A stretch of 64,000 bases of DNA from a virus, in IMG/VR virus record IMGVR_UViG_3300023174_004605, positions 31,737-95,736 of that record; one strand, 5' to 3'. The notes beneath the pieces were generated by a model. The model ran no database searches. It had not been told where the DNA came from and was given only the letters and a program-made list of their open reading frames with translations. The position numbers and the translations under genes were made by a program. Positions 1 to 64,000 of the stretch are shown here, piece by piece; position 1 is the stretch's first letter; the number at the start of each line of letters is the position of its first letter.

Positions 1-912
1 CTATCTGCAAACAAAAATAATGGTGAGATTTCGGAAATCGGAGTAGGTGGTAGCACCTATGTGTTGACAGAACTATCCGAACTCTTGGACAAAACATTTT
101 TTATTTTTGATATTGATAAAGAATATACAGATATAGTCGTTAACAATGTTCACTTTTGGCCAGGCGCAAAGTTAAAAATTTGCATAGACAACAGCACGAA
201 TTTGCACAATTACCCAGATATTCCTAAATTATCATACTGTCATGTTGATGGTGCTAAAGAATTTGACATTACTGTATCTGATTTGCAATTTTATCTTGAC
301 CATCTGTCCGTAAACGGCTTGATATGTCAAGATGATTACGGTAACAATAAATGGCCCACAGTAACTGATGCAATTAAACATTTAGAGCAAACAAACAAGA
401 TAAAGATTGTTATGATTGGTGACTCAAGTGCCTGGGTGACCAAACCAGAGTATTATGATTATTGGATGGACATTTTAAATAATGACTATGAATTTTCTTT
501 ATTAACAGCATTGTGTAGTGTTTCTAGTTCAGAAAAATTAAACAAAGTTCCAAAATATTTTTTTTTACAATCTATCTTTAACTATAGTTTATTGACTGGC
601 TACACTGAATCAGAGAAAAAATATTTTAAAAATATTTTAGCGGCAAAGAATCATCAAAATTATCTAACAATGCCGTATTATGCACAAAGTGAAATAGGCT
701 TTGCTTTAGATAATAATGTTGACGATGGATATATTTTAACTGTGGCATGGGATAGCATCAAAGGACCAGACTGGCCACAAGAAGCTCCGGTTCTCAGAGA
801 AGAAATTGAAAGATTGCCTGATTGGATAAAACATGAACTTTTTCATGTTCACAACTTCAATGATCTTTTTAAATGTGTTGTAAAAAAAACAAATTTTGAA
901 ATAAAGGAATAA
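1..912 (+). CDS. Class I SAM-dependent methyltransferase-like protein (5' truncated)
   Basis: The reading frame is open from the first base of the window, so the true start lies upstream; a GTG at 61 is only an internal codon. Just before it the frame encodes EIGVGGST (visible residues 12-19), which fits SAM-binding motif I (E-x-G-x-G-x-S/T). About 80 residues in is HVDGAKEFD followed by an acidic DDYG, the pattern of the Methyltransf_24 group (HxDGxHxYD...xDD). The substrate cannot be told; such enzymes in phages often sit beside glycan genes. It is AT-rich relative to the next genes and is followed 12 bp later by a small conserved phage gene. The fold assignment is good and the function open. 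Confidence 0.75.
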   Translation, partial: LSANKNNGEISEIGVGGSTYVLTELSELLDKTFFIFDIDKEYTDIVVNNVHFWPGAKLKICIDNSTNLHNYPDIPKLSYCHVDGAKEFDITVSDLQFYLDHLSVNGLICQDDYGNNKWPTVTDAIKHLEQTNKIKIVMIGDSSAWVTKPEYYDYWMDILNNDYEFSLLTALCSVSSSEKLNKVPKYFFLQSIFNYSLLTGYTESEKKYFKNILAAKNHQNYLTMPYYAQSEIGFALDNNVDDGYILTVAWDSIKGPDWPQEAPVLREEIERLPDWIKHELFHVHNFNDLFKCVVKKTNFEIKE

Positions 913-924
913 TAAACAAATAAA

Positions 925-1383
925 ATGACACTAATAGCCAAACCAGTAATAGACAAACAGTTTTGGATCTTACAAGAAAACGATCGCAAGATCGGTAATA
1001 TCGAAGCCTGCAACGGAGGGTATCAAGTCAAGATCAACAATCAAGTAGCACAATTCCGAACAATCAAACTGGCAGCAAAATATATTAATATTGAATTCGA
1101 AGCTCCAGTGAAAAAAATCAAGTCCAAGATCCACTCAGATCATGTGCATGGATATCCGGTATCGGGGCGTATGCATAATCCCATGTGGGACGTGCCACAA
1201 CAGTTACCAGTGTACACTAAATCAGTCAAGAGCAAATCGTGGTTTGCCGCAGGATGGTACAATGTGCGCCGGGGACGGCATTGGCGCACAGTGCAGTGCC
1301 CAAAATTAATCGTTCTACAGCGATATGCCTACCAAGGTCCTTTCTATACCGAACAAGAAGCCCATGACCATACATCTAAATAA
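925..1383 (+). CDS. Conserved phage hypothetical protein, 152 aa
   Basis: ATG start 12 bp after the preceding stop. The product is a basic soluble protein with no signal peptide or membrane segment. The N-terminus (MTLIAKPVIDKQFWIL) and the pattern of a short beta-rich domain followed by a basic HGYP...RMHNPMW segment resemble proteins I associate with T4-like phages of aquatic bacteria, but no function is known to me. Its last seven codons overlap the start of the next gene at 1364, which suggests translational coupling. Confidence 0.75.
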   Translation: MTLIAKPVIDKQFWILQENDRKIGNIEACNGGYQVKINNQVAQFRTIKLAAKYINIEFEAPVKKIKSKIHSDHVHGYPVSGRMHNPMWDVPQQLPVYTKSVKSKSWFAAGWYNVRRGRHWRTVQCPKLIVLQRYAYQGPFYTEQEAHDHTSK

Positions 1384-1573
1384 ATTCATAGAACGTGTAC
1401 TGGGACACGAAGCACGTGGTGCTCGTGATTTTGTCATGAGCATGAAAGACGCACGAGACCTACATGCAGATATTACCAGATTATTGCTGGAATTGAACAA
1501 TCTGCGTGAACAAGACACCAAACACAGCCAAGAAGAAGTGATCACTGTACAGGTCACCGGAGGCACATTCTAA
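1364..1573 (+). CDS. Small conserved phage protein, 69 aa
   Basis: I chose the ATG at 1364 (MTIHLNKFIERVLG) over an in-frame upstream codon at 1325 because it gives a natural N-terminus and only a 20-bp overlap with the previous gene. The protein is highly charged and predicted alpha-helical (AxDLHADITRLLLELNNLRE), likely a short coiled coil. Similar small proteins beginning MTIHL occur in T4-like phages; role unknown. Confidence 0.7.
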   Translation: MTIHLNKFIERVLGHEARGARDFVMSMKDARDLHADITRLLLELNNLREQDTKHSQEEVITVQVTGGTF

Positions 1574-1590
1574 AACTACCTATATTTTCT

Positions 1591-1609
1591 GATAAATAAA
1601 ATATAGGAG
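1591..1609 (+). promoter_or_regulatory. Possible late-type promoter and Shine-Dalgarno site before the 1619 gene
   Basis: GATAAATA, one mismatch from the T4 late octamer TATAAATA, lies about 20 bases upstream of the ATG at 1619. It is followed by a good Shine-Dalgarno sequence AGGAG at about 1605-1609. The late-promoter reading is inference from the octamer alone. Confidence 0.35.
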
Positions 1610-1618
1610 TTTAATGAC

Positions 1619-1906
1619 ATGAGTCGCCCAAAACCCAGCGTATTAATTGAGCATATCAACAAGACCACCTACAAAACCGAGCAGGTCTTGGCCAGTGAAG
1701 GTGTGTGGGCCGTGTTCTATGATGCCAAACCCATCAACTTAAAAACATCAAACATGTTGGTGCAGTATCCTGGCCCAAAATACAAAAAGGTTTCATTTAG
1801 CAATCCGGGGCATGCCAAAAATCTGGCCAAAAAACTCAACACGCAATTTAAAACAGATCGATTCACAGTGGTGTTGTTAAGAGCCGGGGATCAGGTCTAT
1901 CCCTGA
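1619..1906 (+). CDS. Conserved phage hypothetical protein, 95 aa
   Basis: ATG at 1619 with AGGAG nine bases upstream. The protein is basic and compact, with MSRPKPSVLIEHINK at the start and a YPGPKYKKVSFSNPGHA segment near the middle. It has no signal peptide or membrane segment. I associate this type of protein with T4-like phages, always without known function. The stop is followed within a few bases by the next gene's GTG. Confidence 0.75.
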   Translation: MSRPKPSVLIEHINKTTYKTEQVLASEGVWAVFYDAKPINLKTSNMLVQYPGPKYKKVSFSNPGHAKNLAKKLNTQFKTDRFTVVLLRAGDQVYP

Positions 1907-1910
1907 TGAT

Positions 1911-2282
1911 GTGCGTGACAAACATCTACTGACACAACAACTCATCGAGCTCTTGCCCGAGGCCGATCGTGTGCCTATAGATGCGGCCTTGCCAGCCTGG
2001 TGGTTCAACATCCGACGTACCGGTGGCATGCGATTGACAGGCATTGGATATGATGTATTGTCTCGTCGGTTGGACCTCGAAAACTACGAGTATGCCATCA
2101 CAGATCCTTTGACTTTCAACAAGCGTCTCATGCTCAAATTGGATAGGAAAATGCAGATGCCCTACTATATTTCGGCCACCAAAGGCATACCCAAAAAGAT
2201 CGTGTTTTTTGGAAGCCGAGAAGCGGTCATGGTCAATCTCTACGGTAATTTGGAACAATTTCTTGACAACTACGGGCCTTGA
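1911..2282 (+). CDS. Conserved phage hypothetical protein, 123 aa
   Basis: GTG start 4 bp after the upstream stop; the nearby ATGs are out of frame. The protein contains ALPAWWFNIRRTGGMRLT and ends GSREAVMVNLYGNLEQFLD, a compact alpha/beta protein of a type I associate with T4-like phages. No catalytic motif is apparent. The end of the gene contains the -35 element of the promoter for the following tRNA. Confidence 0.75.
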   Translation: MRDKHLLTQQLIELLPEADRVPIDAALPAWWFNIRRTGGMRLTGIGYDVLSRRLDLENYEYAITDPLTFNKRLMLKLDRKMQMPYYISATKGIPKKIVFFGSREAVMVNLYGNLEQFLDNYGP

Positions 2283-2291
2283 TGCTATACT
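2263..2291 (+). promoter_or_regulatory. Sigma70-type promoter for the first tRNA
   Basis: TTGACA at 2263-2268, a 17-base spacer and TATACT at 2286-2291. Expected initiation is within a few bases of the tRNA start at 2300. The -35 box is embedded in the end of the preceding gene. Confidence 0.75.
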
Positions 2292-2299
2292 GTAATCAA

Positions 2300-2387
2300 G
2301 GGCCGAACGCCGTATTGGTTGCAGGCAGCGGACTCATAATCCGCCTCAGAAATGACACTGTGGGTTCAAATCCCTCTCGGCCCACCA
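2300..2387 (+). tRNA. tRNA with anticodon CAT and a long (class II) variable arm
   Basis: The acceptor stem GGGCCGA/TCGGCCC is perfect, with discriminator A and an encoded CCA. The D stem GCC/GGC is at 2309-2311 and 2324-2326. The anticodon stem GCGGA/TCCGC encloses loop CTCATAA, so the anticodon is CAT (2335-2337). The T loop is TTCAAAT. The variable region is 15 nt and contains a TCA-GAAA-TGA hairpin, giving 88 nt in total. A class II arm with A73 is typical of tRNA-Leu, whereas CAT is Met or Ile2, so its amino acid is uncertain. Confidence 0.88.
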
Positions 2388-2404
2388 GTTAAAAGGTAAA
2401 TATC

Positions 2405-2584
2405 ATGACCGTGGAACAGCAAAAGAAACCGCCTGTAGAACGCTATTACTACTCGGAAGACGAGTGGGCAAGACTGGGTTGTGGTCCGTTGCCACCCGAA
2501 AGAGATCGTGCTCGGCAACTAGAAAATGTTATGGCAAAAGGAAATCCCCGGATTGACGGCAAAAACATCAAAGGGTATAATTAA
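2405..2584 (+). CDS. Small hypothetical protein, 59 aa
   Basis: ATG at 2405, 18 bp after the tRNA, with an AAAAGG-like ribosome site. It encodes a charged soluble protein beginning MTVEQQKKPPVERYYYSEDE and containing CGPLPPERDRARQLE. No domain recognised. The next gene starts 1 bp after its stop. Confidence 0.6.
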   Translation: MTVEQQKKPPVERYYYSEDEWARLGCGPLPPERDRARQLENVMAKGNPRIDGKNIKGYN

Positions 2585-2585
2585 C

Positions 2586-2669
2586 ATGTGGTTGATATTT
2601 TTTGCATTCATGGCCATAGTGATTTGCTATGGTATTATGTGGTTGAATGAACATCAGGACGAACAATGA
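2586..2669 (+). CDS. Tiny single-span membrane peptide, 27 aa
   Basis: ATG at 2586 directly after the previous stop. The product is one hydrophobic segment (WLIFFAFMAIVICYGIMWL) followed by the acidic tail NEHQDEQ. Its stop overlaps the next ATG (ATGA), which supports translation as a coupled unit with the following membrane peptides. Confidence 0.5.
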   Translation: MWLIFFAFMAIVICYGIMWLNEHQDEQ

Positions 2670-2758
2670 ACATATTGAAAAACATTCCCTGGGCAGCTAT
2701 AGCTGCCCTGGCAGTATTTGTGGCCATGGGAATAGTGGCTCACTTGTTTGGTAAATGA
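2666..2758 (+). CDS. Tiny single-span membrane peptide, 30 aa
   Basis: ATG overlaps the preceding TGA. The peptide starts MNILKNIPW and carries one hydrophobic helix rich in Ala, Val and Met, ending HLFGK. It belongs to a run of four similar micro-genes. Function unknown. Confidence 0.5.
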   Translation: MNILKNIPWAAIAALAVFVAMGIVAHLFGK

Positions 2759-2759
2759 C

Positions 2760-2828
2760 ATGAATCAAGACTACAGTTTTGCCATTGGTGTAGTAGTAGT
2801 GGCTATTGTGTTTTTATTGCTTTTTTAG
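2760..2828 (+). CDS. Tiny membrane peptide, 22 aa
   Basis: ATG 1 bp after the previous stop. It encodes MNQDYSF followed by an uninterrupted hydrophobic stretch AIGVVVVAIVFLLLF. It is near the lower limit for a gene; support comes only from the tight spacing with its neighbours and the shared membrane character. Confidence 0.4.
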   Translation: MNQDYSFAIGVVVVAIVFLLLF

Positions 2829-2831
2829 TTT

Positions 2832-2851
2832 CCAATTTTGATCAAAATTGG
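2832..2851. repeat. Perfect 20-bp palindrome centred on TGATCA
   Basis: The half-site CCAATTTTGA is followed immediately by its exact reverse complement. There is no downstream T-run, so it is not a canonical terminator. It lies between two micro-genes and could be an operator or an mRNA hairpin. Confidence 0.6.
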
Positions 2852-2866
2852 TGGTAGGACGGGTCT

Positions 2867-2974
2867 ATGAATAAAATACAAGTTTTCACACTGGGCACAG
2901 GACTAGTGATCATGTGGTTGTTTTACAAATTAACTTTGGAAATTTGGTGCTGGATTTATGGTCTATTCTATTGA
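2867..2974 (+). CDS. Small membrane peptide, 35 aa
   Basis: ATG at 2867, preceded by GGTAGGACGGG, which can act as a ribosome site. It encodes MNKIQVFTLGTG followed by a hydrophobic, Trp/Tyr-rich helix (LVIMWLFYKLTLEIWCWIY). Fourth and longest of the local membrane micro-genes. Confidence 0.45.
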   Translation: MNKIQVFTLGTGLVIMWLFYKLTLEIWCWIYGLFY

Positions 2975-3032
2975 CAACGAACTTGAAAAATATCATCTAA
3001 CCGGTGGCCTATGTCGTTTTTATTATAAATAA
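2958..3032 (+). CDS. Possible micro-gene, 24 aa, overlapping its neighbour
   Basis: ATG at 2958 lies inside the preceding gene in another frame (17-bp overlap). It encodes MVYSIDNELEKYHLTGG and ends CRFYYK. Its last codons coincide with the TATAAATA motif at 3024-3031. Small size and overlap make this tentative. Confidence 0.3.
   Translation: MVYSIDNELEKYHLTGGLCRFYYK
3024..3031 (+). promoter_or_regulatory. T4-type late promoter octamer TATAAATA
   Basis: Exact match to the T4 late promoter consensus, 29 bases upstream of the ATG at 3060. Late transcription of the 3060 gene would fit a virion role, but only the motif is seen. Confidence 0.6.
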
Positions 3033-3059
3033 CACTATTAACCAAAAAAGGAAAAAAAT

Positions 3060-3332
3060 ATGGCATTCGACACTTTAACAAGTTTTGCTCGACAGCTAAC
3101 AACTGCAGAAGAGACTTCAGTCCAAAACTATGTGACGACTCAAATGGGGTCAGGAACAACCAATGGTATATCGTATAGTGTTCAACGAACCGGAGTAACC
3201 ACCGCAGAAGGTCAACCCTTAGCACTCATTCTTCGCGGGTGGGTTGATGAAAGCTCAGCCAACGCCTATATAGCATTTTTGAATACTTTTAGCCCGGCGC
3301 CGGTTTATGCACAGACGGTGCAATCTGTATAA
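3060..3332 (+). CDS. Small phage protein, possibly structural, 90 aa
   Basis: ATG at 3060 with an A-rich AAAAAAGG ribosome site upstream. The protein is Ser/Thr/Ala-rich with few charges (for example VTTQMGSGTTNGISYSVQ) and has no signal peptide. That composition and the TATAAATA motif just upstream suggest a minor virion component. No family recognised. Confidence 0.65.
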   Translation: MAFDTLTSFARQLTTAEETSVQNYVTTQMGSGTTNGISYSVQRTGVTTAEGQPLALILRGWVDESSANAYIAFLNTFSPAPVYAQTVQSV

Positions 3333-3336
3333 TACC

Positions 3337-3366
3337 TAGACTGGCAAAGTAAAATTGTAGTATAAT
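3337..3366 (+). promoter_or_regulatory. Sigma70-type promoter of the tmRNA
   Basis: A TAGACT -35 element at 3337-3342, an 18-base spacer and a perfect TATAAT at 3361-3366. Initiation is expected near 3373, just before the tmRNA acceptor segment. Confidence 0.6.
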
Positions 3367-3372
3367 GCCTTG

Positions 3373-3685
3373 AAAGAAAGGTGTTGCGGACCTGGGGGCA
3401 GAACCCAGCAGGTCCACCATAAAGAAATTACATAGACATTGATCATAGTTGTAATTGCATTGGTCTTCCATGTATTGAACAATTAGTTTCTTTATGATGG
3501 GCCTGACACAGTTTCGACGTGGCAACAAGTATGGACAGGATCTACACGGCAAAGCAGAAGCCGTAGGACTGGGGATTCCTGGTCGTAGAAGCAACCTTAT
3601 TAAATGCAAACGCATCTAATGACGAGGTTTTTGCCTTAGCGGCATGATCTCCGGGGCAACTATGCCTTGTCACCCAAACTAGTCT
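3373..3685 (+). ncRNA. ssrA: Permuted (two-piece) tmRNA
   Basis: The acceptor segment comes first: T stem CTGGG/CCCAG with a 7-nt loop, then CAGGTCC-A-CCA ending at 3419. About 79 nt later the coding segment starts at 3499 with GGGCCTG, which pairs with CAGGTCC to form a 7-bp acceptor stem carrying a G3-U70 pair, the alanine identity element. The tmRNA hallmark TTCGACG is at 3513-3519. The tag frame at 3606-3647 encodes ANASNDEVFALAA and a stop, with the usual ALAA degradation end. GGCAT/ATGCC forms a stem just downstream of the tag. The permuted order implies removal of the 3420-3498 segment. The T loop GGCAGAA is not canonical. It would rescue stalled ribosomes with SmpB. Confidence 0.92.
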
Positions 3686-3713
3686 AAAAAGCCTGAGAAA
3701 TCAGGCTTTTTTG
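3686..3713 (+). terminator. Rho-independent terminator after the tmRNA
   Basis: AAAAAGCCTGA, loop GAAA, then TCAGGCTTTTTT. A strong GC-stem hairpin with flanking A and T runs ends the tmRNA transcript. Confidence 0.9.
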
Positions 3714-3747
3714 TTGGCCACTAAGTAAAAACCACTAAATAAAGAGT

Positions 3748-3761
3748 TGGGTGATCACCCA
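3748..3761. repeat. Perfect 14-bp palindrome centred on TGATCA in the porin leader
   Basis: TGGGTGATCACCCA lies about 30 bases upstream of the porin ATG. It shares the central TGATCA with the palindrome at 2832-2851. It could be an operator or a leader hairpin. Confidence 0.5.
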
Positions 3762-3789
3762 GCATTCTTTTAAAAGGAAAATCTCAAGC

Positions 3790-4530
3790 ATGAAAAAATT
3801 ATTAATCGCATTAGCCTTGTCCGCTGGCTTGGTTGCCTCGGCTCAAGCTCAACTCACCGGCAATTTAGGTTTGACCAGCGACTACCGTTTCCGCGGTGTT
3901 AGCCAAACTCAAAATGCTCCTGCAGTTCAGGGCGGCATCGACTATGCACACAAGAGTGGCTTCTATGTTGGTAACTGGAACAGCTCGGTCTCTAGCCAAG
4001 TCTACACCTCAGGTGCAGGTTTAGAAAGTGACTTGTATGCTGGTTACAAGAAAGAAATCTTCAAGGGCATTAGTATTGACGTTGGTAGCTACAATTATTT
4101 CTATCCACGTGCAACCACTTCCGCAAAAACTGGTTCAAACTTTGACACCTATGAAGGCTATGTCGGATTGGGTTACAAAGATATCATCTCTGCCAAGTAT
4201 AGCAGAACCTTAGGCGAAGGCTACTTTGGTACAGCCAATGCACAAGGCACAACTTACATGCAAGCAGATGGCAAGTTGCCAGTTCCTGTAGTAAAAAATC
4301 TAGCTGTTGTTGCGCACTATGGTCGCACCAATGTGGCCAACAGCACAGCATATGATTACAATGACATCAATGCTGGTTTTGTTTACAGCTTACCAAAAGA
4401 CTTTGACTTGAGCGTGAAGTATTTTACCAATACTGGCACAACAAGAACTTTCGAAACTGCAAACACTGTGAGCGGTCAAAAGCTATACAAAAACGCAGTG
4501 GTAGTTGGCTTGACAAAAACTTTCAATTAA
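3790..4530 (+). CDS. TorF/TIGR02001-type outer-membrane porin
   Basis: I chose ATG 3790 because it begins a clean signal peptide (MKKLLIALALSAGLVASAQA, then Q) and has AAGGA upstream; an earlier in-frame codon at 3751 would add 13 residues ahead of the signal. The mature part starts LTGNLGLTSDYRFRGVSQT, the hallmark of the Gcw_chp/TIGR02001 putative porin family. It has alternating amphipathic strands and ends in VVVGLTKTFN, near the C-terminal aromatic expected of an outer-membrane barrel. The length (246 aa) fits the family. It stands alone between two terminators. In a phage, such a porin may alter uptake or block superinfection, which is inference. Confidence 0.85.
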   Translation: MKKLLIALALSAGLVASAQAQLTGNLGLTSDYRFRGVSQTQNAPAVQGGIDYAHKSGFYVGNWNSSVSSQVYTSGAGLESDLYAGYKKEIFKGISIDVGSYNYFYPRATTSAKTGSNFDTYEGYVGLGYKDIISAKYSRTLGEGYFGTANAQGTTYMQADGKLPVPVVKNLAVVAHYGRTNVANSTAYDYNDINAGFVYSLPKDFDLSVKYFTNTGTTRTFETANTVSGQKLYKNAVVVGLTKTFN

Positions 4531-4545
4531 TTCCGAAAGTGATAC

Positions 4546-4573
4546 AAAAAAAGCTCCTTCGGGGGCTTTTTTT
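4546..4573 (+). terminator. Rho-independent terminator after the porin
   Basis: AAAAAAAGCTCC, loop TTCG, then GGGGGCTTTTTTT: a short GC stem with A and T flanks, 16 bases after the porin stop. Confidence 0.85.
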
Positions 4574-4588
4574 GTTGACCCAACCCGG

Positions 4589-4617
4589 TTGACAAGATAT
4601 AAATAGATCTATATAAT
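4589..4617 (+). promoter_or_regulatory. Perfect consensus sigma70 promoter with embedded late octamer
   Basis: TTGACA at 4589-4594, exactly 17 bases of spacer and TATAAT at 4612-4617. The spacer contains an exact T4-type late octamer TATAAATA at 4598-4605. Early (host polymerase) and late promoters would thus share one site. Confidence 0.85.
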
Positions 4618-4623
4618 ACTATT

Positions 4624-4725
4624 ATGTTGAATCGCAAAGTCGACCATCTCGTACCACAGCCCAATTTTGCAGGGAGCGTGGTTCTATGGACAATTTGTAA
4701 AGAAGGAATTCAGGGTATTGAATAG
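4624..4725 (+). CDS. Possible leaderless micro-gene, 33 aa
   Basis: ATG follows TATAAT by six bases, the same arrangement as the genes at 20385 and 43435. The peptide begins MLNRKVDHLVPQPNF and ends CKEGIQGIE. There is no Shine-Dalgarno sequence. It may not be translated; see the overlapping RNA candidate. Confidence 0.3.
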   Translation: MLNRKVDHLVPQPNFAGSVVLWTICKEGIQGIE

Positions 4726-4746
4726 TATAAAACATCATACAATATT

Positions 4747-4782
4747 CAAAAACCCTGGAACTAAACACTCCGGGGTTTTTTG
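4747..4782 (+). terminator. Rho-independent terminator
   Basis: AACCCTGGA pairs with TCCGGGGTT (one T-G wobble) and is followed by TTTTTTG. It closes the transcription unit that starts at the consensus promoter. Confidence 0.8.
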
Positions 4783-4802
4783 TTTAGAAAGAAAGGAAAA
4801 AG

Positions 4803-4976
4803 ATGTCAATTGATTATGAAAAATTAAACGATCAAATCGTAAAACAGGCCTGGGACCACACTTCGGTATTTTTGAACGAGGCACAAAAGCAACGGCTGTT
4901 TCAGAACAAGATCGATCGTGCGGCCGCAATGATCCGGGCGCAGGAGCAGTTCCGTATGATGCAACAAGAACAGTGA
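4803..4976 (+). CDS. Small helical hypothetical protein, 57 aa
   Basis: ATG at 4803 with AAAGGA six to ten bases upstream. The protein is charged, Gln-rich and predicted all-helical (FLNEAQKQRLFQNKIDRAA, then QEQFRMMQQEQ). No domain recognised. A tRNA starts 7 bp after its stop. Confidence 0.6.
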   Translation: MSIDYEKLNDQIVKQAWDHTSVFLNEAQKQRLFQNKIDRAAAMIRAQEQFRMMQQEQ

Positions 4977-4982
4977 AACAAT

Positions 4983-5058
4983 CGCGGGGTGGAAAAGTTG
5001 GCATTTCGTCAGTCTCATAAGCTGAAGGTCGTCGGTTCGAATCCGACCCCCGCAACCA
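4983..5058 (+). tRNA. Initiator-type tRNA-fMet (anticodon CAT)
   Basis: CGCGGGG pairs with CCCCGC leaving the C1-A72 mismatch that marks bacterial initiator tRNAs. The D stem GAAA/TTTC keeps the A11-U24 pair and the T arm is GTCGG-TTCGAAT-CCGAC. The anticodon stem is CAGT/GCTG and lacks the usual run of three G-C pairs of initiators. CCA is encoded; 76 nt. Confidence 0.88.
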
Positions 5059-5101
5059 ATTATGATCTGGGACGGCAAGCGGCAAAGGCTGTCACAGCAG
5101 G

Positions 5102-5203
5102 ATCTCGAAAGTTGAGGCCGTTGCTGAGTTGTTGACATACAGCCGCAGAGGCCACTGGTTGTTCCAGTTTACGGATAAGATCTCCGTTGAGGTAAACGAA
5201 TAA
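5102..5203 (+). CDS. Possible micro-gene with ATC start, 33 aa
   Basis: An open frame ends at the TAA 5201-5203 and contains VEAVAELLTYSRRGHWLFQF and KISVEVNE, a plausible compact protein. It has no ATG, GTG or TTG ahead of the conserved-looking part. The best candidate is ATC at 5102 with AGCAGG immediately upstream; TTG at 5129 is an alternative. It may be a gene remnant. Confidence 0.25.
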   Translation: MSKVEAVAELLTYSRRGHWLFQFTDKISVEVNE

Positions 5204-5244
5204 GGTCAAAATGTATTCCATGTGTATAACTCCTAGTAATATAT

Positions 5245-5267
5245 ATCGCAGTTTATATGCGATTTTT
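5245..5267 (+). terminator. Probable rho-independent terminator
   Basis: ATCGCA pairs with TGCGAT around a GTTTATA loop, followed by TTTTTC. It separates the preceding unit from the Cys-Trp tRNA pair. Confidence 0.55.
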
Positions 5268-5304
5268 CAAGGGATCCAATACATTTTTGTTATGAGCTTA
5301 TTAC

Positions 5305-5382
5305 AGTGAGGTGGCAGAGTGGCCCAATGCAAGGGACTGCAAATCCCTAAAGCCGTGAGTTCGAATCTCACCCTCACTTCCA
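5305..5382 (+). tRNA. tRNA-Cys (GCA)
   Basis: Acceptor AGTGAGG/CCTCACT with discriminator T (U73, the Cys identity base) and encoded CCA. Anticodon stem AGGGA/TCCCT encloses CTGCAAA. T arm GTGAG-TTCGAAT-CTCAC. Confidence 0.93.
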
Positions 5383-5388
5383 AGTTTG

Positions 5389-5462
5389 GTCGGTCTGGTA
5401 TAATGGCATTACAGCGGTCTCCAAAACCGTTAATTGAGGTTCGATTCCTTAGACCGGCGCCA
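5389..5462 (+). tRNA. tRNA-Trp (CCA)
   Basis: Acceptor GTCGGTC/GACCGGC with one T-G wobble, discriminator G (as in Trp tRNAs) and encoded CCA. The anticodon loop CTCCAAA gives CCA. It starts 6 bp after tRNA-Cys. Confidence 0.92.
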
Positions 5463-5487
5463 TGTTTAGAAAAGAAAGGAGGCACGT

Positions 5488-6078
5488 ATGCCAGCAGTAT
5501 TTTTAGTCAGCGACACACACTTTGGTCACGCAGGTGTATGTCGCTTTACCCGTAACGATGGTGTGACCAAACTCAGACCATGGACTGATCCAGATGAAAT
5601 GGACGAGGCCATGGTAGCAGCGTGGAATGATCGTGTGCGTCCAAATGACAAGGTTTACCACTTGGGCGATGTTGTTATCAACCGCAAGGCCTTGGGCATC
5701 ATGCGCAGGCTCAACGGTGAAAAGGTCTTGATCCGCGGCAACCACGATATTTTTAAAGACGAGGATTATACACCTTATTTCCGTAGCCTACGTGCCTACC
5801 ATGTGATGAATGGCATGATCTTGAGTCACATGCCTATTCACAGTGAAAGCCTGGGTCGCTTTGGTGTCAACATCCATGGACATTTGCACGCCAATCGTGT
5901 GATGTTGCCCGGATTCAATGGCAAGATCACCGACATCGTTGATACTAGGTATCATTGTGTGTGCGTGGAGCAGACCGACTTTGCGCCAATCCTGTTTGAA
6001 GATGTGGTCAAAAGAATCGAAGCAGAAGGTGGTGTAATAGGTTTCAAGAATGGCAATGGAACCACGCAAGCGACCTAG
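5488..6078 (+). CDS. Calcineurin-like metallophosphoesterase
   Basis: ATG at 5488 with AAAGGAGG upstream, an excellent ribosome site. The product (196 aa) has the complete metallophosphoesterase signature: SDTHFGH (D9, H11), HLGD (G60-D61), RGNHD (84-87), SHMPIH (H114) and HGHLH (130-134). These residues bind two metal ions and catalyse phosphoester hydrolysis. The family is common in T4-like phages as a nuclease or phosphodiesterase of unassigned substrate. No signal peptide, so cytoplasmic. It lies between tRNA-Trp and the next tRNA. Confidence 0.88.
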   Translation: MPAVFLVSDTHFGHAGVCRFTRNDGVTKLRPWTDPDEMDEAMVAAWNDRVRPNDKVYHLGDVVINRKALGIMRRLNGEKVLIRGNHDIFKDEDYTPYFRSLRAYHVMNGMILSHMPIHSESLGRFGVNIHGHLHANRVMLPGFNGKITDIVDTRYHCVCVEQTDFAPILFEDVVKRIEAEGGVIGFKNGNGTTQAT

Positions 6079-6085
6079 TAGTTCG

Positions 6086-6162
6086 ACCCCGGTGGCGCAA
6101 CAGGCAGACGCACTCTCCTCAGAAGGGAGCTGTTGAAGGTTCGAATCCTTCCCGGGGGACCA
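6086..6162 (+). tRNA. tRNA with anticodon CAG and a short variable loop (Leu-like)
   Basis: Acceptor ACCCCGG/CCGGGGG with an A1-G72 mismatch, discriminator A and encoded CCA. T8 is present, the D stem is GCG/CGC, and the anticodon stem CTCTC/GGGAG (one T-G pair) encloses CTCAGAA. T arm GAAGG-TTCGAAT-CCTTC. The D-arm region resembles Leu tRNAs, but the variable region is only CTGTT, whereas bacterial tRNA-Leu is class II. Confidence 0.85.
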
Positions 6163-6191
6163 TTGACATCATTGATCTTTTGTAGTATAAT
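6163..6191 (+). promoter_or_regulatory. Perfect consensus sigma70 promoter
   Basis: TTGACA at 6163-6168, 17-base spacer, TATAAT at 6186-6191, directly after the tRNA CCA end. It drives the omega-like gene at 6213, whose mRNA would have a short leader with AAGGAG. Confidence 0.85.
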
Positions 6192-6212
6192 TGTTGTTCA
6201 CAAGGAGAAGCC

Positions 6213-6434
6213 ATGAGTGTAAGAATTGAAAGTCGTAGCAGTGAAATTGATACCGAACGCTGTGTAGAGCATGCTGGTGGCCGTTATGATCTTGTGATCG
6301 CCGCCGCACAACGCTTAAGAGAAATGAAACGCCGAGCCAGAGAAACCAACTCTTGGGTCACGCCCATTGATGCACTCAAAGAAGTACAGAGTGGAACTTT
6401 TAATATGACTGATTATTTGGTAAAGGTAAAATAA
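6213..6434 (+). CDS. rpoZ-like: RNA polymerase omega subunit-like protein (RpoZ family)
   Basis: ATG at 6213 with AAGGAG upstream and a perfect host promoter. Residues 17-39 (CVEHAGGRYDLVIAAAQRLR, then EM) match the bacterial omega core VEK-x-G-NRFDLV-xx-AA-x-R-AR-x-M, and TPIDALKEVQSG (50-61) matches the omega ALREIxxG segment. At 73 aa it is close to the minimal omega length. In bacteria omega helps assemble core RNA polymerase by latching beta prime. A phage copy could replace host omega or steer polymerase; that role is inference. It begins a small operon with the next basic protein. Confidence 0.8.
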   Translation: MSVRIESRSSEIDTERCVEHAGGRYDLVIAAAQRLREMKRRARETNSWVTPIDALKEVQSGTFNMTDYLVKVK

Positions 6435-6436
6435 AC

Positions 6437-6595
6437 ATGGCAAAACGTCAAAGTGCAGGTGAACTAAGTCGAACCATTGCTGGACAATGGTCAAAAAGCG
6501 AAAAGCGTTCAGCGGCCAGTAGAAGCATCACAGAAGCCAACAAGAAAGCACATCAAACTCTCAAAAAAATTGCTCAACAAATGAGAATGAAGTAA
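6437..6595 (+). CDS. Small basic protein, 52 aa
   Basis: ATG 2 bp after the omega-like gene's stop, so in the same operon. Strongly basic and predicted helical, with MAKRQSAGELSRTIAGQWSK and ITEANKKAHQTLKKIAQQ. Possibly nucleic-acid or polymerase binding, from its charge and context only. The stop is followed 3 bp later by tRNA-Glu. Confidence 0.6.
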   Translation: MAKRQSAGELSRTIAGQWSKSEKRSAASRSITEANKKAHQTLKKIAQQMRMK

Positions 6596-6598
6596 CAT

Positions 6599-6674
6599 GC
6601 ACCCATCGTCTAGAGGCCCAGGACTCGGCCCTTTCACGGCTGCAACAGGGGTTCGAATCCCCTTGGGTGTACCA
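6599..6674 (+). tRNA. tRNA-Glu (TTC)
   Basis: Acceptor GCACCCA/TGGGTGT, discriminator A, encoded CCA. Anticodon loop CTTTCAC gives TTC. T arm GGGG-TTCGAAT-CCCC. It lies between two coding genes with only 3 and 11 bp of spacing. Confidence 0.92.
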
Positions 6675-6685
6675 ACATTTTGAAT

Positions 6686-7273
6686 ATGTCAACATCAGTT
6701 TTAGTCACCGGAGGTAATCAAGGGCTTGGCATAGACTTGGCTCAATACTTTGATGCTCATAGTGTCAGCAGAAGCACAGGGCACGACATCTTGGCAGGTC
6801 GTGAAGCCATCGCCGAACTCAGTGCCAATTATGATGTGTTCATTAACAATGCATATGATGGGTTGTTTGGGCAAAGCAGAACAGCATATGGCCAGGCACA
6901 GTTGTTGACCGAAGTGGCCATGCTGTGGCGTGATCAGGGCAAAGCCGGGCACATCATAAACATTGGTGGAGTAGGCAGTGAAGACACTGGTGTACCGTAT
7001 CCAGGCTGGGAAAGTTACAATGCCAACAAGGCCGCACTCAAACATGTGAGTCTACAGTGGACGCAGGCCTTCCGTGCCAATCAGGTCTTATTCCGTACTA
7101 GCTTGATCACTGTGGACAGATTGGACACACCAGCAGGTCGTGCCAGACCTACCTGGACTGGCAATGGAGTTGCGTCTCAAGATATCATTGGCATGATCAA
7201 ACTCTGCCTAAACACTCAACCAAATACCTGTATAGGCGAAATAACTAGCTGGGTTAATCTTGATTATAAGTAG
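6686..7273 (+). CDS. Short-chain dehydrogenase/reductase (SDR)
   Basis: ATG at 6686 (MSTSVLVTGG) is preferred to a TTG two codons earlier. Only 11 bases separate it from the tRNA-Glu CCA, and there is no Shine-Dalgarno sequence. The 195-aa product has the classical SDR pattern: nucleotide-binding TGGNQGLG (8-15), NNAY (about 54), a conserved Ser region (INIGGVGS) and the catalytic YNANK (Y111, K115). It is shorter than typical SDRs of about 250 aa because the middle is compact. Substrate unknown; NAD(P)-dependent oxidoreduction is expected. Confidence 0.82.
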   Translation: MSTSVLVTGGNQGLGIDLAQYFDAHSVSRSTGHDILAGREAIAELSANYDVFINNAYDGLFGQSRTAYGQAQLLTEVAMLWRDQGKAGHIINIGGVGSEDTGVPYPGWESYNANKAALKHVSLQWTQAFRANQVLFRTSLITVDRLDTPAGRARPTWTGNGVASQDIIGMIKLCLNTQPNTCIGEITSWVNLDYK

Positions 7274-7297
7274 ACATACAAAATCAGGATCACAATC

Positions 7298-7513
7298 ATG
7301 TCAAACAAACTCATCCGCAAAAAACCTGGCTACACCCGAAGTGGCGAAGTCAAGATCATCAGTCTCGGCATCAAGCAGTTGATGGATCTCAAAGAAAAAA
7401 CACAAACCAATAAAAAACGGGCCAAGATACAGCGTCGCATAGACTTGCTGAAACGTAGATCTGGATATGTGGAACCTGTGGTCGAAGTCACAGAAGAAAC
7501 ACAGCCGGTTTAG
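7298..7513 (+). CDS. Small basic phage protein, 71 aa
   Basis: ATG at 7298 with AGGA upstream. Lys/Arg-rich, with KKPGYTRSGEVKIISLG and a predicted helix RAKIQRRIDLLKRR, ending in an acidic tail. Its last codons and TAG stop lie inside tRNA-Thr (starts 7504), so mRNA and tRNA processing would conflict. Function unknown. Confidence 0.65.
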   Translation: MSNKLIRKKPGYTRSGEVKIISLGIKQLMDLKEKTQTNKKRAKIQRRIDLLKRRSGYVEPVVEVTEETQPV

Positions 7514-7578
7514 CTCAGCGGTAGAGCAGTGGTTTTGTAAACCAAAGGTCGGGAGTTCAATCCTCTCAACCGGCACCA
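7504..7578 (+). tRNA. tRNA-Thr (TGT)
   Basis: Acceptor GCCGGTT/AACCGGC, discriminator A, encoded CCA. Anticodon loop TTTGTAA gives TGT. T arm GGGAG-TTCAATC-CTCTC. Its first ten bases overlap the 3' end of the preceding gene. Confidence 0.92.
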
Positions 7579-7595
7579 TTAACAAGGAAATAACT

Positions 7596-7760
7596 ATGAG
7601 CAAAATGAGCGATTTCTTAAAGAAAGCCGCAGACAAGAAAAAAGGCATCCATCACATTGAAAATGAAGATGCGCCTGTGGTAGAACGAAAAACAGCCAAA
7701 CAACGTGCACCGGTAATTGGAAAAAAACCACCCACACGATCGGCTGGCAGGGGAAGATAG
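7596..7760 (+). CDS. Small basic protein, 54 aa
   Basis: ATG 7596 with AAGGAAA upstream; the open frame extends back through tRNA-Thr but that part is not coding. The protein begins MSKMSDFLKKAADKKKG and ends RSAGRGR: a lysine/arginine-rich, probably disordered protein. The stop abuts the next gene. Confidence 0.6.
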   Translation: MSKMSDFLKKAADKKKGIHHIENEDAPVVERKTAKQRAPVIGKKPPTRSAGRGR

Positions 7761-8714
7761 ATTACTAAAAAAATTATTTGGCCTATCTGGGCAGTGGCAG
7801 TACTGAGCACTTGGCTGTACTTGATCTTGACCGGTCCAGGGTTTGAGTTGTATGAAACACATTGGCTCTATGCTCTAATGATGGTGTTTGGTTCGGCTGT
7901 AGCCGGCTTTACTCCCGAAGGCGGCGGCGCTGTGGCGTTCCCTATCTTGAGCTTGTATTTTAACATACCACCAACAGCGGCCAGAGACTTTAGCTTGGCC
8001 ATACAAAGCATTGGAATGGTATCAGCGGCCATATGGATCCTAACAAGGAAAGCACATGCCCTAAGAACATTTAGACACATACCGTTTTATGCGGCTGTGA
8101 ACATGATTGGTTTTGTGCTCATGACTGCTGTAGCAGGAGCCTTTGCTTTCAAAACCATACAGATGTTGTTTGTGGGCTTGGCCCTGGCATTTATTGTAGC
8201 TTACCTAGTCAGCCGTGGGCGTGGAACGGTAGATGACGTGGAACTTTCTGGAACTAGATTTGTGACTTTTGCTGTGTTTTCATTCATAGGTGGCTGTGCC
8301 TCTGCCATGTTTGGAACTGGAAGTGACATGTTGATCTACATAGCCTTGACCTGCTACTATGGTATGAAAGAAAAGATCAGCACCGACATCAGCATTGTCC
8401 TCATGGCAGTGGTCACAGTGTTTGGTATTGCTTATCGTAGTTTGTTTTTAGACGCGGTGCATCCAGATGTTTATTTGATGTGGTTAGCGGCCGCACCGGT
8501 GGTGTTGTTCTTTGCTCCATTTGGTAATATCTTGTTAGGCTGGGCACGCAAAGAAACTATGCTTTACACCGTGCTGGCCATGAATGCAGTGAACTATTTT
8601 TATTTTATAAGTAAAAATATGAATTTGATTGTGCCAACCTTGATTACACTTGTTGTGTTTACAGCAATGTTTGTTTCAAGTTTTTATGTCAAAAACAAAC
8701 TAAAACATGATTAA
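7761..8714 (+). CDS. TauE/SafE (TSUP) family permease
   Basis: A polytopic membrane protein with about eight hydrophobic helices. The N-terminal repeat contains AGFTPEGGGAVAFPIL and the second GGCASAMFGTGSDMLIYI, matching the two GxxxGxGGG-like repeats of the TSUP family, which moves sulfite, sulfonates or other organic anions. A GTG at 7794 falls inside the first helix. The frame extends upstream through ITKKIIWPIW to ATT at 7761, directly after the previous stop, with AGGGG at good spacing. I therefore infer a rare ATT start (317 aa). It overlaps the halogenase start by 8 bp. Very unusual cargo for a phage. Confidence 0.8.
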   Translation: MTKKIIWPIWAVAVLSTWLYLILTGPGFELYETHWLYALMMVFGSAVAGFTPEGGGAVAFPILSLYFNIPPTAARDFSLAIQSIGMVSAAIWILTRKAHALRTFRHIPFYAAVNMIGFVLMTAVAGAFAFKTIQMLFVGLALAFIVAYLVSRGRGTVDDVELSGTRFVTFAVFSFIGGCASAMFGTGSDMLIYIALTCYYGMKEKISTDISIVLMAVVTVFGIAYRSLFLDAVHPDVYLMWLAAAPVVLFFAPFGNILLGWARKETMLYTVLAMNAVNYFYFISKNMNLIVPTLITLVVFTAMFVSSFYVKNKLKHD

Positions 8715-10341
8715 AAAAATTGTGATAGTAGGTGGCGGATTTGCTGGGTGGTATACAGCAGTTTCGTTGCAATACAACCTTCCAGAATTAGAAATCATTA
8801 TCGTCGACAGCGAAAAGCATCCTACCATTGGAGTTGGAGAAACTGTGGGCTGGGATGCCCCGCTCAACTTACAAAGATTATGCGGCTTATCAGACGACCG
8901 ACTTTTTATGTACGAGACCGGAGCCGTATACAAGTTCGGTGTAAGAGGCATTAACTTTTTTTCTGATAATTCGATTCACCGATGGGGGAAATTCCTAAAC
9001 CTCAAAACATCAGCGTTGTGCAATTACTATAACGAATTTGATTATTCTGATTTTGATGAACCTTGGAATCGATCTCCCAATGACATTGGCACAATGAAAG
9101 CATGGTTGATTCGGTATCATGCCATGAAAAATTATGAAGATTTGTGTCTTGACTTAGGAGAATTAAATCATTTTTTAACCGAACCGGTGGCTCCTTTCAA
9201 TCGCAACAACAAATACGTTTTGCGATCAGCACCAGGTCATGCATTTGGATATCATATTGACGCAGAAAAGTCAGGGGTTTTCTTGAAAAAAATAGCCTAT
9301 CAAAGAAACACTGGTAAACTTAAACACATCACCAGCAGTGTTGTCAATGTTGCACTTGCAGATAATGGTTCAATAGAAAAAATACAATTAGAAAACGGAG
9401 AAAATATCACCGGCGATTTATTCATTGATGCCTCTGGACTGCAACGAGTGATTGTGAGTCGCAGCACAAACTACAGTTGGACCGGCAAGGACCATAGATA
9501 TTCTAATGCAGCATGGGTATGTCCTAGTCGCTACACTGATCCAACCAAAGAATTAATAGGTGCCACTGAATTTATCGGCGACACATGGGGATGGCGATTC
9601 AAAATTCGATTGTTTCATCGTATAGGCAATGGTTATGTTTTCAATTCCGATCAAGTTGATCCAGAGAAACCATTGGCCACTATAAACGCCGCAACTAAAA
9701 CAACACAACTCAAGGAGCCTAAACTTATAAGATGGTCTCCTGGCGAGTATGTGCATCATTGGCATAAAAATCTTATTCCCGTAGGTATGGCAGCGAGTTT
9801 TATTGATCCTTATGATGCTCCAACTTTTGATGCGCACAGTCGATCACTTGATGATTTGTTAGATTTGTTAAAAAATCCAAACAAATATAAAAACCCTGCA
9901 GAAGAATACAACAAACGCAGATCTTATACCGCAGAAGAAAGGAATCTACGTTTAGATATAACATTCGGTATATCTCAACGTTCCGGTCCATATTGGGATT
10001 TACGTCGACAAATAGCACAGGAAAAAAATTGTTTGCGTGAACTAAAAAACATTATTTTAGAAAAAAGACTAGACCTCGAATCAAGGATGACCTGGCACTG
10101 GCATCAACAATATATTAGATCCGCTATGGCGGCCAAAGTAGACATGACCGATTGGGAGTTTCCTAAAGTGCCCGATAAAGACCTCGACATGCTGACAGCA
10201 TTTTATAATTTCAATAGGCAACGCAACAAACACATTACACAACAAGAATGGCCAAATTACTCAACATGGTTGCAACAAAACCGATTTAATGATCAGACCA
10301 ACCAACAGGTTTTGCAAAGACTACAACCACAGCTTTGTTAA
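8707..10341 (+). CDS. Tryptophan-halogenase-like FAD-dependent enzyme
   Basis: The 544-aa product starts with the FAD-binding IVGGGFAGW (residues 7-15), followed by IGVGETVGW (41-49) in place of the usual GVGEAT-P. The lysine in VYKFGVRGINF (about residue 76) lies where flavin-dependent halogenases keep their catalytic Lys. Later TWGWRFKIRLFHR-GNGYVF corresponds to the WxWxI-P region, and PVGMAASFIDP to the GLAGGFVEP region. Pfam Trp_halogenase is the expected family. Halogenation of an indole or another aromatic is possible, but substrate and even halogenating activity are unproven. A viral halogenase (VirX1) is known from a cyanophage. It is coupled to the permease upstream. Confidence 0.85.
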   Translation: MIKKIVIVGGGFAGWYTAVSLQYNLPELEIIIVDSEKHPTIGVGETVGWDAPLNLQRLCGLSDDRLFMYETGAVYKFGVRGINFFSDNSIHRWGKFLNLKTSALCNYYNEFDYSDFDEPWNRSPNDIGTMKAWLIRYHAMKNYEDLCLDLGELNHFLTEPVAPFNRNNKYVLRSAPGHAFGYHIDAEKSGVFLKKIAYQRNTGKLKHITSSVVNVALADNGSIEKIQLENGENITGDLFIDASGLQRVIVSRSTNYSWTGKDHRYSNAAWVCPSRYTDPTKELIGATEFIGDTWGWRFKIRLFHRIGNGYVFNSDQVDPEKPLATINAATKTTQLKEPKLIRWSPGEYVHHWHKNLIPVGMAASFIDPYDAPTFDAHSRSLDDLLDLLKNPNKYKNPAEEYNKRRSYTAEERNLRLDITFGISQRSGPYWDLRRQIAQEKNCLRELKNIILEKRLDLESRMTWHWHQQYIRSAMAAKVDMTDWEFPKVPDKDLDMLTAFYNFNRQRNKHITQQEWPNYSTWLQQNRFNDQTNQQVLQRLQPQLC

Positions 10342-10418
10342 TTAATTTTGATTTTAATCAGCACATAAATACCTTTCGCAACGCCGGGTTCTTCCGACGT
10401 CGGCATTCAAATCGACGC

Positions 10419-10450
10419 TTGACATTGTGATGTCTTTACTGTATTATAAT
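10419..10450 (+). promoter_or_regulatory. Sigma70-type promoter of the Bug/PP-loop/oxygenase operon
   Basis: TTGACA at 10419-10424. The -10 is either TATTAT at 10442 (17-base spacer) or TATAAT at 10445-10450 (20-base spacer). The 178-base gap also holds CATAAATA near 10364, a one-mismatch late octamer, and a GC-rich hairpin-prone stretch. Confidence 0.65.
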
Positions 10451-10518
10451 ACATAACGCCGAGCCGTAGCAGAGTTCTTCTGCAAGCTCTTAAAAATTAA
10501 AAATTTAGGAGATCTAAC

Positions 10519-11445
10519 GTGATCAAAAAAATAGCCTCTCTGTTGGTTGTTCTGGCTGTTTGCACCAGTGCCAGTGCCCGAGAAATAATTACTGTATATT
10601 CCCCTTACAGTCCCAGCCATGCTGGAACCACAGCCACTAGAAAAGTGTTTGAAGTGGCCAATGCCGCTCAAAACAAGTATCAATTTATTTTGGAATTCAA
10701 AGCCGGTGCACAAGGTGTATTGGCCTTGAAGGAAATCGAAGACAATCCTGCAAACAAACTGGCCATTATCTTTGCGGCCTTTGTTGACAATGTTGAAAAG
10801 AAATTGATCAACGAGTCAGATTATGTGCCAGTACATGCACTGGGAGACGCTTGCTGGGCTGTGGTCAGCCTTGAAGGTGATCCCAGACAGGGAATAGCCA
10901 GTCTGGCCAGTGCCCGTGAAATAGTAGTGGGCAGCGTGGGATTTGGCAATGCCACCCATCTTACGGCCTTGCAGATTGGATCCAGGTACAACGTACCAGT
11001 GCGTTTTGTGCCATTCAAGTCTAACTATGACAGCATGATGGCCATGGTGGGCGGGCACGGGATAACCTTTAATTTAGAACGTGTCAGTGTGATTGAACAG
11101 TTCCGAGACAAAAATCCCAATCTCAAAATCTTGGCCATGAGTTGTCCTGTGCGCCATCCAGATGCTCCCGGTATAAAAACTTTAAAAGAACAAGGCATCA
11201 CAGCTCCTTATGTGTTTAACACCATAGTGGCACACCAACGCATGTCTAGAGAGCGAGCCAAAGAGCTAGGTGCCATCTTGGATCAAGCCACGCTGACAGT
11301 GGGTGTTGACGAACTACGACGACTAAGCGATTTCCGCCCTGCTGTTTTTGACAAGATTTCTGCTGAAGAATTTACACGTAGCAGAATATCCATGGTCAAG
11401 CAGTTGAGACAGCAACATCGCAGTGCCATCGAAGAAAGCCGCTAG
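10519..11445 (+). CDS. Periplasmic substrate-binding protein of the Bug/TctC type
   Basis: GTG start at 10519 with TAGGAG upstream. The N-terminus MIKKIASLLVVLAVCTSASA is a Sec signal peptide, so the 308-aa product should be periplasmic. The body has the layout of Bug (TctC-like) receptors: ITVYSPYSPSHAGTTATR in the first binding loop, LALKEIEDNPANK, VVGSVGFGNATHLTAL in the second loop, and a late KTLKEQGI segment. These proteins bind carboxylates for tripartite transporters and are greatly expanded in Burkholderiales. No TctA/TctB permease lies nearby, although a TSUP permease does. Stop and next start overlap. Confidence 0.8.
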   Translation: MIKKIASLLVVLAVCTSASAREIITVYSPYSPSHAGTTATRKVFEVANAAQNKYQFILEFKAGAQGVLALKEIEDNPANKLAIIFAAFVDNVEKKLINESDYVPVHALGDACWAVVSLEGDPRQGIASLASAREIVVGSVGFGNATHLTALQIGSRYNVPVRFVPFKSNYDSMMAMVGGHGITFNLERVSVIEQFRDKNPNLKILAMSCPVRHPDAPGIKTLKEQGITAPYVFNTIVAHQRMSRERAKELGAILDQATLTVGVDELRRLSDFRPAVFDKISAEEFTRSRISMVKQLRQQHRSAIEESR

Positions 11446-12599
11446 TGAGCCAATATCTCTATCACAACAAAGGTATCTACACCTGTAATGGTCGACATTT
11501 CCACAACAAGATAGATGCCATATTTGAAGCCAACACGTCCGGACGTCACGTGGAATGGGATTATCATCATGCAATTTTTGATCAGCATCAATGGCATGTA
11601 GATCCACCAGTAGAGCTGGAAGAATTGTACAAACAACGTGCCCTTCAATTGAGAGAGGCCTATGATCACTTGGTGCTGTTCTACAGCGGTGGCGTGGATT
11701 CCTGGTACATTCTCAAAATGTTTATCAAGTACAACATTCGCTTGGATGAAATCTACATGTACGGACCTTTCAAGGCCGAGGAAAAAATGTATGATCAACT
11801 GGGATTGGATCGCAGTCCAGGGTACTACACCAGAGAAATCCGACAAAGTTTGCCACTGTTAAAAAAACTAGTGGCCGAGTACCAAATCAAAATCAATGTT
11901 TTTGATTGGACCGAACACATAATCAAAGCAGCCGATGATCGCGACTGGTTTTACACGGCCGGAGTGCGGTTTGATCCCACCTGCATGGTTCGCTCAAAAT
12001 TCCATAAAATTTTTAGAGAACACAGTGAGCTTAGACACCGAGGTAAAAAAGTTGGATTTGTGTATGGTATCGACAAGCCCAGATTGATCAGAGATGACAA
12101 CGCCATCTACTTTGCATTTTTAGATGTAATCTTTACTACCAGTGTTTTGCCAACCAATGACATCCAGGGTGAGTTTTATGAAAATGATGAGTTTTTTTAT
12201 TGGACTCCAAACATGCCCGAACTGTCAATCAAAATGAGTCACGAAGTCGTCAAGTATTTGACCTCGATCAATCAAATCAATTTGATCAAACACGTAAAAA
12301 ATATCGCAGCCTTTCATGATGAGTCCTACTACCGCCAGGTCAATCGTGCAATTTATCCACTCTGGGATCACAATATCTGGCAGGTCAAAAAACCAACCAG
12401 TGCCATTTACAATGAACAGAGCAAATGGTTTTTAGACAGTGATCTTGAAGCCAAACTCAAATGGGAATCCAGTATCTATGAACTAGAAAGACTGTGCGGC
12501 AAACAATGGTTCAATGAAAATTCTGTCAGAAATGGGCTTAAAGGTCATCTCAGTCCAATGTATAAAATCGCTAATTATCAGGAGAAAATAATATCATGA
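11445..12599 (+). CDS. PP-loop ATP-pyrophosphatase (asparagine-synthetase-like fold)
   Basis: GTG start overlapping the previous TAG by one base. The 384-aa product has an N-terminal segment of about 75 residues and then the PP-loop LFYSGGVDSWYIL (SGGVDS at 81-86), which binds ATP and releases pyrophosphate to adenylate a substrate. This family covers asparagine synthetases, tRNA thiolases and amide-forming enzymes; the remainder is too diverged to choose. It sits between the binding protein and the oxygenase with overlaps on both sides, so a shared small-molecule or tRNA modification pathway is plausible. Confidence 0.78.
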   Translation: MSQYLYHNKGIYTCNGRHFHNKIDAIFEANTSGRHVEWDYHHAIFDQHQWHVDPPVELEELYKQRALQLREAYDHLVLFYSGGVDSWYILKMFIKYNIRLDEIYMYGPFKAEEKMYDQLGLDRSPGYYTREIRQSLPLLKKLVAEYQIKINVFDWTEHIIKAADDRDWFYTAGVRFDPTCMVRSKFHKIFREHSELRHRGKKVGFVYGIDKPRLIRDDNAIYFAFLDVIFTTSVLPTNDIQGEFYENDEFFYWTPNMPELSIKMSHEVVKYLTSINQINLIKHVKNIAAFHDESYYRQVNRAIYPLWDHNIWQVKKPTSAIYNEQSKWFLDSDLEAKLKWESSIYELERLCGKQWFNENSVRNGLKGHLSPMYKIANYQEKIIS

Positions 12600-13372
12600 G
12601 CAAGACAATCAAACAAGGCAGTTACAAATTAACAGTGTATGACAACGAAATAGATCCTGCGTTGCAATCTCTAGTATCTAATTTTTTAATGGACAGTGAA
12701 TATTGTGTGAATTTTTACGATCACAGCCACAGCCTTTGGTATCCTAGAGAAGATAAATTAGTAACTCCAAGGCACTTTCCCAGCCAACCCAGATTACCAA
12801 TAGCCTGGGATGAGGAAAGTCTGTCTCACCGGGCACCAGTGATCAATGAATTGTGGACCACGATCAACAATTTGCTGGACAATCAATTTGAAATACAAGG
12901 AGTTCCCGAAGGAATGCCTCGTTATATGACTGGAATTAGCCCTGTGGCTGGTTTAGATAAACCCAACGGCAACCCCGGCACTCCTGGCATAGGCTGGAGA
13001 GTTTATGGCAGTGGCAACGAGCGTGAACTTCAACAAGCAAGAACCAAAAGCATACATAGAGACAGTCCGTTGTTGGATCAAGAACAATACTTCAATTTGG
13101 TTTATTTTGCCAATCCAGAATGGCATCCGCAATTTTACGGAGAAACATTATTTCACAGTGATCATGCAGACACCGGCGACTATACCGGCAAATTTGAGAA
13201 CGATCAGGCCCGAAATTTTCCTATCGGCGATGTAGAAAACGTAGTGGCTCCAAGACCGGGGAGATTTATGTTGTTTGATGCCAGATACATGCATCAAGTC
13301 AAACCCAGTGCGCATTATGCCATGCCCATCATGGGTGTGGTATTTAGATTACGGTTAAAAACAGCTGGTTGA
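12596..13372 (+). CDS. 2OG-Fe(II) oxygenase-like protein
   Basis: ATG overlaps the previous stop by 4 bp, with AGGAG upstream. In the 258-aa protein, IHRD (H154, D156) and YMHQ (H233) form the iron-binding HxD...H triad, and arginines at 251-253 can bind 2-oxoglutarate. Between them YFNLVYFANPEWHPQFYGE and PRPGRFMLFDAR match the beta-sheet core of prolyl-hydroxylase-like enzymes. It probably hydroxylates a protein or small molecule. Last gene of the operon. Confidence 0.75.
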   Translation: MSKTIKQGSYKLTVYDNEIDPALQSLVSNFLMDSEYCVNFYDHSHSLWYPREDKLVTPRHFPSQPRLPIAWDEESLSHRAPVINELWTTINNLLDNQFEIQGVPEGMPRYMTGISPVAGLDKPNGNPGTPGIGWRVYGSGNERELQQARTKSIHRDSPLLDQEQYFNLVYFANPEWHPQFYGETLFHSDHADTGDYTGKFENDQARNFPIGDVENVVAPRPGRFMLFDARYMHQVKPSAHYAMPIMGVVFRLRLKTAG

Positions 13373-13397
13373 CCATTAATTCATCATGTTGTAAAAT
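13369..13397 (+). promoter_or_regulatory. Sigma70-type promoter of the MoxR gene
   Basis: TTGACC at 13369-13374, overlapping the previous stop, a 17-base spacer and TAAAAT at 13392-13397. AAGGA precedes the ATG at 13441. Confidence 0.65.
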
Positions 13398-13440
13398 GTA
13401 GTTTAGTAGTTATTTTTAATCATAATTCAAGGACACAGCC

Positions 13441-14526
13441 ATGTCAGATACAAGAACAGTAACCTCGGTGCAGGCCCGCAAGAGCTTGCTCAAAGCATTT
13501 GCAAAAAAACGCCCGTTATTTCTCTGGGGTCCTCCTGGTATCGGCAAAAGTGAATTGGTAGCAGATATTGCCCAAGAACTTGGTGGCCACATGATCGACC
13601 TCCGACTTGGTCAGATGGAGCCCACCGACATTCGTGGTATTCCGTTCTACAACAAAGATTCAGGCAAAATGGACTGGGCCGAACCAGTTGATCTGCCAAC
13701 TGCGGAATTCGCCAAGCAGTATCCCATCGTGGTCTTGTTCTTGGACGAGATGAACTCGGCAGCTCCGTCGGTGCAGGCCGCGGCCTATCAGTTGATCCTG
13801 AATCGCAGAGTAGGCAAATACTTCTTGCCCGACAACGTGGTCTTGGTTGCCGCCGGTAATCGCGAGTCAGACAAAGGTGTGACCTATCGCATGCCCACGC
13901 CCTTGGCCAATCGTTTCATACACCAAGAAATGCGTGTGGACTTTGCCAGCTACCAAGAATGGGCAGTCAACAACAACATCCACAAGGACGTGGTTGGTTA
14001 TTTGAGTTTTGCCAAGCAAGATCTCTATGACTTTGATCCTAAATCAGCGAGCCGTGCCTTTGCTACACCTCGTTCATGGACATTCGTCAGCCAGATTCTT
14101 GAAGATGAAGACGGCGATGATGACACCATCATGAACTTGATTGCAGGTACTGTGGGCGAAGGTCTTGCTGTGAAATTCATGGCTCACCGCAAGATTGCTG
14201 GTCGCATGCCCCGGCCCGAAGATATTTTAAGTGGCAAGGTCAAGGACCTGGATGTCAAAGAAGTGTCGGCCATGTATTCATTGGTCATTGGCATGTGCTA
14301 CGAACTCAAGGCGGCCATTGAGAAGAAGGTGCCGGACAAACAGTTCCATGAAATGGCTGATCATTTCTTCAAATACATGATGCAGAATTTTGAAACTGAG
14401 CTTGTGGTCATGGGTGCTCGTATTGCACTTACTACCTACAACTTACCGTTCCAGCCTACCAAGCTCAAGAACTTTGATGAGTTCCACAACCGCTACGGCA
14501 AGTATATCTTGCAAGCTTCGGCCTAG
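13441..14526 (+). CDS. MoxR-family AAA+ ATPase
   Basis: The 361-aa product has Walker A GPPGIGKSE (from residue 30), Walker B VVLFLDEMN (97-105) and a sensor segment VAAGNRESDKG, with RMPTPLANRF near the arginine finger, as in MoxR/AAA_5 proteins. MoxR ATPases act as chaperones that activate a partner, usually one with a von Willebrand A domain. Such a partner is encoded at 16926, after nine small genes. The C-terminal third is helical. Phage copies are known in T4-like viruses without a defined role. Confidence 0.88.
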   Translation: MSDTRTVTSVQARKSLLKAFAKKRPLFLWGPPGIGKSELVADIAQELGGHMIDLRLGQMEPTDIRGIPFYNKDSGKMDWAEPVDLPTAEFAKQYPIVVLFLDEMNSAAPSVQAAAYQLILNRRVGKYFLPDNVVLVAAGNRESDKGVTYRMPTPLANRFIHQEMRVDFASYQEWAVNNNIHKDVVGYLSFAKQDLYDFDPKSASRAFATPRSWTFVSQILEDEDGDDDTIMNLIAGTVGEGLAVKFMAHRKIAGRMPRPEDILSGKVKDLDVKEVSAMYSLVIGMCYELKAAIEKKVPDKQFHEMADHFFKYMMQNFETELVVMGARIALTTYNLPFQPTKLKNFDEFHNRYGKYILQASA

Positions 14527-14579
14527 AAATAGGCCCGGAAGGCTGTGGTCATCACAGGCTGTGTCCATCACAGCCTTCC
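14520..14579 (+). promoter_or_regulatory. Two consecutive hairpins at the end of the MoxR gene
   Basis: First a 6-bp stem GGCCTA/TAGGCC with a GAAA tetraloop (14520-14535), which includes the stop codon. Then an 11-bp perfect stem GGAAGGCTGTG/CACAGCCTTCC (14537-14547 with 14569-14579) and a 21-nt loop. Only a weak T stretch follows, so this may attenuate or protect mRNA rather than fully terminate before the small-gene array. Confidence 0.6.
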
Positions 14580-14596
14580 ACCTTTATTGAGATAAT

Positions 14597-14941
14597 ATGA
14601 ACTATACTGTTACCCGACTGGATCGTAGATACGCTTACTGGGAAGAATTTAACTACATGATTGAGTTTCATAAAAATCGTGAGTGGGGCATGGGCACAGG
14701 TGTGCTAGACTTTGACCGTGCTAGAAAATGGTTCAATGAGACCTATGGGTGGAGCCAGGAAGTGGACACCCGCAGAGAAATGGTTGCCAGCAAGGTGCGT
14801 ATGAACATAGACATACACGATTTCAGTTACCTCAACACTGACTGGGCCTGGAGTTGTAGATATCAAGAATACAGGATCTATGTCAGCGATTCAGCCCTGA
14901 CCATGTTTGAACTCCGTTGGAGACAGCATGCGCCTGCCTGA
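14597..14941 (+). CDS. Array gene 1: small protein with D...F-x-LRW motif, 114 aa
   Basis: First of nine small genes between the MoxR and VWA genes. Near its C-terminus it has SDSALTMFELRW, the motif repeated with variations in the next genes, and ARKWFNETYGW in the middle. Soluble and aromatic-rich, no signal peptide. It overlaps array gene 2 by 14 bp. No published family recognised. Confidence 0.7.
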   Translation: MNYTVTRLDRRYAYWEEFNYMIEFHKNREWGMGTGVLDFDRARKWFNETYGWSQEVDTRREMVASKVRMNIDIHDFSYLNTDWAWSCRYQEYRIYVSDSALTMFELRWRQHAPA

Positions 14942-15146
14942 TCCAGAATGGCCCTACATCTGTTACACCAGCCATGACTGGCAGGAAGTGTGTGACTGGT
15001 GTGACAAGACCATTGGTGTATTTGATCAGGATTGGTATAAACTGGGTGAGGACATCGCGGCACAGAGCATCAATCCTGACTACAAGAGCACCTACATGTT
15101 CCGTGACGAGCGACATGCTGTGCTGTTCCGGTTGAGGTGGGAATGA
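14928..15146 (+). CDS. Array gene 2: 72 aa, ends FRLRWE
   Basis: ATG 14928 (MRLPDPEWPYICY) preferred to an in-frame codon at 14907, with GGAG about seven bases upstream. The centre has HDWQEVCDWCDKTIG, a W-C-D element seen in several members. The end is FRDERHAVLFRLRWE. Stop overlaps the next ATG (ATGA). Confidence 0.7.
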   Translation: MRLPDPEWPYICYTSHDWQEVCDWCDKTIGVFDQDWYKLGEDIAAQSINPDYKSTYMFRDERHAVLFRLRWE

Positions 15147-15313
15147 GAGTGGCCAGTGTGATGGCGCCAGGAAACATCCGGTATGTGGGCTGGTTGCCAT
15201 GTATCAAGTGGTGTGATCAACACTGTGAAGGCGCCTGGCGCTTTGTCAGCGAAGGTGTGTTTGAGTTTGCTTTGGATTCGGACTACACCATGTTTATGTT
15301 GAAGTGGGCATGA
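15143..15313 (+). CDS. Array gene 3: 56 aa, ends FMLKWA
   Basis: ATGA overlaps at both ends show it is a real member although very short. It carries CIKWCDQHC (the W-C-D element) and ends LDSDYTMFMLKWA. Shares the D-x-x-T-x-F-x-L-K-W pattern of the array. Confidence 0.7.
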   Translation: MRVASVMAPGNIRYVGWLPCIKWCDQHCEGAWRFVSEGVFEFALDSDYTMFMLKWA

Positions 15314-15522
15314 TCAGGATCTTGGTTCAAAACGCACAACAGGCTTTAGAGCTCAAGGAGCAGATCTTGACAGCTGGATTACGACTCAATGAAGATTTTA
15401 CCTGGGAATATAGACCAGATCCTTACGATGGGTGGGATGACAGCTCACATGCACATCCTGAAGTCAGATTTATATTCCGTGACCCTGCTCAAGAAACTTT
15501 TTTCCGCATGCGGTTTGAATGA
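15310..15522 (+). CDS. Array gene 4: 70 aa, ends FRMRFE
   Basis: ATG 15310 overlaps the previous TGA; an in-frame GTG at 15304 is less likely. It begins MIRILVQNAQQALELKEQI and ends FRDPAQETFFRMRFE, where Phe replaces the final Trp. Overlaps the next gene by ATGA. Confidence 0.7.
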   Translation: MIRILVQNAQQALELKEQILTAGLRLNEDFTWEYRPDPYDGWDDSSHAHPEVRFIFRDPAQETFFRMRFE

Positions 15523-15749
15523 CTCAGTTAGAAACATGGCCGCCACCTGACTGGACAGAAGTTGTGATTTCCTGGGATACCATGTTAAACAACGCTGACC
15601 GAAGCCCCAACACTATAACCAAGTGGTGCGATCATTATCCTGGTCATGGTCGTTGGCACTTGCATGGCTGGAAGAAAACTGAAGGATTTGCGTTTCGTTT
15701 TGAAGATGCCCGAGACGCTACTACATTTAAATTGGTCTGGGATCGATGA
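15519..15749 (+). CDS. Array gene 5: 76 aa, ends FKLVWDR
   Basis: Starts MTQLETWPPPDWTEVVISW, with TITKWCDHYPG in the middle (W-C-D element) and the end FEDARDATTFKLVWDR. ATGA overlaps on both sides. Confidence 0.7.
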   Translation: MTQLETWPPPDWTEVVISWDTMLNNADRSPNTITKWCDHYPGHGRWHLHGWKKTEGFAFRFEDARDATTFKLVWDR

Positions 15750-16027
15750 ACTACTACTACGAACTTGATGAACGCACACAAAAGGCCAACTTGGAACAGT
15801 GGCACCTGTGGTGCATGCCCAACTGCTCGCCGGCAGAAGGTGGCAGGATGTGTTTCAAGACCCACGATGACTTCATGTCCAACAGCCGTAGAGTTTGGTT
15901 GGAAAATGCCAATGGGGTTTACTTGGTCAAACCGCACTGGGGTATATACAGGGGTCGTGTGGATGATCGTGAGTTTATCATGATCAAACTGCGTGCCCGG
16001 ACTATCAAATGGTGGGAAGATGAGTAA
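15746..16027 (+). CDS. Array gene 6: 93 aa, divergent member
   Basis: Begins MNYYYELDERTQKANLEQW followed by HLWCMPNC. The C-terminal element is diverged (VDDREFIMIKLRA) and followed by a basic-acidic tail ending WWEDE. Overlaps array gene 7 by 8 bp. Confidence 0.65.
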   Translation: MNYYYELDERTQKANLEQWHLWCMPNCSPAEGGRMCFKTHDDFMSNSRRVWLENANGVYLVKPHWGIYRGRVDDREFIMIKLRARTIKWWEDE

Positions 16028-16343
16028 AGACGATATTCGAACTCGTGTGTATGAATTTGGCCAACGCTTGGTGGACAAGGCCAAGGATGAATACTACGCC
16101 ACACCCGAAGCCAGGATTGATACCATATTGGGTGAAAATCAAGATATCTACCGACGTCTAATGAAAGTCAAACAGGAATGGGATCAGCGTTGGAAGTCTG
16201 GTGTTCATGACATGAGTTTTCCGGGATACCTGCGTGAAGTTTATGGCATAGAAATGACCATACAGCCCGAAGGTGTGGATTTACGCTATAAAATATTGGA
16301 TGAACAGAGGCACACCTTGTTCTTGTTGAAGTTTGGCACATGA
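16020..16343 (+). CDS. Array gene 7: 107 aa, ends FLLKFGT
   Basis: ATG 16020 (MSKDDIRTRVYEFGQ) preferred over a codon at 15993 because it sits at the gene junction. It has a longer helical N-terminus than its neighbours and ends LDEQRHTLFLLKFGT, the array motif. Stop overlaps the next ATG. Confidence 0.7.
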   Translation: MSKDDIRTRVYEFGQRLVDKAKDEYYATPEARIDTILGENQDIYRRLMKVKQEWDQRWKSGVHDMSFPGYLREVYGIEMTIQPEGVDLRYKILDEQRHTLFLLKFGT

Positions 16344-16549
16344 TCAACTGGGCCTACATTGTCGCTAGATTGGTTGGTGCTATTGGATCATGGATCGAAG
16401 CCAGCAACTTGCGAAACCGTTGCTTCAAGATGGCCGAGGAAGCCGAAATCATGATGACAGCATTGGAAGATATAGAACGCATGAGTCAAGAACCTCGGAT
16501 TAAACAGTATGCTCGCAGGGCCATTGACACCGTGAAGGGCTTGCCATGA
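16340..16549 (+). CDS. Array gene 8: helical protein without the motif, 69 aa
   Basis: Starts MINWAYIVARLVGAIGSWI, a mildly hydrophobic helix that may touch the membrane, followed by a charged helical region with RNRCFKMAEEAEIMM. It lacks the C-terminal F-x-L-R-W element, so it is in the array but not clearly in the family. ATGA overlaps on both sides. Confidence 0.65.
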   Translation: MINWAYIVARLVGAIGSWIEASNLRNRCFKMAEEAEIMMTALEDIERMSQEPRIKQYARRAIDTVKGLP

Positions 16550-16878
16550 AAGTAACCATCAAACCTGGCCTGATCATATTCCATAATCCTAAGGATTGGG
16601 AACCCATACAATACCGACTTGGAATTGACCACGGAACCCGTGTGTTGATCAGTTATGTTTGCAAGCGAGAGTTGGGATTCACTGTGCGCAGACACAAGGC
16701 CTGGGTACCCTGTAGTGAAAAATACAGCGATGACGAAAATGAGTTTCTTTCCAGCATTGGTCGGGATTTGTATGGTCGTTATACCCATCAGATGGAAATA
16801 CACCTGGATTTCTATGATCAAGCCCAACAAACTTGGTTTGTGCTAAAATATCTAAATAACTGCACGGTTGACCAATAA
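16546..16878 (+). CDS. Array gene 9: 110 aa, FVLKY motif near the end
   Basis: Begins MKVTIKPGLIIFHNPKDW and carries DFYDQAQQTWFVLKY near the C-terminus, then a short tail. Last member before the VWA gene; the promoter for that gene overlaps its final codons. Confidence 0.7.
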   Translation: MKVTIKPGLIIFHNPKDWEPIQYRLGIDHGTRVLISYVCKRELGFTVRRHKAWVPCSEKYSDDENEFLSSIGRDLYGRYTHQMEIHLDFYDQAQQTWFVLKYLNNCTVDQ

Positions 16879-16896
16879 ATCCGTTTTTGCTATAAT
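16868..16896 (+). promoter_or_regulatory. Sigma70-type promoter of the VWA gene
   Basis: TTGACC at 16868-16873, 17-base spacer, TATAAT at 16891-16896. AGGAG lies before the ATG at 16926. TCTAAATA at 16851-16858 could be a late-type element. Confidence 0.75.
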
Positions 16897-16925
16897 ATTA
16901 TATACAGTCAGATAATAGGAGCAGT

Positions 16926-18218
16926 ATGAGCACAGCCGCTACAAGTCAGAACAAGAAAGAAGCCGACAAGTTCAAAGACTTGATTGGACCCATGGATCCT
17001 AAACTGGATCGCGAGGTGCGTGAAAAACTGATCACAGCTCGTGTGGGATTATTGCTCCGTGCCAGTTTTTTTGGTAACTTGGCTACTCGACTCAAACTAG
17101 TCAATGCCGACGAATGGTGTGGCACAGCTGCCACAGATGGCCGAAACTTCTATTATAACAGCAGATTCATTGACATGCTCCGACCCAAAGAGATCGAGTT
17201 CTTGTTTGGTCATGAGGTCTTGCATTGTGTGTATGATCATTTTGGTCGCAGAGGAGACCGTGATCCCATGTTGTTCAACGTGGCCAATGACTATGCTGTC
17301 AATGGTGACTTGAAAAAACATAGAGTGGGTGAGTTTATTACGTCGGTACCTTGCCTGTACGATTCCAAGTTCGAAGGCAAGAGCAGTGAGGAAATCTATG
17401 ACATCCTGTATGAAAATGCTGAAAAAATCAACCTGTCAGATCTTGTAGACAAGCTCCTAGATGATCATCTGGATGGCGAAGGTGACAGTGATAGCGATGA
17501 TGATGGTGATGAAAAGGATGGCAAGGGCAAGAAGCCCAAGCTGAGTGCCGAAGAGCGTCAAAAGATCCGCGATGAAATCAAAGAAGCAGTGCTATCAGCA
17601 GCCGCAGCGTCGGATGGTGCTGGCAACTTGCCTGCAGGTGTCCGACGCCTGATCCAAGACATGACTGCACCCAAGATGAACTGGCGTGAGTTGTTGCGTA
17701 TGCAGTTGGAAAGTACCATCAAGAGTGACTTTACTTGGATGCGAGCCAGCCGACGTGGCTGGCACATGGATGCAGTAATGCCAGGTATGAAGAATGACGA
17801 GCTGATCGATATTGCCATAGGCATTGATGCATCAGGGTCGATCGATGAACGCATGCTCCGAGACTTCTTGGCAGAAACCCAGGGTATCATGGATCAGTTC
17901 CAGAGCTACAGGATCCATATCTTTACCTTTGATACTAGGGTGTATAATCCTGCACAATACAATTCAGACAATCTAGACACTATCTGCGATTATGAAGTCA
18001 AGGGCGGTGGTGGCACAGACTTTGACGCTATCTTTAACTATTTAAAAGAAGAACAGATCGAGCCCAAGCGGCTGATCGTGTTCACAGACGGTTACCCATT
18101 TGGATCCTGGGGTGATGAAAACTATGCCGACACGGTATGGATTATTCATGGTAACACGACTGTAGTTCCGCCCTGGGGTCAGTATGCTTACTATGAAAAG
18201 GAAACAGCACATGCTTGA
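16926..18218 (+). CDS. VWA-domain and metallopeptidase-like protein (DUF2201-like)
   Basis: The 430-aa product has an N-terminal metallopeptidase-like domain with HEVLHCVYDHF (HExxH at 96-100). An acidic Asp/Glu/Gly/Lys linker follows at about 185-205. A C-terminal von Willebrand A-like domain has the metal-binding DASGS (301-305) and FTDGYPFGSW. This architecture is typical of the VWA-like DUF2201 proteins paired with MoxR ATPases, and a MoxR gene lies upstream at 13441. The pair may remodel or mature a protein complex; the target is unknown. Confidence 0.85.
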   Translation: MSTAATSQNKKEADKFKDLIGPMDPKLDREVREKLITARVGLLLRASFFGNLATRLKLVNADEWCGTAATDGRNFYYNSRFIDMLRPKEIEFLFGHEVLHCVYDHFGRRGDRDPMLFNVANDYAVNGDLKKHRVGEFITSVPCLYDSKFEGKSSEEIYDILYENAEKINLSDLVDKLLDDHLDGEGDSDSDDDGDEKDGKGKKPKLSAEERQKIRDEIKEAVLSAAAASDGAGNLPAGVRRLIQDMTAPKMNWRELLRMQLESTIKSDFTWMRASRRGWHMDAVMPGMKNDELIDIAIGIDASGSIDERMLRDFLAETQGIMDQFQSYRIHIFTFDTRVYNPAQYNSDNLDTICDYEVKGGGGTDFDAIFNYLKEEQIEPKRLIVFTDGYPFGSWGDENYADTVWIIHGNTTVVPPWGQYAYYEKETAHA

Positions 18219-18381
18219 ACGTTTTAGACATTGGTATTTGGCCAACGCCACAGAAATCACTTGGTTTATTATCGGGGCCATGATCATGAGTGGCATGATC
18301 TTCTTTGGTCAGGAGCAGTACGTAAATGCAGTACTTTGCTGGTTTGTAGCTGCGGCCAACTACTGGTTCCGCAACAAATAA
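18211..18381 (+). CDS. Small membrane protein, 56 aa
   Basis: ATG 18211 (MLERFRHWYLANATEI) is preferred because AAGGAA lies at good spacing; in-frame ATGs at 18184 and 18193 are deeper in the previous gene. Two hydrophobic stretches (WFIIGAMIMSGMIFFG and AVLCWFVAAANYWF) suggest a two-helix membrane hairpin. Overlaps the VWA gene by 8 bp. Confidence 0.6.
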   Translation: MLERFRHWYLANATEITWFIIGAMIMSGMIFFGQEQYVNAVLCWFVAAANYWFRNK

Positions 18382-18397
18382 GCCCGTCAGTTTAGCC

Positions 18398-18424
18398 AAA
18401 ACACCCCACTTTGGGGTGTTTTTT
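18398..18424 (+). terminator. Rho-independent terminator
   Basis: AACACCCC, loop ACTT, then GGGGTGTTTTTT. It ends the MoxR-array-VWA unit. Confidence 0.88.
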
Positions 18425-18469
18425 ACGGCAAAAATAAATCATTGGCTGTGCCTAGTCGTAAATATCTGC

Positions 18470-18679
18470 ATGGACAACTCACAAATAACAATCGCAGATC
18501 TTGATACCATCAAGAACATTATAGACCTGGCCTGCACTCGCGGAGCCTTCCGTGGTGCAGAAATCAGTCAGGTAGGTGCCGTTTATGACAAGCTATCAGC
18601 ATTTTTAGAAGCAGTCATAACTCAGGCTCAAGAACAAGAAGCAAACAACGCTGGTAACAACGAACCCAAAGGAGAATAA
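18470..18679 (+). CDS. Conserved small phage protein, 69 aa
   Basis: ATG 18470 (MDNSQITIADLDTIKNI) chosen over the frame's extension at 18416, which lies in the terminator. Helical and acidic, with LACTRGAFRGAEISQVGAVY and AFLEAVITQAQ. I associate such proteins with T4-like phages; function unknown. It leads an operon through thyX. Confidence 0.7.
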   Translation: MDNSQITIADLDTIKNIIDLACTRGAFRGAEISQVGAVYDKLSAFLEAVITQAQEQEANNAGNNEPKGE

Positions 18680-18680
18680 C

Positions 18681-19412
18681 ATGGCATTTATGAAACACGT
18701 AGGCAAACACGGAGACCGCAAGGTTTGTATCCTGTTCCGTCAGGTACCCGGTGAAGATCACATGTGTTTGTGCATTTATCCTGAAGTCATGCCAGCACAT
18801 TGGCAAGACAGCGTACAGAAGGCCCTGGAAAGCGAAGTGGCACAGCAGAGTGAAGAGTTGGCCGATGCCCTACATAGAACCTTCCTGCCCGACGGTCGTC
18901 CCGTGTTGGAAACCTTGCATCAAGAGCGCATGATCAAGAAACTACGCACTGCCGATGTGATTGTAACACCCACATCAACAGCTACCATTCGTCTTGATGA
19001 ACTTAACAAAATGCTAAATGAGATGAAAACTGGCGAAGCTGCCATCAAGAAAATGGCTGAGAATGATGCTAGCCGCGGCCTAGTTGCTCCTGAAGTCAAG
19101 CGTAAAGCTGAAGCCGAATTCAAAGCAACACAGGCAAAGAAAGATTCTGCAGTCACAGCACCTGTCTTGCGTGCTGGACAAGATGGCGCACTTTCAGATC
19201 GTGATATTGCCGCAAACATGTTGTCACAGGCCAAGGCCATGGAAGCCAATGCACGTTCTATGATAGCTGAAGCTGGTCGCATGAAGAAGGAAGCTGAGAA
19301 ATTGGATCCTACTGTGTCAGCCAAAGCCGCAGTTCCAGTCACTGAAGACGCACCTGCCGCCAAGGCACGCGGTCGTAAACCCAAGTCAGTGATGGCCGAT
19401 GTTGCACAATGA
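18681..19412 (+). CDS. Phage hypothetical protein, 243 aa, Ala/Lys-rich
   Basis: ATG 1 bp after the preceding stop, AAAGGAG upstream. The N-terminal part (MAFMKHVGKHGDRKVCILF...PEVMPAHWQDS) is a compact domain. The rest is helical and low-complexity in Ala, Lys and Glu, with a predicted coiled coil at about 175-215, ending with the basic ARGRKPKS. Possibly a scaffold or DNA-associated protein, by composition only. Confidence 0.7.
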   Translation: MAFMKHVGKHGDRKVCILFRQVPGEDHMCLCIYPEVMPAHWQDSVQKALESEVAQQSEELADALHRTFLPDGRPVLETLHQERMIKKLRTADVIVTPTSTATIRLDELNKMLNEMKTGEAAIKKMAENDASRGLVAPEVKRKAEAEFKATQAKKDSAVTAPVLRAGQDGALSDRDIAANMLSQAKAMEANARSMIAEAGRMKKEAEKLDPTVSAKAAVPVTEDAPAAKARGRKPKSVMADVAQ

Positions 19413-19701
19413 TGAATTTTTGACACACTGGGAACGCATAGTAGCAGAAGTAAACAAGACCGATGTTCCCTTGGAGTGTATAAAAAAGGTTGTTGTTAAA
19501 CTGGCAGGCGGTCGTCAAAAGACCATAAATGTTCATACTTTATTAAAACAAGGTCTTGAATTAGAAGAAGTCGAATCCATGTTGACTAGATTCTTCAACG
19601 ACAACAACGAGCAGATACGTGACGTAGACTTTGTAGTTGATGTTACCTCTGTGGCTAATCTAGTACAACCCGAGACAGATAAATTACTAGGTAAACTGTG
19701 A
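19399..19701 (+). CDS. Phage hypothetical protein, 100 aa
   Basis: ATG 19399 (MLHNDEFLTHWERIV) overlaps the end of the previous gene by 14 bp. Acidic, helical protein with a central KKVVVKLAGGRQKTINVH and MLTRFFNDNNEQIRDVDF. No domain recognised. Its stop overlaps the thyX GTG. Confidence 0.65.
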   Translation: MLHNDEFLTHWERIVAEVNKTDVPLECIKKVVVKLAGGRQKTINVHTLLKQGLELEEVESMLTRFFNDNNEQIRDVDFVVDVTSVANLVQPETDKLLGKL

Positions 19702-20360
19702 AAGTAACATTGGTAAGCAGTAGTGAGCCAAGCAAGGAACTGGTAGAACAGGGCATAGTTAATGCCCAAGAACTAGTTGCTTACTGCGCTAGGGTTAGCA
19801 ATCCATCTAACCAAACCAACACAGACACTAGCGAGAAGCTGATCCGCTATCTTATCAAGCACCAGCATTGGTCACCACTTGAAATGGTATCAGCTTGTTT
19901 GGAAATTGAAACCACACGCGATATTGCCAGACAGATTCTACGTCATCGTAGTTTCAGCTTCCAAGAGTTCAGCCAGCGTTATGCTGTAGCTGACTTAGGT
20001 ATAGAGTACAAAGAAGCTCGACTACAAGACGTTAAGAATCGCCAGAACAGTATTGAAGTTGACAATCCTTACTTACAAGAGTTGTGGGAAGAAAAACAGG
20101 CACAGGTTGTATCAGCTAGTAATCAAGCATACAAATGGGCACTAGATAACGGTATTGCCAAAGAGCAGGCACGTGCTGTATTACCCGAAGGTATTACCAC
20201 TAGTCGCTTGTACATGCAAGGTACACTTCGCAGTTGGGTACACTATATCGAATTGCGTAGTGGGCCAGAAACGCAAAAAGAACATAGAGAAATTGCACAG
20301 GCCTGTGCTGTCGCACTTGAATCTATCTTTCCAATGGTCTCCGAATTCCTTGTAACCTAA
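19698..20360 (+). CDS. thyX: Flavin-dependent thymidylate synthase ThyX
   Basis: GTG start overlapping the preceding TGA. The 220-aa product, the usual ThyX length, has the signature RHRSFSFQEFSQRY at residues 82-95 (family pattern RHRxxSxNExSxR; here Gln replaces Asn). It converts dUMP to dTMP using FAD, NADPH and methylene-tetrahydrofolate, supplying dTMP for phage DNA synthesis. A LEMVSACLEIETTRDIARQ segment before it also fits. Common in phages of this group. Confidence 0.95.
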   Translation: MKVTLVSSSEPSKELVEQGIVNAQELVAYCARVSNPSNQTNTDTSEKLIRYLIKHQHWSPLEMVSACLEIETTRDIARQILRHRSFSFQEFSQRYAVADLGIEYKEARLQDVKNRQNSIEVDNPYLQELWEEKQAQVVSASNQAYKWALDNGIAKEQARAVLPEGITTSRLYMQGTLRSWVHYIELRSGPETQKEHREIAQACAVALESIFPMVSEFLVT

Positions 20361-20378
20361 TAGACTTTCTGTTATAAT
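20350..20378 (+). promoter_or_regulatory. Sigma70-type promoter with TATAAT six bases before an ATG
   Basis: TTGTAA at 20350-20355, 17-base spacer, TATAAT at 20373-20378. The expected first transcribed base is about 20385, the A of the next ATG, which predicts a leaderless mRNA. Confidence 0.7.
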
Positions 20379-20384
20379 AGCAGT

Positions 20385-20852
20385 ATGATATTCAATCACA
20401 TTCGAAAATTAAAAGCCGAAGGCAAGACCATAGGTATTACCTTCTCGACATTTGATATGTTACATGCCGGTCACATTGCCATGTTGGCCGAAGCCAAGAA
20501 TCATTGCGATTACTTGATTGCTGGCTTACAAACAGATCCAACCATTGATCGTCCTGATACCAAGAACAAACCTGTTCAAAGTATTGTAGAACGTCAGATA
20601 CAATTGGCCGCGTGTCGGTATGTAGACGAAGTAGTAGTGTATCAAACAGAACAAGACTTAATTGACTTGCTACTAATACTTCCATTGGATATTCGTGTGC
20701 TAGGTGTTGAATACGAAAGTAAAGAATACACTGGTAAAAAAGAAGGCGCAGTTCGAGGTATTGTACCAATTTTCAATGGGCGTGACCATTCATTCAGTAG
20801 TTCTGGATTACGTCAGCGTGTAGTCTCAGCAGAAGCACACAAAAAGAAATAA
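20385..20852 (+). CDS. Cytidylyltransferase-like nucleotidyltransferase (TagD/RfaE type)
   Basis: The 155-aa product has TFDMLHAGHIAML (HxGH at 27-30), the nucleotide-binding signature of the cytidylyltransferase superfamily, and near the end HSFSSSGLRQR, corresponding to the ISSTxxR motif. It should transfer CMP or another NMP onto a phosphorylated alcohol or sugar, so it may feed the glycan genes downstream. There is no Shine-Dalgarno sequence; see the promoter entry. Confidence 0.85.
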   Translation: MIFNHIRKLKAEGKTIGITFSTFDMLHAGHIAMLAEAKNHCDYLIAGLQTDPTIDRPDTKNKPVQSIVERQIQLAACRYVDEVVVYQTEQDLIDLLLILPLDIRVLGVEYESKEYTGKKEGAVRGIVPIFNGRDHSFSSSGLRQRVVSAEAHKKK

Positions 20853-21092
20853 GTGCGAAAAATCGACTTCCACTCTTTTCGTATGGGCGATGTGGAGGAT
20901 CCAGAAATCTATGCCACACAACCGTTGTATGAGTGGCAACAAACAGAACAAGGGCAGTGGGTCATGGAGAATTGCCAAGACCCACGATATATTGTGCGAC
21001 CCGATGAACAAAATTGGGGTCACAAAATCATTGTCTACGGTGAAGTAGATGATAAGTTGGCAACAGAATACTTATTAAGGTGGGGCAAATGA
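20853..21092 (+). CDS. Stray member of the LRW family, 79 aa
   Basis: GTG start directly after the previous stop. It ends EVDDKLATEYLLRWGK, the same D...Y/F-L-LRW ending as the 14.6-16.9 kb array, with PLYEWQQTEQGQWVMENC earlier. It lies 4 kb from the array beside unrelated enzymes. Function unknown. Confidence 0.65.
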   Translation: MRKIDFHSFRMGDVEDPEIYATQPLYEWQQTEQGQWVMENCQDPRYIVRPDEQNWGHKIIVYGEVDDKLATEYLLRWGK

Positions 21093-22054
21093 AAATATTA
21101 GTAACCGGCGGATTGGGTCTTATTGGACATAACATTGTGCAACGTCTTGAAGAGCAAGGACATGAAGTTTATATCACAGATATTCGAACCAACTACGGAC
21201 TAGTTCCTCAGGCGGAATTAGATTACCTGCTGGCGGAACGTCGTAAAAAAATTAAAACAAGTCGCATACACGCTATTGATATCGCAGATCGCGAAGGCGT
21301 AGACTGGTTGATAAAAACATATCAACCCGATACTATCTTACACTTGGCTAGCTTTCCTAGACAAAAGGTAGTCAATGTAAATCCACAGCTTGGTAGCAAA
21401 ACCATGAGTGAAGGCTTGCTTAATCTATTAGAATCTGCAAAAAATAATCAGGTGGGCAAATTTGTTTATATTAGTAGTTCAATGGTCTACGGCGACTTTG
21501 ACGATGATGTCTGTGAAGATGCGGAATGTCGACCACAAGGGCAGTACGGTATTATGAAACTGGCCGGTGAATGGTTGGTTAAAGACTATGCTCGTAGGAT
21601 CGGAATGAGTTACATCATTATTCGACCCAGTGCTGTGTATGGACCGTTGGATGTTGAGGATCGTGTTATTAGTAAATTCATTCTTACAGCCATGCGTGGT
21701 GGTGTTATTAAAGTAAACGGTGCAAACGAAACCTTGGACTTTACCTATGTTGACGATGCCGCCGACGGTATTGTTGCTGCTACACTGAGTGAACATCAAA
21801 ACAAAATATATAACATTACAAAGAGTCATTCTAAGACCCTACTTGAAGCAGCTAAATTAGCTGTACAAATTGTCGGTCAAGGAACTATAGAAGTTCGCGA
21901 CAAAGATGCAGACTTTCCTAGTCGCGGTGCACTGAATATCGATGCAGCACGTAGAGACTTGGGATTTGATCCCAAGGTGGACATAGATGAAGGGTTTCAA
22001 CGCTATTATGAATGGCTTAACAATTCCGTTTACTGGGCTAAAAAAACAGTATAA
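21089..22054 (+). CDS. NAD-dependent epimerase/dehydratase
   Basis: ATG 21089 (MKILVTGGLGLIGHN) rather than a GTG at 21080. The 321-aa product has TGGLGLIG (6-13) for NAD binding, SSSMVYG (129-135) and the catalytic YGIMK (Y153, K157), then IIRPSAVYGP. It belongs to the extended SDR family of UDP-glucose 4-epimerase type and should alter a nucleotide sugar. Overlaps the aminotransferase by 47 bp. Confidence 0.9.
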   Translation: MKILVTGGLGLIGHNIVQRLEEQGHEVYITDIRTNYGLVPQAELDYLLAERRKKIKTSRIHAIDIADREGVDWLIKTYQPDTILHLASFPRQKVVNVNPQLGSKTMSEGLLNLLESAKNNQVGKFVYISSSMVYGDFDDDVCEDAECRPQGQYGIMKLAGEWLVKDYARRIGMSYIIIRPSAVYGPLDVEDRVISKFILTAMRGGVIKVNGANETLDFTYVDDAADGIVAATLSEHQNKIYNITKSHSKTLLEAAKLAVQIVGQGTIEVRDKDADFPSRGALNIDAARRDLGFDPKVDIDEGFQRYYEWLNNSVYWAKKTV

Positions 22055-23087
22055 CAATCTCCGCACCGAGATACTAGATGCCACTGATGTGGTCCTAAGG
22101 TCTGGCCATCTCATGGATGGCAACTACACAGCCGAGTTCGAAAGCTGGTTGGCCAAAAAGAACGGCGTCAAATATGCGGCCACTTGTCACTCGGGCACAC
22201 ATGCCTTGGAGATCATTGCCGAATACTATGCGTCACAGAAATTCTGGCCCAACCCTCCCCGAGTGCTGGTTCCTGCCATGACCTATCCGGCCACTATCAA
22301 TGCTTTCATGCGTGTGGGTTGGGATGTCGTTATCGTTGATACCGACTACTACGGCATCATGGATCTGCGTAAAATTGATCGCAACATGAGTGTACAGGCC
22401 TTGGTGGCCGTGGGCTTGTATGGACATGCACTCAACAAGCATGAGTGGCTCAACAACAATGGATCTGTGGTCATAGAAGATGCTGCACAGCACTGGTTGG
22501 GTTATGGATGCAGGCGTGTGGCCAATTCAGCCGCTATCAGCTTCGATCCCATGAAGAACTTGAACAACTACGGCAACGGTGGTGCCATTGTGACCGACGA
22601 TGTAAACTTGTTAGAGTACGCTAGAACCACACGCAACAATGGCAAACCCACACACATGGACACCGGATCAAATAGCCGTATGAGTGAAATAGATTGTGCG
22701 CAAATGTTGGTCAAGGCCAATCACATTGATGCCTGGCAGGCTCGTAGAGCCAAGATCAGTGCCTACTGGATGCAACGACTACAAGGCACTGCGGCACGTA
22801 GTTTGATCGATGAAGGCAATCATAAGTATCATGCCTACCACAAGTTTGTGATCGAAGTGTCAAATCGTGATATCCTACAACGTAATCTGGCCTTGCACGG
22901 CATAGAAACACGGATACACTACAGAGAACCTTTGCACGAGTTACCGGCCTATCAGCACTTGACAGGACCCGACATTCTAAGTGCGGCATCGGCCATGGCA
23001 CGTAGAGTGCTGACCTTGCCCTTGTACCCTGAACTAACTGATTTAGAAGTTGAATATATCGTGGATCAAGTGTTGGACAACATTTAA
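22008..23087 (+). CDS. DegT/DnrJ/EryC1-type sugar aminotransferase
   Basis: ATG 22008 (MNGLTIPFTGLKKQY) chosen; an earlier codon at 21987 lies deeper in the epimerase. Features include CHSGTHALE, VIEDAAQHW (Asp binding the PLP ring nitrogen) and SFDPMKNLNNYGNGGAI with the PLP lysine at about 183. The 359-aa length is normal. It transfers an amino group to a keto-sugar nucleotide, likely using the product of the epimerase gene. Its stop overlaps that of the convergent gene within TTAA. Confidence 0.9.
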   Translation: MNGLTIPFTGLKKQYNNLRTEILDATDVVLRSGHLMDGNYTAEFESWLAKKNGVKYAATCHSGTHALEIIAEYYASQKFWPNPPRVLVPAMTYPATINAFMRVGWDVVIVDTDYYGIMDLRKIDRNMSVQALVAVGLYGHALNKHEWLNNNGSVVIEDAAQHWLGYGCRRVANSAAISFDPMKNLNNYGNGGAIVTDDVNLLEYARTTRNNGKPTHMDTGSNSRMSEIDCAQMLVKANHIDAWQARRAKISAYWMQRLQGTAARSLIDEGNHKYHAYHKFVIEVSNRDILQRNLALHGIETRIHYREPLHELPAYQHLTGPDILSAASAMARRVLTLPLYPELTDLEVEYIVDQVLDNI

Positions 23088-24682
23088 TCTGCCACAAGAT
23101 TCCTTTTTAACAACGCATACGAGGCTAACCAAGCCCAGTCATAACTCTTGCGTAGTTCTGCCCGGTCCCCATTGACTGCCTCGTAGTATTCCACAGCATC
23201 TTCGGCGCCCCAACGACTCCATTCCGAGTTGATCAAGGCCTCGGGTACTGGTCCAAGCCACTTGTCTAATCTATACTGACTTTCCACATCGGTTTGTCCA
23301 CGCAGTTTCACACACTCACGGAATGCAGTGCGCCAGGCCATCCATGGTGTGTAGGCATAGTCAGCTGTGCCTGATAGGACGGGAACAACTTCATGAGCAC
23401 TATCTAATGTAAAGTCTAGACCTTGACCTGGATTCTCTAACACCAGACGACGGTTGTATGCTATCATAGCTTGATGTCCATACGTCAATCTGTTTATAGG
23501 GTTGAACGCATGGAAGATATAGTGCTTGGGTTCTTGTAGTCGATCAGGTTGCCAAGCCCAATCAAATTTTTCATTGACTCGGAGCTTGGCAAACACAGCA
23601 AAGAACCAGGGTGTGGTGCTCATTTCCGCTGCGGCATGATATGCGGCCACACGTCCAGTTACGCCGCGGCTGACAAACACTTGATTGTCTAAACTGGCTG
23701 TGGCCGCTGACAATGCACGCAAGTTATCTAACGCATTGGGCTCGCCATTTTCTATAAACACTATATCCAACAAAGGGTCCTGCCCATGGCGCCAGGTTTT
23801 GTCTATGTAGGGATAATCATATACCTGCCGACTTATGTGATTTTTTGCTTCTCTAGGCACAATCACAACACTAGCGCCTGGTGTTAGTGGTGTCACGGTC
23901 TTGGTTTTTTCTCTCCACAAGGCCACAGTGGGCTCAAAGGCTGTGCGGCCACCGGTGCTGAACATAACCAAAGGATCGCGAAATTCGTATTCTCGTATGG
24001 CCGCCACATGAGTGTCATGAGCATGATCGACCACGGGCATAGGCAATCTTGGCACAGAGACGTCTTCTACAAAGTGTATGGTTTCAAACCATTCCAACAA
24101 TTTTATGTCTTTGGATTTTTCCAAGAACGTGGGCACATGCACGTAGAATGTGTCCCCAAACTTTTGTGTGCCACTTGCAAATACATGCAACATGTCGGCT
24201 TGCCATTCCGACGGATGCCAGGTAAAGTCAAAGTTGGTGTAATTGCACACACTACTCACTACCCACACATATTCATGATCAACTTTAGCTAGAATTCTAC
24301 GCAGGGTACCTAGATAGTCACTGATGTATCTAGTAGACAGTTCACACTCTACACTTACTCCGGTTCCATGGTCAATGCCTATGCATGGTACCGAAGATTT
24401 TCTTGGTAACACAGTATGAGTTCGATTTACATCAAATCCACCTTGTCTAGGAACCAAAAGAGTTCCGCCGTTGTCTTGATGTTGGCTAGGCCAAGCATGC
24501 GTTTGATTGGCTTCCCATGGAACCGGCTCCCAAAGAAAATCATGATCACTATAGTCAGTTAAATAGTTCGTCCACCAAAAATATCTTGTTTTCGAAAGTT
24601 GCCGTGCCTGTTCCACAGATTCCGCTGCCTGTTCATGGGCAAATAGATTTGGTTTTGTTCCAGAATAAAAAACGTCAAACAT
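23084..24682 (-). CDS. Glycosyltransferase-like phage protein, 532 aa
   Basis: Begins MFDVFYSGTKPNLFAHE and is Trp-rich. The C-terminal half has a GT-A-like layout: LDIVFIENGEPNALDNL, then VAAYHAAAEMSTTPWFFAVF, then TPWMAWRTAFRECVKL. The same elements occur in the 40075 gene (DAAHKAAGEASDTERFILID and HAWRAGFREGVKM), so the two are paralogues. The N-terminal half is a separate region with repeated Trp-Glu/Trp-His segments. No DxD is obvious in this copy. Its start codon overlaps that of the divergent gene. Confidence 0.6.
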   Translation of the reverse strand: MFDVFYSGTKPNLFAHEQAAESVEQARQLSKTRYFWWTNYLTDYSDHDFLWEPVPWEANQTHAWPSQHQDNGGTLLVPRQGGFDVNRTHTVLPRKSSVPCIGIDHGTGVSVECELSTRYISDYLGTLRRILAKVDHEYVWVVSSVCNYTNFDFTWHPSEWQADMLHVFASGTQKFGDTFYVHVPTFLEKSKDIKLLEWFETIHFVEDVSVPRLPMPVVDHAHDTHVAAIREYEFRDPLVMFSTGGRTAFEPTVALWREKTKTVTPLTPGASVVIVPREAKNHISRQVYDYPYIDKTWRHGQDPLLDIVFIENGEPNALDNLRALSAATASLDNQVFVSRGVTGRVAAYHAAAEMSTTPWFFAVFAKLRVNEKFDWAWQPDRLQEPKHYIFHAFNPINRLTYGHQAMIAYNRRLVLENPGQGLDFTLDSAHEVVPVLSGTADYAYTPWMAWRTAFRECVKLRGQTDVESQYRLDKWLGPVPEALINSEWSRWGAEDAVEYYEAVNGDRAELRKSYDWAWLASYALLKRNLVAD

Positions 24683-25793
24683 GATTAGAATAGATGAAAT
24701 TTATAATAACACATTTTGGCCCTGGTTGCAACACAATCGGCCAGGCACAAGATTGTTTTTCTGTGATCCATTTGGTCATACTGATCCAGAACATCTATTT
24801 AATCTAAGCACCGGCACCGGAAAAGAAACCAACTACGTTTTTATGCATGATCAAGAACCGGCGGATGCTGACCTGTTTGATGCTTTGTTCCAAGACGTGC
24901 TTAGGAGAAATACCGATGTATGGTGGCCCAACAAACCCAATCCGTTTGGACATGTTATAGTCAGCGAACAAGGTGAACAAGTACAACAGTTGTGTGCAAA
25001 ATATGATTGGACTGCTCACTATTATTTCTTTCATGGATGGGCCTGTCTAGATTGGTTCCGCGGATATGATCGAACATTTTTAATTCCACGTGCCCAAGAT
25101 AGAACACCAACAAAAACTTTTATGAGTCCCAACAGGATCATAGGAGGCCAACGTGATCACAGGGTGTTATTCCTTTACCATATATTTAAAAATCAAATAT
25201 CCAATATGAATATCAGTGCCCCACGTGTGTGTCCTTGCGAAGATATAGACATCTCTGTGATAGCAAGAAAGTATTGTAATCAATATCCTGACATTGCAAA
25301 TGTATTAGACAACGCCGGACTACCTCGACTGTTCGACGGTGAGGCCCAACAACAGATGTCATCGTGCTGGCTAACTAATTTTGCAGAAGCTGCAGACAGC
25401 TTAGTTTATGTGCCAACTGAAACTGTGTACTTTGGACGTAGGTTGCACATCACAGAAAAAACTTTCAAGGCTATAGCTTTAGAAATGCCTTTTGTATTGG
25501 TAGCTCCCGGGGGCAGTTTAGAATACATGAAACGTTACGGGTTTCAAACTTTCGACTCGGTGTTTGACGAAAGTTATGATACTGAGTCCAATGACTTGTT
25601 ACGTGTAGAACAAGTAGCAAAACTCTTAAAAGATCTAGACAACTTGACCGAAAAAGAACGACAACAAATACACCGAGCATGCTTGCCAATGGTTGAACAC
25701 AACTATAATCATTTCTATCGTGGTGGCTTTGCTGACATTTTGTGGCACGAATTGAATACCATGTTAAATAATCTGAAAACCAAATTACAATGA
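24681..25793 (+). CDS. Glycosyltransferase-like protein, 370 aa
   Basis: Begins MIRIDEIYNNTFWPWLQ. Near residues 245-300 it has RRLHITEKTFKAIALEMPF, then GSLEYMKRYGFQTF and ESYD. The 36400 gene has the same arrangement (FRTEKIWKPIAIGHPW, RRMGFKTFDHIIDESFD). This EK-K-A/P-I pattern resembles the acceptor end of retaining or GT10/GT47-like glycosyltransferases, but I cannot fix the family. Overlaps the next gene by 4 bp. Confidence 0.6.
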   Translation: MIRIDEIYNNTFWPWLQHNRPGTRLFFCDPFGHTDPEHLFNLSTGTGKETNYVFMHDQEPADADLFDALFQDVLRRNTDVWWPNKPNPFGHVIVSEQGEQVQQLCAKYDWTAHYYFFHGWACLDWFRGYDRTFLIPRAQDRTPTKTFMSPNRIIGGQRDHRVLFLYHIFKNQISNMNISAPRVCPCEDIDISVIARKYCNQYPDIANVLDNAGLPRLFDGEAQQQMSSCWLTNFAEAADSLVYVPTETVYFGRRLHITEKTFKAIALEMPFVLVAPGGSLEYMKRYGFQTFDSVFDESYDTESNDLLRVEQVAKLLKDLDNLTEKERQQIHRACLPMVEHNYNHFYRGGFADILWHELNTMLNNLKTKLQ

Positions 25794-26809
25794 TAAATTC
25801 TTATACCAGCTGGCAACCACTTGAAGAGGTCATAGTAGGACGAGCCTTTCCGCCTGACTACTTTGATTTTATTGACAACGCACAGGTGCGAAATCAATTA
25901 CAACAAATCTTGGCAGAAACCGAAGAAGATTTATTAAATCTACAACGCATCATCGAACAATATGGTGCTCGGGTGCGACGACCAGATCTACCCAACAAAG
26001 ACAATTTTACTCAACAACAAATATATAATAATGGTGCATCTTTGCCACCACTGACTCCAAGAGATTGGCAAATTACCTTGGGTCAAAAATTATTGCGTGT
26101 ATTACCTATTCCTGAATTAGATCAAATTTGTTCTGAGTATAAAACTCAAGTAATCAATCCACACGGAGAAACCTGGAGTCCAGACTGTGTGTTAAATGGT
26201 GCAAGTGCATCATGCATCGTGCGTGTAGGGCGTGACATATTCTTTGATAATAGTGATTTTTTACGCCCAGAGCAAACACGCTGGATCGTGGACAATGTGT
26301 TGGGGTCGGAATACAGAATACATGAAGCTGTAACTGATGGCCATGGCGATGCTGTATTTGCTATATTGAAACCCGGGGTTATACTAAGCAGCAAACATGA
26401 CATGCATCTGCATCTAGCCCAGGATTTTCCAGGATGGGAAGTTTTAAAAATTTGGGACAGCTCAATTTGGGCTGCTATGGAAGTTGGAAAATTTAAATGG
26501 GAAGCGAATCCAGGTGCATGGTATGTACAAGGACAAACACCTACACCCGAATTTACTGAATTTGTAGATTTATATCTTAATAAGTGGACAGGGTTTGTGG
26601 CCGAAACAGTATTTGATGTGAACTGCTTGGTGCTGGACGAAGAGAATGTGATCTTCAGTGCCTACAATCGAGATGTTTTTGATTTTTGTAAAAAGCATAG
26701 AATCAATCCTATTATTTCAGAATTACGTCACAGTTATTTTTGGGATGGTGGAATCAGTTGTTGCACCCAAGATCTTAGAAGACGTGGAGGATTGGAAACT
26801 TATCTATGA
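25790..26809 (+). CDS. Amidinotransferase (glycine amidinotransferase-like)
   Basis: The 339-aa protein has the pentein-fold amidinotransferase pattern: EEVIVGRAF at the N-terminus, CVLNGASASCIVRVGRDIFF, DGHGDAVFAILKPG with the catalytic His, and WDGGISCCTQDLRRRG with the nucleophilic Cys (about 325) near the C-terminus. Such enzymes transfer an amidino group from arginine to an amine. In this setting the acceptor may be an amino-sugar or amino-acid substituent of a glycan. ATGA overlaps on both sides. Confidence 0.85.
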   Translation: MINSYTSWQPLEEVIVGRAFPPDYFDFIDNAQVRNQLQQILAETEEDLLNLQRIIEQYGARVRRPDLPNKDNFTQQQIYNNGASLPPLTPRDWQITLGQKLLRVLPIPELDQICSEYKTQVINPHGETWSPDCVLNGASASCIVRVGRDIFFDNSDFLRPEQTRWIVDNVLGSEYRIHEAVTDGHGDAVFAILKPGVILSSKHDMHLHLAQDFPGWEVLKIWDSSIWAAMEVGKFKWEANPGAWYVQGQTPTPEFTEFVDLYLNKWTGFVAETVFDVNCLVLDEENVIFSAYNRDVFDFCKKHRINPIISELRHSYFWDGGISCCTQDLRRRGGLETYL

Positions 26810-28065
26810 ATAAAAAATTGCAAGTCAAAAAACTTTATGACAAATATGGAGATAAAATTTGTTTGGCTCCATTTCTTAATAATTTTTACACTACAAGTCA
26901 CATAGTTGGAAAAGATCAGACAGCTATAAATCAGATAAAACCTTGCACAGTTATAAAATCAAATAACGAATGGAACATACAGAATTCAAGTATCAGTGAC
27001 TCAAGAAATAATATTCACTGGAAAAATCTTCGGTCAGCAATGTTAAATGGACAATTAGATCAGCTACACGGTTGTCGAGATTGTAGTGGTGCTGAAAAAC
27101 TTGGAGCTTCCAGTTCACGTCAACTCAATAATGAATATCTATTCGAGCATCTTGACCTAGATATCATGGCCGAAATAGAAAAAATTATCAACAATGGACT
27201 AACTGTAGATAGTGTTCATGCATTAGACTACATGCCCAGCAATTATTGTAACTATGCCTGTGTTATGTGTATTGCCGGTGCCAGTAGCCAACGCCATGTA
27301 TTTGAAATAAAAAATGGTGCGAAAACAAAAAATGTAACAAATCCAGTTGAGTCTGATTTTTTTGACCTACTAAAAGATGTAAAAATATTGGGTTTTACCG
27401 GCGGAGAAACTATATTGCAACCCGAGGTTCATAAAGTAATAGATCAAATAATTGAAAAAGATCTTGCTAAAAATATGATAATAACCATGCTAACCAATGC
27501 AAGTGATTTTCCCGACGAGATGGTTGAGAAGTTTAAACATTTTAAAAAAGTTTTATATACAGTTAGCATTGACGGAATTGGTGAGATTATTGAATATCAG
27601 CGCCGTGGAGCTGATTGGAACACTGTAGAAAAAAATACAATAAAGATACATCAAACTCCGGTGGTTCATGAGATTGTTAATCATGTGGTATCTGCTATTA
27701 ATATTTTACATGCCATGGATTTCGTCGATTGGTGTCATGCCAATGACATGAAATTTATTGCCATAAGCCCAGTCTATCAACAAAATACCTTGGGCGTAGC
27801 TGCGTTGCCTCCTGAATTGAGAACCGTGGCCCTTGAAAGATTAAAAAATGGTAGAAAAAGATACGAGCATTACAGAACTGGATACACCAACCATGAAAAA
27901 AACTGGTTAGATACTATAGACCGTTTAATAAGTAGTGTTGAAAATGTAGAATTTAGTCCAGATGCTTTGCAAAAATTTATTAAACATATTGAACTAGAAG
28001 ATATGTTTAGTAAAAGACCGCTCAGAGAAGTGGTTCCAGAATGGGCTCCTTGGTTTGTTAACTAA
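26806..28065 (+). CDS. Radical SAM protein 1 (twitch type), 419 aa
   Basis: The radical SAM cluster-binding motif CNYACVMC (C148, C152, C155) ligates a 4Fe-4S cluster that cleaves S-adenosylmethionine. GFTGGETIL matches the GGE SAM-binding motif. An N-terminal pair HGCRDC (C90, C93) precedes the core, as in all seven radical SAM proteins here. It is the only one on the plus strand. AT-richer than its neighbours. It overlaps the convergent carbamoyltransferase by 8 bp at the 3' ends. Confidence 0.88.
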   Translation: MNKKLQVKKLYDKYGDKICLAPFLNNFYTTSHIVGKDQTAINQIKPCTVIKSNNEWNIQNSSISDSRNNIHWKNLRSAMLNGQLDQLHGCRDCSGAEKLGASSSRQLNNEYLFEHLDLDIMAEIEKIINNGLTVDSVHALDYMPSNYCNYACVMCIAGASSQRHVFEIKNGAKTKNVTNPVESDFFDLLKDVKILGFTGGETILQPEVHKVIDQIIEKDLAKNMIITMLTNASDFPDEMVEKFKHFKKVLYTVSIDGIGEIIEYQRRGADWNTVEKNTIKIHQTPVVHEIVNHVVSAINILHAMDFVDWCHANDMKFIAISPVYQQNTLGVAALPPELRTVALERLKNGRKRYEHYRTGYTNHEKNWLDTIDRLISSVENVEFSPDALQKFIKHIELEDMFSKRPLREVVPEWAPWFVN

Positions 28066-29533
28066 ACACTTTTACATTATACTTCTGTTCAAATCTATTG
28101 GCATCTGCACGATCATTGACCATGGGTTCGCCACGTATGTTTAATGAAGTATTCAGCAACATAGGACAACCTGTACGTGCATACCAAGCTTCTAAGAGTG
28201 CTCTAATGCCGCTTCCGTCAGCTTCGACAGTCTGTACTCGGCTAGTGTTATCCACATGACAGATAGCAGGGTATAAGTCAGGACTGCGACAAGTTGCGAT
28301 TGACTGCATATAAGGACTGCTACTCCAACCCCGGGGCATATCAAAAAATTCATCCACATGCTCTGCCAGGATAACCGGCGCAAACGGTCTAAACTTTTGC
28401 CTACGTTTGATCTCATTGACTTGATCCTTTATATCTGATCCTCGGGGATCGGCAAGGAGACTTCGATTTCCAAGGGCTCGGGGTCCAAATTCTGCTCGAC
28501 CGCTAGCGACACCGACGATTCTATCACTTTGTAAATGATCAACGAGGGCGCGAACAGGATATTCTCCTGGGATTTCGTGGCCAAGGTACGCATCTGTCCA
28601 GCGTAGACGTCTTCCATGGGCCAGTGCGGCAGCACCAATGCTATTGCCAGCATCGCCAGGACAAGGCATGATCCAAATGTTTTCAAAATATTCACCGAGT
28701 TTTCTATTTGCAAGACAGTTCAAAGCCACGCCGCCCTGGTAAACTAGATTTGAGCTCCAGTCAAATTCCTGGGCACGACGCATAACACTATATATCAATT
28801 CTTCTGTTAAAACCTGAGCACTGGCCGCAATATCTTCATTGTCGGCCAGCCACAGCCAATCTGGATCAATGCCTATGTGCAGGTTGTCTTCCAACAAGGC
28901 CCGGCATTCTTCAACGTACAGTGGCTTGCCCCAAGCTGCCATGCCCATGGTGATGTATTCTTCATCTAGCGGGTGTAGGCCAATTCGCTGAGTAATTGCA
29001 CTATAAAAGAGCCCGATACTCCGCGGATAACTTTGGCTCCAAAGTTTTTTATACGTTGCTTTATTTTTTGTATCATATTCTGCTCCCCAGATGCTGACAG
29101 TGTCAAACTCACCAATGGCATCTATGATCACACAGGTGGCTCGATCGTATGGGCTTGTTTGAAAACCTGCAGCCGCGTGGCACAGGTGATGACTGTAAGT
29201 TTTTATCTGTCTAGGCGGATGTTGCAACCATGCGCCCAATTGATTCCTTAGAACTTGATTGACCGTAACATTTCGCCAGTCTATGCCTTGCCCTGACACA
29301 AAATTGCGGGCTTGTTTCAACCAAGGACGTTCATAGTAGGCAATGGTATCTATGTGGTAATCACAAAATTCTTCCAAAAGACCCTGACACAGATTGGCAT
29401 CATTTTTGCGGCCACTGTAGCGTTCACTGTGACCAGCAAAAACTATTTCCCCATCACTGCGTATCAGTGTGGCGGCTGCATCATGAAATCCGGCACTGAT
29501 ACCCAGTATATGTTTAGTTGGTTCCAACTTCAT
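28058..29533 (-). CDS. NodU/CmcH-type carbamoyltransferase
   Basis: The 491-aa product has HILGISAGFHDAAATLI at the N-terminus, the YSHHLCHAAAGF histidines, QGGVALNCLANRKL, and the C-terminal-domain signature EFGPRALGNRSLLADPR. The family attaches a carbamoyl group from carbamoyl phosphate via carbamoyl-AMP to a hydroxyl of a sugar or natural product. Length is slightly short of the usual 550-600 aa. It probably decorates the glycan made by this locus. Confidence 0.9.
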   Translation of the reverse strand: MKLEPTKHILGISAGFHDAAATLIRSDGEIVFAGHSERYSGRKNDANLCQGLLEEFCDYHIDTIAYYERPWLKQARNFVSGQGIDWRNVTVNQVLRNQLGAWLQHPPRQIKTYSHHLCHAAAGFQTSPYDRATCVIIDAIGEFDTVSIWGAEYDTKNKATYKKLWSQSYPRSIGLFYSAITQRIGLHPLDEEYITMGMAAWGKPLYVEECRALLEDNLHIGIDPDWLWLADNEDIAASAQVLTEELIYSVMRRAQEFDWSSNLVYQGGVALNCLANRKLGEYFENIWIMPCPGDAGNSIGAAALAHGRRLRWTDAYLGHEIPGEYPVRALVDHLQSDRIVGVASGRAEFGPRALGNRSLLADPRGSDIKDQVNEIKRRQKFRPFAPVILAEHVDEFFDMPRGWSSSPYMQSIATCRSPDLYPAICHVDNTSRVQTVEADGSGIRALLEAWYARTGCPMLLNTSLNIRGEPMVNDRADANRFEQKYNVKVFS

Positions 29534-29631
29534 TTGTAGATAAACGGATCTCGTTTACGCAGTTCTTTAAGCTTCTTACGATAACGTAGCTCTAGTCGTA
29601 TGCGACTGATTATGTTTTTTATCCAAGACAT
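29530..29631 (-). CDS. Tiny basic protein, 33 aa
   Basis: Stop overlaps the carbamoyltransferase ATG (ATGA) and the start overlaps the end of the next gene. It encodes MSWIKNIISRIRLELRYRKK and ends RKRDPFIYK. A small basic helical protein with this ending is something I associate with T4-like phages. Role unknown. Confidence 0.6.
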   Translation of the reverse strand: MSWIKNIISRIRLELRYRKKLKELRKRDPFIYK

Positions 29632-30674
29632 TTGATTTGTTTCTCCATGTAATCTGAATCTGCCCATGAGTAAGTGTACTCAGCACTGGCTGTGCTGGTT
29701 CTAACTGCTGTCACATCAAGATGGGTATTTAACTGAGCCCATATCTCTCGGTAATCTTCTGTGCCAAAACTACGAACTAGATCTACTTGTCCAATTTGTG
29801 GGTGCCCAATGGTCAATGTTTTGTCATTGGGATCAAAATTGTTAGCCGCTAACCATTCTCTAAATTCTTTTAATCTTATTTTTTGCCAATGAAATTCTCC
29901 TGGATTGTTGCCCCATTCAATGTCGAAATCACCAGCGGCTTCGGTCTGTGCTTTGAGACTGGTTGTAGTTAGTTCACCAAGTCTTGACTCACGTCCTTCG
30001 TCCTGGAATACTTCCCAATGGTGTTTGCCCACTGCTTTGTTCACACCTATATAAACTCCGCCTAAACTGCGATTGATAGTTTCTATGCCGAACAGCTCAT
30101 AGTCTTCCTCGTCCAAAACAAATCTTGGGGCCCTTAGCCAACACATGAGTTGGCTTGGACGTTGCCATTCAGGGGCGGTGTATTTTTTCCTCCAGCTCAG
30201 TTGCCAGCTTTCGAATTCATGGCACAAGAGATTCAATTGGCGGATATGCCATCGTGTGACATTATCTGCCCGCCAGTAGTAATCACTGATATGGCCGCTG
30301 CCGCCTTGTAGGTCTTCAAAGTATCTGTGCAACTGATTGAAATGAGCATGATTGATACCTCCGCTATCGTTTACACTATTGCTCATGTCAAAATGATCAT
30401 TGATACGATATCCTAGATTGCTGTCATTGATAGCCTGTATACTACGATTTATTTGATCAAGCAAATAGTTTCCATTCCTCGGACCATCTGGAAATCCAAA
30501 AAAACAGTAATTTTTTTCTAGATGATATTGGTTGGCCAACAGGTTGTTCAAGGACGTCAACCATTTGCGACTGAGACTGTTATCGTAGATGTTGGCATAT
30601 ACACGCAAGGTATCATCTGGCGTGCCTAGATCTATTTCCACTACATCAAGTAGATATTTTCTGGTACCAATCAT
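29619..30674 (-). CDS. Phage hypothetical protein in the radical SAM locus, 351 aa
   Basis: ATG at 30674 (MIGTRKYLLDVVEIDLG) is preferred to one at 30722 because it reduces overlap with the upstream radical SAM gene to 29 bp. Soluble protein rich in His, Trp and Tyr, with DHFDMSNSVNDSGGINHAHF and CWLRAPRFVLDEEDYELFG; regularly spaced His/Asp residues could bind metal. No family recognised. It lies inside the run of coupled minus-strand genes, so it likely works with them. Confidence 0.65.
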   Translation of the reverse strand: MIGTRKYLLDVVEIDLGTPDDTLRVYANIYDNSLSRKWLTSLNNLLANQYHLEKNYCFFGFPDGPRNGNYLLDQINRSIQAINDSNLGYRINDHFDMSNSVNDSGGINHAHFNQLHRYFEDLQGGSGHISDYYWRADNVTRWHIRQLNLLCHEFESWQLSWRKKYTAPEWQRPSQLMCWLRAPRFVLDEEDYELFGIETINRSLGGVYIGVNKAVGKHHWEVFQDEGRESRLGELTTTSLKAQTEAAGDFDIEWGNNPGEFHWQKIRLKEFREWLAANNFDPNDKTLTIGHPQIGQVDLVRSFGTEDYREIWAQLNTHLDVTAVRTSTASAEYTYSWADSDYMEKQIKCLG

Positions 30675-31959
30675 ATATGTCCGGGTCTTTTTTGAGTATT
30701 TGATCCATGGTAAATGTGTCACCTCGGATGTTTTCTAATTTTAACATACGTTGTTTGCCTTTTGCAAGACCTTCCTGATAAGTTTCTGGCCATTGTTCGG
30801 CAAAAGTTGGGCGAGATTTCAATTGCAATAGAACGTCTTGTAAGGCACCCGCTGGTAAATTGGAAATTATAAGATCTACAGTTTTGTTTAATAATTCTCT
30901 GGGCAAGGCCAGGGGACTCATTATGATGTCTGGGCCAAAACTGAACACAACCTTGGCCAAGATGTCTACGCCCAACTCGCTGGCCAGTTTTTGTATCGAT
31001 TCAACTTCAAATAGCCCGGGCAAGGTCAAAGTAAAATCGATACGCATCTGACGACGATGGCGGGCAATATCCACGCCCTGTTGAAAATTTATCAACCAAG
31101 AGTTATAGTTTAAACCAGTTCTTATGTATTCTCCTACAGCACCAGTGCCGTCTAGGCTGGCACAAATCTGCCAGTCACGCATGTGTGCCAAAATGTCCTT
31201 GTAGAGATTTATTCCTTTGTACTCGATTCGGCTAAGATTGGTGTTATATCGGGCATACACACGTGGCCCATCACCCAACTCAATGATACGTTTCATGTAG
31301 CGCCAATGTTGTTCGTACATTAGAGGTTCGCCGCCTACCCAATAAACTTCTTCCACACGATGTTGTTCCACAGCCAAGGCAAATTCAGCTTCAATCTGGC
31401 TGTCTTGATAGGCCGAAATCTGTTCACGTACTTCCGGAAGCATCCAGGTGTTCTTGGAATTTGACCAGTCGATCATGTTGTGTTGCCGTTGTTCCGTTTC
31501 CCAACTACTGCTGAGCATGTCTCCACACATACGACATTTGAAGTTACAAAGATTGCTGAATCTATAATCCCAACTCACAGGGCGTACCTTGGTAAATCCA
31601 TAGCGGTCTGTGGCTCTTACACATTCTTCGTACTTGTGGGCAAACAATCTATTGAAATAGTCTCTATATACGTCGGTGTTCAATAGTTTGTTGTTGCAGA
31701 CTTCACATTCTGGCAAGATTTCGCCTTTCATCATACGCAGTCGCACGCTTCGCATGTGAGGACTATTCCAGTGTTCATCCAGGCTCACAGGTTTGTATTG
31801 CCCAGAACCAGTGGCAGTGTCTATGTATTGCTCAAAGTTTTGAGCAGGTTCACGGCTGGCACAACACATTCGCCGTTCAGTTTGTGGGCTGAGATAGGTA
31901 TGTGTCCAAGGTGCCATGCACAGGGTATCTGGTCGTTCAGGTGGGGCCGGCATAATCAA
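30646..31959 (-). CDS. Radical SAM protein 2, 437 aa
   Basis: Motif CNFKCRMC (C138, C142, C145), preceded by RMCCASRE (C32, C33) and PECEVC (C85, C88). VYWVGGEPLMYEQHW gives the GGE motif. The N-terminal CMAPWTHTYLSP segment matches the CxxPWxxLxxxPxG opening of its paralogues. Overlaps the next gene by 23 bp. Confidence 0.88.
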   Translation of the reverse strand: MIMPAPPERPDTLCMAPWTHTYLSPQTERRMCCASREPAQNFEQYIDTATGSGQYKPVSLDEHWNSPHMRSVRLRMMKGEILPECEVCNNKLLNTDVYRDYFNRLFAHKYEECVRATDRYGFTKVRPVSWDYRFSNLCNFKCRMCGDMLSSSWETEQRQHNMIDWSNSKNTWMLPEVREQISAYQDSQIEAEFALAVEQHRVEEVYWVGGEPLMYEQHWRYMKRIIELGDGPRVYARYNTNLSRIEYKGINLYKDILAHMRDWQICASLDGTGAVGEYIRTGLNYNSWLINFQQGVDIARHRRQMRIDFTLTLPGLFEVESIQKLASELGVDILAKVVFSFGPDIIMSPLALPRELLNKTVDLIISNLPAGALQDVLLQLKSRPTFAEQWPETYQEGLAKGKQRMLKLENIRGDTFTMDQILKKDPDIYDWYQKIST

Positions 31960-33154
31960 TCAGTTGTGCAAATTCTGGTTCTACCACTGCTAGATTTTGA
32001 TTGCGTTTACGATCCAAATCTGCCACTCTCATGCGCAGAATAAAACCATCTAGGCTGGTTCCGTTATTCATAAAATCTGCAATTTGATCAAATTCTTTTC
32101 TGGTTGCTGGATCCACTTGAGCCGAGCAAAGTTTTTGCGTGATAGCTTTTTTGGCCGATTCTGGAAGAGTAGCTATACTAAAATAATAGGCATCATGCAT
32201 CATGTTCCAGTATACAAAATCAAAATTTTGTTGTCTAATCCATTCAGCCACGTGTTGCAGGTAATACACATTGAACACGTTGACGGTGGTGCATACTTGT
32301 AGTTGGATATTTGCATATTGGGCTCTGAGTTGTCGGAATCGTTCTATATTATTACAAACCTCAGACCAATCTGCATTTGACCGTTGATATTCAAATCTTT
32401 CTTTGACATCATCAATGCTGAATGCTATTTCTACTGTTTTAAAATGTTTCCAAATCGTTTCGGCCTTCTCTGGCCAATGAGTCCCGTTGGTGTTGTAGTG
32501 TATTTCTACACTGCTGGCGATGCCACGATCAACGATTCCTTGCAACATGTCAAAATGTTCTTGGATCATGAATGGTTCACCACCAGTGAATTCAATGTAT
32601 CGTATTTGATCTATGACCTGATCTATTTCGGACCAGAATGTTGGATTTTCTTTGGGCCATGCGCCCTGGCGTAACATCTGGTAATGATGGCTGGTTTTGC
32701 GATCTTCGTCTGCAGGTAAATTGGTTAATTCTTCGGTGGCAAAAGTGCTGCTGCTCCATGATCCACAAATGCGGCATTTAAGATTGCATATGTTTCCCAA
32801 CTTCAAGTCCAAAAACAACAAAGGTCGAGCCTGTTGAGTCCACTCTTGATCACCAACAATGTGTTTGAGTCTGTCTAGGGTATGGATGCGTTTGCTGGTT
32901 CTGCCGGCACGTTCTTCTCTCCAACATTTTCTACAGGTTTTTGGCTGGTTACCATTTAGAAATTCCTCTCTCAACTTCAACATGTGATTACTGTTTTGAA
33001 TTTCCAAAAAACTTGCAGTTGCTAAATTAAATTTTTCTCCTAGGTCATTTACAATTTCGTCATCGGCCAAGCAACAAGGTCTTACCGTGCCAATAGGACT
33101 GGTCTCTAAACTTACCCAAGGTAAAACACAGAATTTATCGTGCGGTATGTTCAT
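31937..33154 (-). CDS. Radical SAM protein 3, 405 aa
   Basis: Opens CVLPWVSLETSPIGTVRPCC, then TCRKCWREERAG (C74, C77) and the radical SAM motif CNLKCRIC (C123, C127, C130). IEFTGGEPFMIQEHF supplies the GGE motif. Its stop and start overlap neighbouring genes. The CxxPW...PCC opening resembles a SPASM/twitch-like N-terminal cysteine region. Confidence 0.9.
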   Translation of the reverse strand: MNIPHDKFCVLPWVSLETSPIGTVRPCCLADDEIVNDLGEKFNLATASFLEIQNSNHMLKLREEFLNGNQPKTCRKCWREERAGRTSKRIHTLDRLKHIVGDQEWTQQARPLLFLDLKLGNICNLKCRICGSWSSSTFATEELTNLPADEDRKTSHHYQMLRQGAWPKENPTFWSEIDQVIDQIRYIEFTGGEPFMIQEHFDMLQGIVDRGIASSVEIHYNTNGTHWPEKAETIWKHFKTVEIAFSIDDVKERFEYQRSNADWSEVCNNIERFRQLRAQYANIQLQVCTTVNVFNVYYLQHVAEWIRQQNFDFVYWNMMHDAYYFSIATLPESAKKAITQKLCSAQVDPATRKEFDQIADFMNNGTSLDGFILRMRVADLDRKRNQNLAVVEPEFAQLIDYAGPT

Positions 33155-34407
33155 AACAGTGCCTGTAGTTCTGGTATCACGTCTAATATCTTTTGTTGTC
33201 TGATTGTGTCAAGTTGTCTAGTACGAGACCAAAATTGAGGAAGCAAATGGGTGTTATCTGTGGACATCATAAAATTTACAGCACTTTCAAAACCCACAGT
33301 GGCACGAGCCAACGAATCTTGAGGACGCAACCAGGCCAAATGTTCTTCAAATTTAAGGCGAAGAAGCTGTTTGTATTTGTCAGGAGCAACATCTATTCTA
33401 TAGAACGCAGGATCTTGTAGAATGTTTACATTAAGATCTTGTGCTTGTATTAGACCCTGATCAACCCAGGCTCGATGAAAGTCTGGTAGGTGCAAGGCAT
33501 TGAGAATACTTAGTGTAGGACTGATATAAAAATCAACATCGGGGCAAATTTTTAACATCTGTTGTCGATTGTGTTCTACTGTGGCCCAATTGGTGCCATT
33601 ACGTATGTATTCTGCACGTGAACCCATGGCGTCGAGACTGGCACCTACCGCAACATTTCTAAATTTTTTCCAGTAATCAAACACTGTGCGATCTTTGAGC
33701 TTGACCTGTGTAAAATTGGTGTTGTAAATCAATCTAACATCAAATCTGCCACGACGCTCTAACTCGTCTAAAATATTGTAGTGTTCAACCATCATGAGTG
33801 GTTCGCCGCCGGCGAAATAAATTTGCTCCACGTAGTCCAGGTGAGGAATCAATTGCTCCCACATGTCTGTCACGGTACGGCCAGCATAGTTTAAGGTAGT
33901 ATTTTTGTTTGCCCAGTCACCGCCGGCTAGCTTGGCTTGATCTTGATACCAACTGCTACTGAATATATGTCCACAACTACGACAACTTAGATTGCACAAG
34001 TTACTGAATCTAATATCCCAGTAAGTCATTTCAAAAGGATTATCCTGTAGCTTTTTAATGTGATGTCCATGGTGTTTATTGGCACTGCGTCGTCCACTGA
34101 AGAATCCCGAGGCCTCCTGTTCATAACAACGATTACATGCAGGGTTGGTACGTTCATTCAACATGTCATCTCGTAACTGTTGCATTTTATCGTTGTGCCA
34201 GATTTCTTTTAGGGTGTTTGTGCGACAGTTACCCACAGGGTGTGCCATTTCAGCATGACAGCATGGATAAGTTTCGCCGGTAGGATAAGCATGCAGATGT
34301 ATCCAAGGATAGATACAAAAAGTTTTACTGTCCTGTAATAAAAATTCTTCTCGCGTTGTAAGGTCTACAGGCCTGATTAAATCAGCTGAATTATATTTGT
34401 ATGACAT
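33151..34407 (-). CDS. Radical SAM protein 4, 418 aa
   Basis: Opens CIYPWIHLHAYPTGETYPCC, then NPACNRCYEQEASG (C91, C94) and CNLSCRSC (C138, C142, C145). IYFAGGEPLMMVEHY gives the GGE motif. ASLDAMGSRAEYIRNGTNW is shared in form with its paralogues. Start overlaps the SGNH-like gene stop (TAATG). Confidence 0.9.
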   Translation of the reverse strand: MSYKYNSADLIRPVDLTTREEFLLQDSKTFCIYPWIHLHAYPTGETYPCCHAEMAHPVGNCRTNTLKEIWHNDKMQQLRDDMLNERTNPACNRCYEQEASGFFSGRRSANKHHGHHIKKLQDNPFEMTYWDIRFSNLCNLSCRSCGHIFSSSWYQDQAKLAGGDWANKNTTLNYAGRTVTDMWEQLIPHLDYVEQIYFAGGEPLMMVEHYNILDELERRGRFDVRLIYNTNFTQVKLKDRTVFDYWKKFRNVAVGASLDAMGSRAEYIRNGTNWATVEHNRQQMLKICPDVDFYISPTLSILNALHLPDFHRAWVDQGLIQAQDLNVNILQDPAFYRIDVAPDKYKQLLRLKFEEHLAWLRPQDSLARATVGFESAVNFMMSTDNTHLLPQFWSRTRQLDTIRQQKILDVIPELQALL

Positions 34408-35069
34408 TATAATTTGTAATGTTTGATTATTTGTTCAGCAAATAATTTTTGCTCATCAGCATTGGGATGTCGTAACATGGCTGGATACCAATCTCCGATC
34501 AATCCCAAGTTTACATCGACTCCAGTGATTTTATCAGACCAACAAGTTTCTATCAATTTAATATTGTTTGTTACGCAGTAGGATCGTAGTGCAGAAATAT
34601 AGTTGTTTCTTTTTTTAGTGTAAATTTCTGTATCAAATTTATATTTGATAAGCATTTTGTATATGCTATCTAACACAGGCATATATTCTGCCAAGTCCGC
34701 ACACAGTTGTGGCGTAGAATCCGTGCGGGGTGTATGTTGTCTAAATGTTTTCCATATATTAGTAGTGGTTGCCGACCACGATGGTATAAATTGCCAGGTC
34801 CGTCCAGATGATTGCCATACTTCTCGTTCGACACTGGTCCATCCCACCATGACCGCAGTAATTCTGTCATGGTAATTAGGTATAGTTTCTAATGCTGTAT
34901 GAAAAATGTTTTCGTTGCTGTTGCCACAAAATGATAGATTAACACACTCGACACCAAGGTATTTGGCCACTAGTGCTGGATAACTAAAAGGTATATTTTT
35001 TTGAGAATTACCCAAGGCTGCTATTTCTGTGCCATGTGCAACCGAACATCCAAATGCTAATATTGTCAT
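34407..35069 (-). CDS. SGNH/GDSL-hydrolase-like protein, 220 aa
   Basis: The N-terminus ILAFGCSVAHGTE places a Ser (S9) where SGNH hydrolases have the GDS nucleophile. LSFCGNSNENIF carries block III-like G and N residues, and LRHPNADEQKLFAEQI near the end supplies the catalytic His context. Such enzymes remove or add acyl groups on sugars. No signal peptide, so it would act inside the cell on glycan precursors. Confidence 0.6.
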   Translation of the reverse strand: MTILAFGCSVAHGTEIAALGNSQKNIPFSYPALVAKYLGVECVNLSFCGNSNENIFHTALETIPNYHDRITAVMVGWTSVEREVWQSSGRTWQFIPSWSATTTNIWKTFRQHTPRTDSTPQLCADLAEYMPVLDSIYKMLIKYKFDTEIYTKKRNNYISALRSYCVTNNIKLIETCWSDKITGVDVNLGLIGDWYPAMLRHPNADEQKLFAEQIIKHYKL

Positions 35070-36403
35070 AGTGTATTATACCAAGTTACAAGTGTAGGAA
35101 ATGTTTTTGCAAAATCTTTGCTTCGTCTTTGATCATACTGAGTGTAAAATTGTCGAAAATCGTTGTGAAGCTTGGGAGTTTCAAAAGTGTCACTGTGCGG
35201 AGTTTTTACGCGATCCAAATAATCAATCAATCTGGACATGTGGTTGATTTCATGCTCGTGCATGTATTCCTGTTCTCGGTGACGTTCCTGCCATAGAATC
35301 AGGCGATTTCTATAATATACCAACAGATATTCAGGCAGGACCAAGGGACTCTGGAAACTGGGGAACCGCAAGATATTAAGTGTAAAATTAACACGCTCGC
35401 GACCATATACTTTCTTTAACCAAATCAACTGATCCAAAAATGTATCCAGACTATCTAAACAAAGTGCATTGATGGTACACATAACATGCACGGCACGTAT
35501 GTGATCACGTTCCAGTAGTTCCTGAAGATTATGCATCCATAGATCATAATCAAGACCGTCTCTGATGTATTCGGCCTGAGCATCAACCGCTTCGTTGCTG
35601 GTATAAATTTCTAGATGTGGAATATCTTGAGTCTTCTCTATAAATTCTAATAGTCGCAAGCGATCCATGCCCAGGTTTGAGTTAATGGCCAATCTTGTTT
35701 GACTCTTGCCCTTGTTGGACTTGAACCAATCAATCAACCGCCACAGTTCGCCGCTCATGGTAGGCTCACCACCAGTGATCCTGAGTTCTTGAAGCGTTTG
35801 GTGGAGATCGGTTTCCCACCATGCAAAAAATGCATCAACATAGGGATTGTGTTCACCAAATCGGTATAACTGAGCACTGGCATGTTCATGTGTAAAATGA
35901 TTACGGCCATCTGAAATCAAATTATTGTAGGAACCATTGTTTTTAATGTCCTTTGCCCAGGTGCTGGAGAATGCAGGATTACAATAGCTACAGGCAAACT
36001 GACATGTGCGATCAAAAGCAATTTCAAGAGTGCGTAGATTTACGTCAGCCTGGGGATCAGTATTAAATGCTTCATCCAACGCCGCCAAGGGATATATTTT
36101 GCTTTTATACACACGATCGCTAATAGCATCTACTCCCATGTCTTCGATCTTCCAGCAGTATTCACAGCCAGGTGGGCGAGATCCAGCCTGCATCATGGCA
36201 CGATCTAATTTCTTTTGTGGGGTGTTGTGTATGGCCTTGGGATTGGTTTTAAGTGATTGGGTATCTATGGCATGGGCCGGAGGATGATGACAGCTGGTGG
36301 TCTGGCCTGATCCCAGCCATATGGTGGCATTGTACCATTTGGCGCCACAAAAACTGGCACTTTTGGTGTCAAGATGTTGCCTACGAAATTTTAAATCCGT
36401 CAT
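35066..36403 (-). CDS. Radical SAM protein 5 (twitch subtype), 445 aa
   Basis: Distinct N-terminus: SCHHPPAHAI, then HNTPQKKLDRAMMQAG and PPGCEYCWKIEDMG (C80, C83), shared with protein 6. The radical SAM motif is CQFACSYC (C134, C138, C141) and GGEP follows in LRITGGEPTMSGELW. Together with protein 6 it forms a second subtype in the cluster. Confidence 0.9.
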   Translation of the reverse strand: MTDLKFRRQHLDTKSASFCGAKWYNATIWLGSGQTTSCHHPPAHAIDTQSLKTNPKAIHNTPQKKLDRAMMQAGSRPPGCEYCWKIEDMGVDAISDRVYKSKIYPLAALDEAFNTDPQADVNLRTLEIAFDRTCQFACSYCNPAFSSTWAKDIKNNGSYNNLISDGRNHFTHEHASAQLYRFGEHNPYVDAFFAWWETDLHQTLQELRITGGEPTMSGELWRLIDWFKSNKGKSQTRLAINSNLGMDRLRLLEFIEKTQDIPHLEIYTSNEAVDAQAEYIRDGLDYDLWMHNLQELLERDHIRAVHVMCTINALCLDSLDTFLDQLIWLKKVYGRERVNFTLNILRFPSFQSPLVLPEYLLVYYRNRLILWQERHREQEYMHEHEINHMSRLIDYLDRVKTPHSDTFETPKLHNDFRQFYTQYDQRRSKDFAKTFPTLVTWYNTL

Positions 36404-37590
36404 TGATATTTTTCTATAAAACGCCTAAACTGCTGAGGGAGTTCTTGAGGAACACGATGTCGATATTCTATGTAAAGCTGTTGATTGTATTTACATACAT
36501 TGTAACATTCTTGATAGAAACTTGCAAGATCTTGTTGGCACAAGTCTTCCACAACCTGGGCTATTTTTTCAATACGTGTTTGATTGTCTGTTATAGAATC
36601 AAAAGATTCATCAATGATATGGTCAAAAGTTTTGAATCCCATGCGTCGGATATCTTTATAGAAACCTGCGTTGGCCACTGCTATCCAAGGATGTCCTATA
36701 GCTATGGGTTTCCAGATTTTTTCTGTCCTGAAGCTGTAAGGATAATTGAACACAGTTTCAGTGACTAAGCTAAAATAGGTATCTCTGTAGGCTGTGCCAT
36801 CCACCGTAGCGTCGCCCCAGGTATTATCAAACAAATTACGTTTTACGTTTCCGCCACTGGGGATTTTGTCAAGATTGTTCCTGAATCTAGGTGCCTCATA
36901 TTGGGCAGGTAGCAGTTTTAATGATGTAGGTGAGTCTATCATGTCAATGCCATTGTGAAAATATTCTAATTTTACAGATTTGAGATTGTTGAAATTTTGC
37001 CAACGCTCTTGCGGCACACTCTTAATCAATGCAAGGTCGGAATCAAGATTGGTCCACAGGCTGTGTTCTAAAACACCAGTGATCCGGAATCTTTCCAGTA
37101 GATATTTCCTGTGTGCTCGCAGACGGCCATTCAAAAACAAAAATTTATAAGGTTTGTCGGTTTGAGCAAAATATTCATCTAGTCTGGTACCGGCCTCGAC
37201 ATTTTCATCGAAATCAAAGATCTTTGGCAGGAAATATTCATAGCTCATGTAAGGCCACTTGGTAGGATCCATGTCGCCACCACCTATTAATAGGAGCTTG
37301 CCTTGTTCAATCAATGGAACTAGTCCTTTAATGAAACACCATGTGACCAAGGTTTCACTTCCTTCGGCAGCGTTGTCTATCACGACGGTCACTGTTCCAT
37401 CCTGTGCCAGCTTTTGTATTTCTTGATTGTTTATATTGACTTGCTCTCGACACATGACATATACGGCACCCGGCACGATTGTGTGTTGTTTTAGATCCCA
37501 GAACTCATCGTCGGCCCAGGGCAACAGTTCTCTATAAACTTCGCTATGTGTATCTAATACTAATTTACGATTGCCGAGCATAATACTCAC
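36400..37590 (-). CDS. Glycosyltransferase-like protein, 396 aa
   Basis: The C-terminal half contains SLVTETVFNYPYSFRTEKIW, KPIAIGHPWIAVANAGFYK and RRMGFKTFDHIIDESFD, parallel to the 24681 gene. The N-terminal half is Rossmann-like (VMCREQVNINNQEIQ, LLIGGGDMDPTKWP). It lies between two radical SAM genes and overlaps both. Confidence 0.6.
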   Translation of the reverse strand: MSIMLGNRKLVLDTHSEVYRELLPWADDEFWDLKQHTIVPGAVYVMCREQVNINNQEIQKLAQDGTVTVVIDNAAEGSETLVTWCFIKGLVPLIEQGKLLLIGGGDMDPTKWPYMSYEYFLPKIFDFDENVEAGTRLDEYFAQTDKPYKFLFLNGRLRAHRKYLLERFRITGVLEHSLWTNLDSDLALIKSVPQERWQNFNNLKSVKLEYFHNGIDMIDSPTSLKLLPAQYEAPRFRNNLDKIPSGGNVKRNLFDNTWGDATVDGTAYRDTYFSLVTETVFNYPYSFRTEKIWKPIAIGHPWIAVANAGFYKDIRRMGFKTFDHIIDESFDSITDNQTRIEKIAQVVEDLCQQDLASFYQECYNVCKYNQQLYIEYRHRVPQELPQQFRRFIEKYQ

Positions 37591-38980
37591 ATTCCGACCA
37601 CCAGGTCTTCATTTCTGGAAAGGTTTTTAAGAAATCAGTTCCGCGCCTACGGTCGTGTTCGGCAAAAAATTTATAAAAGTCTGCTTTGTTTTTGTTGATG
37701 TATACATGATCTAACTTCTGCCCATCGCGCATCCAGGCTATGTCTCTATCTAAACGAGCTATTTCGTAGTCTTTGAATCCTTGAAATCTAGTAGTTTCAG
37801 TCTCGATATTTTTCAACATGTAGGCCCACACAGTTTCTAACTGGTCAACGTAACTCTCGGGCAACAGTTGAAGACTCTGCCAGGCAGGTTGTCGTAATAC
37901 AGGAGTGTCAAACCATATGCGTTGATATGTTTTACTATAGATTTTTCTCAAGCCTAGTATGGCTGACAACAATTTGCCCAGGCCAGTCACACTCAAATTG
38001 TTCATGGTCACAATAAATGTAATGCTGTTACGACCTGGTATATCTGTCAAAAACTGATTTACGCGATCCCAGAGTAGATCAAAATTCAATCCATGACGTA
38101 TGTATTCAGCTTGAGTTCCAAAACTATCTAAACTGACATATTGCATAAAATGTTCGATCTGTTCGCCTTCACACAACTGTTTGACATATTCTAAATACCG
38201 TTGCCAGCTTTTTTCATCTACACTGAAGTTTGATGTTACATTTAAGTGTAAGTTGGGCTTGGGATTGGCCAACACATAATCAAACACACGATAGGTATTT
38301 TTGTCCAGTAGTGGTTCACCACCAGTCATGCGAAAATGTTCTAGCTCTGGATATAGCGTTGGCCACCATTGCCAGAACGCTTCTACATATGGGTTATGCT
38401 CGCGAACGGGTATAGGACGATTGCGCCCAGTAAAATAACTAGGATCGTTGTGTCTATTGCTAGTAGGGTAAGCGCCATACTGATCCATTTCTTGTTGCCA
38501 AGTTGAACTAAACTGAGGACTACAGTAGCTACATGCCAAATTACAAGCATGATTAAAATTAACTTCAACATAACTAGGTAAGACATCTTCATCTCCTGTT
38601 GAATTTACTACAATATCAAAGTCTTTGGCGGCCCATGATTCACCAGAACGATAATGACGATCACTAAGCTTGCCATTATCTTCCATGGTCCAACAATAAC
38701 TGCACTCACCAGGGCGTTCTTGCCGTAGCATGATCTTGCGTTGTGCTTTTTTGTGTGGTGTGTTGTGTAATGCCGATGGGTTGTTGGCCAACAGCTCAGC
38801 TGGTATTTCATGCAAGGGTGGATGGTAGCAGGAATTATTGAGTCCTGTAGGTAAGTGTAGACTTACTTGTTTCCATTTAGCCAAGCAGAGTGCAGGACCA
38901 AGATTGTCCTTCATAAACTCTGCATCACCTAAGAATTTTGATTTAAATTCTTGTGATATTTCGTCGCCTTTGTTATTCAT
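37565..38980 (-). CDS. Radical SAM protein 6 (twitch subtype), 471 aa
   Basis: Shares NSCYHPPLHEIP, LHNTPHKKAQRKIM and GECSYCWTMEDNG (C93, C96) with protein 5. The radical SAM motif is CNLACSYC (C146, C150, C153), and HFRMTGGEPLLDKNTY carries GGEP. It overlaps the following glycosyltransferase-like gene by 26 bp. Confidence 0.9.
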   Translation of the reverse strand: MNNKGDEISQEFKSKFLGDAEFMKDNLGPALCLAKWKQVSLHLPTGLNNSCYHPPLHEIPAELLANNPSALHNTPHKKAQRKIMLRQERPGECSYCWTMEDNGKLSDRHYRSGESWAAKDFDIVVNSTGDEDVLPSYVEVNFNHACNLACSYCSPQFSSTWQQEMDQYGAYPTSNRHNDPSYFTGRNRPIPVREHNPYVEAFWQWWPTLYPELEHFRMTGGEPLLDKNTYRVFDYVLANPKPNLHLNVTSNFSVDEKSWQRYLEYVKQLCEGEQIEHFMQYVSLDSFGTQAEYIRHGLNFDLLWDRVNQFLTDIPGRNSITFIVTMNNLSVTGLGKLLSAILGLRKIYSKTYQRIWFDTPVLRQPAWQSLQLLPESYVDQLETVWAYMLKNIETETTRFQGFKDYEIARLDRDIAWMRDGQKLDHVYINKNKADFYKFFAEHDRRRGTDFLKTFPEMKTWWSECEYYARQS

Positions 38981-40073
38981 ATTCGTGATTTCGTAAAATG
39001 TTATCTACTGCAAATGATTTAAAAGGCAATAGATCAAATACCTTTGCACCTCGTAGGTTATCTAATAATAGTATATGTGATATAGTTTGTTGAATTAAAT
39101 ATTGATTAATATTGCTATTGATTAAATTTTTAACATGCAACAGTAAGTCTAGGTCAACATCATATCTAGATTCGATATTGTTAATTTTGTCTAGTGCCAA
39201 GGATTTTAGCTTGTCAGGAATTACATCTAATGCCAGATAATCTGGACCGGTCAATATAATTGGCTGAACCATGATATTGTTAGACCAAGCATACTCATAT
39301 AATTCATCGATAAACCAAATATTTAAAATACTCAATACCGGAGACAGAGTAATATTGATATTTGAATCTTGAAAGATTTCTAATAGCTGAGCAAGATTTG
39401 ATTTTATTTTATCCCAGCTAGTTCCAGATCTAATATATTCTAATGGCTTGCCAACAGCGTCAATACTACACTGTATATCAACTTTTTTAAACTTTGTCCA
39501 TATGTCAATAATATTTTTATCTTTGTATTTTATTGTAGTTAAATTGGTATTATACATTAAAGATATATCAGAAGACCGGCCAGTATCAATTAGTTTTTCA
39601 AGCAAAGTCCAATGGTCTGCGCTAATCAGTGGCTCACCCCCAGTAAAATACATCCATTGTAACGAGTCTGTAATTAGTATATCGGTGTAGTTTTCCAAAG
39701 ATTGATGTTCTATCACTGGCAGTCTACCAAGTTCCTCGGCCCATTGATTACTAAAATGCGGGCCACAGTATCTACATTTTAAATTACATAGATTGGTATT
39801 TCTGATATCCACAAATTGTAAACCAACAGCCGATGTTTTTAATTGATCAAACATCATGCGATAACTGTTTAATCCATTATGCTCATTGACCATACACTTG
39901 TTACATGGGTGTGTAGGAGAAATCTCTACGTTTTTCAAATCTGCAAATCTGTTAGTATTGGATAATTCAGTAATAGGCTTCAAATATCCTGCATCAATTT
40001 GACAGCATGGTCCTATTTTTCCGTTAGGAAAAACAGTAACACCATGATCAAAAGCCGCACAGGTCCATGCCAT
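38973..40073 (-). CDS. Radical SAM protein 7, 366 aa
   Basis: Shortest member, with PNGKIGPCCQIDAGY at the N-terminus, HPCNKCMVNEHNG (C57, C60), CNLKCRYC (C96, C100, C103) and MYFTGGEPLISADHW. AT-richer than the flanking genes, as is protein 1, which hints at separate acquisition. Confidence 0.9.
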   Translation of the reverse strand: MAWTCAAFDHGVTVFPNGKIGPCCQIDAGYLKPITELSNTNRFADLKNVEISPTHPCNKCMVNEHNGLNSYRMMFDQLKTSAVGLQFVDIRNTNLCNLKCRYCGPHFSNQWAEELGRLPVIEHQSLENYTDILITDSLQWMYFTGGEPLISADHWTLLEKLIDTGRSSDISLMYNTNLTTIKYKDKNIIDIWTKFKKVDIQCSIDAVGKPLEYIRSGTSWDKIKSNLAQLLEIFQDSNINITLSPVLSILNIWFIDELYEYAWSNNIMVQPIILTGPDYLALDVIPDKLKSLALDKINNIESRYDVDLDLLLHVKNLINSNINQYLIQQTISHILLLDNLRGAKVFDLLPFKSFAVDNILRNHEYE

Positions 40074-40074
40074 A

Positions 40075-41004
40075 CTACCAACCTTCTTGCTGTCGTATTA
40101 CATCAATCTCTCGTATCATTACACCGCGATTGTGCCAATTTGATCTATAATGTTGTTTGAAAAAAGCACTGGCCTGTTCATCCATCATGGTGATTGGTAA
40201 ATCCAATTGTGTGACAAGATCTTCGGCCACACGACCTGCTACAGTTTCAGGATCATGATCTTTTACAGTGTCCCAAAGTTTTTGTAATTCTGCAAAATCC
40301 TGCACCACTCGATGATCCCACTGTGGAGTTATCATGGTCATGTAAGTACCCATCCTGGCCCCGGCTATGGCCCAGATACCATGCTCTGCATCTCTACCCA
40401 CATTGTGCCATATGGTCAAGTGATCTAAATTGCGTTGATGCACTCGTTCGCGAAAAGCAGACACCGTAGGTCTGGCTCCATAATTCAAGCACATCTTTAC
40501 GCCTTCTCTAAATCCGGCACGCCAGGCATGAAAGGCACTGCCATTGGGGTAAGTGGTTGAATAACAGTCGTACATGGGCCAATATAATGGATGAAAACAG
40601 AATTCCACCTCGGTTTCGGTAGTTCCTTCTGTAGCCTCATGTGTGCGCATGTTGCGTACATGGGTACGTGTCCATGAACTGATTCCGCCATTGCCATACA
40701 TGAGTCCATTGACGTGATTTCTTGCTCGCCAACGGAACACAGCGGTTTCCCATTCACCGTCAGGTAATTGTAGGGTTAAGTTAAAAAACCTTTCATCGGG
40801 TATGTTGTCACCATCAATTAATATGAAACGTTCTGTGTCGCTGGCCTCACCGGCGGCTTTGTGAGCAGCATCCGATCCCTTGACACCATCCACCCGACGG
40901 GCCCAGGGAATCATGTTCTTGAGTCGCACCCAGAATTCCTCTTTCTGTGGCTCATCATAGGTCAAATAAATGCAATCTAAATCTGCTATGTCAACTTGCT
41001 TCAT
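40075..41004 (-). CDS. GT-A-type glycosyltransferase-like protein, 309 aa
   Basis: ATG 41004 (MKQVDIADLDCIYLTYDEP) preferred to one at 41022 because GAGGAAG precedes it, though closely spaced, and the overlap is smaller. RFILIDGDNIPDERFF supplies a DxD-like metal site, and PWARRVDGVKGSDAAHKAA precedes it. HAWRAGFREGVKM is shared with the 23084 gene, its longer paralogue. Likely transfers a sugar from a nucleotide donor. Confidence 0.7.
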   Translation of the reverse strand: MKQVDIADLDCIYLTYDEPQKEEFWVRLKNMIPWARRVDGVKGSDAAHKAAGEASDTERFILIDGDNIPDERFFNLTLQLPDGEWETAVFRWRARNHVNGLMYGNGGISSWTRTHVRNMRTHEATEGTTETEVEFCFHPLYWPMYDCYSTTYPNGSAFHAWRAGFREGVKMCLNYGARPTVSAFRERVHQRNLDHLTIWHNVGRDAEHGIWAIAGARMGTYMTMITPQWDHRVVQDFAELQKLWDTVKDHDPETVAGRVAEDLVTQLDLPITMMDEQASAFFKQHYRSNWHNRGVMIREIDVIRQQEGW

Positions 41005-41344
41005 CTTCCTCGGGTTCCTCATGTTTTATGGCCCATTTTTTACTGGGCAACTGATCTGCAACAATCACACACACATCTTTTGGATCACAGGCTTGACCTT
41101 GCTCGGCTGGCACTAGTTTTTTTCCATACAAAACTTTGATGCGTTTGATTTTGCCTTCGACAATTCGTATGTGTTTGGGACTTTCTAGGTATGTTTGTCG
41201 GTCAATAACAACATAATTACCTTCTACCTGTTCGGTACTGTAAAATAAGGGCCACCCTTGAGCATCATAATAGAGCCGATATTCGATGTCAACCTGATCC
41301 GTGCGTTGATTTAACCATATCTCTAAAAACTCTTGTTCAGTCAT
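40991..41344 (-). CDS. Conserved phage hypothetical protein, 117 aa
   Basis: Several in-frame ATGs occur (41353, 41347, 41344); 41344 (MTEQEFLEIW) gives a natural start overlapping the upstream stop by 8 bp. It contains YRLYYDAQGWPLFYS, YVVIDRQTYLES and CDPKDVCVIV. I associate this protein type with T4-like phages; function unknown. Confidence 0.65.
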   Translation of the reverse strand: MTEQEFLEIWLNQRTDQVDIEYRLYYDAQGWPLFYSTEQVEGNYVVIDRQTYLESPKHIRIVEGKIKRIKVLYGKKLVPAEQGQACDPKDVCVIVADQLPSKKWAIKHEEPEEDEAS

Positions 41345-41609
41345 CATGGTCATTGGGTTTTCTTTGATCAGCACGTATCTGCCCCTCAAAACTTTTTTCC
41401 TGTATGGTTTTTTCTTTCCAGGTGCGTCGGGGGTTTGTGCAAAGCAAACAATTTGGACGGCCACAATTCATGGCATGATGTTTGGCATATCTATGATATT
41501 CTTTTAAAGTAATACCATGAGCTCGGGCTATTCTGACTTGTCGTAATTCTGCATCTCGTGTTCTACTGATGCGTCTACTGTGTTTGATACGTTGAGAATC
41601 ATCACTCAT
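41337..41609 (-). CDS. Small Cys-motif phage protein, 90 aa
   Basis: ATG 41609 overlaps the previous stop (ATGA). The basic protein has NCGRPNCLLCTNPRRTW, a C-x4-C-x2-C arrangement that could bind zinc with the nearby His residues, then KTIQEKSFEGQIRADQ. Similar small proteins occur in T4-like phages to my knowledge; role unknown. Confidence 0.65.
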   Translation of the reverse strand: MSDDSQRIKHSRRISRTRDAELRQVRIARAHGITLKEYHRYAKHHAMNCGRPNCLLCTNPRRTWKEKTIQEKSFEGQIRADQRKPNDHDD

Positions 41610-42346
41610 GTTGCTCTCCAATCCTTGATGTGATAGTGAAAAAAACCCGACTGTGCCACAGTCTGCACACGCAAGCCAGGATCTGTGTTTTCCCAGACCA
41701 GTTCTTTGGTCCAGTCAGATGTTTGCGTGGGAATGATTGACTGTTTCATGTGTGTAACTGATGGTCCTAGGCCCACTGGCAGGGTCACTCGTTCTGGTCC
41801 CATGATTACTGCTACCATGGCATAGACCACGTCAGTGCTGGGCGTTTCATCGGGGAATTTTAAAAGACATTTGAATTGGTCCCAGTTTTCAAATATTTCC
41901 CGCACCCGCGAAAAAAATTCTTGTGCCGTGGCACTGAGACGCCAGTAGGTTATGGCATTGTAAACGTCGGGCAGTTGATTGTTGTCAAACAACTGTCGGT
42001 ATTTTCTTGATGTGGCGGGTTGGTTGTAAAAATTTCTGCAACCTTGGCTGATAACGACATCGCGGCGTTCAAACAAGGTCCACCAATGATCAACAGGACT
42101 GGTTACCAACATGTCGGCTTCCAGTTTGATGGTTTGCCGGTAAGGGCTGGCTTCAAAACACTGCCAATCGTTGGCCCATCCACCCTGATCACCGTGTGGT
42201 AACATTTCTTTTGTGAGTATGGTTATGTTGGCGTCGGGGTGATATTGACGCAGGCTATCAGCCAACTGTTCGGCACAGGCCACAAAATCGACCTGCCCTG
42301 AATTTATGGCCGGTATGACATAGCCGCGTTCAGCTGTTACCGGCAA
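41606..42346 (-). CDS. Glycosyltransferase-like protein (GT8-like), 246 aa
   Basis: TTG start at 42346 with GGAG seven bases upstream; no in-frame ATG exists near the junction. Residues around 73-80 (IKLEADMLV) supply an E-A-D version of the DxD metal motif after a Rossmann-like start, as in GT8-type enzymes. Paralogous in layout to the next gene upstream (VLDADYVV). Confidence 0.65.
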   Translation of the reverse strand: MPVTAERGYVIPAINSGQVDFVACAEQLADSLRQYHPDANITILTKEMLPHGDQGGWANDWQCFEASPYRQTIKLEADMLVTSPVDHWWTLFERRDVVISQGCRNFYNQPATSRKYRQLFDNNQLPDVYNAITYWRLSATAQEFFSRVREIFENWDQFKCLLKFPDETPSTDVVYAMVAVIMGPERVTLPVGLGPSVTHMKQSIIPTQTSDWTKELVWENTDPGLRVQTVAQSGFFHYHIKDWRAT

Positions 42347-43136
42347 TTATGGTCTCCAAGGCCTGTTTGCCCATGGCATGGAAATCTTGTTTTAAATACA
42401 TCCATTTGTTTTTTGATTCTGCAGTTTCATAAGTGATTTTGTATGTATCTTGATCAATCTGTTCCAGTTTGGTTTCCGGAGTAACTGTGACCAGACTCCA
42501 GGGTATGTGTGGCGATGACAGCGTGTGTCCATCCACTAGATTTTGGGCTATACTCATTGAGTAATCGTTGCGATAACTGTTTTCTCCAATGTGATAAAGA
42601 TGTCGATAGTGATCCCAGTTGTCACGTATCATCTGCATGGTATCAAATATGAATTGGGCTTTTTTACTGCGTTGGAAACACATGACCGTGGCCCAGCTCA
42701 TGGGCATGCGATACATGCCAAACCAGTTGTTGTCATAGAATGCCCCTTGGCCGGACACATCGTGGGCCCACCGATGGGCCAAAAAATCTTGGTTGGCACC
42801 GAACAAACAGGCCAATTGATCAGAGGCAACCACATAGTCCGCATCCAAGACCAAGGTATGGTCCCAGGGCGACAATTCATAAGCATTGGCTCGATTGGTG
42901 TTGTGCCACACTGCTACTTTTTTGTAGTCTTTGAAATAGCGTGGACGGCTTGAGCTGGGCAGATCTACCAGCACCACCCGATCAAAATTTGGATTGTCAG
43001 ATGCATCGGTCCTGTTGGTTACCACACACACAGGCAAATCAAGATGTCGATGTATGCGCTGGGCCGACCAAGCGGCCATGCTCAAATAGTCCACATGCTC
43101 GTTGTTGAAAGCAAATATTAAAACTCCACGAGTCAT
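42330..43136 (-). CDS. Glycosyltransferase-like protein (GT8-like), 268 aa
   Basis: Begins MTRGVLIFAFNNEHVDYL and has HTLVLDADYVVASDQL with a D-A-D metal motif near residue 98, followed by a conserved MCFQRSKKAQFIF region. Expected GT-A fold with cytoplasmic location. Coupled to genes on both sides by short overlaps. Confidence 0.7.
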   Translation of the reverse strand: MTRGVLIFAFNNEHVDYLSMAAWSAQRIHRHLDLPVCVVTNRTDASDNPNFDRVVLVDLPSSSRPRYFKDYKKVAVWHNTNRANAYELSPWDHTLVLDADYVVASDQLACLFGANQDFLAHRWAHDVSGQGAFYDNNWFGMYRMPMSWATVMCFQRSKKAQFIFDTMQMIRDNWDHYRHLYHIGENSYRNDYSMSIAQNLVDGHTLSSPHIPWSLVTVTPETKLEQIDQDTYKITYETAESKNKWMYLKQDFHAMGKQALETIIAGNS

Positions 43137-43435
43137 CTATTTTTGTTCATTTCCTGATATTCTACCAACCAGGCATTGAGTTGTTCTTGCCAGCGTTGTA
43201 GCACTTGTTCATAAAATTCTTCAGCATTGACTTGCACAGGTGTTTCATACAGGTCCAAAATAACCACAGGGCCTGTACAACATTTCAACAAGGTCAATAA
43301 TTCTGGACCAGCCTGCCACATACCGCCAGCATGGGCAAAAACAAATTTGGCTTGATATTTTTCTTTCAGTACCTGGCGGGCTTGGTGATGATCAAAACGG
43401 GCACGGCTGTGGGAGATGAGTTCGTTGGTATCCAT
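43133..43435 (-). CDS. Conserved phage hypothetical protein, 100 aa
   Basis: ATG 43435 (MDTNELISHSRARFDHH) is chosen because TATAAT lies exactly six bases upstream; an in-frame start at 43453 would lie upstream of the predicted transcript. Helical N- and C-termini flank a core KFVFAHAGGMWQAGPEL. I associate it with T4-like phages. It leads the 40-43 kb minus-strand unit. Confidence 0.65.
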   Translation of the reverse strand: MDTNELISHSRARFDHHQARQVLKEKYQAKFVFAHAGGMWQAGPELLTLLKCCTGPVVILDLYETPVQVNAEEFYEQVLQRWQEQLNAWLVEYQEMNKNR

Positions 43436-43441
43436 GTAGAT

Positions 43442-43470
43442 ATTATACAGCAAAAACTACGTAAGGTAAA
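43442..43470 (-). promoter_or_regulatory. Sigma70-type promoter with TATAAT six bases before ATG (minus strand)
   Basis: Reading the minus strand: TTTACC (43470-43465), 17-base spacer, TATAAT (43447-43442), then ATCTAC and the ATG at 43435. It predicts a leaderless mRNA. Confidence 0.65.
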
Positions 43471-43489
43471 GGGGCCGAAGCCCCTTTTT
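43471..43489 (-). terminator. Rho-independent terminator for the virion gene at 43507
   Basis: On the minus strand AAAAAGGGGC, loop TTCG, then GCCCCTTT. The -35 box of the next minus-strand promoter overlaps its T-run. Confidence 0.8.
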
Positions 43490-43506
43490 GAGCAAATTAA
43501 GTTGCT

Positions 43507-44490
43507 CTAACTGTAAGGTGTTGCACTAACTGTGCTGGCCACTGTGGGTGCACCCCAGGTGTTGGTCAAGAAAGATGTAGATGGTGGGAAATAGGTCACA
43601 ACCGTAGTCGGAGCTGTTCCAAAAGTGATACCTGTCGTAGCAGTTCCGCCTGATATGCTTCGGCTACTTCCAGATGTGCTCCGTGCTGCCGAGAACCAGT
43701 TTGTGGTAAAGGTCAATACTGTGGCCGAGGTTTTGTTAACAATGACTTCAACATAGTTGGTGGTATAGGTATAGGCTGTGTCAAATTGTTTGTAGATTGT
43801 GACTGGCACGCCGGTAGACAGTTGATTGAATCCTGTGCCAGTGGCCAAAGTGGATGGTGTTCCTGTGCCACCAATGACCGTGGTTCCTGTGTATGACGTT
43901 CCTGCTATGGTCTTGCTGGACGCATCTGAAGAAAAATACACATCGCCACAAACGGTGTTGACTAGATTGTTCCATTCTGCGTCGGCATCATTGCCGGTGC
44001 TGGTCTTGCTGAATTCGGTCTTGATCAAGCCGCCGGCGCCAAAGAAGTTGGTGCAGGCCGTGGCATTGGCAAAAGTAATTGTGTCTGTGAAGGTTATGGT
44101 CCAGTTGGTGTTGGTATCTCCAACCTTGCTGGTCTGGCTAGCAGTTCCGGTCCATCCTGTGAATTGTGCTCCACTGCCTGCTGCAAAAAAGCGTCGGGTA
44201 TAACAACTGCCAATGTCGGTGTTGACATTGTTCAATATGGTGATGGTATTACCAGCACTTGGGCTGGTCCTACTAGTAATCGTAGTATTCTGATGGCTGG
44301 CCATGGTAGAAATGGTCGAATTCAATGTGGCCCATTGTGTGGCAGTGACTGTTCCGCCAGCGCTGACCGTGCTCAAGGCAGTTTGGCCGTAAGTGCTGTT
44401 CCAAGTTGCATTGATGTTTGCGTTTGAGGTAGTGCTTACAAAACCATTGTAGTCTGTTGCTTGTATTAGTCCGCCAACTGAATATGTCAT
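43507..44490 (-). CDS. Virion (tail or head-decoration) protein, 327 aa
   Basis: Begins MTYSVGGLIQATDYNGF and is strongly enriched in Thr, Ser, Gly and Asn with few charged residues, typical of beta-rich phage virion proteins. Similar openings are known to me from T4-like phages of aquatic bacteria. It contains two Cys pairs but no enzymatic motif. AAGGGA precedes the ATG. It ends at a terminator. Confidence 0.7.
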   Translation of the reverse strand: MTYSVGGLIQATDYNGFVSTTSNANINATWNSTYGQTALSTVSAGGTVTATQWATLNSTISTMASHQNTTITSRTSPSAGNTITILNNVNTDIGSCYTRRFFAAGSGAQFTGWTGTASQTSKVGDTNTNWTITFTDTITFANATACTNFFGAGGLIKTEFSKTSTGNDADAEWNNLVNTVCGDVYFSSDASSKTIAGTSYTGTTVIGGTGTPSTLATGTGFNQLSTGVPVTIYKQFDTAYTYTTNYVEVIVNKTSATVLTFTTNWFSAARSTSGSSRSISGGTATTGITFGTAPTTVVTYFPPSTSFLTNTWGAPTVASTVSATPYS

Positions 44491-44569
44491 TTTACTTTTT
44501 TTCCCTTTGTATTAGTTGATCAATTTCAACGCAATTATTTTGTAATCGCTGGGTTATTTTAACCTTTAT

Positions 44570-45856
44570 CTATTTAATTGTTACTATGGCCTCAACAGTG
44601 CCTTCACTGTGATCCAATTTGTCACGCAGGGCGCGGCCTATCACGTTGAACGCTGTGGCCTCGCCAGTTCGTGCTGCCCGGGCCTGCCCGTTGCCGGCAC
44701 TGACTAATCTGTCTCCTTTGAGCACTTGACCGACTACTTTTACAGGAACTCGCCCAGTCATTGCAACTGGAGGGTGTGTTTCATTTGAGCCTGCTTGGCT
44801 GTTCATCAAATATGCTGCTCGTGTACTTATTACACCAAACACATTTTCGCTAAGATCGCTTGTGACTTGTGTGATTTCTGCTGATCCGCCCAGTTCAACC
44901 ACGGTACCAGGAGCATAGGCCGAATCTGCTTCAAAGCGTTCTGCTACGTCGGCATAGTTGGCGTTGATCTGGTTGCCCGAGATAGTGCCGTCGGCGCCAT
45001 TGATGGTCATCACTGTGGTAGGTGTTCCTGCCACATTGGCGCGGAACAAGAGGTCACCGTTGGTTTGGGTATTACTGAGTGTTACATCAGATCCTGCTAC
45101 TGTGACAGCAAAGTCGCCATCGGCTCCTACTGCTAGGCCTGAGTCACTGGTAGTGGTCAATTTGCCTGTGGTGGTAGCAGCCGCATCGGCTCGCATGAAA
45201 CTGAGATATCCCAATTCAAGTACACCAAGCGTGGCAGCATTGGTGATTGAGCCCTGGAACACATAGGATGCACTGGCTGTGCTGAGTGATAAACCAGGTT
45301 TGATGGTGGCAAATCCTGTGATAGGTGTCTGAGGAGTAAATGTTGTGGTGTATTGGCTCAAGATGCCCATCAATGTACCGCCCGACCAAAGTTCCAGGAT
45401 GGTGCGGTCAGTGTTGGTGTTGTCTTTGATAGTCACAGGAATAGCACCTGTGGTTCCTTGGCCGGCGCTGAACGCAGGTCCTACCAATAACCAATCGGTT
45501 CCGGTATAGACTTTGAGTTGTTCATTTGTGGTGTCGTACCATAGATCACCAACCACATTGCTTGTGGGTGCTGTGCCACTGGCCGTGGCCGAACTGATGG
45601 TTTTCCAAACCGTACCATTCCATACATTCATTACGGCATTGCCACTGTCCCACCAAAGTTGTCCAACCAGCGGAGTGCTGGGGGCTGTGGTATTAGAACT
45701 ATTTTCTAACAAGTGAACAAAGTTTTCGTCCAAATAGATACCATAACCAGCATAATTTTTGCCTGGCAAGGCCATGCTACTAGCGGTAGTATTAAGAGTA
45801 CCGTCTGCAATGGTAGTTAATACAGCACCATCGGTTAAGTTAATTACATATGCCAT
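44570..45856 (-). CDS. Tail-fibre-like virion protein with C-terminal processing-type domain, 428 aa
   Basis: The N-terminal part has repeats of GQLWWDS-x-MNVWNGTVWK and GDLWYDTTNEQLKVYTG. The middle is beta-rich (GDFAVTVAGSDVTLSN). Near residue 305 NYADVAERFEADSAYAPG begins a C-terminal domain that resembles phage tail intramolecular-chaperone or auto-processing regions. A TATAAATA late promoter and AGGACGGAG precede the ATG. Confidence 0.75.
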   Translation of the reverse strand: MAYVINLTDGAVLTTIADGTLNTTASSMALPGKNYAGYGIYLDENFVHLLENSSNTTAPSTPLVGQLWWDSGNAVMNVWNGTVWKTISSATASGTAPTSNVVGDLWYDTTNEQLKVYTGTDWLLVGPAFSAGQGTTGAIPVTIKDNTNTDRTILELWSGGTLMGILSQYTTTFTPQTPITGFATIKPGLSLSTASASYVFQGSITNAATLGVLELGYLSFMRADAAATTTGKLTTTSDSGLAVGADGDFAVTVAGSDVTLSNTQTNGDLLFRANVAGTPTTVMTINGADGTISGNQINANYADVAERFEADSAYAPGTVVELGGSAEITQVTSDLSENVFGVISTRAAYLMNSQAGSNETHPPVAMTGRVPVKVVGQVLKGDRLVSAGNGQARAARTGEATAFNVIGRALRDKLDHSEGTVEAIVTIK

Positions 45857-45878
45857 TTGTTTTACTCCGTCCTATTGT

Positions 45879-45886
45879 TATTTATA
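45879..45886 (-). promoter_or_regulatory. T4-type late promoter octamer TATAAATA (minus strand)
   Basis: Exact octamer about 22 bases upstream of the tail-fibre-like gene ATG at 45856. It fits late transcription of a virion gene. Confidence 0.75.
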
Positions 45887-45906
45887 CAACCTTAATATAG
45901 TCATAT

Positions 45907-46524
45907 TTATGCAGCACTTAAATTGGTCAATGTTTGGATGCGCAGGGTGTAATCAATCTGTATCTGGCGATTCAGACTTTTCTGCACAGGGTGGAAAATC
46001 ACATGCGTGATCAAGCGCAGATCGGTGGCGCTGCCGTTCCAGCATTTTAGCCCTAGTTCATCAAACACATATTCACCATTGAAATTGGTGCTGTTGTCAA
46101 AGGCCTGTTGTCCTGGGGGCTCACCGTAGTCCAACAAACAGGTCACTAGTATATCTGTGTAAACTTTCCCAGCGGTGTGGATCACTGTCATGTAGTTGTT
46201 GACCGGATCCTGATTGGCGGCACTGTTGTCATCTACTACCTTGGCATAAGTTTCATTGTATAAGTCAGCGTTTTGGCCTGTGACGTTGGGTGGTAGATAA
46301 GTGATGATTCCAGTAGGATCCACTGAACTTCCGCCATTGCCAAATGCCATTTCATAGATCCAGCCACCGCCTTGTGCTGATGTGCGATTGCTCAAGGTCT
46401 GCGCCATGGCTATGCTGATGTTTTCATAGTGTATGGCGTTCTTTTTGTCAACCAGCACTGTGCCCGTGTTGGGATCGGTTATCTTGACAAAGCCTTCGAT
46501 TTTACACAAACCGGGTTGAATCAT
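45907..46524 (-). CDS. Virion-associated hypothetical protein, 205 aa
   Basis: Begins with KIEGFVKITDPNTGTVLVDK, then NAIHYENISIAMAQTLSNRT. The central part has GNGGSSVDPTGIITYLPPN, and the end has HVIFHPVQKSLNRQIQIDYT. No enzymatic motif; its location among tail genes suggests a structural role. Its N-terminal 20 residues are echoed by the adjacent 48-aa gene. Confidence 0.7.
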   Translation of the reverse strand: MIQPGLCKIEGFVKITDPNTGTVLVDKKNAIHYENISIAMAQTLSNRTSAQGGGWIYEMAFGNGGSSVDPTGIITYLPPNVTGQNADLYNETYAKVVDDNSAANQDPVNNYMTVIHTAGKVYTDILVTCLLDYGEPPGQQAFDNSTNFNGEYVFDELGLKCWNGSATDLRLITHVIFHPVQKSLNRQIQIDYTLRIQTLTNLSAA

Positions 46525-46667
46525 GCTCGTTTCTCCACAAATATCTCTCGTGTTTTTGGATCAAATATCTTGACAAACCCTTCCACGCTGATACTACCGG
46601 TTTCGTTGGGCCGTTTTGATCCTGGCTTGGGTTCCGGCGTTTTTGGTTGGGTGTTTGTCTGCATCAT
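46521..46667 (-). CDS. Small protein duplicating the next gene's N-terminal motif, 48 aa
   Basis: Two in-frame ATGs (46667 and 46664); its TGA overlaps the next ATG. It encodes a Pro/Lys/Thr-rich leader and then ISVEGFVKIFDPKTREIFVE. That segment matches EGFVKITDPNTGTVLVD of the following gene, so it is a partial duplicate or an independent minimal version of that domain. Confidence 0.65.
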   Translation of the reverse strand: MMQTNTQPKTPEPKPGSKRPNETGSISVEGFVKIFDPKTREIFVEKRA

Positions 46668-46683
46668 AGATTATTTACCTAGC

Positions 46684-49600
46684 TTATTGACCCCGTAAAA
46701 ACCTTGCACACTGAGTATCCGTTTCGCTCAGTGGCCGATCAGGGGTAGCCAAGTTATACCAAGTATGGGCTCTGCGCACCAAGATAAGAACTTCTACTCC
46801 TTGCGGTGGGGCTGTATCAAACACCACAGTCACAGGACTTGGGTTTGTTATTGTGTAACCAGTTTGCACACGTTCGCCGCCCACATACACTTCTACACTT
46901 TCGTCACGCACAGTGCTGTCTTCTTGACTGATATCAATGTCTTGGGCTACAAAAGTTGTTGTAATGCCATCACCTTGATTCTCGCCGGGTACCAATGGAT
47001 TTGTGATGTTTGATACGATGTAATTTTGGCAAGACGCTGGCATGAGATTTCCACGGCCCATGTCATAGACCAAGGCATCTAGCTCATGGCTGGTAATAGC
47101 TGTGCCAGCTGTTCCACGCAACAGACTGCTAATCGTGTTGTTGACAGTGTCTCTGTCACGATACAAGATACGTTCACCATCTATCATAACCACTCCCCAG
47201 GTATTGGCAGCAAAGGCTCCTGAAGTCACAGACCAGTAAGTTGGGTTAGTGGGCAGATTTCCCACAGTCATGGACAAGGCCACATAAAAGCCTCCATTGT
47301 AAATGACCACATCACCAGAGTTGTAAACAAAGTTAATATTGAACTGTGCTGCCAGGCCTGGTTCAGGCAAGACACTGGCATCATCTACGTATATGACGTT
47401 GTCGGTGGCGCTGAGAGGTTGTGCCAATATAGTGGTAGTTGATGGAGTTATGCGATAGGTGGCCTGTACTCCACGCATATCTTGGAATATGCGGAATGCG
47501 ATTGGAGGTGGCACTACACTGTTGGTAAAGCTGGTCACTGCCAGCACTGCACTGGCACCAATGGTTGGACCAGATAGGGTTATTTCAGAACCCTGGGTGG
47601 TAAAATCAATGCCATTGAATAACCATGATCCATCTAAGCTAACCAGCAACCTTTCTGGATTGGCTATAAGGCGTCCAAGGTCAAAGGTATTGTTGTTGTT
47701 GATGCTAGGACCGACAAAAACTTGTGTAACAAGCCCTTGTTCTGAAGTATCATTCCAGGTTGTTAGAGTTATTATGTCTCCGGGATTAGGAACATATCCG
47801 GCTTCAAAAGTAATGGTGTCTGCTCCGGGTCCTGTGATCCTATAATCTGCATTGGTGGACACACTCAACAAGATCTGAGCTCCGGGTTCCGGCGCTGTTG
47901 TGAATGTGATGGTGCGATACAGGCTACTGCCATCCCAAGGATCAACCACAAACTGATCTCCCAACACCAGTTTGACGTTGTCAACATAAACCAAAACATC
48001 GTTATCAGACATCACAGCTGGGTTGTACCCATTGTTGTTGGGCAATTCAAAAGTGAGTGTGGTACCATCACCAGTGGCACGAACTCCAGAATATGGTCTG
48101 CTTCGTAGCCCATTGACTGTTATGACAAGATTGACCTGATTGGTGCCAGGACCGGCATAGGTCACTGGATAACTGATACTGCCATCGGCTGTGATATTTG
48201 GTTGGAATACCGGCAAGCACCAGCTGTGGGTTGGTCCGACATTGGCATATCCAAACACAGCTAAGTTGATGCGATCTGTGGATCCGTATGTGGCTGTAAA
48301 CGACACTGTGGTTGACTGTGTTCCACTGGCTGCATAGGTATAATCTACATCAGGTTCTAGTCTGATTTCACCGTTGTAGATTAAAAATTCCGAAATCAGA
48401 CTGATCGAAAATGGCACGGTGATCGTATCGCCAATCAGGTTGCCTAGGTAAGTGTTTAGATACAGTTGATTGCCGCCGCCTACACCAGTCACATAAATCA
48501 CCAAGACATCGCCAGCGTCTTCGGTAGCTCCTGCTGTGAGTGTGTAGTTGACCCAGTCGTAGCTGGAGGGTTCTATAGAGATGCCTTTGGTGGCATTGAA
48601 TGCCACCACTGTAAACGGATTTGGTAATACATTGGCAAAACTCAGCACAGGATTGGCTGGATCGTAGACATATCTAATAGAATTAGCCGGGAATCCATGT
48701 CCTGCACCATTATAATCGCTGCCAGGAGTGGTATAAACACGGAAATCCAAGGTATCAAATTCACTGCCGGGTACTAGTTCTTCGGGCGCATAGCTACTGA
48801 ATACGTCTATGTACCCGCCGCCATCAACATTGATATCCGTGGGTCTAGTACCCAAGAATTCATCTGTGTAGGAACTGCTGTAAAAAGCGTCTAATAGTCC
48901 TAGATCATAGGTTGGAAACCCTTCAGGGCTGATTGTAAGATTATCAAAGGGATTGATGTCATAGTTGCCCACATCGTATCCAGTATTGAACTCAAAGCCT
49001 AGACCATAAACCTGCACTCCAGGATAATCTAATCCGTCGATCAACAAGGGCAAATTGCGCCCAGGCATGTTGGCGCCGGGCAAGTAAAAACCTTGCGTGC
49101 GGTTAACGCCGCTGAGAGAGCTGGCTTCGACTTCGGTCCAGTCTTCAAGTATAAAGGAATCATAAAATGTAACAGTTGCTGGACCAAATGACACCAATAG
49201 AGCTTGACTCAGTGTCACTGATGTTCCAGCAGGATTATATTCCGTGACCAAGGTGCCCAAAGGTATACCCACTCCCACAACAATGGTACCATTCACCAGT
49301 GGTAAATTTGAAGGCACAGTCATTGTGAATGACCCGGCCTGGCCACTGGCTGCTACTGACACCGGTGGATTGGAGATTGTTGCGGTTGCTTGCCATACTC
49401 GATCAGTGTATCGAACTTGAGTTCCAGCTGGATATGATGCTACCAAATAACTCCAGTCAGTGATTGTGCTCTTATATTCATAACGGTCATACTTGATGAC
49501 CATGTTCATGTTGCGTACCAAGTTATTTCCCATAACGGCAATAGCGTTGGCTCCTGTGCCTCCTCCTCCAGTGAGTGTTATCGACACAGTGCTGTTGTAG

Positions 49601-52600
49601 CCAGAACCTGGCTCGATAATTTCTACTGCAATAACTCGTCCAGCTGAATTGATAACTGCTACTCCGGAAGCGGATTTGCCAACGTAGGTCAATACAGTTG
49701 TGCCGTTTTCTTGGCTGCCGGATATAAAACGTGGTGCAGCAACGCCAGACGTGCCGGATTGTGCTACCAAGTATAAGTTGCCAAAGTAAAATATTTGTTG
49801 ACCTTGAGCGTAAAGAGTTGATGCCTCCCAAGGTGTGCCTATGGTCACGTCGGGTTCACTGCTGTAGTTTTGGCCACTGTTGACTATGCGTACTGATTCC
49901 ACGCTTAACAAATAGTTGTTGAACCATTCGCTCCAGGGTGATATATTCCAAATTTCAGCATCAGCGGGTGTGTCTGCGATGTCGCTGGCAGTTCCAGTAC
50001 CCTTGGCTGTGCTCTTGGTATAGGGCAATAATATAGGGCTTACATACTGTGGAATTTCCAGTGCAGTATTATAGTAGCTGGGATTGTCAAAGTCAGTGAC
50101 AGCACCTGGATAGATGTCTTGTCCGTTATAGGCCAAGTTAAATTGTTTGACTTGCACATGATAAGGCTTGACTTCTTGCAAATAATCCAACACAAAGGTT
50201 TGGTTGTCTTGACGATAAATTTGGAATGGCAACAGTTCACGTATGTCATGCCGCACATCAATAAGGCTGGTCTTGTTCAACCAGTCTGGAGCTGATTCTT
50301 CAGTCAGGATATATTCAAACATCAAAGTCAAAAGTCTGTTGCGATAGATAGCCAAATCATCTATAAACAATTCTTGGTTGATGGCTTGTATAATACGACG
50401 AGTCTCTGTTACTGGTTCTTGATCATAGTAAGTGGCATCAAACACTTCCACATCAAACCCAAAGCGACCCAGGGCATAATCCCATAATTCTGCTTTGAAT
50501 TCTATAGTGCCGTCCTGTAGAGCCACACGGTCCCAGCCAGTGACCGTGCGCACATATATTTCAAATTTATTCTGTGCATTGGCCGTGACTTTGACACTGC
50601 TGCCTACTGCTACTGTGGTCAAAGAAGCCAGACTAGCATAGTTTGGAACTTCTGCCACTGGCACAGTGTTGGGATTGTAACCCAGCTGATACCAATCTAT
50701 GTGTTGCCAATAGTTTCTGGTGTCGTAGGTTTGTACCCTAGATAATTGAGTGGTTCGCGGAGCATCTATGGCTGCTGATTCAAGCACAACGGTATATATG
50801 GTCCAGGCACCGTTGTTGGCGCTGTCACTCAACACCAAATAATTATAGCCCAATGGTACTGCATATAAATTCTGATAGCCGAGTTCTTCAATGTTGTTGA
50901 CTATCTTGTTATACACTTGCTCAGATGGTGCCGGAACTGGTTCACGAGAATTAAGTAAAGTGAATCGGCGCAGTTCGATTATAGGCAGGTATTTTAGTAT
51001 TTCATTTGCACGTGTGAGATAATTTTGCAAGGCCAAGAAACGATTCACAAACATGCTTTGGCGTGGTACAAATTGCACGCCATATCGTTCGGGCGGACTC
51101 AAGAACGGATCTGGAACCTGTGCTCCGCTGGTATCGTAACCGCAGAAACTGTCCTGTAGTTTTCTATATAAATTTGCAGACAAAAAACTTTCAGGTTTGT
51201 CTTGCGCAATTAGCTGGTATTCACTATGGACATTTGCATCTGATAACTCCTGTTCAAAATCTATATGCAATATGGTGTCAAAAGCCGACAAGTATTGTAG
51301 ACCATTGTAGATAGCCACGGTGCTGGCATCCAGTGCTGCCAAATATGGTATACCGCTGCTTCTGGGATCTTCAATGTAGCGAGCTATGCCCGTGGTGCTG
51401 AGTGTTTTACCGGCATTGGTGTCGATGGTTGTTAGTCCGGTTACCCAGAAATAATACACTGTTTCAAAGGTGCCTACATTGGTCAAATTGGTCTTGATGG
51501 TATAGCTGACAGTGTCAAATGGAATACCAGGACCAGTGTAGCTGGCTGGTGGCACTGAGCTGGCCGTCCACTGATAGATCTCAACACGACTTCCAGGGAA
51601 CACCTGTCCCCAGCGCCGGCTGGCATAAACGATGTCATCTTGATTGGGGTCAATAAATCGCACTGAATCAGTATTCCACCAAATTTCCCCAACTCGATCT
51701 CCGGCCCAGAAATTGCCATAGTTGTTGACCGGGCCAAAGTTATATTGTGCAGGATCTATGGCTCCAATGAAATCTATATTTTGTTTGGCTGCTCCCAAGA
51801 TCTTGCCTTGCAAAGGATCAAAGAAATCAAAGAAATATGTTTCTGTGCTTTCTAATTTGTTGAACATGTAAACACTGTTCAACAAACGCACATCTACCAC
51901 TGGTCGCTGTTGCCGCAGGACTTTCCAGGCTGGTTCACGATTGGCGTTGTTGAATTCACTCACACGACCATAGTCACCGGTGCTGTCACCAAGATCATAG
52001 CCTGGACTACCTATCAATAGTTTGCCATTGGTATAATTGACTGCTGTGCCCCAAAGATCCAATGGTCTAATCAAGGTGTCAAACACTTGTTGACCAAACA
52101 CAAACTTACCAGGGTTGGTCACAGTATCTGTTGAGCTTGGCAGGTAATCGTATGTATAAACCACACCACTCTGTAACACAGGGTTGAAGAAAGTAGTGCT
52201 TCGGTCATCAAAGTATGTGGTTCCGTTGTCAAAAGTTTCTGGCTGGTATAAATTACCACCTGGCGCACCCACTACTAAGGTCGAGGCCGACGAGTCTATG
52301 TTTACTGCGGCACCAAAATTGGCATTGGCCACTGGGTTTGGACTGGTTATAGTTTGTGTATAAGCAAAAAGTTCCAGGCCTAGATCTGCATAGGCTGTGC
52401 CGGTGGTGCCTGGCAATACAGTCAATCGATTGAATTCATCTGCGGCTTCCACATTGACCACACTGATGGTCAACCGACCGTCACTGGCCGTGGCAGTTAC
52501 GTTGGGTATACCTTCTGCTACTATGGCAGCCGCCAGGCCCTCTACAGTGTTGTTGGGAGAATTGGGCACAGCGACTGGCATGTTGTTAATGTGTATAGTG

Positions 52601-55600
52601 TCTCCAAAAGTCAAGGTAGGATTGACAGTGGTAGAAGTGATGGTACCGTACACTCGCGCTTGGTTCACGTTGCGTTGAACTGAACCTGCTCCGACCAACA
52701 CAGTTCCGTCCACAGGAGCACCGGTATAGATGCTACAGTTATTTGGACACACATCAACGGTAGCGCCAAACTGTGATTCGTCAAAAGGAGCATTGGCTGT
52801 GATTTTTTGCACCTGAGTGAAAATATTGCTTTCCAGTTCCAGGATATCGCCCACAGACGTTGTCACATTCAAGATTACCTGATTACCGCTAACAGAAAAT
52901 TCGCCATTGATGTATTGAGCACTGTTGGTAAGATATTGATTGTTTAATAAAACTGCCACGGGTTCCTGGAATCCTACAGGCAATGTGTAGTTTGTCTGCG
53001 CAGTATTGTCAACGATAAAACGTTGCACACTGCGATCAAACACATATGTTGCACCAGCACGCGGATGATCTATATCTGCACTGTCGTTGCTGGCTCCAAT
53101 AATGACCTGGCGGCCATCGGTGGTGGTTTTGATCCGGCTGCCAAATCTAGCTGTGGGATCCAATCCTGCAACTGAGACAGTGTCAATAAATTGCCAATAA
53201 GTTCTTGCTAGTATTTTTATTAGGTCACCGCTGTCTGGTGCAACTGTGAAGACCAAGTCTGATCCAGAAAGTGTGTAGTCCAGCAAGGGTCTCTGTATGA
53301 CATCGTTGACATACACAGAGAAACTGTAAATATTTGTAACAGTGTATAGGTTGCTTTGCAGAGCATAAACTGTGGTGCTGCCATCACCGGTAAAATCTTG
53401 TTCAATTTTTCTAGTAATGATCAACCTGTTGTCCGCAGGTGGCGTAGAAGCCAACGTCACAGTGGTGCCTGCCACAGCATAATCTACTCCCTGAGTCAAC
53501 AGTTGATTGTTCAACACCACAGCCAGTTGATCAGAATTGTTGAATTCGATTAGTCCTGCTAAATTATAAACTTCAAAAATTCCTGTGGTTGTAAATTCCA
53601 CCATCTGTGTAGGCTGATCTACTCGCCCATAGGCATACACTTTGTTTTTTCCAGGTGCTGCCACATACATCCAACGTTCGTCGGCACTGATGGTGACAGC
53701 ATAACCAAATTCGGCACCTGTGAAATCCCCGTCAGGTGAACGCAATAGTTGTGTTTGTTGAAACGCAGAACTGGCTGAATCTCGAAATATGGTCACAGCA
53801 TAGCCTTGATTGCTGTTGCTGGCACTGGCACCTGCTATGGCCCAGTTTTGATGACCTATCTGCAGATCATTACCGTAGCCTTGTGTGCCAGTGGCACCTA
53901 ACAAAATGATAGGACTCTGGGCATACAGATTTTCAGTATCTCTTAGATAAGGAAACAGGCCACCGGTTCCGCCGTTGTAACTTGGAGCCCCTACCAAGGC
54001 CATGATGTTTTGCGAACCCTGCGAAATGCTGGTGCCATAATCAGACTGGCTTTCAACAGGTTCTACGGGAGTGAGTATCAGTCCCGATTTAAACGGATTG
54101 GTTTTTTCAATGACTTCCCATAGTCCAGCACCATTGTTGTCTACCCAGACCCTGGCACCAGGAATAAGATCATTGGCATAAGGTAAATTTAACACATCAC
54201 TGGCCTGAGGCACTCGCACTGTTTGGAACCTAAATGCTATGCCGACTCCGGCAATGGAGCCTGCAATATCCAAGGCTATCACAATGGATCTTGGATTGGG
54301 CACAGATAATACTCGATAGATACCATCCACAGCTGGATCAAAATATCTGATTACAACTATGTCATCAACGGTTAGTTCTATGCCCTGAGTGAATTGTATG
54401 ATTGCGGTGCCATTGAGATTTGACACAGCAGATTCAATGAACCCAGGCACTGCGTCACTTCTATACACATTCCAGTCGTAGCGATTGCTCTTGGCTGCCC
54501 AGACCGTGGTGCCAATACCAATGGTATCCAACACACCTGGAGCCAGACCCAGCTGACCCTCTAAGCTGAACACCGTGACATCCACGTCATCAAGATTCAC
54601 ATATCCTGCACTGGGCAAAGCTGTATCAGTGACCTGGACAGTGGTCGTTGGGAAAATTACCGGACTTGTGACATTATAACTTTCACGCCATAAATTTTGG
54701 TAGAGTATGGATTGATCGGCTATACTGGTCTGTTGCGGAGCAATGATCTGTACAGTGCTGGGGTTGGATTGCAACTGGGCTTCATTGAGTCGCATCTCAA
54801 TGAATCTACGATTGGCTGTGGCTCCATACAGGCCACGCAGTATGGCCCAATTTTCAAATATCTGATACTGTGCGACTTCCTTGTTGAGATCGGCATTGGC
54901 CAACAGTCTCACACTTTGTATGGTTCCTTTGTCTTTGATGAATTGTTGATAAACATTGACTTGACTGACGTCATCTAAATTCAAATCTGTCATGTATTGA
55001 CGTGGTCTGAATCCTATTAGGCCATAAGCAAACAAGTCTTGTTCAATTTCCAAATTGGCCTGGTTTACAGCATAGGTTGTGGCCAACTGATCGGCCTGAT
55101 TGGCTATGTTCTGCAACATGCCACGTTGTATCTTGGTATAATCACTTTGTGTCCAATCACTGCGTCGGAATTCAGCAGCTGGCTGGACAATGTTCAATGC
55201 AGAATAGTAACTGTTTTTGTAAAGAACAATCTCGCCTTTGGTGTATTTTTTATAAGGTTGCCATTGTTGAACCGTGGCATCGTTATTGTAGATAAAGCCT
55301 TGTGCATCTAGTTGTCCGTTCCAATCGGCACTGACTGTGGCTATAACATTGACACGACTTTGTCTTGCACCAGTGGCTGGATCGTAGATCAAGTCATTGA
55401 ATATGCTGACATTGTCCAAGACTACCATGCTTTCATAGCTGGTATAGCGCAGGTCTATGTAACTTATGGTTTGTGCGCTGAGGCTATTGACTTTGAAAAT
55501 ATTTTCAAAACGGTCTACCACTAGATCGCGTGTGGGTATAGTTGTCCTGTTTTGGTCAAGGATTAAATTTTCAGGAGTTTGCGCCACTATAGAATCTATC

Positions 55601-58600
55601 ACAGCTTCCGCCTTGACAGCGGTCAAACTAGTAGCTGTGGGATTTAGATTAATCACACTGCCTACTGCCCAGCCCTGATTGGTCCAGTATAAAAATTCTT
55701 GGGCCATTTGATCCCAATTTAGGGCGTAGCCATTTTCACGATCGTCGAAAACTATGCCTTGACTTTCCAGCAGGGCACCGTAGCTGAGCAAGAAATCACA
55801 AACCACTGTGGGATTGGTAAACACATATCCATAAGGTATCTGCACTACATCTTGATAGTAGGTGCTGGGCACCTGCACTGTGGTGCCTCCGGCAGATATG
55901 ATTTTCGTTGGACCGGCGGTACGACTGGCCAAGATTTCAAAGTATGGATTGGTTATGCTGTAACCAAAAACTGCCCATCCATCCTCGACCACTTGCACTA
56001 TGACTGAACTATAGACCACACGATCAAAAGGTTGATTTTTGTATACCAGGAGATTGTAACTTTCGTCTGGCAACAACAAACTACTGTTCAAACTTTCAGG
56101 ACTGCTTCGTTCGGTGAATATCTTGAGATATTGTTTGTCTGTGAATGCACCCATCCTGTAGCACAGTCTTACATCAAGCAAGGATAGATCTTCTGTTAGC
56201 TTGACCGTGGAATCCTGTCCAAGTTGTTGATTGTAATCAATGATCCAGTCTATGTAACTGGCCTTGCTGGTTCCGTTTCCATACACTTCTACACCATTGG
56301 CATCCAAACGATAACGCTGGTTATAAAGATATTGTCCTAAATCCGCGTCATATTTGTAAAGATCTCTGTCGGCAAACAGGCTGAAAAACTCTGCTGGCCG
56401 GGTCAAGGCCAACAAGCGCATGACCGCAAATGGATAACTGGAACTGCTCCTCCAGGAATACTCCACTGGCCCTTCATCGCCAAACACCCAACTCTTCTGG
56501 AATTGGCTTGAATCATACAAGCCGACCACGCTGTAGAACGGACTCAGCAGTTGTCCTTCACTGTCAACAGGTATAACTTGTTGCAGTCCGGGTCTAGCAT
56601 AGCGAGGTTTGAAGTATTCTCCCGCAGGATCTGCCACTCGGCCTACTGATAGATCATCCCACAGAACCAAGTTGCCTGAAGTATACGGTGCTGGGCCATA
56701 TTGGTCTTCCCACCAGGTGGGTTTTTCACTGAAACCCAACATCTCCCATGGTGTGGTGTGCGGTGTAGGAGTGTCGTAGAAATATTGATAGATACCACGC
56801 CAGGCTCCTACTGGTAAAGGTGTTTCTGTAGAAGCACTGGATGAACTGATCCTGTTGCCACAGGCGCTGTAGTTCCAGGTAAATTGATTGGCAGGATTGT
56901 AATCTTGTGCGGTATAGGCTAACTTGTTCCAGCCAACCCAGCTCAAGAAACTGGGTGCCAGGATCTGATTGACCTCGCTGAGGCTGTAATCAGTGGTCCT
57001 AAACTGCCCAGGAACCACATCAACTATGCTGAGTGGAATTGGTGATTTGATCTTGAGATTGTTGAAGATTCTGGTTTCAAATTCTAGCAACAGTTGGTCT
57101 CGGAAATCGCCAAATGCAACAGTTTTACTGCCGTCATGCCCTTGTATGATCAAGGTAGGATTGGTATAAGTTGCATCTAGATAAATTCTGGGCCGAAACG
57201 CTGGATACAGTCCTAATTTTGTTGGTGTGTTGGGCACAAAAGTGCCATAGGTGGTGGCATATTCTTGTATGACAATTACGTCTCCTACACTAAGAGGAAT
57301 GGTGACAGTTAGTGTAGGACCGTCGGTGCTGACCACATAGTCATAGCCAGCCTGCAAGATCACATCATTTACATAGACCAACACACTCTGATAGTTGCTA
57401 CTGGTAAAGTTGTAAGTTGTGTTGAGGTTGAATACAGGTGTGGATATAGGCGAATATGTCACTGTTTGTTCAGTGTAAACCGCGTTGGCTGGCAACATGT
57501 CTGTCCAGTAGAAAGGACTCAGTTGTGTGCGTCCAGCCACCAAGCCGGTGACAATGGCTGTGACCATGTCTGGTATGGTGTAATTGGTATAGTCATTGGT
57601 TACAGCTGCATTCAAAAACTGTGTTTTATATTGCTCATATTCGCGGCCGTTGTAAGCCAAGGAATTAAAAATATTGTATTGGGCTGATCGCATGAAGTAG
57701 CCAGCCAAGGTCATGGGACTGCTGTTTTGTATGATACTGGTACCGTAGGGTATGATATCGCCTAGGTCTCGTGAGTTGTTGTTGCCGTTGATCGGGCCCA
57801 CTAGATCCAACAAGTTTTGGCAGATGGATTCATAGTGAGTGCGTGCTGTGCCCAAGGTAAAATAAGGACTGTTGACGTTTAAGGGATTGTTTTCAAGATT
57901 GATAGGAACTTGATAAAACGCCACTTTGCTGGCTTGATCACTGAGCACGTTGACTTCGATTAGGTCACCGTCGGCAAAGGCTGCTCTGTCGTTGTAAGTG
58001 GTCTGCAAAAAGGTAATAGTTGTGCTGTCTGCTGTTGTTGTCACAGTATATTTGTAGGGTTCTTGGAACTGGCTACCTACATATAACTGCACACTGGGCA
58101 CAACATCGTCGGGCAACACTGCCACATCAAGTTGCAAAGGTCTTCCGTCATAGCTGAATTGGAATTGTTGTCGGCTTCGGCTAGGAACTGCGGCTGTTTG
58201 CCACCCTAGTTCACGTTGGTAATCCACACGATTGCTGTATTGGCGCACAAAACCATCACTTACAGATTTGGTATAGCTGACACTGTCTTTGGTATAGATG
58301 AATGTGTCGGTGTAAAGATTGTTATCAAATACAATGTCACCAATATTGGTCAAGCTCAAATAACGCAACGGAAATCCCAACACCGGATCATTGCCTCCGC
58401 TGGCCTGAGCGTAGGAAAACAATTTACTGCCTTCAAAATTGCTGCTGGGATATTTGATCTTGTTTGAAAAACTAAATCCATCTTGATCATACACATCAAA
58501 AAGAGGTGGTTGATTTACAGCAGTTTTTTGTTGTGCAGGAATCCAATCCACTCCATCAAACCAAAAACTCTTTCCTTGTTGTGTAAGACCACTGAGGACC

Positions 58601-60999
58601 ACCACAGTGTTGTTTAATAATGCACTGCCATCAGCGGCCGGAGTCAAATTGATTATTGGCTCGGCGATCAAGGGCGGTACAGTGTCAGGCGTGATAAATT
58701 CTACAGTGTAGATGTTGTTTCGGACCTCAGGATTTGAGTCGTTGGCAAATATTACCCGGGTGCCTGTGATAAAATTGTATCCGTCGACACCATAACCGGT
58801 GCTTCCGTTGATTGTGCTCAGTGCATCTGTGGCAACAAAATCAATGATATCAACCGGTTGTTTGCTGGCTGTTCCAAAATCATACAATCTAGTGCCTGCT
58901 CTAAATTCAAGTATGGGTCTGCGACCCCGGGCGAGATTGTCTACCACAGGCACTGTGTTGTTGTATTTGGCCGACTGTTCGATGACACTGACATGGAACC
59001 AGCGATTGCTACGACTCCAGGCATTGAGATCTGGACTGGATCGACTTATAGTGATATAGTCAGGTATCAACGGCTGATTAAGACTGGCGTCATAATTGCC
59101 CACATCGTAGGCCGTTGAATCGTAAGGCACCGAAGCACTTTGTGTATAGGTCTCTGGGGTTACAAAACTTGAAACCGGCAACAGTTGTATAGACGTTCCT
59201 ACCCCTTCAACATAGTATTCTTTGTTTTTATAACTTGTAGGTGTTACTTGACCCAAGAACTGCACTTTGAGTCCGTTGGTAAAAACTACACCATTGGGAC
59301 TAGTATAGTATTTTTGTCCTATAATGTCGGCAATATCTAATGTGTTGGCTTGATCAGCATCGATGATCTTGATACGACCAAAAATTTCTGGATCTGTTCC
59401 GTCTTGATAGAACAGCAGATTTCTAGTAGCAGTCAACAAAGGTATCTGATCAAATGCGCCGTCGGCGTCCTTGTACCAACCAGTATTGCTCCATTGAGAA
59501 CCAAATTGTATAACAAACTTGTAGAGATCGGGAATCTCATACACACTGGTAAGTTGCATGTATTGTCCGCCGCCTACGGCAGTCACATACTGTATCTGCC
59601 ACACACTGCGCTGTATGGCCACATCAACTATAGGGGTGGTCTGATCAAATGATATGCTATCAAAACTGCCAGGTAAACCATTATCGGTAGAGAGCTCAGG
59701 CAATGGATCATACTGGCTGTTGATCAACCATCCACCGGTTGCAGGATCGGTTTCAGGTTCAGTGAACACTATGGTACGACCATTGAGGTTTGTTATGCCA
59801 TCTATGCCCTGAGGAAACTGTGCCAGGAATTGATCAACAAAAATATTGTTGAGTTGATTGAATTTTACATCTGTGGCCAACAGATCCACAGAACCATTGT
59901 TAAAGGCTATGGGCGTCAATGCATAGTAAAAATCTTGTGCGGTGCTCAACGGCACATCAAAGGTTATGGTTCCAAGATCTTCGCCATTGTTGATCACTCC
60001 GTTGACTTCACTGAGTCGGCTGCTGATATTTGGAGTGCTGGGTATGCGTCCATTGACTCCGGGGTCAGTCTGTATCCAAAAGCCTGGGCCTGTGCCAGGG
60101 GTGGCATCCACAATGTTGATCACCCCTTGCATGTTTGGTTGTGTGGAGTTGTTGTAATACAATGTATCTGGCGCATTCTGTGGAACCACAAATGTTATTG
60201 TGCCATTGCTGGCTCCATTGTTGGTTACTCCTTGGGTGAACAGATTGTTGATGCCCAAAGTCTGTTGTGTTTTGATATAAAATCCCAACGGTGCTGTGGG
60301 AACAATAGTAAAAATATATGTGTTGCCACGCACCAAGGTCAAGGTAGGATTTGTGACATAGTCAATAACCCAGGCACTGGTGCCTTGATTGCTCACACGG
60401 AAATTAACTGTTTCTTTGGCGTTTTGCGCTACTTCAAAGGTATAACTTCCACTACGAACCAAGGTCAAGGAAGGATTGTTGCCAGCCACTCCAGAAAATG
60501 TGTACACTCCATTTTCTCTAGTGACCACAAAATTGTCAGTCAGTGGCACTGAGCCACTGAACACATCCACTACCTCAGGACCGGCCGGCAACCAATAATA
60601 CTGGCTGTAGTTGATAAATTTGTCAAAATCTACAAAGGGATCCCAGGCATAGTATTCGCTGGTGTAAAGACGATCGGCCTGGTTGGTTATGGCTCCTTGC
60701 AGATTCAATGCATCAGTGATGCCAGGATAGGTTATGGCGTCTTGTATTTTGTTGGACTGATCCGGGTTCCTTACAATCACTCCAGGTTCAAGTTGATAAT
60801 TTACACGGGTGTCCGTTTGTTCGGCCACATATTTGTCATTAGGATTGACTCCGGGTCCTACTCGTCTGCCCACATAACCTTGTATGCGCTTGAATTTGGG
60901 TTCTTGGACCAGCTGATCCAGCGTAGCCGACAAGACCTGGCGATTGGTACTGGTTTGGAAAATTTCTGGTAGGAAATCTACTGATCTGGTGCGGGCCAT
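46684..60999 (-). CDS. Giant virion protein, 4771 aa, with FG-GAP-like repeats
   Basis: A single uninterrupted frame of 14.3 kb; its ATG shares a base with the stop of the gp6-like gene. The N-terminus (MARTRSVDFLPEIFQTS) is followed by a Tyr/Trp-rich conserved block up to about residue 150. Many modules have the form V-x-LNN-x-x-L-x-x-G-x-DY...GD-x-I-x-I, likely beta-sandwiches. Residues about 2310-3010 carry repeats such as FGYAVTISADERWMYVAAPG and FGAAVNIDSSASTLVVGAPG, an integrin-type FG-GAP propeller pattern. A late GERILYRDRD segment occurs at about 4600. Position suggests a baseplate or fibre protein (gp7/gp10-like place), perhaps involved in host binding. Confidence 0.85.
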   Translation of the reverse strand: MARTRSVDFLPEIFQTSTNRQVLSATLDQLVQEPKFKRIQGYVGRRVGPGVNPNDKYVAEQTDTRVNYQLEPGVIVRNPDQSNKIQDAITYPGITDALNLQGAITNQADRLYTSEYYAWDPFVDFDKFINYSQYYWLPAGPEVVDVFSGSVPLTDNFVVTRENGVYTFSGVAGNNPSLTLVRSGSYTFEVAQNAKETVNFRVSNQGTSAWVIDYVTNPTLTLVRGNTYIFTIVPTAPLGFYIKTQQTLGINNLFTQGVTNNGASNGTITFVVPQNAPDTLYYNNSTQPNMQGVINIVDATPGTGPGFWIQTDPGVNGRIPSTPNISSRLSEVNGVINNGEDLGTITFDVPLSTAQDFYYALTPIAFNNGSVDLLATDVKFNQLNNIFVDQFLAQFPQGIDGITNLNGRTIVFTEPETDPATGGWLINSQYDPLPELSTDNGLPGSFDSISFDQTTPIVDVAIQRSVWQIQYVTAVGGGQYMQLTSVYEIPDLYKFVIQFGSQWSNTGWYKDADGAFDQIPLLTATRNLLFYQDGTDPEIFGRIKIIDADQANTLDIADIIGQKYYTSPNGVVFTNGLKVQFLGQVTPTSYKNKEYYVEGVGTSIQLLPVSSFVTPETYTQSASVPYDSTAYDVGNYDASLNQPLIPDYITISRSSPDLNAWSRSNRWFHVSVIEQSAKYNNTVPVVDNLARGRRPILEFRAGTRLYDFGTASKQPVDIIDFVATDALSTINGSTGYGVDGYNFITGTRVIFANDSNPEVRNNIYTVEFITPDTVPPLIAEPIINLTPAADGSALLNNTVVVLSGLTQQGKSFWFDGVDWIPAQQKTAVNQPPLFDVYDQDGFSFSNKIKYPSSNFEGSKLFSYAQASGGNDPVLGFPLRYLSLTNIGDIVFDNNLYTDTFIYTKDSVSYTKSVSDGFVRQYSNRVDYQRELGWQTAAVPSRSRQQFQFSYDGRPLQLDVAVLPDDVVPSVQLYVGSQFQEPYKYTVTTTADSTTITFLQTTYNDRAAFADGDLIEVNVLSDQASKVAFYQVPINLENNPLNVNSPYFTLGTARTHYESICQNLLDLVGPINGNNNSRDLGDIIPYGTSIIQNSSPMTLAGYFMRSAQYNIFNSLAYNGREYEQYKTQFLNAAVTNDYTNYTIPDMVTAIVTGLVAGRTQLSPFYWTDMLPANAVYTEQTVTYSPISTPVFNLNTTYNFTSSNYQSVLVYVNDVILQAGYDYVVSTDGPTLTVTIPLSVGDVIVIQEYATTYGTFVPNTPTKLGLYPAFRPRIYLDATYTNPTLIIQGHDGSKTVAFGDFRDQLLLEFETRIFNNLKIKSPIPLSIVDVVPGQFRTTDYSLSEVNQILAPSFLSWVGWNKLAYTAQDYNPANQFTWNYSACGNRISSSSASTETPLPVGAWRGIYQYFYDTPTPHTTPWEMLGFSEKPTWWEDQYGPAPYTSGNLVLWDDLSVGRVADPAGEYFKPRYARPGLQQVIPVDSEGQLLSPFYSVVGLYDSSQFQKSWVFGDEGPVEYSWRSSSSYPFAVMRLLALTRPAEFFSLFADRDLYKYDADLGQYLYNQRYRLDANGVEVYGNGTSKASYIDWIIDYNQQLGQDSTVKLTEDLSLLDVRLCYRMGAFTDKQYLKIFTERSSPESLNSSLLLPDESYNLLVYKNQPFDRVVYSSVIVQVVEDGWAVFGYSITNPYFEILASRTAGPTKIISAGGTTVQVPSTYYQDVVQIPYGYVFTNPTVVCDFLLSYGALLESQGIVFDDRENGYALNWDQMAQEFLYWTNQGWAVGSVINLNPTATSLTAVKAEAVIDSIVAQTPENLILDQNRTTIPTRDLVVDRFENIFKVNSLSAQTISYIDLRYTSYESMVVLDNVSIFNDLIYDPATGARQSRVNVIATVSADWNGQLDAQGFIYNNDATVQQWQPYKKYTKGEIVLYKNSYYSALNIVQPAAEFRRSDWTQSDYTKIQRGMLQNIANQADQLATTYAVNQANLEIEQDLFAYGLIGFRPRQYMTDLNLDDVSQVNVYQQFIKDKGTIQSVRLLANADLNKEVAQYQIFENWAILRGLYGATANRRFIEMRLNEAQLQSNPSTVQIIAPQQTSIADQSILYQNLWRESYNVTSPVIFPTTTVQVTDTALPSAGYVNLDDVDVTVFSLEGQLGLAPGVLDTIGIGTTVWAAKSNRYDWNVYRSDAVPGFIESAVSNLNGTAIIQFTQGIELTVDDIVVIRYFDPAVDGIYRVLSVPNPRSIVIALDIAGSIAGVGIAFRFQTVRVPQASDVLNLPYANDLIPGARVWVDNNGAGLWEVIEKTNPFKSGLILTPVEPVESQSDYGTSISQGSQNIMALVGAPSYNGGTGGLFPYLRDTENLYAQSPIILLGATGTQGYGNDLQIGHQNWAIAGASASNSNQGYAVTIFRDSASSAFQQTQLLRSPDGDFTGAEFGYAVTISADERWMYVAAPGKNKVYAYGRVDQPTQMVEFTTTGIFEVYNLAGLIEFNNSDQLAVVLNNQLLTQGVDYAVAGTTVTLASTPPADNRLIITRKIEQDFTGDGSTTVYALQSNLYTVTNIYSFSVYVNDVIQRPLLDYTLSGSDLVFTVAPDSGDLIKILARTYWQFIDTVSVAGLDPTARFGSRIKTTTDGRQVIIGASNDSADIDHPRAGATYVFDRSVQRFIVDNTAQTNYTLPVGFQEPVAVLLNNQYLTNSAQYINGEFSVSGNQVILNVTTSVGDILELESNIFTQVQKITANAPFDESQFGATVDVCPNNCSIYTGAPVDGTVLVGAGSVQRNVNQARVYGTITSTTVNPTLTFGDTIHINNMPVAVPNSPNNTVEGLAAAIVAEGIPNVTATASDGRLTISVVNVEAADEFNRLTVLPGTTGTAYADLGLELFAYTQTITSPNPVANANFGAAVNIDSSASTLVVGAPGGNLYQPETFDNGTTYFDDRSTTFFNPVLQSGVVYTYDYLPSSTDTVTNPGKFVFGQQVFDTLIRPLDLWGTAVNYTNGKLLIGSPGYDLGDSTGDYGRVSEFNNANREPAWKVLRQQRPVVDVRLLNSVYMFNKLESTETYFFDFFDPLQGKILGAAKQNIDFIGAIDPAQYNFGPVNNYGNFWAGDRVGEIWWNTDSVRFIDPNQDDIVYASRRWGQVFPGSRVEIYQWTASSVPPASYTGPGIPFDTVSYTIKTNLTNVGTFETVYYFWVTGLTTIDTNAGKTLSTTGIARYIEDPRSSGIPYLAALDASTVAIYNGLQYLSAFDTILHIDFEQELSDANVHSEYQLIAQDKPESFLSANLYRKLQDSFCGYDTSGAQVPDPFLSPPERYGVQFVPRQSMFVNRFLALQNYLTRANEILKYLPIIELRRFTLLNSREPVPAPSEQVYNKIVNNIEELGYQNLYAVPLGYNYLVLSDSANNGAWTIYTVVLESAAIDAPRTTQLSRVQTYDTRNYWQHIDWYQLGYNPNTVPVAEVPNYASLASLTTVAVGSSVKVTANAQNKFEIYVRTVTGWDRVALQDGTIEFKAELWDYALGRFGFDVEVFDATYYDQEPVTETRRIIQAINQELFIDDLAIYRNRLLTLMFEYILTEESAPDWLNKTSLIDVRHDIRELLPFQIYRQDNQTFVLDYLQEVKPYHVQVKQFNLAYNGQDIYPGAVTDFDNPSYYNTALEIPQYVSPILLPYTKSTAKGTGTASDIADTPADAEIWNISPWSEWFNNYLLSVESVRIVNSGQNYSSEPDVTIGTPWEASTLYAQGQQIFYFGNLYLVAQSGTSGVAAPRFISGSQENGTTVLTYVGKSASGVAVINSAGRVIAVEIIEPGSGYNSTVSITLTGGGGTGANAIAVMGNNLVRNMNMVIKYDRYEYKSTITDWSYLVASYPAGTQVRYTDRVWQATATISNPPVSVAASGQAGSFTMTVPSNLPLVNGTIVVGVGIPLGTLVTEYNPAGTSVTLSQALLVSFGPATVTFYDSFILEDWTEVEASSLSGVNRTQGFYLPGANMPGRNLPLLIDGLDYPGVQVYGLGFEFNTGYDVGNYDINPFDNLTISPEGFPTYDLGLLDAFYSSSYTDEFLGTRPTDINVDGGGYIDVFSSYAPEELVPGSEFDTLDFRVYTTPGSDYNGAGHGFPANSIRYVYDPANPVLSFANVLPNPFTVVAFNATKGISIEPSSYDWVNYTLTAGATEDAGDVLVIYVTGVGGGNQLYLNTYLGNLIGDTITVPFSISLISEFLIYNGEIRLEPDVDYTYAASGTQSTTVSFTATYGSTDRINLAVFGYANVGPTHSWCLPVFQPNITADGSISYPVTYAGPGTNQVNLVITVNGLRSRPYSGVRATGDGTTLTFELPNNNGYNPAVMSDNDVLVYVDNVKLVLGDQFVVDPWDGSSLYRTITFTTAPEPGAQILLSVSTNADYRITGPGADTITFEAGYVPNPGDIITLTTWNDTSEQGLVTQVFVGPSINNNNTFDLGRLIANPERLLVSLDGSWLFNGIDFTTQGSEITLSGPTIGASAVLAVTSFTNSVVPPPIAFRIFQDMRGVQATYRITPSTTTILAQPLSATDNVIYVDDASVLPEPGLAAQFNINFVYNSGDVVIYNGGFYVALSMTVGNLPTNPTYWSVTSGAFAANTWGVVMIDGERILYRDRDTVNNTISSLLRGTAGTAITSHELDALVYDMGRGNLMPASCQNYIVSNITNPLVPGENQGDGITTTFVAQDIDISQEDSTVRDESVEVYVGGERVQTGYTITNPSPVTVVFDTAPPQGVEVLILVRRAHTWYNLATPDRPLSETDTQCARFLRGQ

Positions 61000-63900
61000 T
61001 AAATCACTCCACTGCCCGGAGCAGTTCTGATATTGGTGCTGGTCAAGGCCTCGATCACTTCAACATTGGCCACAGTGGCCGCATTGACAAAGATCTGATT
61101 TGGTGCACAACGTATTTCATAAAGATCGCCAAAATATTTTTCTGGATTTAGCGGCACTAATACCACACTGCTGATAATGCCGGCCATGTTGTCATGCAAG
61201 TAGGCCGACAGTTCTGAAAAATAAAAAGTGTCTCCAAAATCCCAAATATCCAAACTAAAATAGTTGTTGAGATTTTGCACTACAAGATTTTTTATTTCGC
61301 TGGTGGTGGCAACACTGTTAACAGCCCTGATTACCTTGATAGTGGCACGCAGTGGTTCGGGCGCCTTGGCACCAAACAAGGGTTGAAATTCCACACTGTT
61401 CATGATCAAGGTATCTGAAATCATTTTGTAATCTTGCAAGCCACCATAGGTAGTAGTGAGATAATCAATGGTAGGCACTTCGGGTTCTGGCACAGTGCCG
61501 GTGGTGTCTGTGATATAATTTTGATAAGCAATGTAATATTCATTGGTAACCACATATACATCGATAATATTGGTAGTGCCAGGATCTATCCTGTTGTTTA
61601 ATGGACTGTTGTGTCGGTATTGGAAAAACAGACTTTGGCGCCCGGTGCGTGCAATATAGTCATTGGTCTGTTGCAGAGTTCTAACACCTGTGATTAGATC
61701 TATGAACAGGATGTAAAACAATGCTGTTTCGTAGGCATAGAAAACTTGACCAGCTGCAAACTCGCCCTTGACCAATTCGATATCGTCCAAGGTAGCATAC
61801 AAGCTATTGACCAGCCCAGGTTCCATCAACACGTATCTCTGTAGATTATCAAAATCCACTATGCGTTGCAAGAACACCCAGGGACTGTTGATCGTGGCTG
61901 GATCTGGCACCGGTCCTACTATTTCTTCAAAAAAGTCTGGATTGTCCGGCACACCATCGTTGTCTCGATCTGCATAGCTGACCAACACTTGATAATCATC
62001 CACAACGCCATCACTCTGTATGGGTTGATCTATGATTTTTGTGATCACGTCTGAACCCAAGGGCAAGGACGAGTCAGGTCTGCTGTTAGTTTTGAGTATG
62101 TTGACAAAATCACTGATAGTGGTTCCGGTCCTGCTGTCATAGACCTGTTGATCGGTAGAGAAGAAAAATCTTGTTTGGACCACGCTGCCAAAATAGTAAT
62201 CAAGAGCACGAAAACTGGTTGTGTAAAAACTGCCATTGAACACAAATTCCACAAACCAGGATGAGTCCAAATTGGCACCCGAGGTGTCTCCGGCATGTGC
62301 TTGGCTCCATGGCGCATCAATGTCTAAATTTGTGCTAGTAATCAAATACCAAGTGCCTGATGTGCCGGTTATGGTTCCTAAGTTGTCAAATCCTATGCCA
62401 AAATTTCTTCTTAGTCTGATCTGCTCAGCCATGCTGGTTTCAAAACTCACAGGAAGATCTGTGACAAAGATAGGTATTACTTGGGTGGCTATTGCACCAG
62501 TTGGCACATAGTTGTTGATGGCCACTGGTCCTAACCCATCTATAACTTGAGTTCCTTCAAGATATACCTGTAAGGGGCTGGCCCAGATAACTAATTTTTC
62601 GTCGGCTCTGGTGGGTGTGCCTGCACGCAATCGGTTGTTGACATCGAAGTAATAACCCACAGGCGGCACAAATTTGACTAGACTTCCCGGAACGATATAC
62701 CGTGTGTTGTTACTGGTTGTAGGACCTATAGGCACAGCATTGCCTAGGCTGTTTTTAAAATAACCTGTGCTGGTGTTGGCCAATGTTGTATTGAGGTTCC
62801 AGGTCAGATTCAATGACGTCAAACTGGAACGAGGAAACTTTGCATAATAAAACTGTTTTGATTGGCTACGGGCCAACGCAGGTTGCACCTGGTTCACAAT
62901 CACATTGTCAATTTCGTTATTAGTAACGGTGGTAAACTGAAATGTGGGCAAACTAAAATTTTCATACAAGGCTCCGTCACTGCTGAAAGTGTTAGTGCTG
63001 CTGTATTTGCCGGTGTTGTCTACCAGATCTAAATATCTGCTGATTCCAATGCTGGCTCGATTCACTGCTTTGCTTTTTAATATAGAATTGTACGCAGTGT
63101 AAGGAAAATTGTTGTAGTCTTCACCATTGACCATGCGATTCTGTGTGTAGTATCTGGCTGGTGCCCGAGCCTTGATCTCATCTATGGTTTCTCTGGGTTG
63201 TGCGTTGCTGACCGGTGTGGTGATACCACAAGTAAAGGTAATGGTTTCTAATTGACCAGTGCGACTCACATAGCTGATAGGAATGGCTACTCCTTGCATT
63301 TCTTCAGGATTGATGATATATTGTAGGCCGTTGCTGGCACGGACATAACAACGGAAAGTGCCCACCGGTATGGCACTGAACACACCATCACCAAAGTTCA
63401 GGGTGATCTGATCATTGGTTCTGCTGGTGGTGCTGAAAAGTTTTCTTTGCCCAGGAGCAATTTGCTCGGCAGCGGCGCCATATACACTGGGCACAAATTC
63501 CCATTCGCTGGCTATGCTACCAACATTGTCCAGCTGATACAGCCAACGGTCTTCGTTGTTGACTCCTTCGATATTGATGTCAACTGCACGATTGCTCACA
63601 CGATCTGCAAGATTGAAGTCTTGATTCTGCAGAACACCTTGTTTGAACAAAAAGAAGTATCCGGTGTTGGCACTGGCAAACCCCAGTTGATCATTGCGGA
63701 ACAAGACGTTGAATATGCCATTGGGTCTGGGACTAGGTTCATACACAAAACTCTTACCCACGGTGCTGGCAGTGACTGCTTCAAAAGGCATGTTGATACC
63801 ATCCACTGTGGCTGTATACGGAACTACTGGCAAATAACCAGGAACTAGATTGATGCTGTATTCGGCGGTGTCTATTCCTAGAATAGTGGTGCGTGATCCA

Positions 63901-64000
63901 GGAACACCGATGCGTTGTGCATCAATCAAAGACGCATTGATGATGGCCGTGAACTGCTCTTGCCAGCTAAAGTTGGTGGGATCTGCCCAGTTGACTGTGA
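60999..64000 (-). CDS. gp6-like: Baseplate wedge protein, T4 gp6-like (5' truncated)
   Basis: The frame is open to the window edge: upstream of a TTG at 63929 it continues with WADPTNFSWQEQFTAIINAS, so the gene starts outside. About 1000 codons are visible. RETIDEIKARAPARYYTQNR, then MVNGEDYNNFP, is the conserved segment of the gp6/baseplate J-like family. AFAAGQVFYAYETALFY-type beta-rich regions and a C-terminal SLDIWDFGDTFYFSELSAYL also fit. It builds the hexagonal baseplate wedge of contractile-tail phages. It ends one base into the giant gene. Confidence 0.85.
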   Translation of the reverse strand, partial: TVNWADPTNFSWQEQFTAIINASLIDAQRIGVPGSRTTILGIDTAEYSINLVPGYLPVVPYTATVDGINMPFEAVTASTVGKSFVYEPSPRPNGIFNVLFRNDQLGFASANTGYFFLFKQGVLQNQDFNLADRVSNRAVDINIEGVNNEDRWLYQLDNVGSIASEWEFVPSVYGAAAEQIAPGQRKLFSTTSRTNDQITLNFGDGVFSAIPVGTFRCYVRASNGLQYIINPEEMQGVAIPISYVSRTGQLETITFTCGITTPVSNAQPRETIDEIKARAPARYYTQNRMVNGEDYNNFPYTAYNSILKSKAVNRASIGISRYLDLVDNTGKYSSTNTFSSDGALYENFSLPTFQFTTVTNNEIDNVIVNQVQPALARSQSKQFYYAKFPRSSLTSLNLTWNLNTTLANTSTGYFKNSLGNAVPIGPTTSNNTRYIVPGSLVKFVPPVGYYFDVNNRLRAGTPTRADEKLVIWASPLQVYLEGTQVIDGLGPVAINNYVPTGAIATQVIPIFVTDLPVSFETSMAEQIRLRRNFGIGFDNLGTITGTSGTWYLITSTNLDIDAPWSQAHAGDTSGANLDSSWFVEFVFNGSFYTTSFRALDYYFGSVVQTRFFFSTDQQVYDSRTGTTISDFVNILKTNSRPDSSLPLGSDVITKIIDQPIQSDGVVDDYQVLVSYADRDNDGVPDNPDFFEEIVGPVPDPATINSPWVFLQRIVDFDNLQRYVLMEPGLVNSLYATLDDIELVKGEFAAGQVFYAYETALFYILFIDLITGVRTLQQTNDYIARTGRQSLFFQYRHNSPLNNRIDPGTTNIIDVYVVTNEYYIAYQNYITDTTGTVPEPEVPTIDYLTTTYGGLQDYKMISDTLIMNSVEFQPLFGAKAPEPLRATIKVIRAVNSVATTSEIKNLVVQNLNNYFSLDIWDFGDTFYFSELSAYLHDNMAGIISSVVLVPLNPEKYFGDLYEIRCAPNQIFVNAATVANVEVIEALTSTNIRTAPGSGVI

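Follow-up and report, generated by a model that had tools for sequence, protein, structure and literature searches.

The giant open reading frame (ORF) at positions 46684-60999 of the window, the stretch of DNA analysed here and the final 64 kb of a 95,736-base IMG/VR virus record, encodes a protein that by profile comparison is a member of an already known, almost unstudied family in the tails of jumbo myoviruses. We consider it likely that this protein is a wedge-associated baseplate scaffold that fills the place of gp7 of phage T4 and is here equipped with adhesive surface modules.

An intact giant ORF and its family

The ORF lies on the minus strand, starts with an ATG codon and continues for 4771 codons without interruption, specifying a protein of 525 kDa with a pI of 4.4. 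The longest open stretch found upon shuffling the DNA of the gene (50 shuffles) was 215 codons. Thus, the coordinates and length given in a preliminary description of this DNA were correct, with the strand being minus. An assembly artefact or a set of fused ORFs was ruled out by the existence of 83 complete such ORFs on other contigs. The protein matched PHROG 10938 ("virion structural protein") with E=5.3e-294, the match falling in four stretches. Homologous loci in IMG/VR, recovered in groups of 44 and 58 that in part overlap, yielded the 83 complete ORFs, whose products range from 2985 to 5059 aa; the size of the window gene is therefore typical of the family. The earlier remark that it ranks among the larger phage genes was fair, but 4771 aa is ordinary within PHROG 10938. 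As five IMG/VR contigs carrying the family gene measure 328-345 kb, the window DNA most likely derives from a jumbo phage of around that size. Seven homologue matches fell in metagenome-assembled genome (MAG) bins; being spread over unrelated phyla, they are most likely misbinned phage contigs, and no host is claimed from them. In one relative (L092), the giant frame is divided over a pair of ORFs (1698 and 3006 codons), which may be natural or may be due to a frameshift in sequencing.

Annotated homologues include PA5oct gp355 (3857 aa), Atu_ph07 AUZ94962 (4449 aa), RaK2 ORF070 (3326 aa) and a 4555-aa protein of Sinorhizobium phage Phosso, as well as phAPEC6 gp245, SCTP-2 gp140, XacN1 ORF325 and a protein of Vibrio phage 2.275.O. 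The window protein is homologous to the giants of PA5oct, Atu_ph07, phAPEC6, RaK2, SCTP-2 and AP-J-162 in its N-terminus, its core and a second conserved block. Some members are known to be virion proteins. Seventeen unique peptides of phAPEC6 gp245 (382 kDa) were identified by mass spectrometry (MS) of virions (PMC7247149), and PA5oct gp355 bears an "ESI-MS/MS" mark in its record. CBB_236, which adjoins the wedge protein CBB_237 and gave 21 peptides in virion MS (PMC5259590), is probably also a member, judging from gene position. By analogy with these MS-detected homologues, the window protein would likewise be present in virions, in line with its initial description as a virion protein.

Two further features of the window were recorded. 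A permuted (two-piece) tmRNA gene lies at 3326-3738 on the plus strand, with the tag ANASNDEVFALAA and a score of 106.5 bits against the Rfam tmRNA_permuted model (cut-off 47). The gene recurs in seven of ten related environmental contigs searched and in phage Phosso; searches of Atu_ph07, PA5oct, RaK2 and SCTP-2 did not find it. The phage tmRNA may redirect host trans-translation. In the interval 26806-40073, a cluster of genes encodes five proteins that Pfam identifies as radical-SAM and/or SPASM, two similar ones that Pfam does not match, and also a carbamoyltransferase (28058-29533). NAD-epimerase-like and aminotransferase-like genes lie nearby (21080-23087), along with genes that look glycosyltransferase-like by eye. 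The cluster may produce a sugar, nucleotide or peptide in modified form.

Baseplate gene order and the relationship to T4 gp7

The baseplate neighbourhood proposed for the giant gene was borne out by the adjoining gp6-like wedge gene (60999-63998, minus strand; its 5' end is cut by the contig end). The product of this gene matched phrog_10646 (E=2e-212) and phrog_219, the T4 gp6 family (E=7e-11). Its stop codon and the ATG of the giant gene have one base in common in a TAATG junction. PHROG 10938 members, with sizes of 3.2-5.1 kaa, are known from RaK2-, Atu_ph07- and PA5oct-like jumbo myoviruses, where they follow gp25- and gp6-like genes. In Atu_ph07, PA5oct, RaK2, phAPEC6, Phosso and XacN1, the gene before the giant is gp6-like and is itself usually preceded by a gp25-like gene; in Vibrio phage 2.275.O the preceding gene is also gp6-like but is annotated for its CBM. 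AP-J-162 gp58 (4455 aa) follows a 1198-aa wedge protein (PMC11242549), and IMG/VR loci containing both the gp6-like gene and the giant have the same order as the isolates. The exception is SCTP-2, where a long unannotated gene precedes the giant and the gp6 profile match lies elsewhere in the genome, at 231 kb. This preceding SCTP-2 gene (gene 141, locus 2633-11923) is itself 9.3 kb long and encodes 3097 aa, so that two giants stand side by side. On the other flank of the window gene lies a 205-aa gene (45907-46524, minus strand; phrog_11259), which relatives have kept close to the giant or immediately behind it. A 428-aa gene after the giant (44570-45856), conserved in PA5oct and Phosso, likely encodes a fibre or pin protein; its C-terminal part resembles the Peptidase_G2 intramolecular chaperone, at a score just below the Pfam cut-off.

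The T4 order is gp6-gp7-gp8, and the giant therefore stands in the slot of gp7, as was originally noticed. The suggestion that it might be recognizable as gp7 or gp10 found no support, and no gp7 match was obtained in the PHROG scan, in hhalign comparisons, in PDB profile searches or in a Foldseek search with the modelled core. For hhalign, 15 overlapping segments of the giant (700-aa windows) were compared with profiles of T4 gp6 through gp12. None exceeded 6% probability for gp7, gp8, gp9, gp10, gp11 or gp12, in a test of limited reach whose positive control, the accepted gp6 neighbour, itself scored only 28% (E=6e-4). No T4 baseplate entry occurred among the 50 PDB matches listed by Foldseek for the core. 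Profile searches of 13 related genomes found the gp6 family in all 13 and gp7 (phrog_964) in none, although the latter was detected in T4, the positive control. The gp8 family gave a single stray match of 28 residues, in Atu_ph07; the gp10 family gave only partial matches, the best in PA5oct. The lack of gp7 and gp8 in these relatives may reflect divergence beyond detection.

These data bear on the possibility that the giant truly descends from gp7, having grown greatly and diverged so far that its sequence no longer betrays the relationship. The identical slot in a gp25-gp6-X order, the failure to find gp7 elsewhere in the relatives and the weakness of the hhalign control speak for such descent. 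Nevertheless, we consider it unlikely, as neither the PHROG scan, hhalign, the PDB profiles nor the core Foldseek search (E<=0.001) gave any gp7 signal, and as the gp6 neighbour is recognized by its PHROG whereas the giant is not recognized as gp7. T4 gp7 is a baseplate wedge protein of 1032 aa, a monomer present in six copies. The giant, 4.6 times larger, has the same position after gp6 and a proposed role at the wedge periphery, but no likeness to gp7 was found in sequence profile or, for the modelled core (aa 1000-2195), in fold, and its propeller, CBM5/12 and beta-modules are without match in gp7. Probably, then, the giant works like gp7 in place, without detectable gp7 ancestry.

Conserved scaffold and inserted modules

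Alignment of the family divides the protein into conserved blocks (aa 1-190, 500-2200, 3000-3700 and approximately 4000-4100) and variable ones (aa 200-500, 2230-3065, 3690-3910 and 4130-4771). The N-terminal segment (aa 1-190, 60430-60999; this and all features below are on the minus strand) carries the motif FLPEIFQT.TN...ATLDQL. It is the slowest evolving part of the giant (pN/pS 0.065), and we propose it as the wedge anchor. The following domain of about 100 aa (aa 188-304, 60088-60438), cupredoxin-like as tentatively judged by eye, is common to cyanophage tail-fibre-like proteins. The cyanophage matches obtained with residues 1-2772 as query were due to this domain and do not denote a related giant. 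The scaffold core (aa 1000-1900, 55300-58002) was modelled as part of aa 1000-2195, with a mean pLDDT of 72.7 and mostly confident prediction between approximately aa 1100 and 1870. Foldseek found no PDB match to this model at E<=0.001; its long matches in BFVD were family members. The second scaffold block (aa 3065-3690, 49930-51807) has a pN/pS of 0.088. A phmmer search of the PDB with the whole protein gave no match, and PDB profile searches with the N-terminus, aa 600-1010, the second block and the C-terminus gave nothing convincing.

The variable middle block contains the FG-GAP-like region of about 700 residues that had been noted from the sequence. Seven blade motifs of the FG-GAP type (at aa 2321, 2375, 2431, 2619, 2744, 2895 and 2983) fall between approximately aa 2315 and 3020 (51940-54057), and Pfam FG-GAP_2 matched the segment with E=1.2e-9. 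The AlphaFold2 model of aa 2230-3065, built from 46 sequences, had a pLDDT of 89.0 and a pTM of 0.87, and the predicted fold confirmed a seven-bladed beta-propeller. Foldseek placed integrin alpha subunits in all ten top ranks of the PDB matches to this model, the best with E=6e-10 and a target-normalised TM of 0.60, and integrin alpha-IIb ranked first, weakly (E=0.0044), in a PDB profile search. The propeller thus shares with integrin alpha its seven FG-GAP blades. It differs in that beta-modules sit between its blades and in that these blades (aa 2315-3020) lack the DxDxDG calcium motif, the sole copy in the protein lying at aa 4055. Some FG-GAP propellers are without DxDxDG calcium loops, as are individual blades of others. 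The likeness is one of fold and is no proof of common function or of integrin-like ligands.

The modular architecture foreseen for the protein is apparent in two other module types. Repeated DY...GD modules are real, with five clear copies (aa 1205, 2491, 2559, 2680 and 4204) and two marginal ones (4148 and 4334), but they do not form a long array; at the DNA level, TRF detected only one short 9-base repeat inside the gene. The seeds of the beta-module model were chosen by eye at aa 1205-1250 (57250-57387), at aa 2491-2534 (53398-53529) and 2559-2602 (53194-53325) between blades 3 and 4, and at aa 2680-2728 (52816-52962) between blades 4 and 5; the copy at 4204 was recovered by the model. CBM5/12 (PF02839; chitin-binding type 3) was matched by Pfam in three stretches, two of them placed by motif. 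One such module, at aa 1912-1935 (55195-55266), also had chitin-binding matches in Foldseek; another was placed by motif at aa ~3724-3760 (49720-49830). The fast-evolving, length-variable C-terminal region (aa 4130-4771, 46687-48612), delimited by alignment, motifs and pN/pS, holds a third (~4559-4600) together with the beta-module at aa 4204-4250. This beta-rich composition bears on the idea that the giant acts like a tape measure or spans the hub and has no relation to the wedge periphery. Only the very large size speaks for it; with beta-modules, a propeller and glycan-binding-type modules instead of a long helical composition, and with a gene paired with wedge rather than hub genes, we regard it as extremely improbable.

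Family comparison indicates that the propeller is an insertion into the conserved scaffold, absent from short members. Long members have a middle block of 630-1100 aa; that of PA5oct has 343 and that of SCTP-2 has 434. In RaK2, phAPEC6, Vibrio phage 2.275.O and XacN1 it is only 131-191 aa, which leaves no room for a propeller. Pfam detected FG-GAP repeats in the middle block of the window protein and of five IMG/VR relatives, but not in the matching segment of Atu_ph07, Phosso, PA5oct or SCTP-2. Because shorter members confirmed by MS have no room for it, the propeller is dispensable for the basic role of the protein.

The propeller and the C-terminal modules also evolve at roughly double the rate of the scaffold. 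Among 72 close pairs, many with sequences in common and hence not independent, the N-terminus had a pN/pS of 0.065 and the two conserved blocks had values of 0.086-0.088, the scaffold as a whole spanning 0.065-0.11. Values were higher in the propeller with its inserts (0.14-0.20) and in aa 3690-3910 plus the C-terminus (0.14-0.16). Relative to the nearest relative, replacements cluster in aa 2251-2700 (72 of 450 codons; elsewhere mostly about 5 per 150). Since synonymous changes are likewise raised in this interval, part of the divergence may result from exchange by recombination. Positive selection was not seen in the propeller, whose pN/pS stayed below 0.2 in the 72 pairs. The pattern is compatible with surface modules that are less constrained or whose targets change; in the propeller, it may represent relaxed constraint rather than receptor adaptation.

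The adhesive modules raise the question of whether the giant serves chiefly in host recognition, as a long fibre or adhesin that is fixed to the baseplate without being a structural part of the wedge. The integrin-type propeller, the CBM5/12 and beta-modules, the domain in common with cyanophage tail-fibre-like proteins and the raised pN/pS of the adhesive modules would all suit such a protein. However, strongly conserved scaffold makes up much of the giant (aa 1000-1900 as well as 3065-3690), and it is the adhesive modules that are optional; its gene order is fixed with gp6, and the relatives have separate fibre genes downstream. A chiefly adhesive protein thus seems rather improbable to us, and the wedge-associated scaffold remains our preferred interpretation.

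A proposed wedge scaffold with exchangeable surface modules

In the arrangement that we propose, the two conserved blocks (aa 500-2200 and 3000-3700) would join with the N-terminal segment in a wedge-associated scaffold at the baseplate rim, present in one copy per wedge as reported for gp7 in T4 (PMC3004832). The N-terminus would dock on gp6, and the scaffold would fill the place of gp7 and perhaps that of gp8 too. We found no structure or localisation for any PHROG 10938 member; the baseplate position thus rests on gene order and on the occurrence of homologues in whole virions. In the window lineage, the scaffold would carry exchangeable surface modules: beta-modules, modules of the chitin-binding type and, inserted at a single site, the propeller. 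Additional contact with the cell surface, probably directed at glycans, would be made by the propeller together with the CBM-type modules before or during baseplate opening. Presumably the propeller takes part in host recognition or in holding on to the host. It is conceivable, though we put this forward tentatively, that in environmental jumbo phages of ~340 kb the wedge scaffold itself binds the cell via its propeller and glycan-binding modules, and that these modules are exchanged to alter host contact, with recognition not being left to separate fibres.

The giants are among the largest phage-tail proteins and recur in many groups of jumbo myoviruses. No solved structure could be detected as a relative of their core, and the only annotations given to members are "virion structural protein" and "hypothetical protein". 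Should the giant take the place of gp7 and gp8, the periphery of the T4 baseplate would not be universal, even where gp6 and gp25 are kept, and the wedge scaffold itself could accommodate plugged-in adhesive modules.
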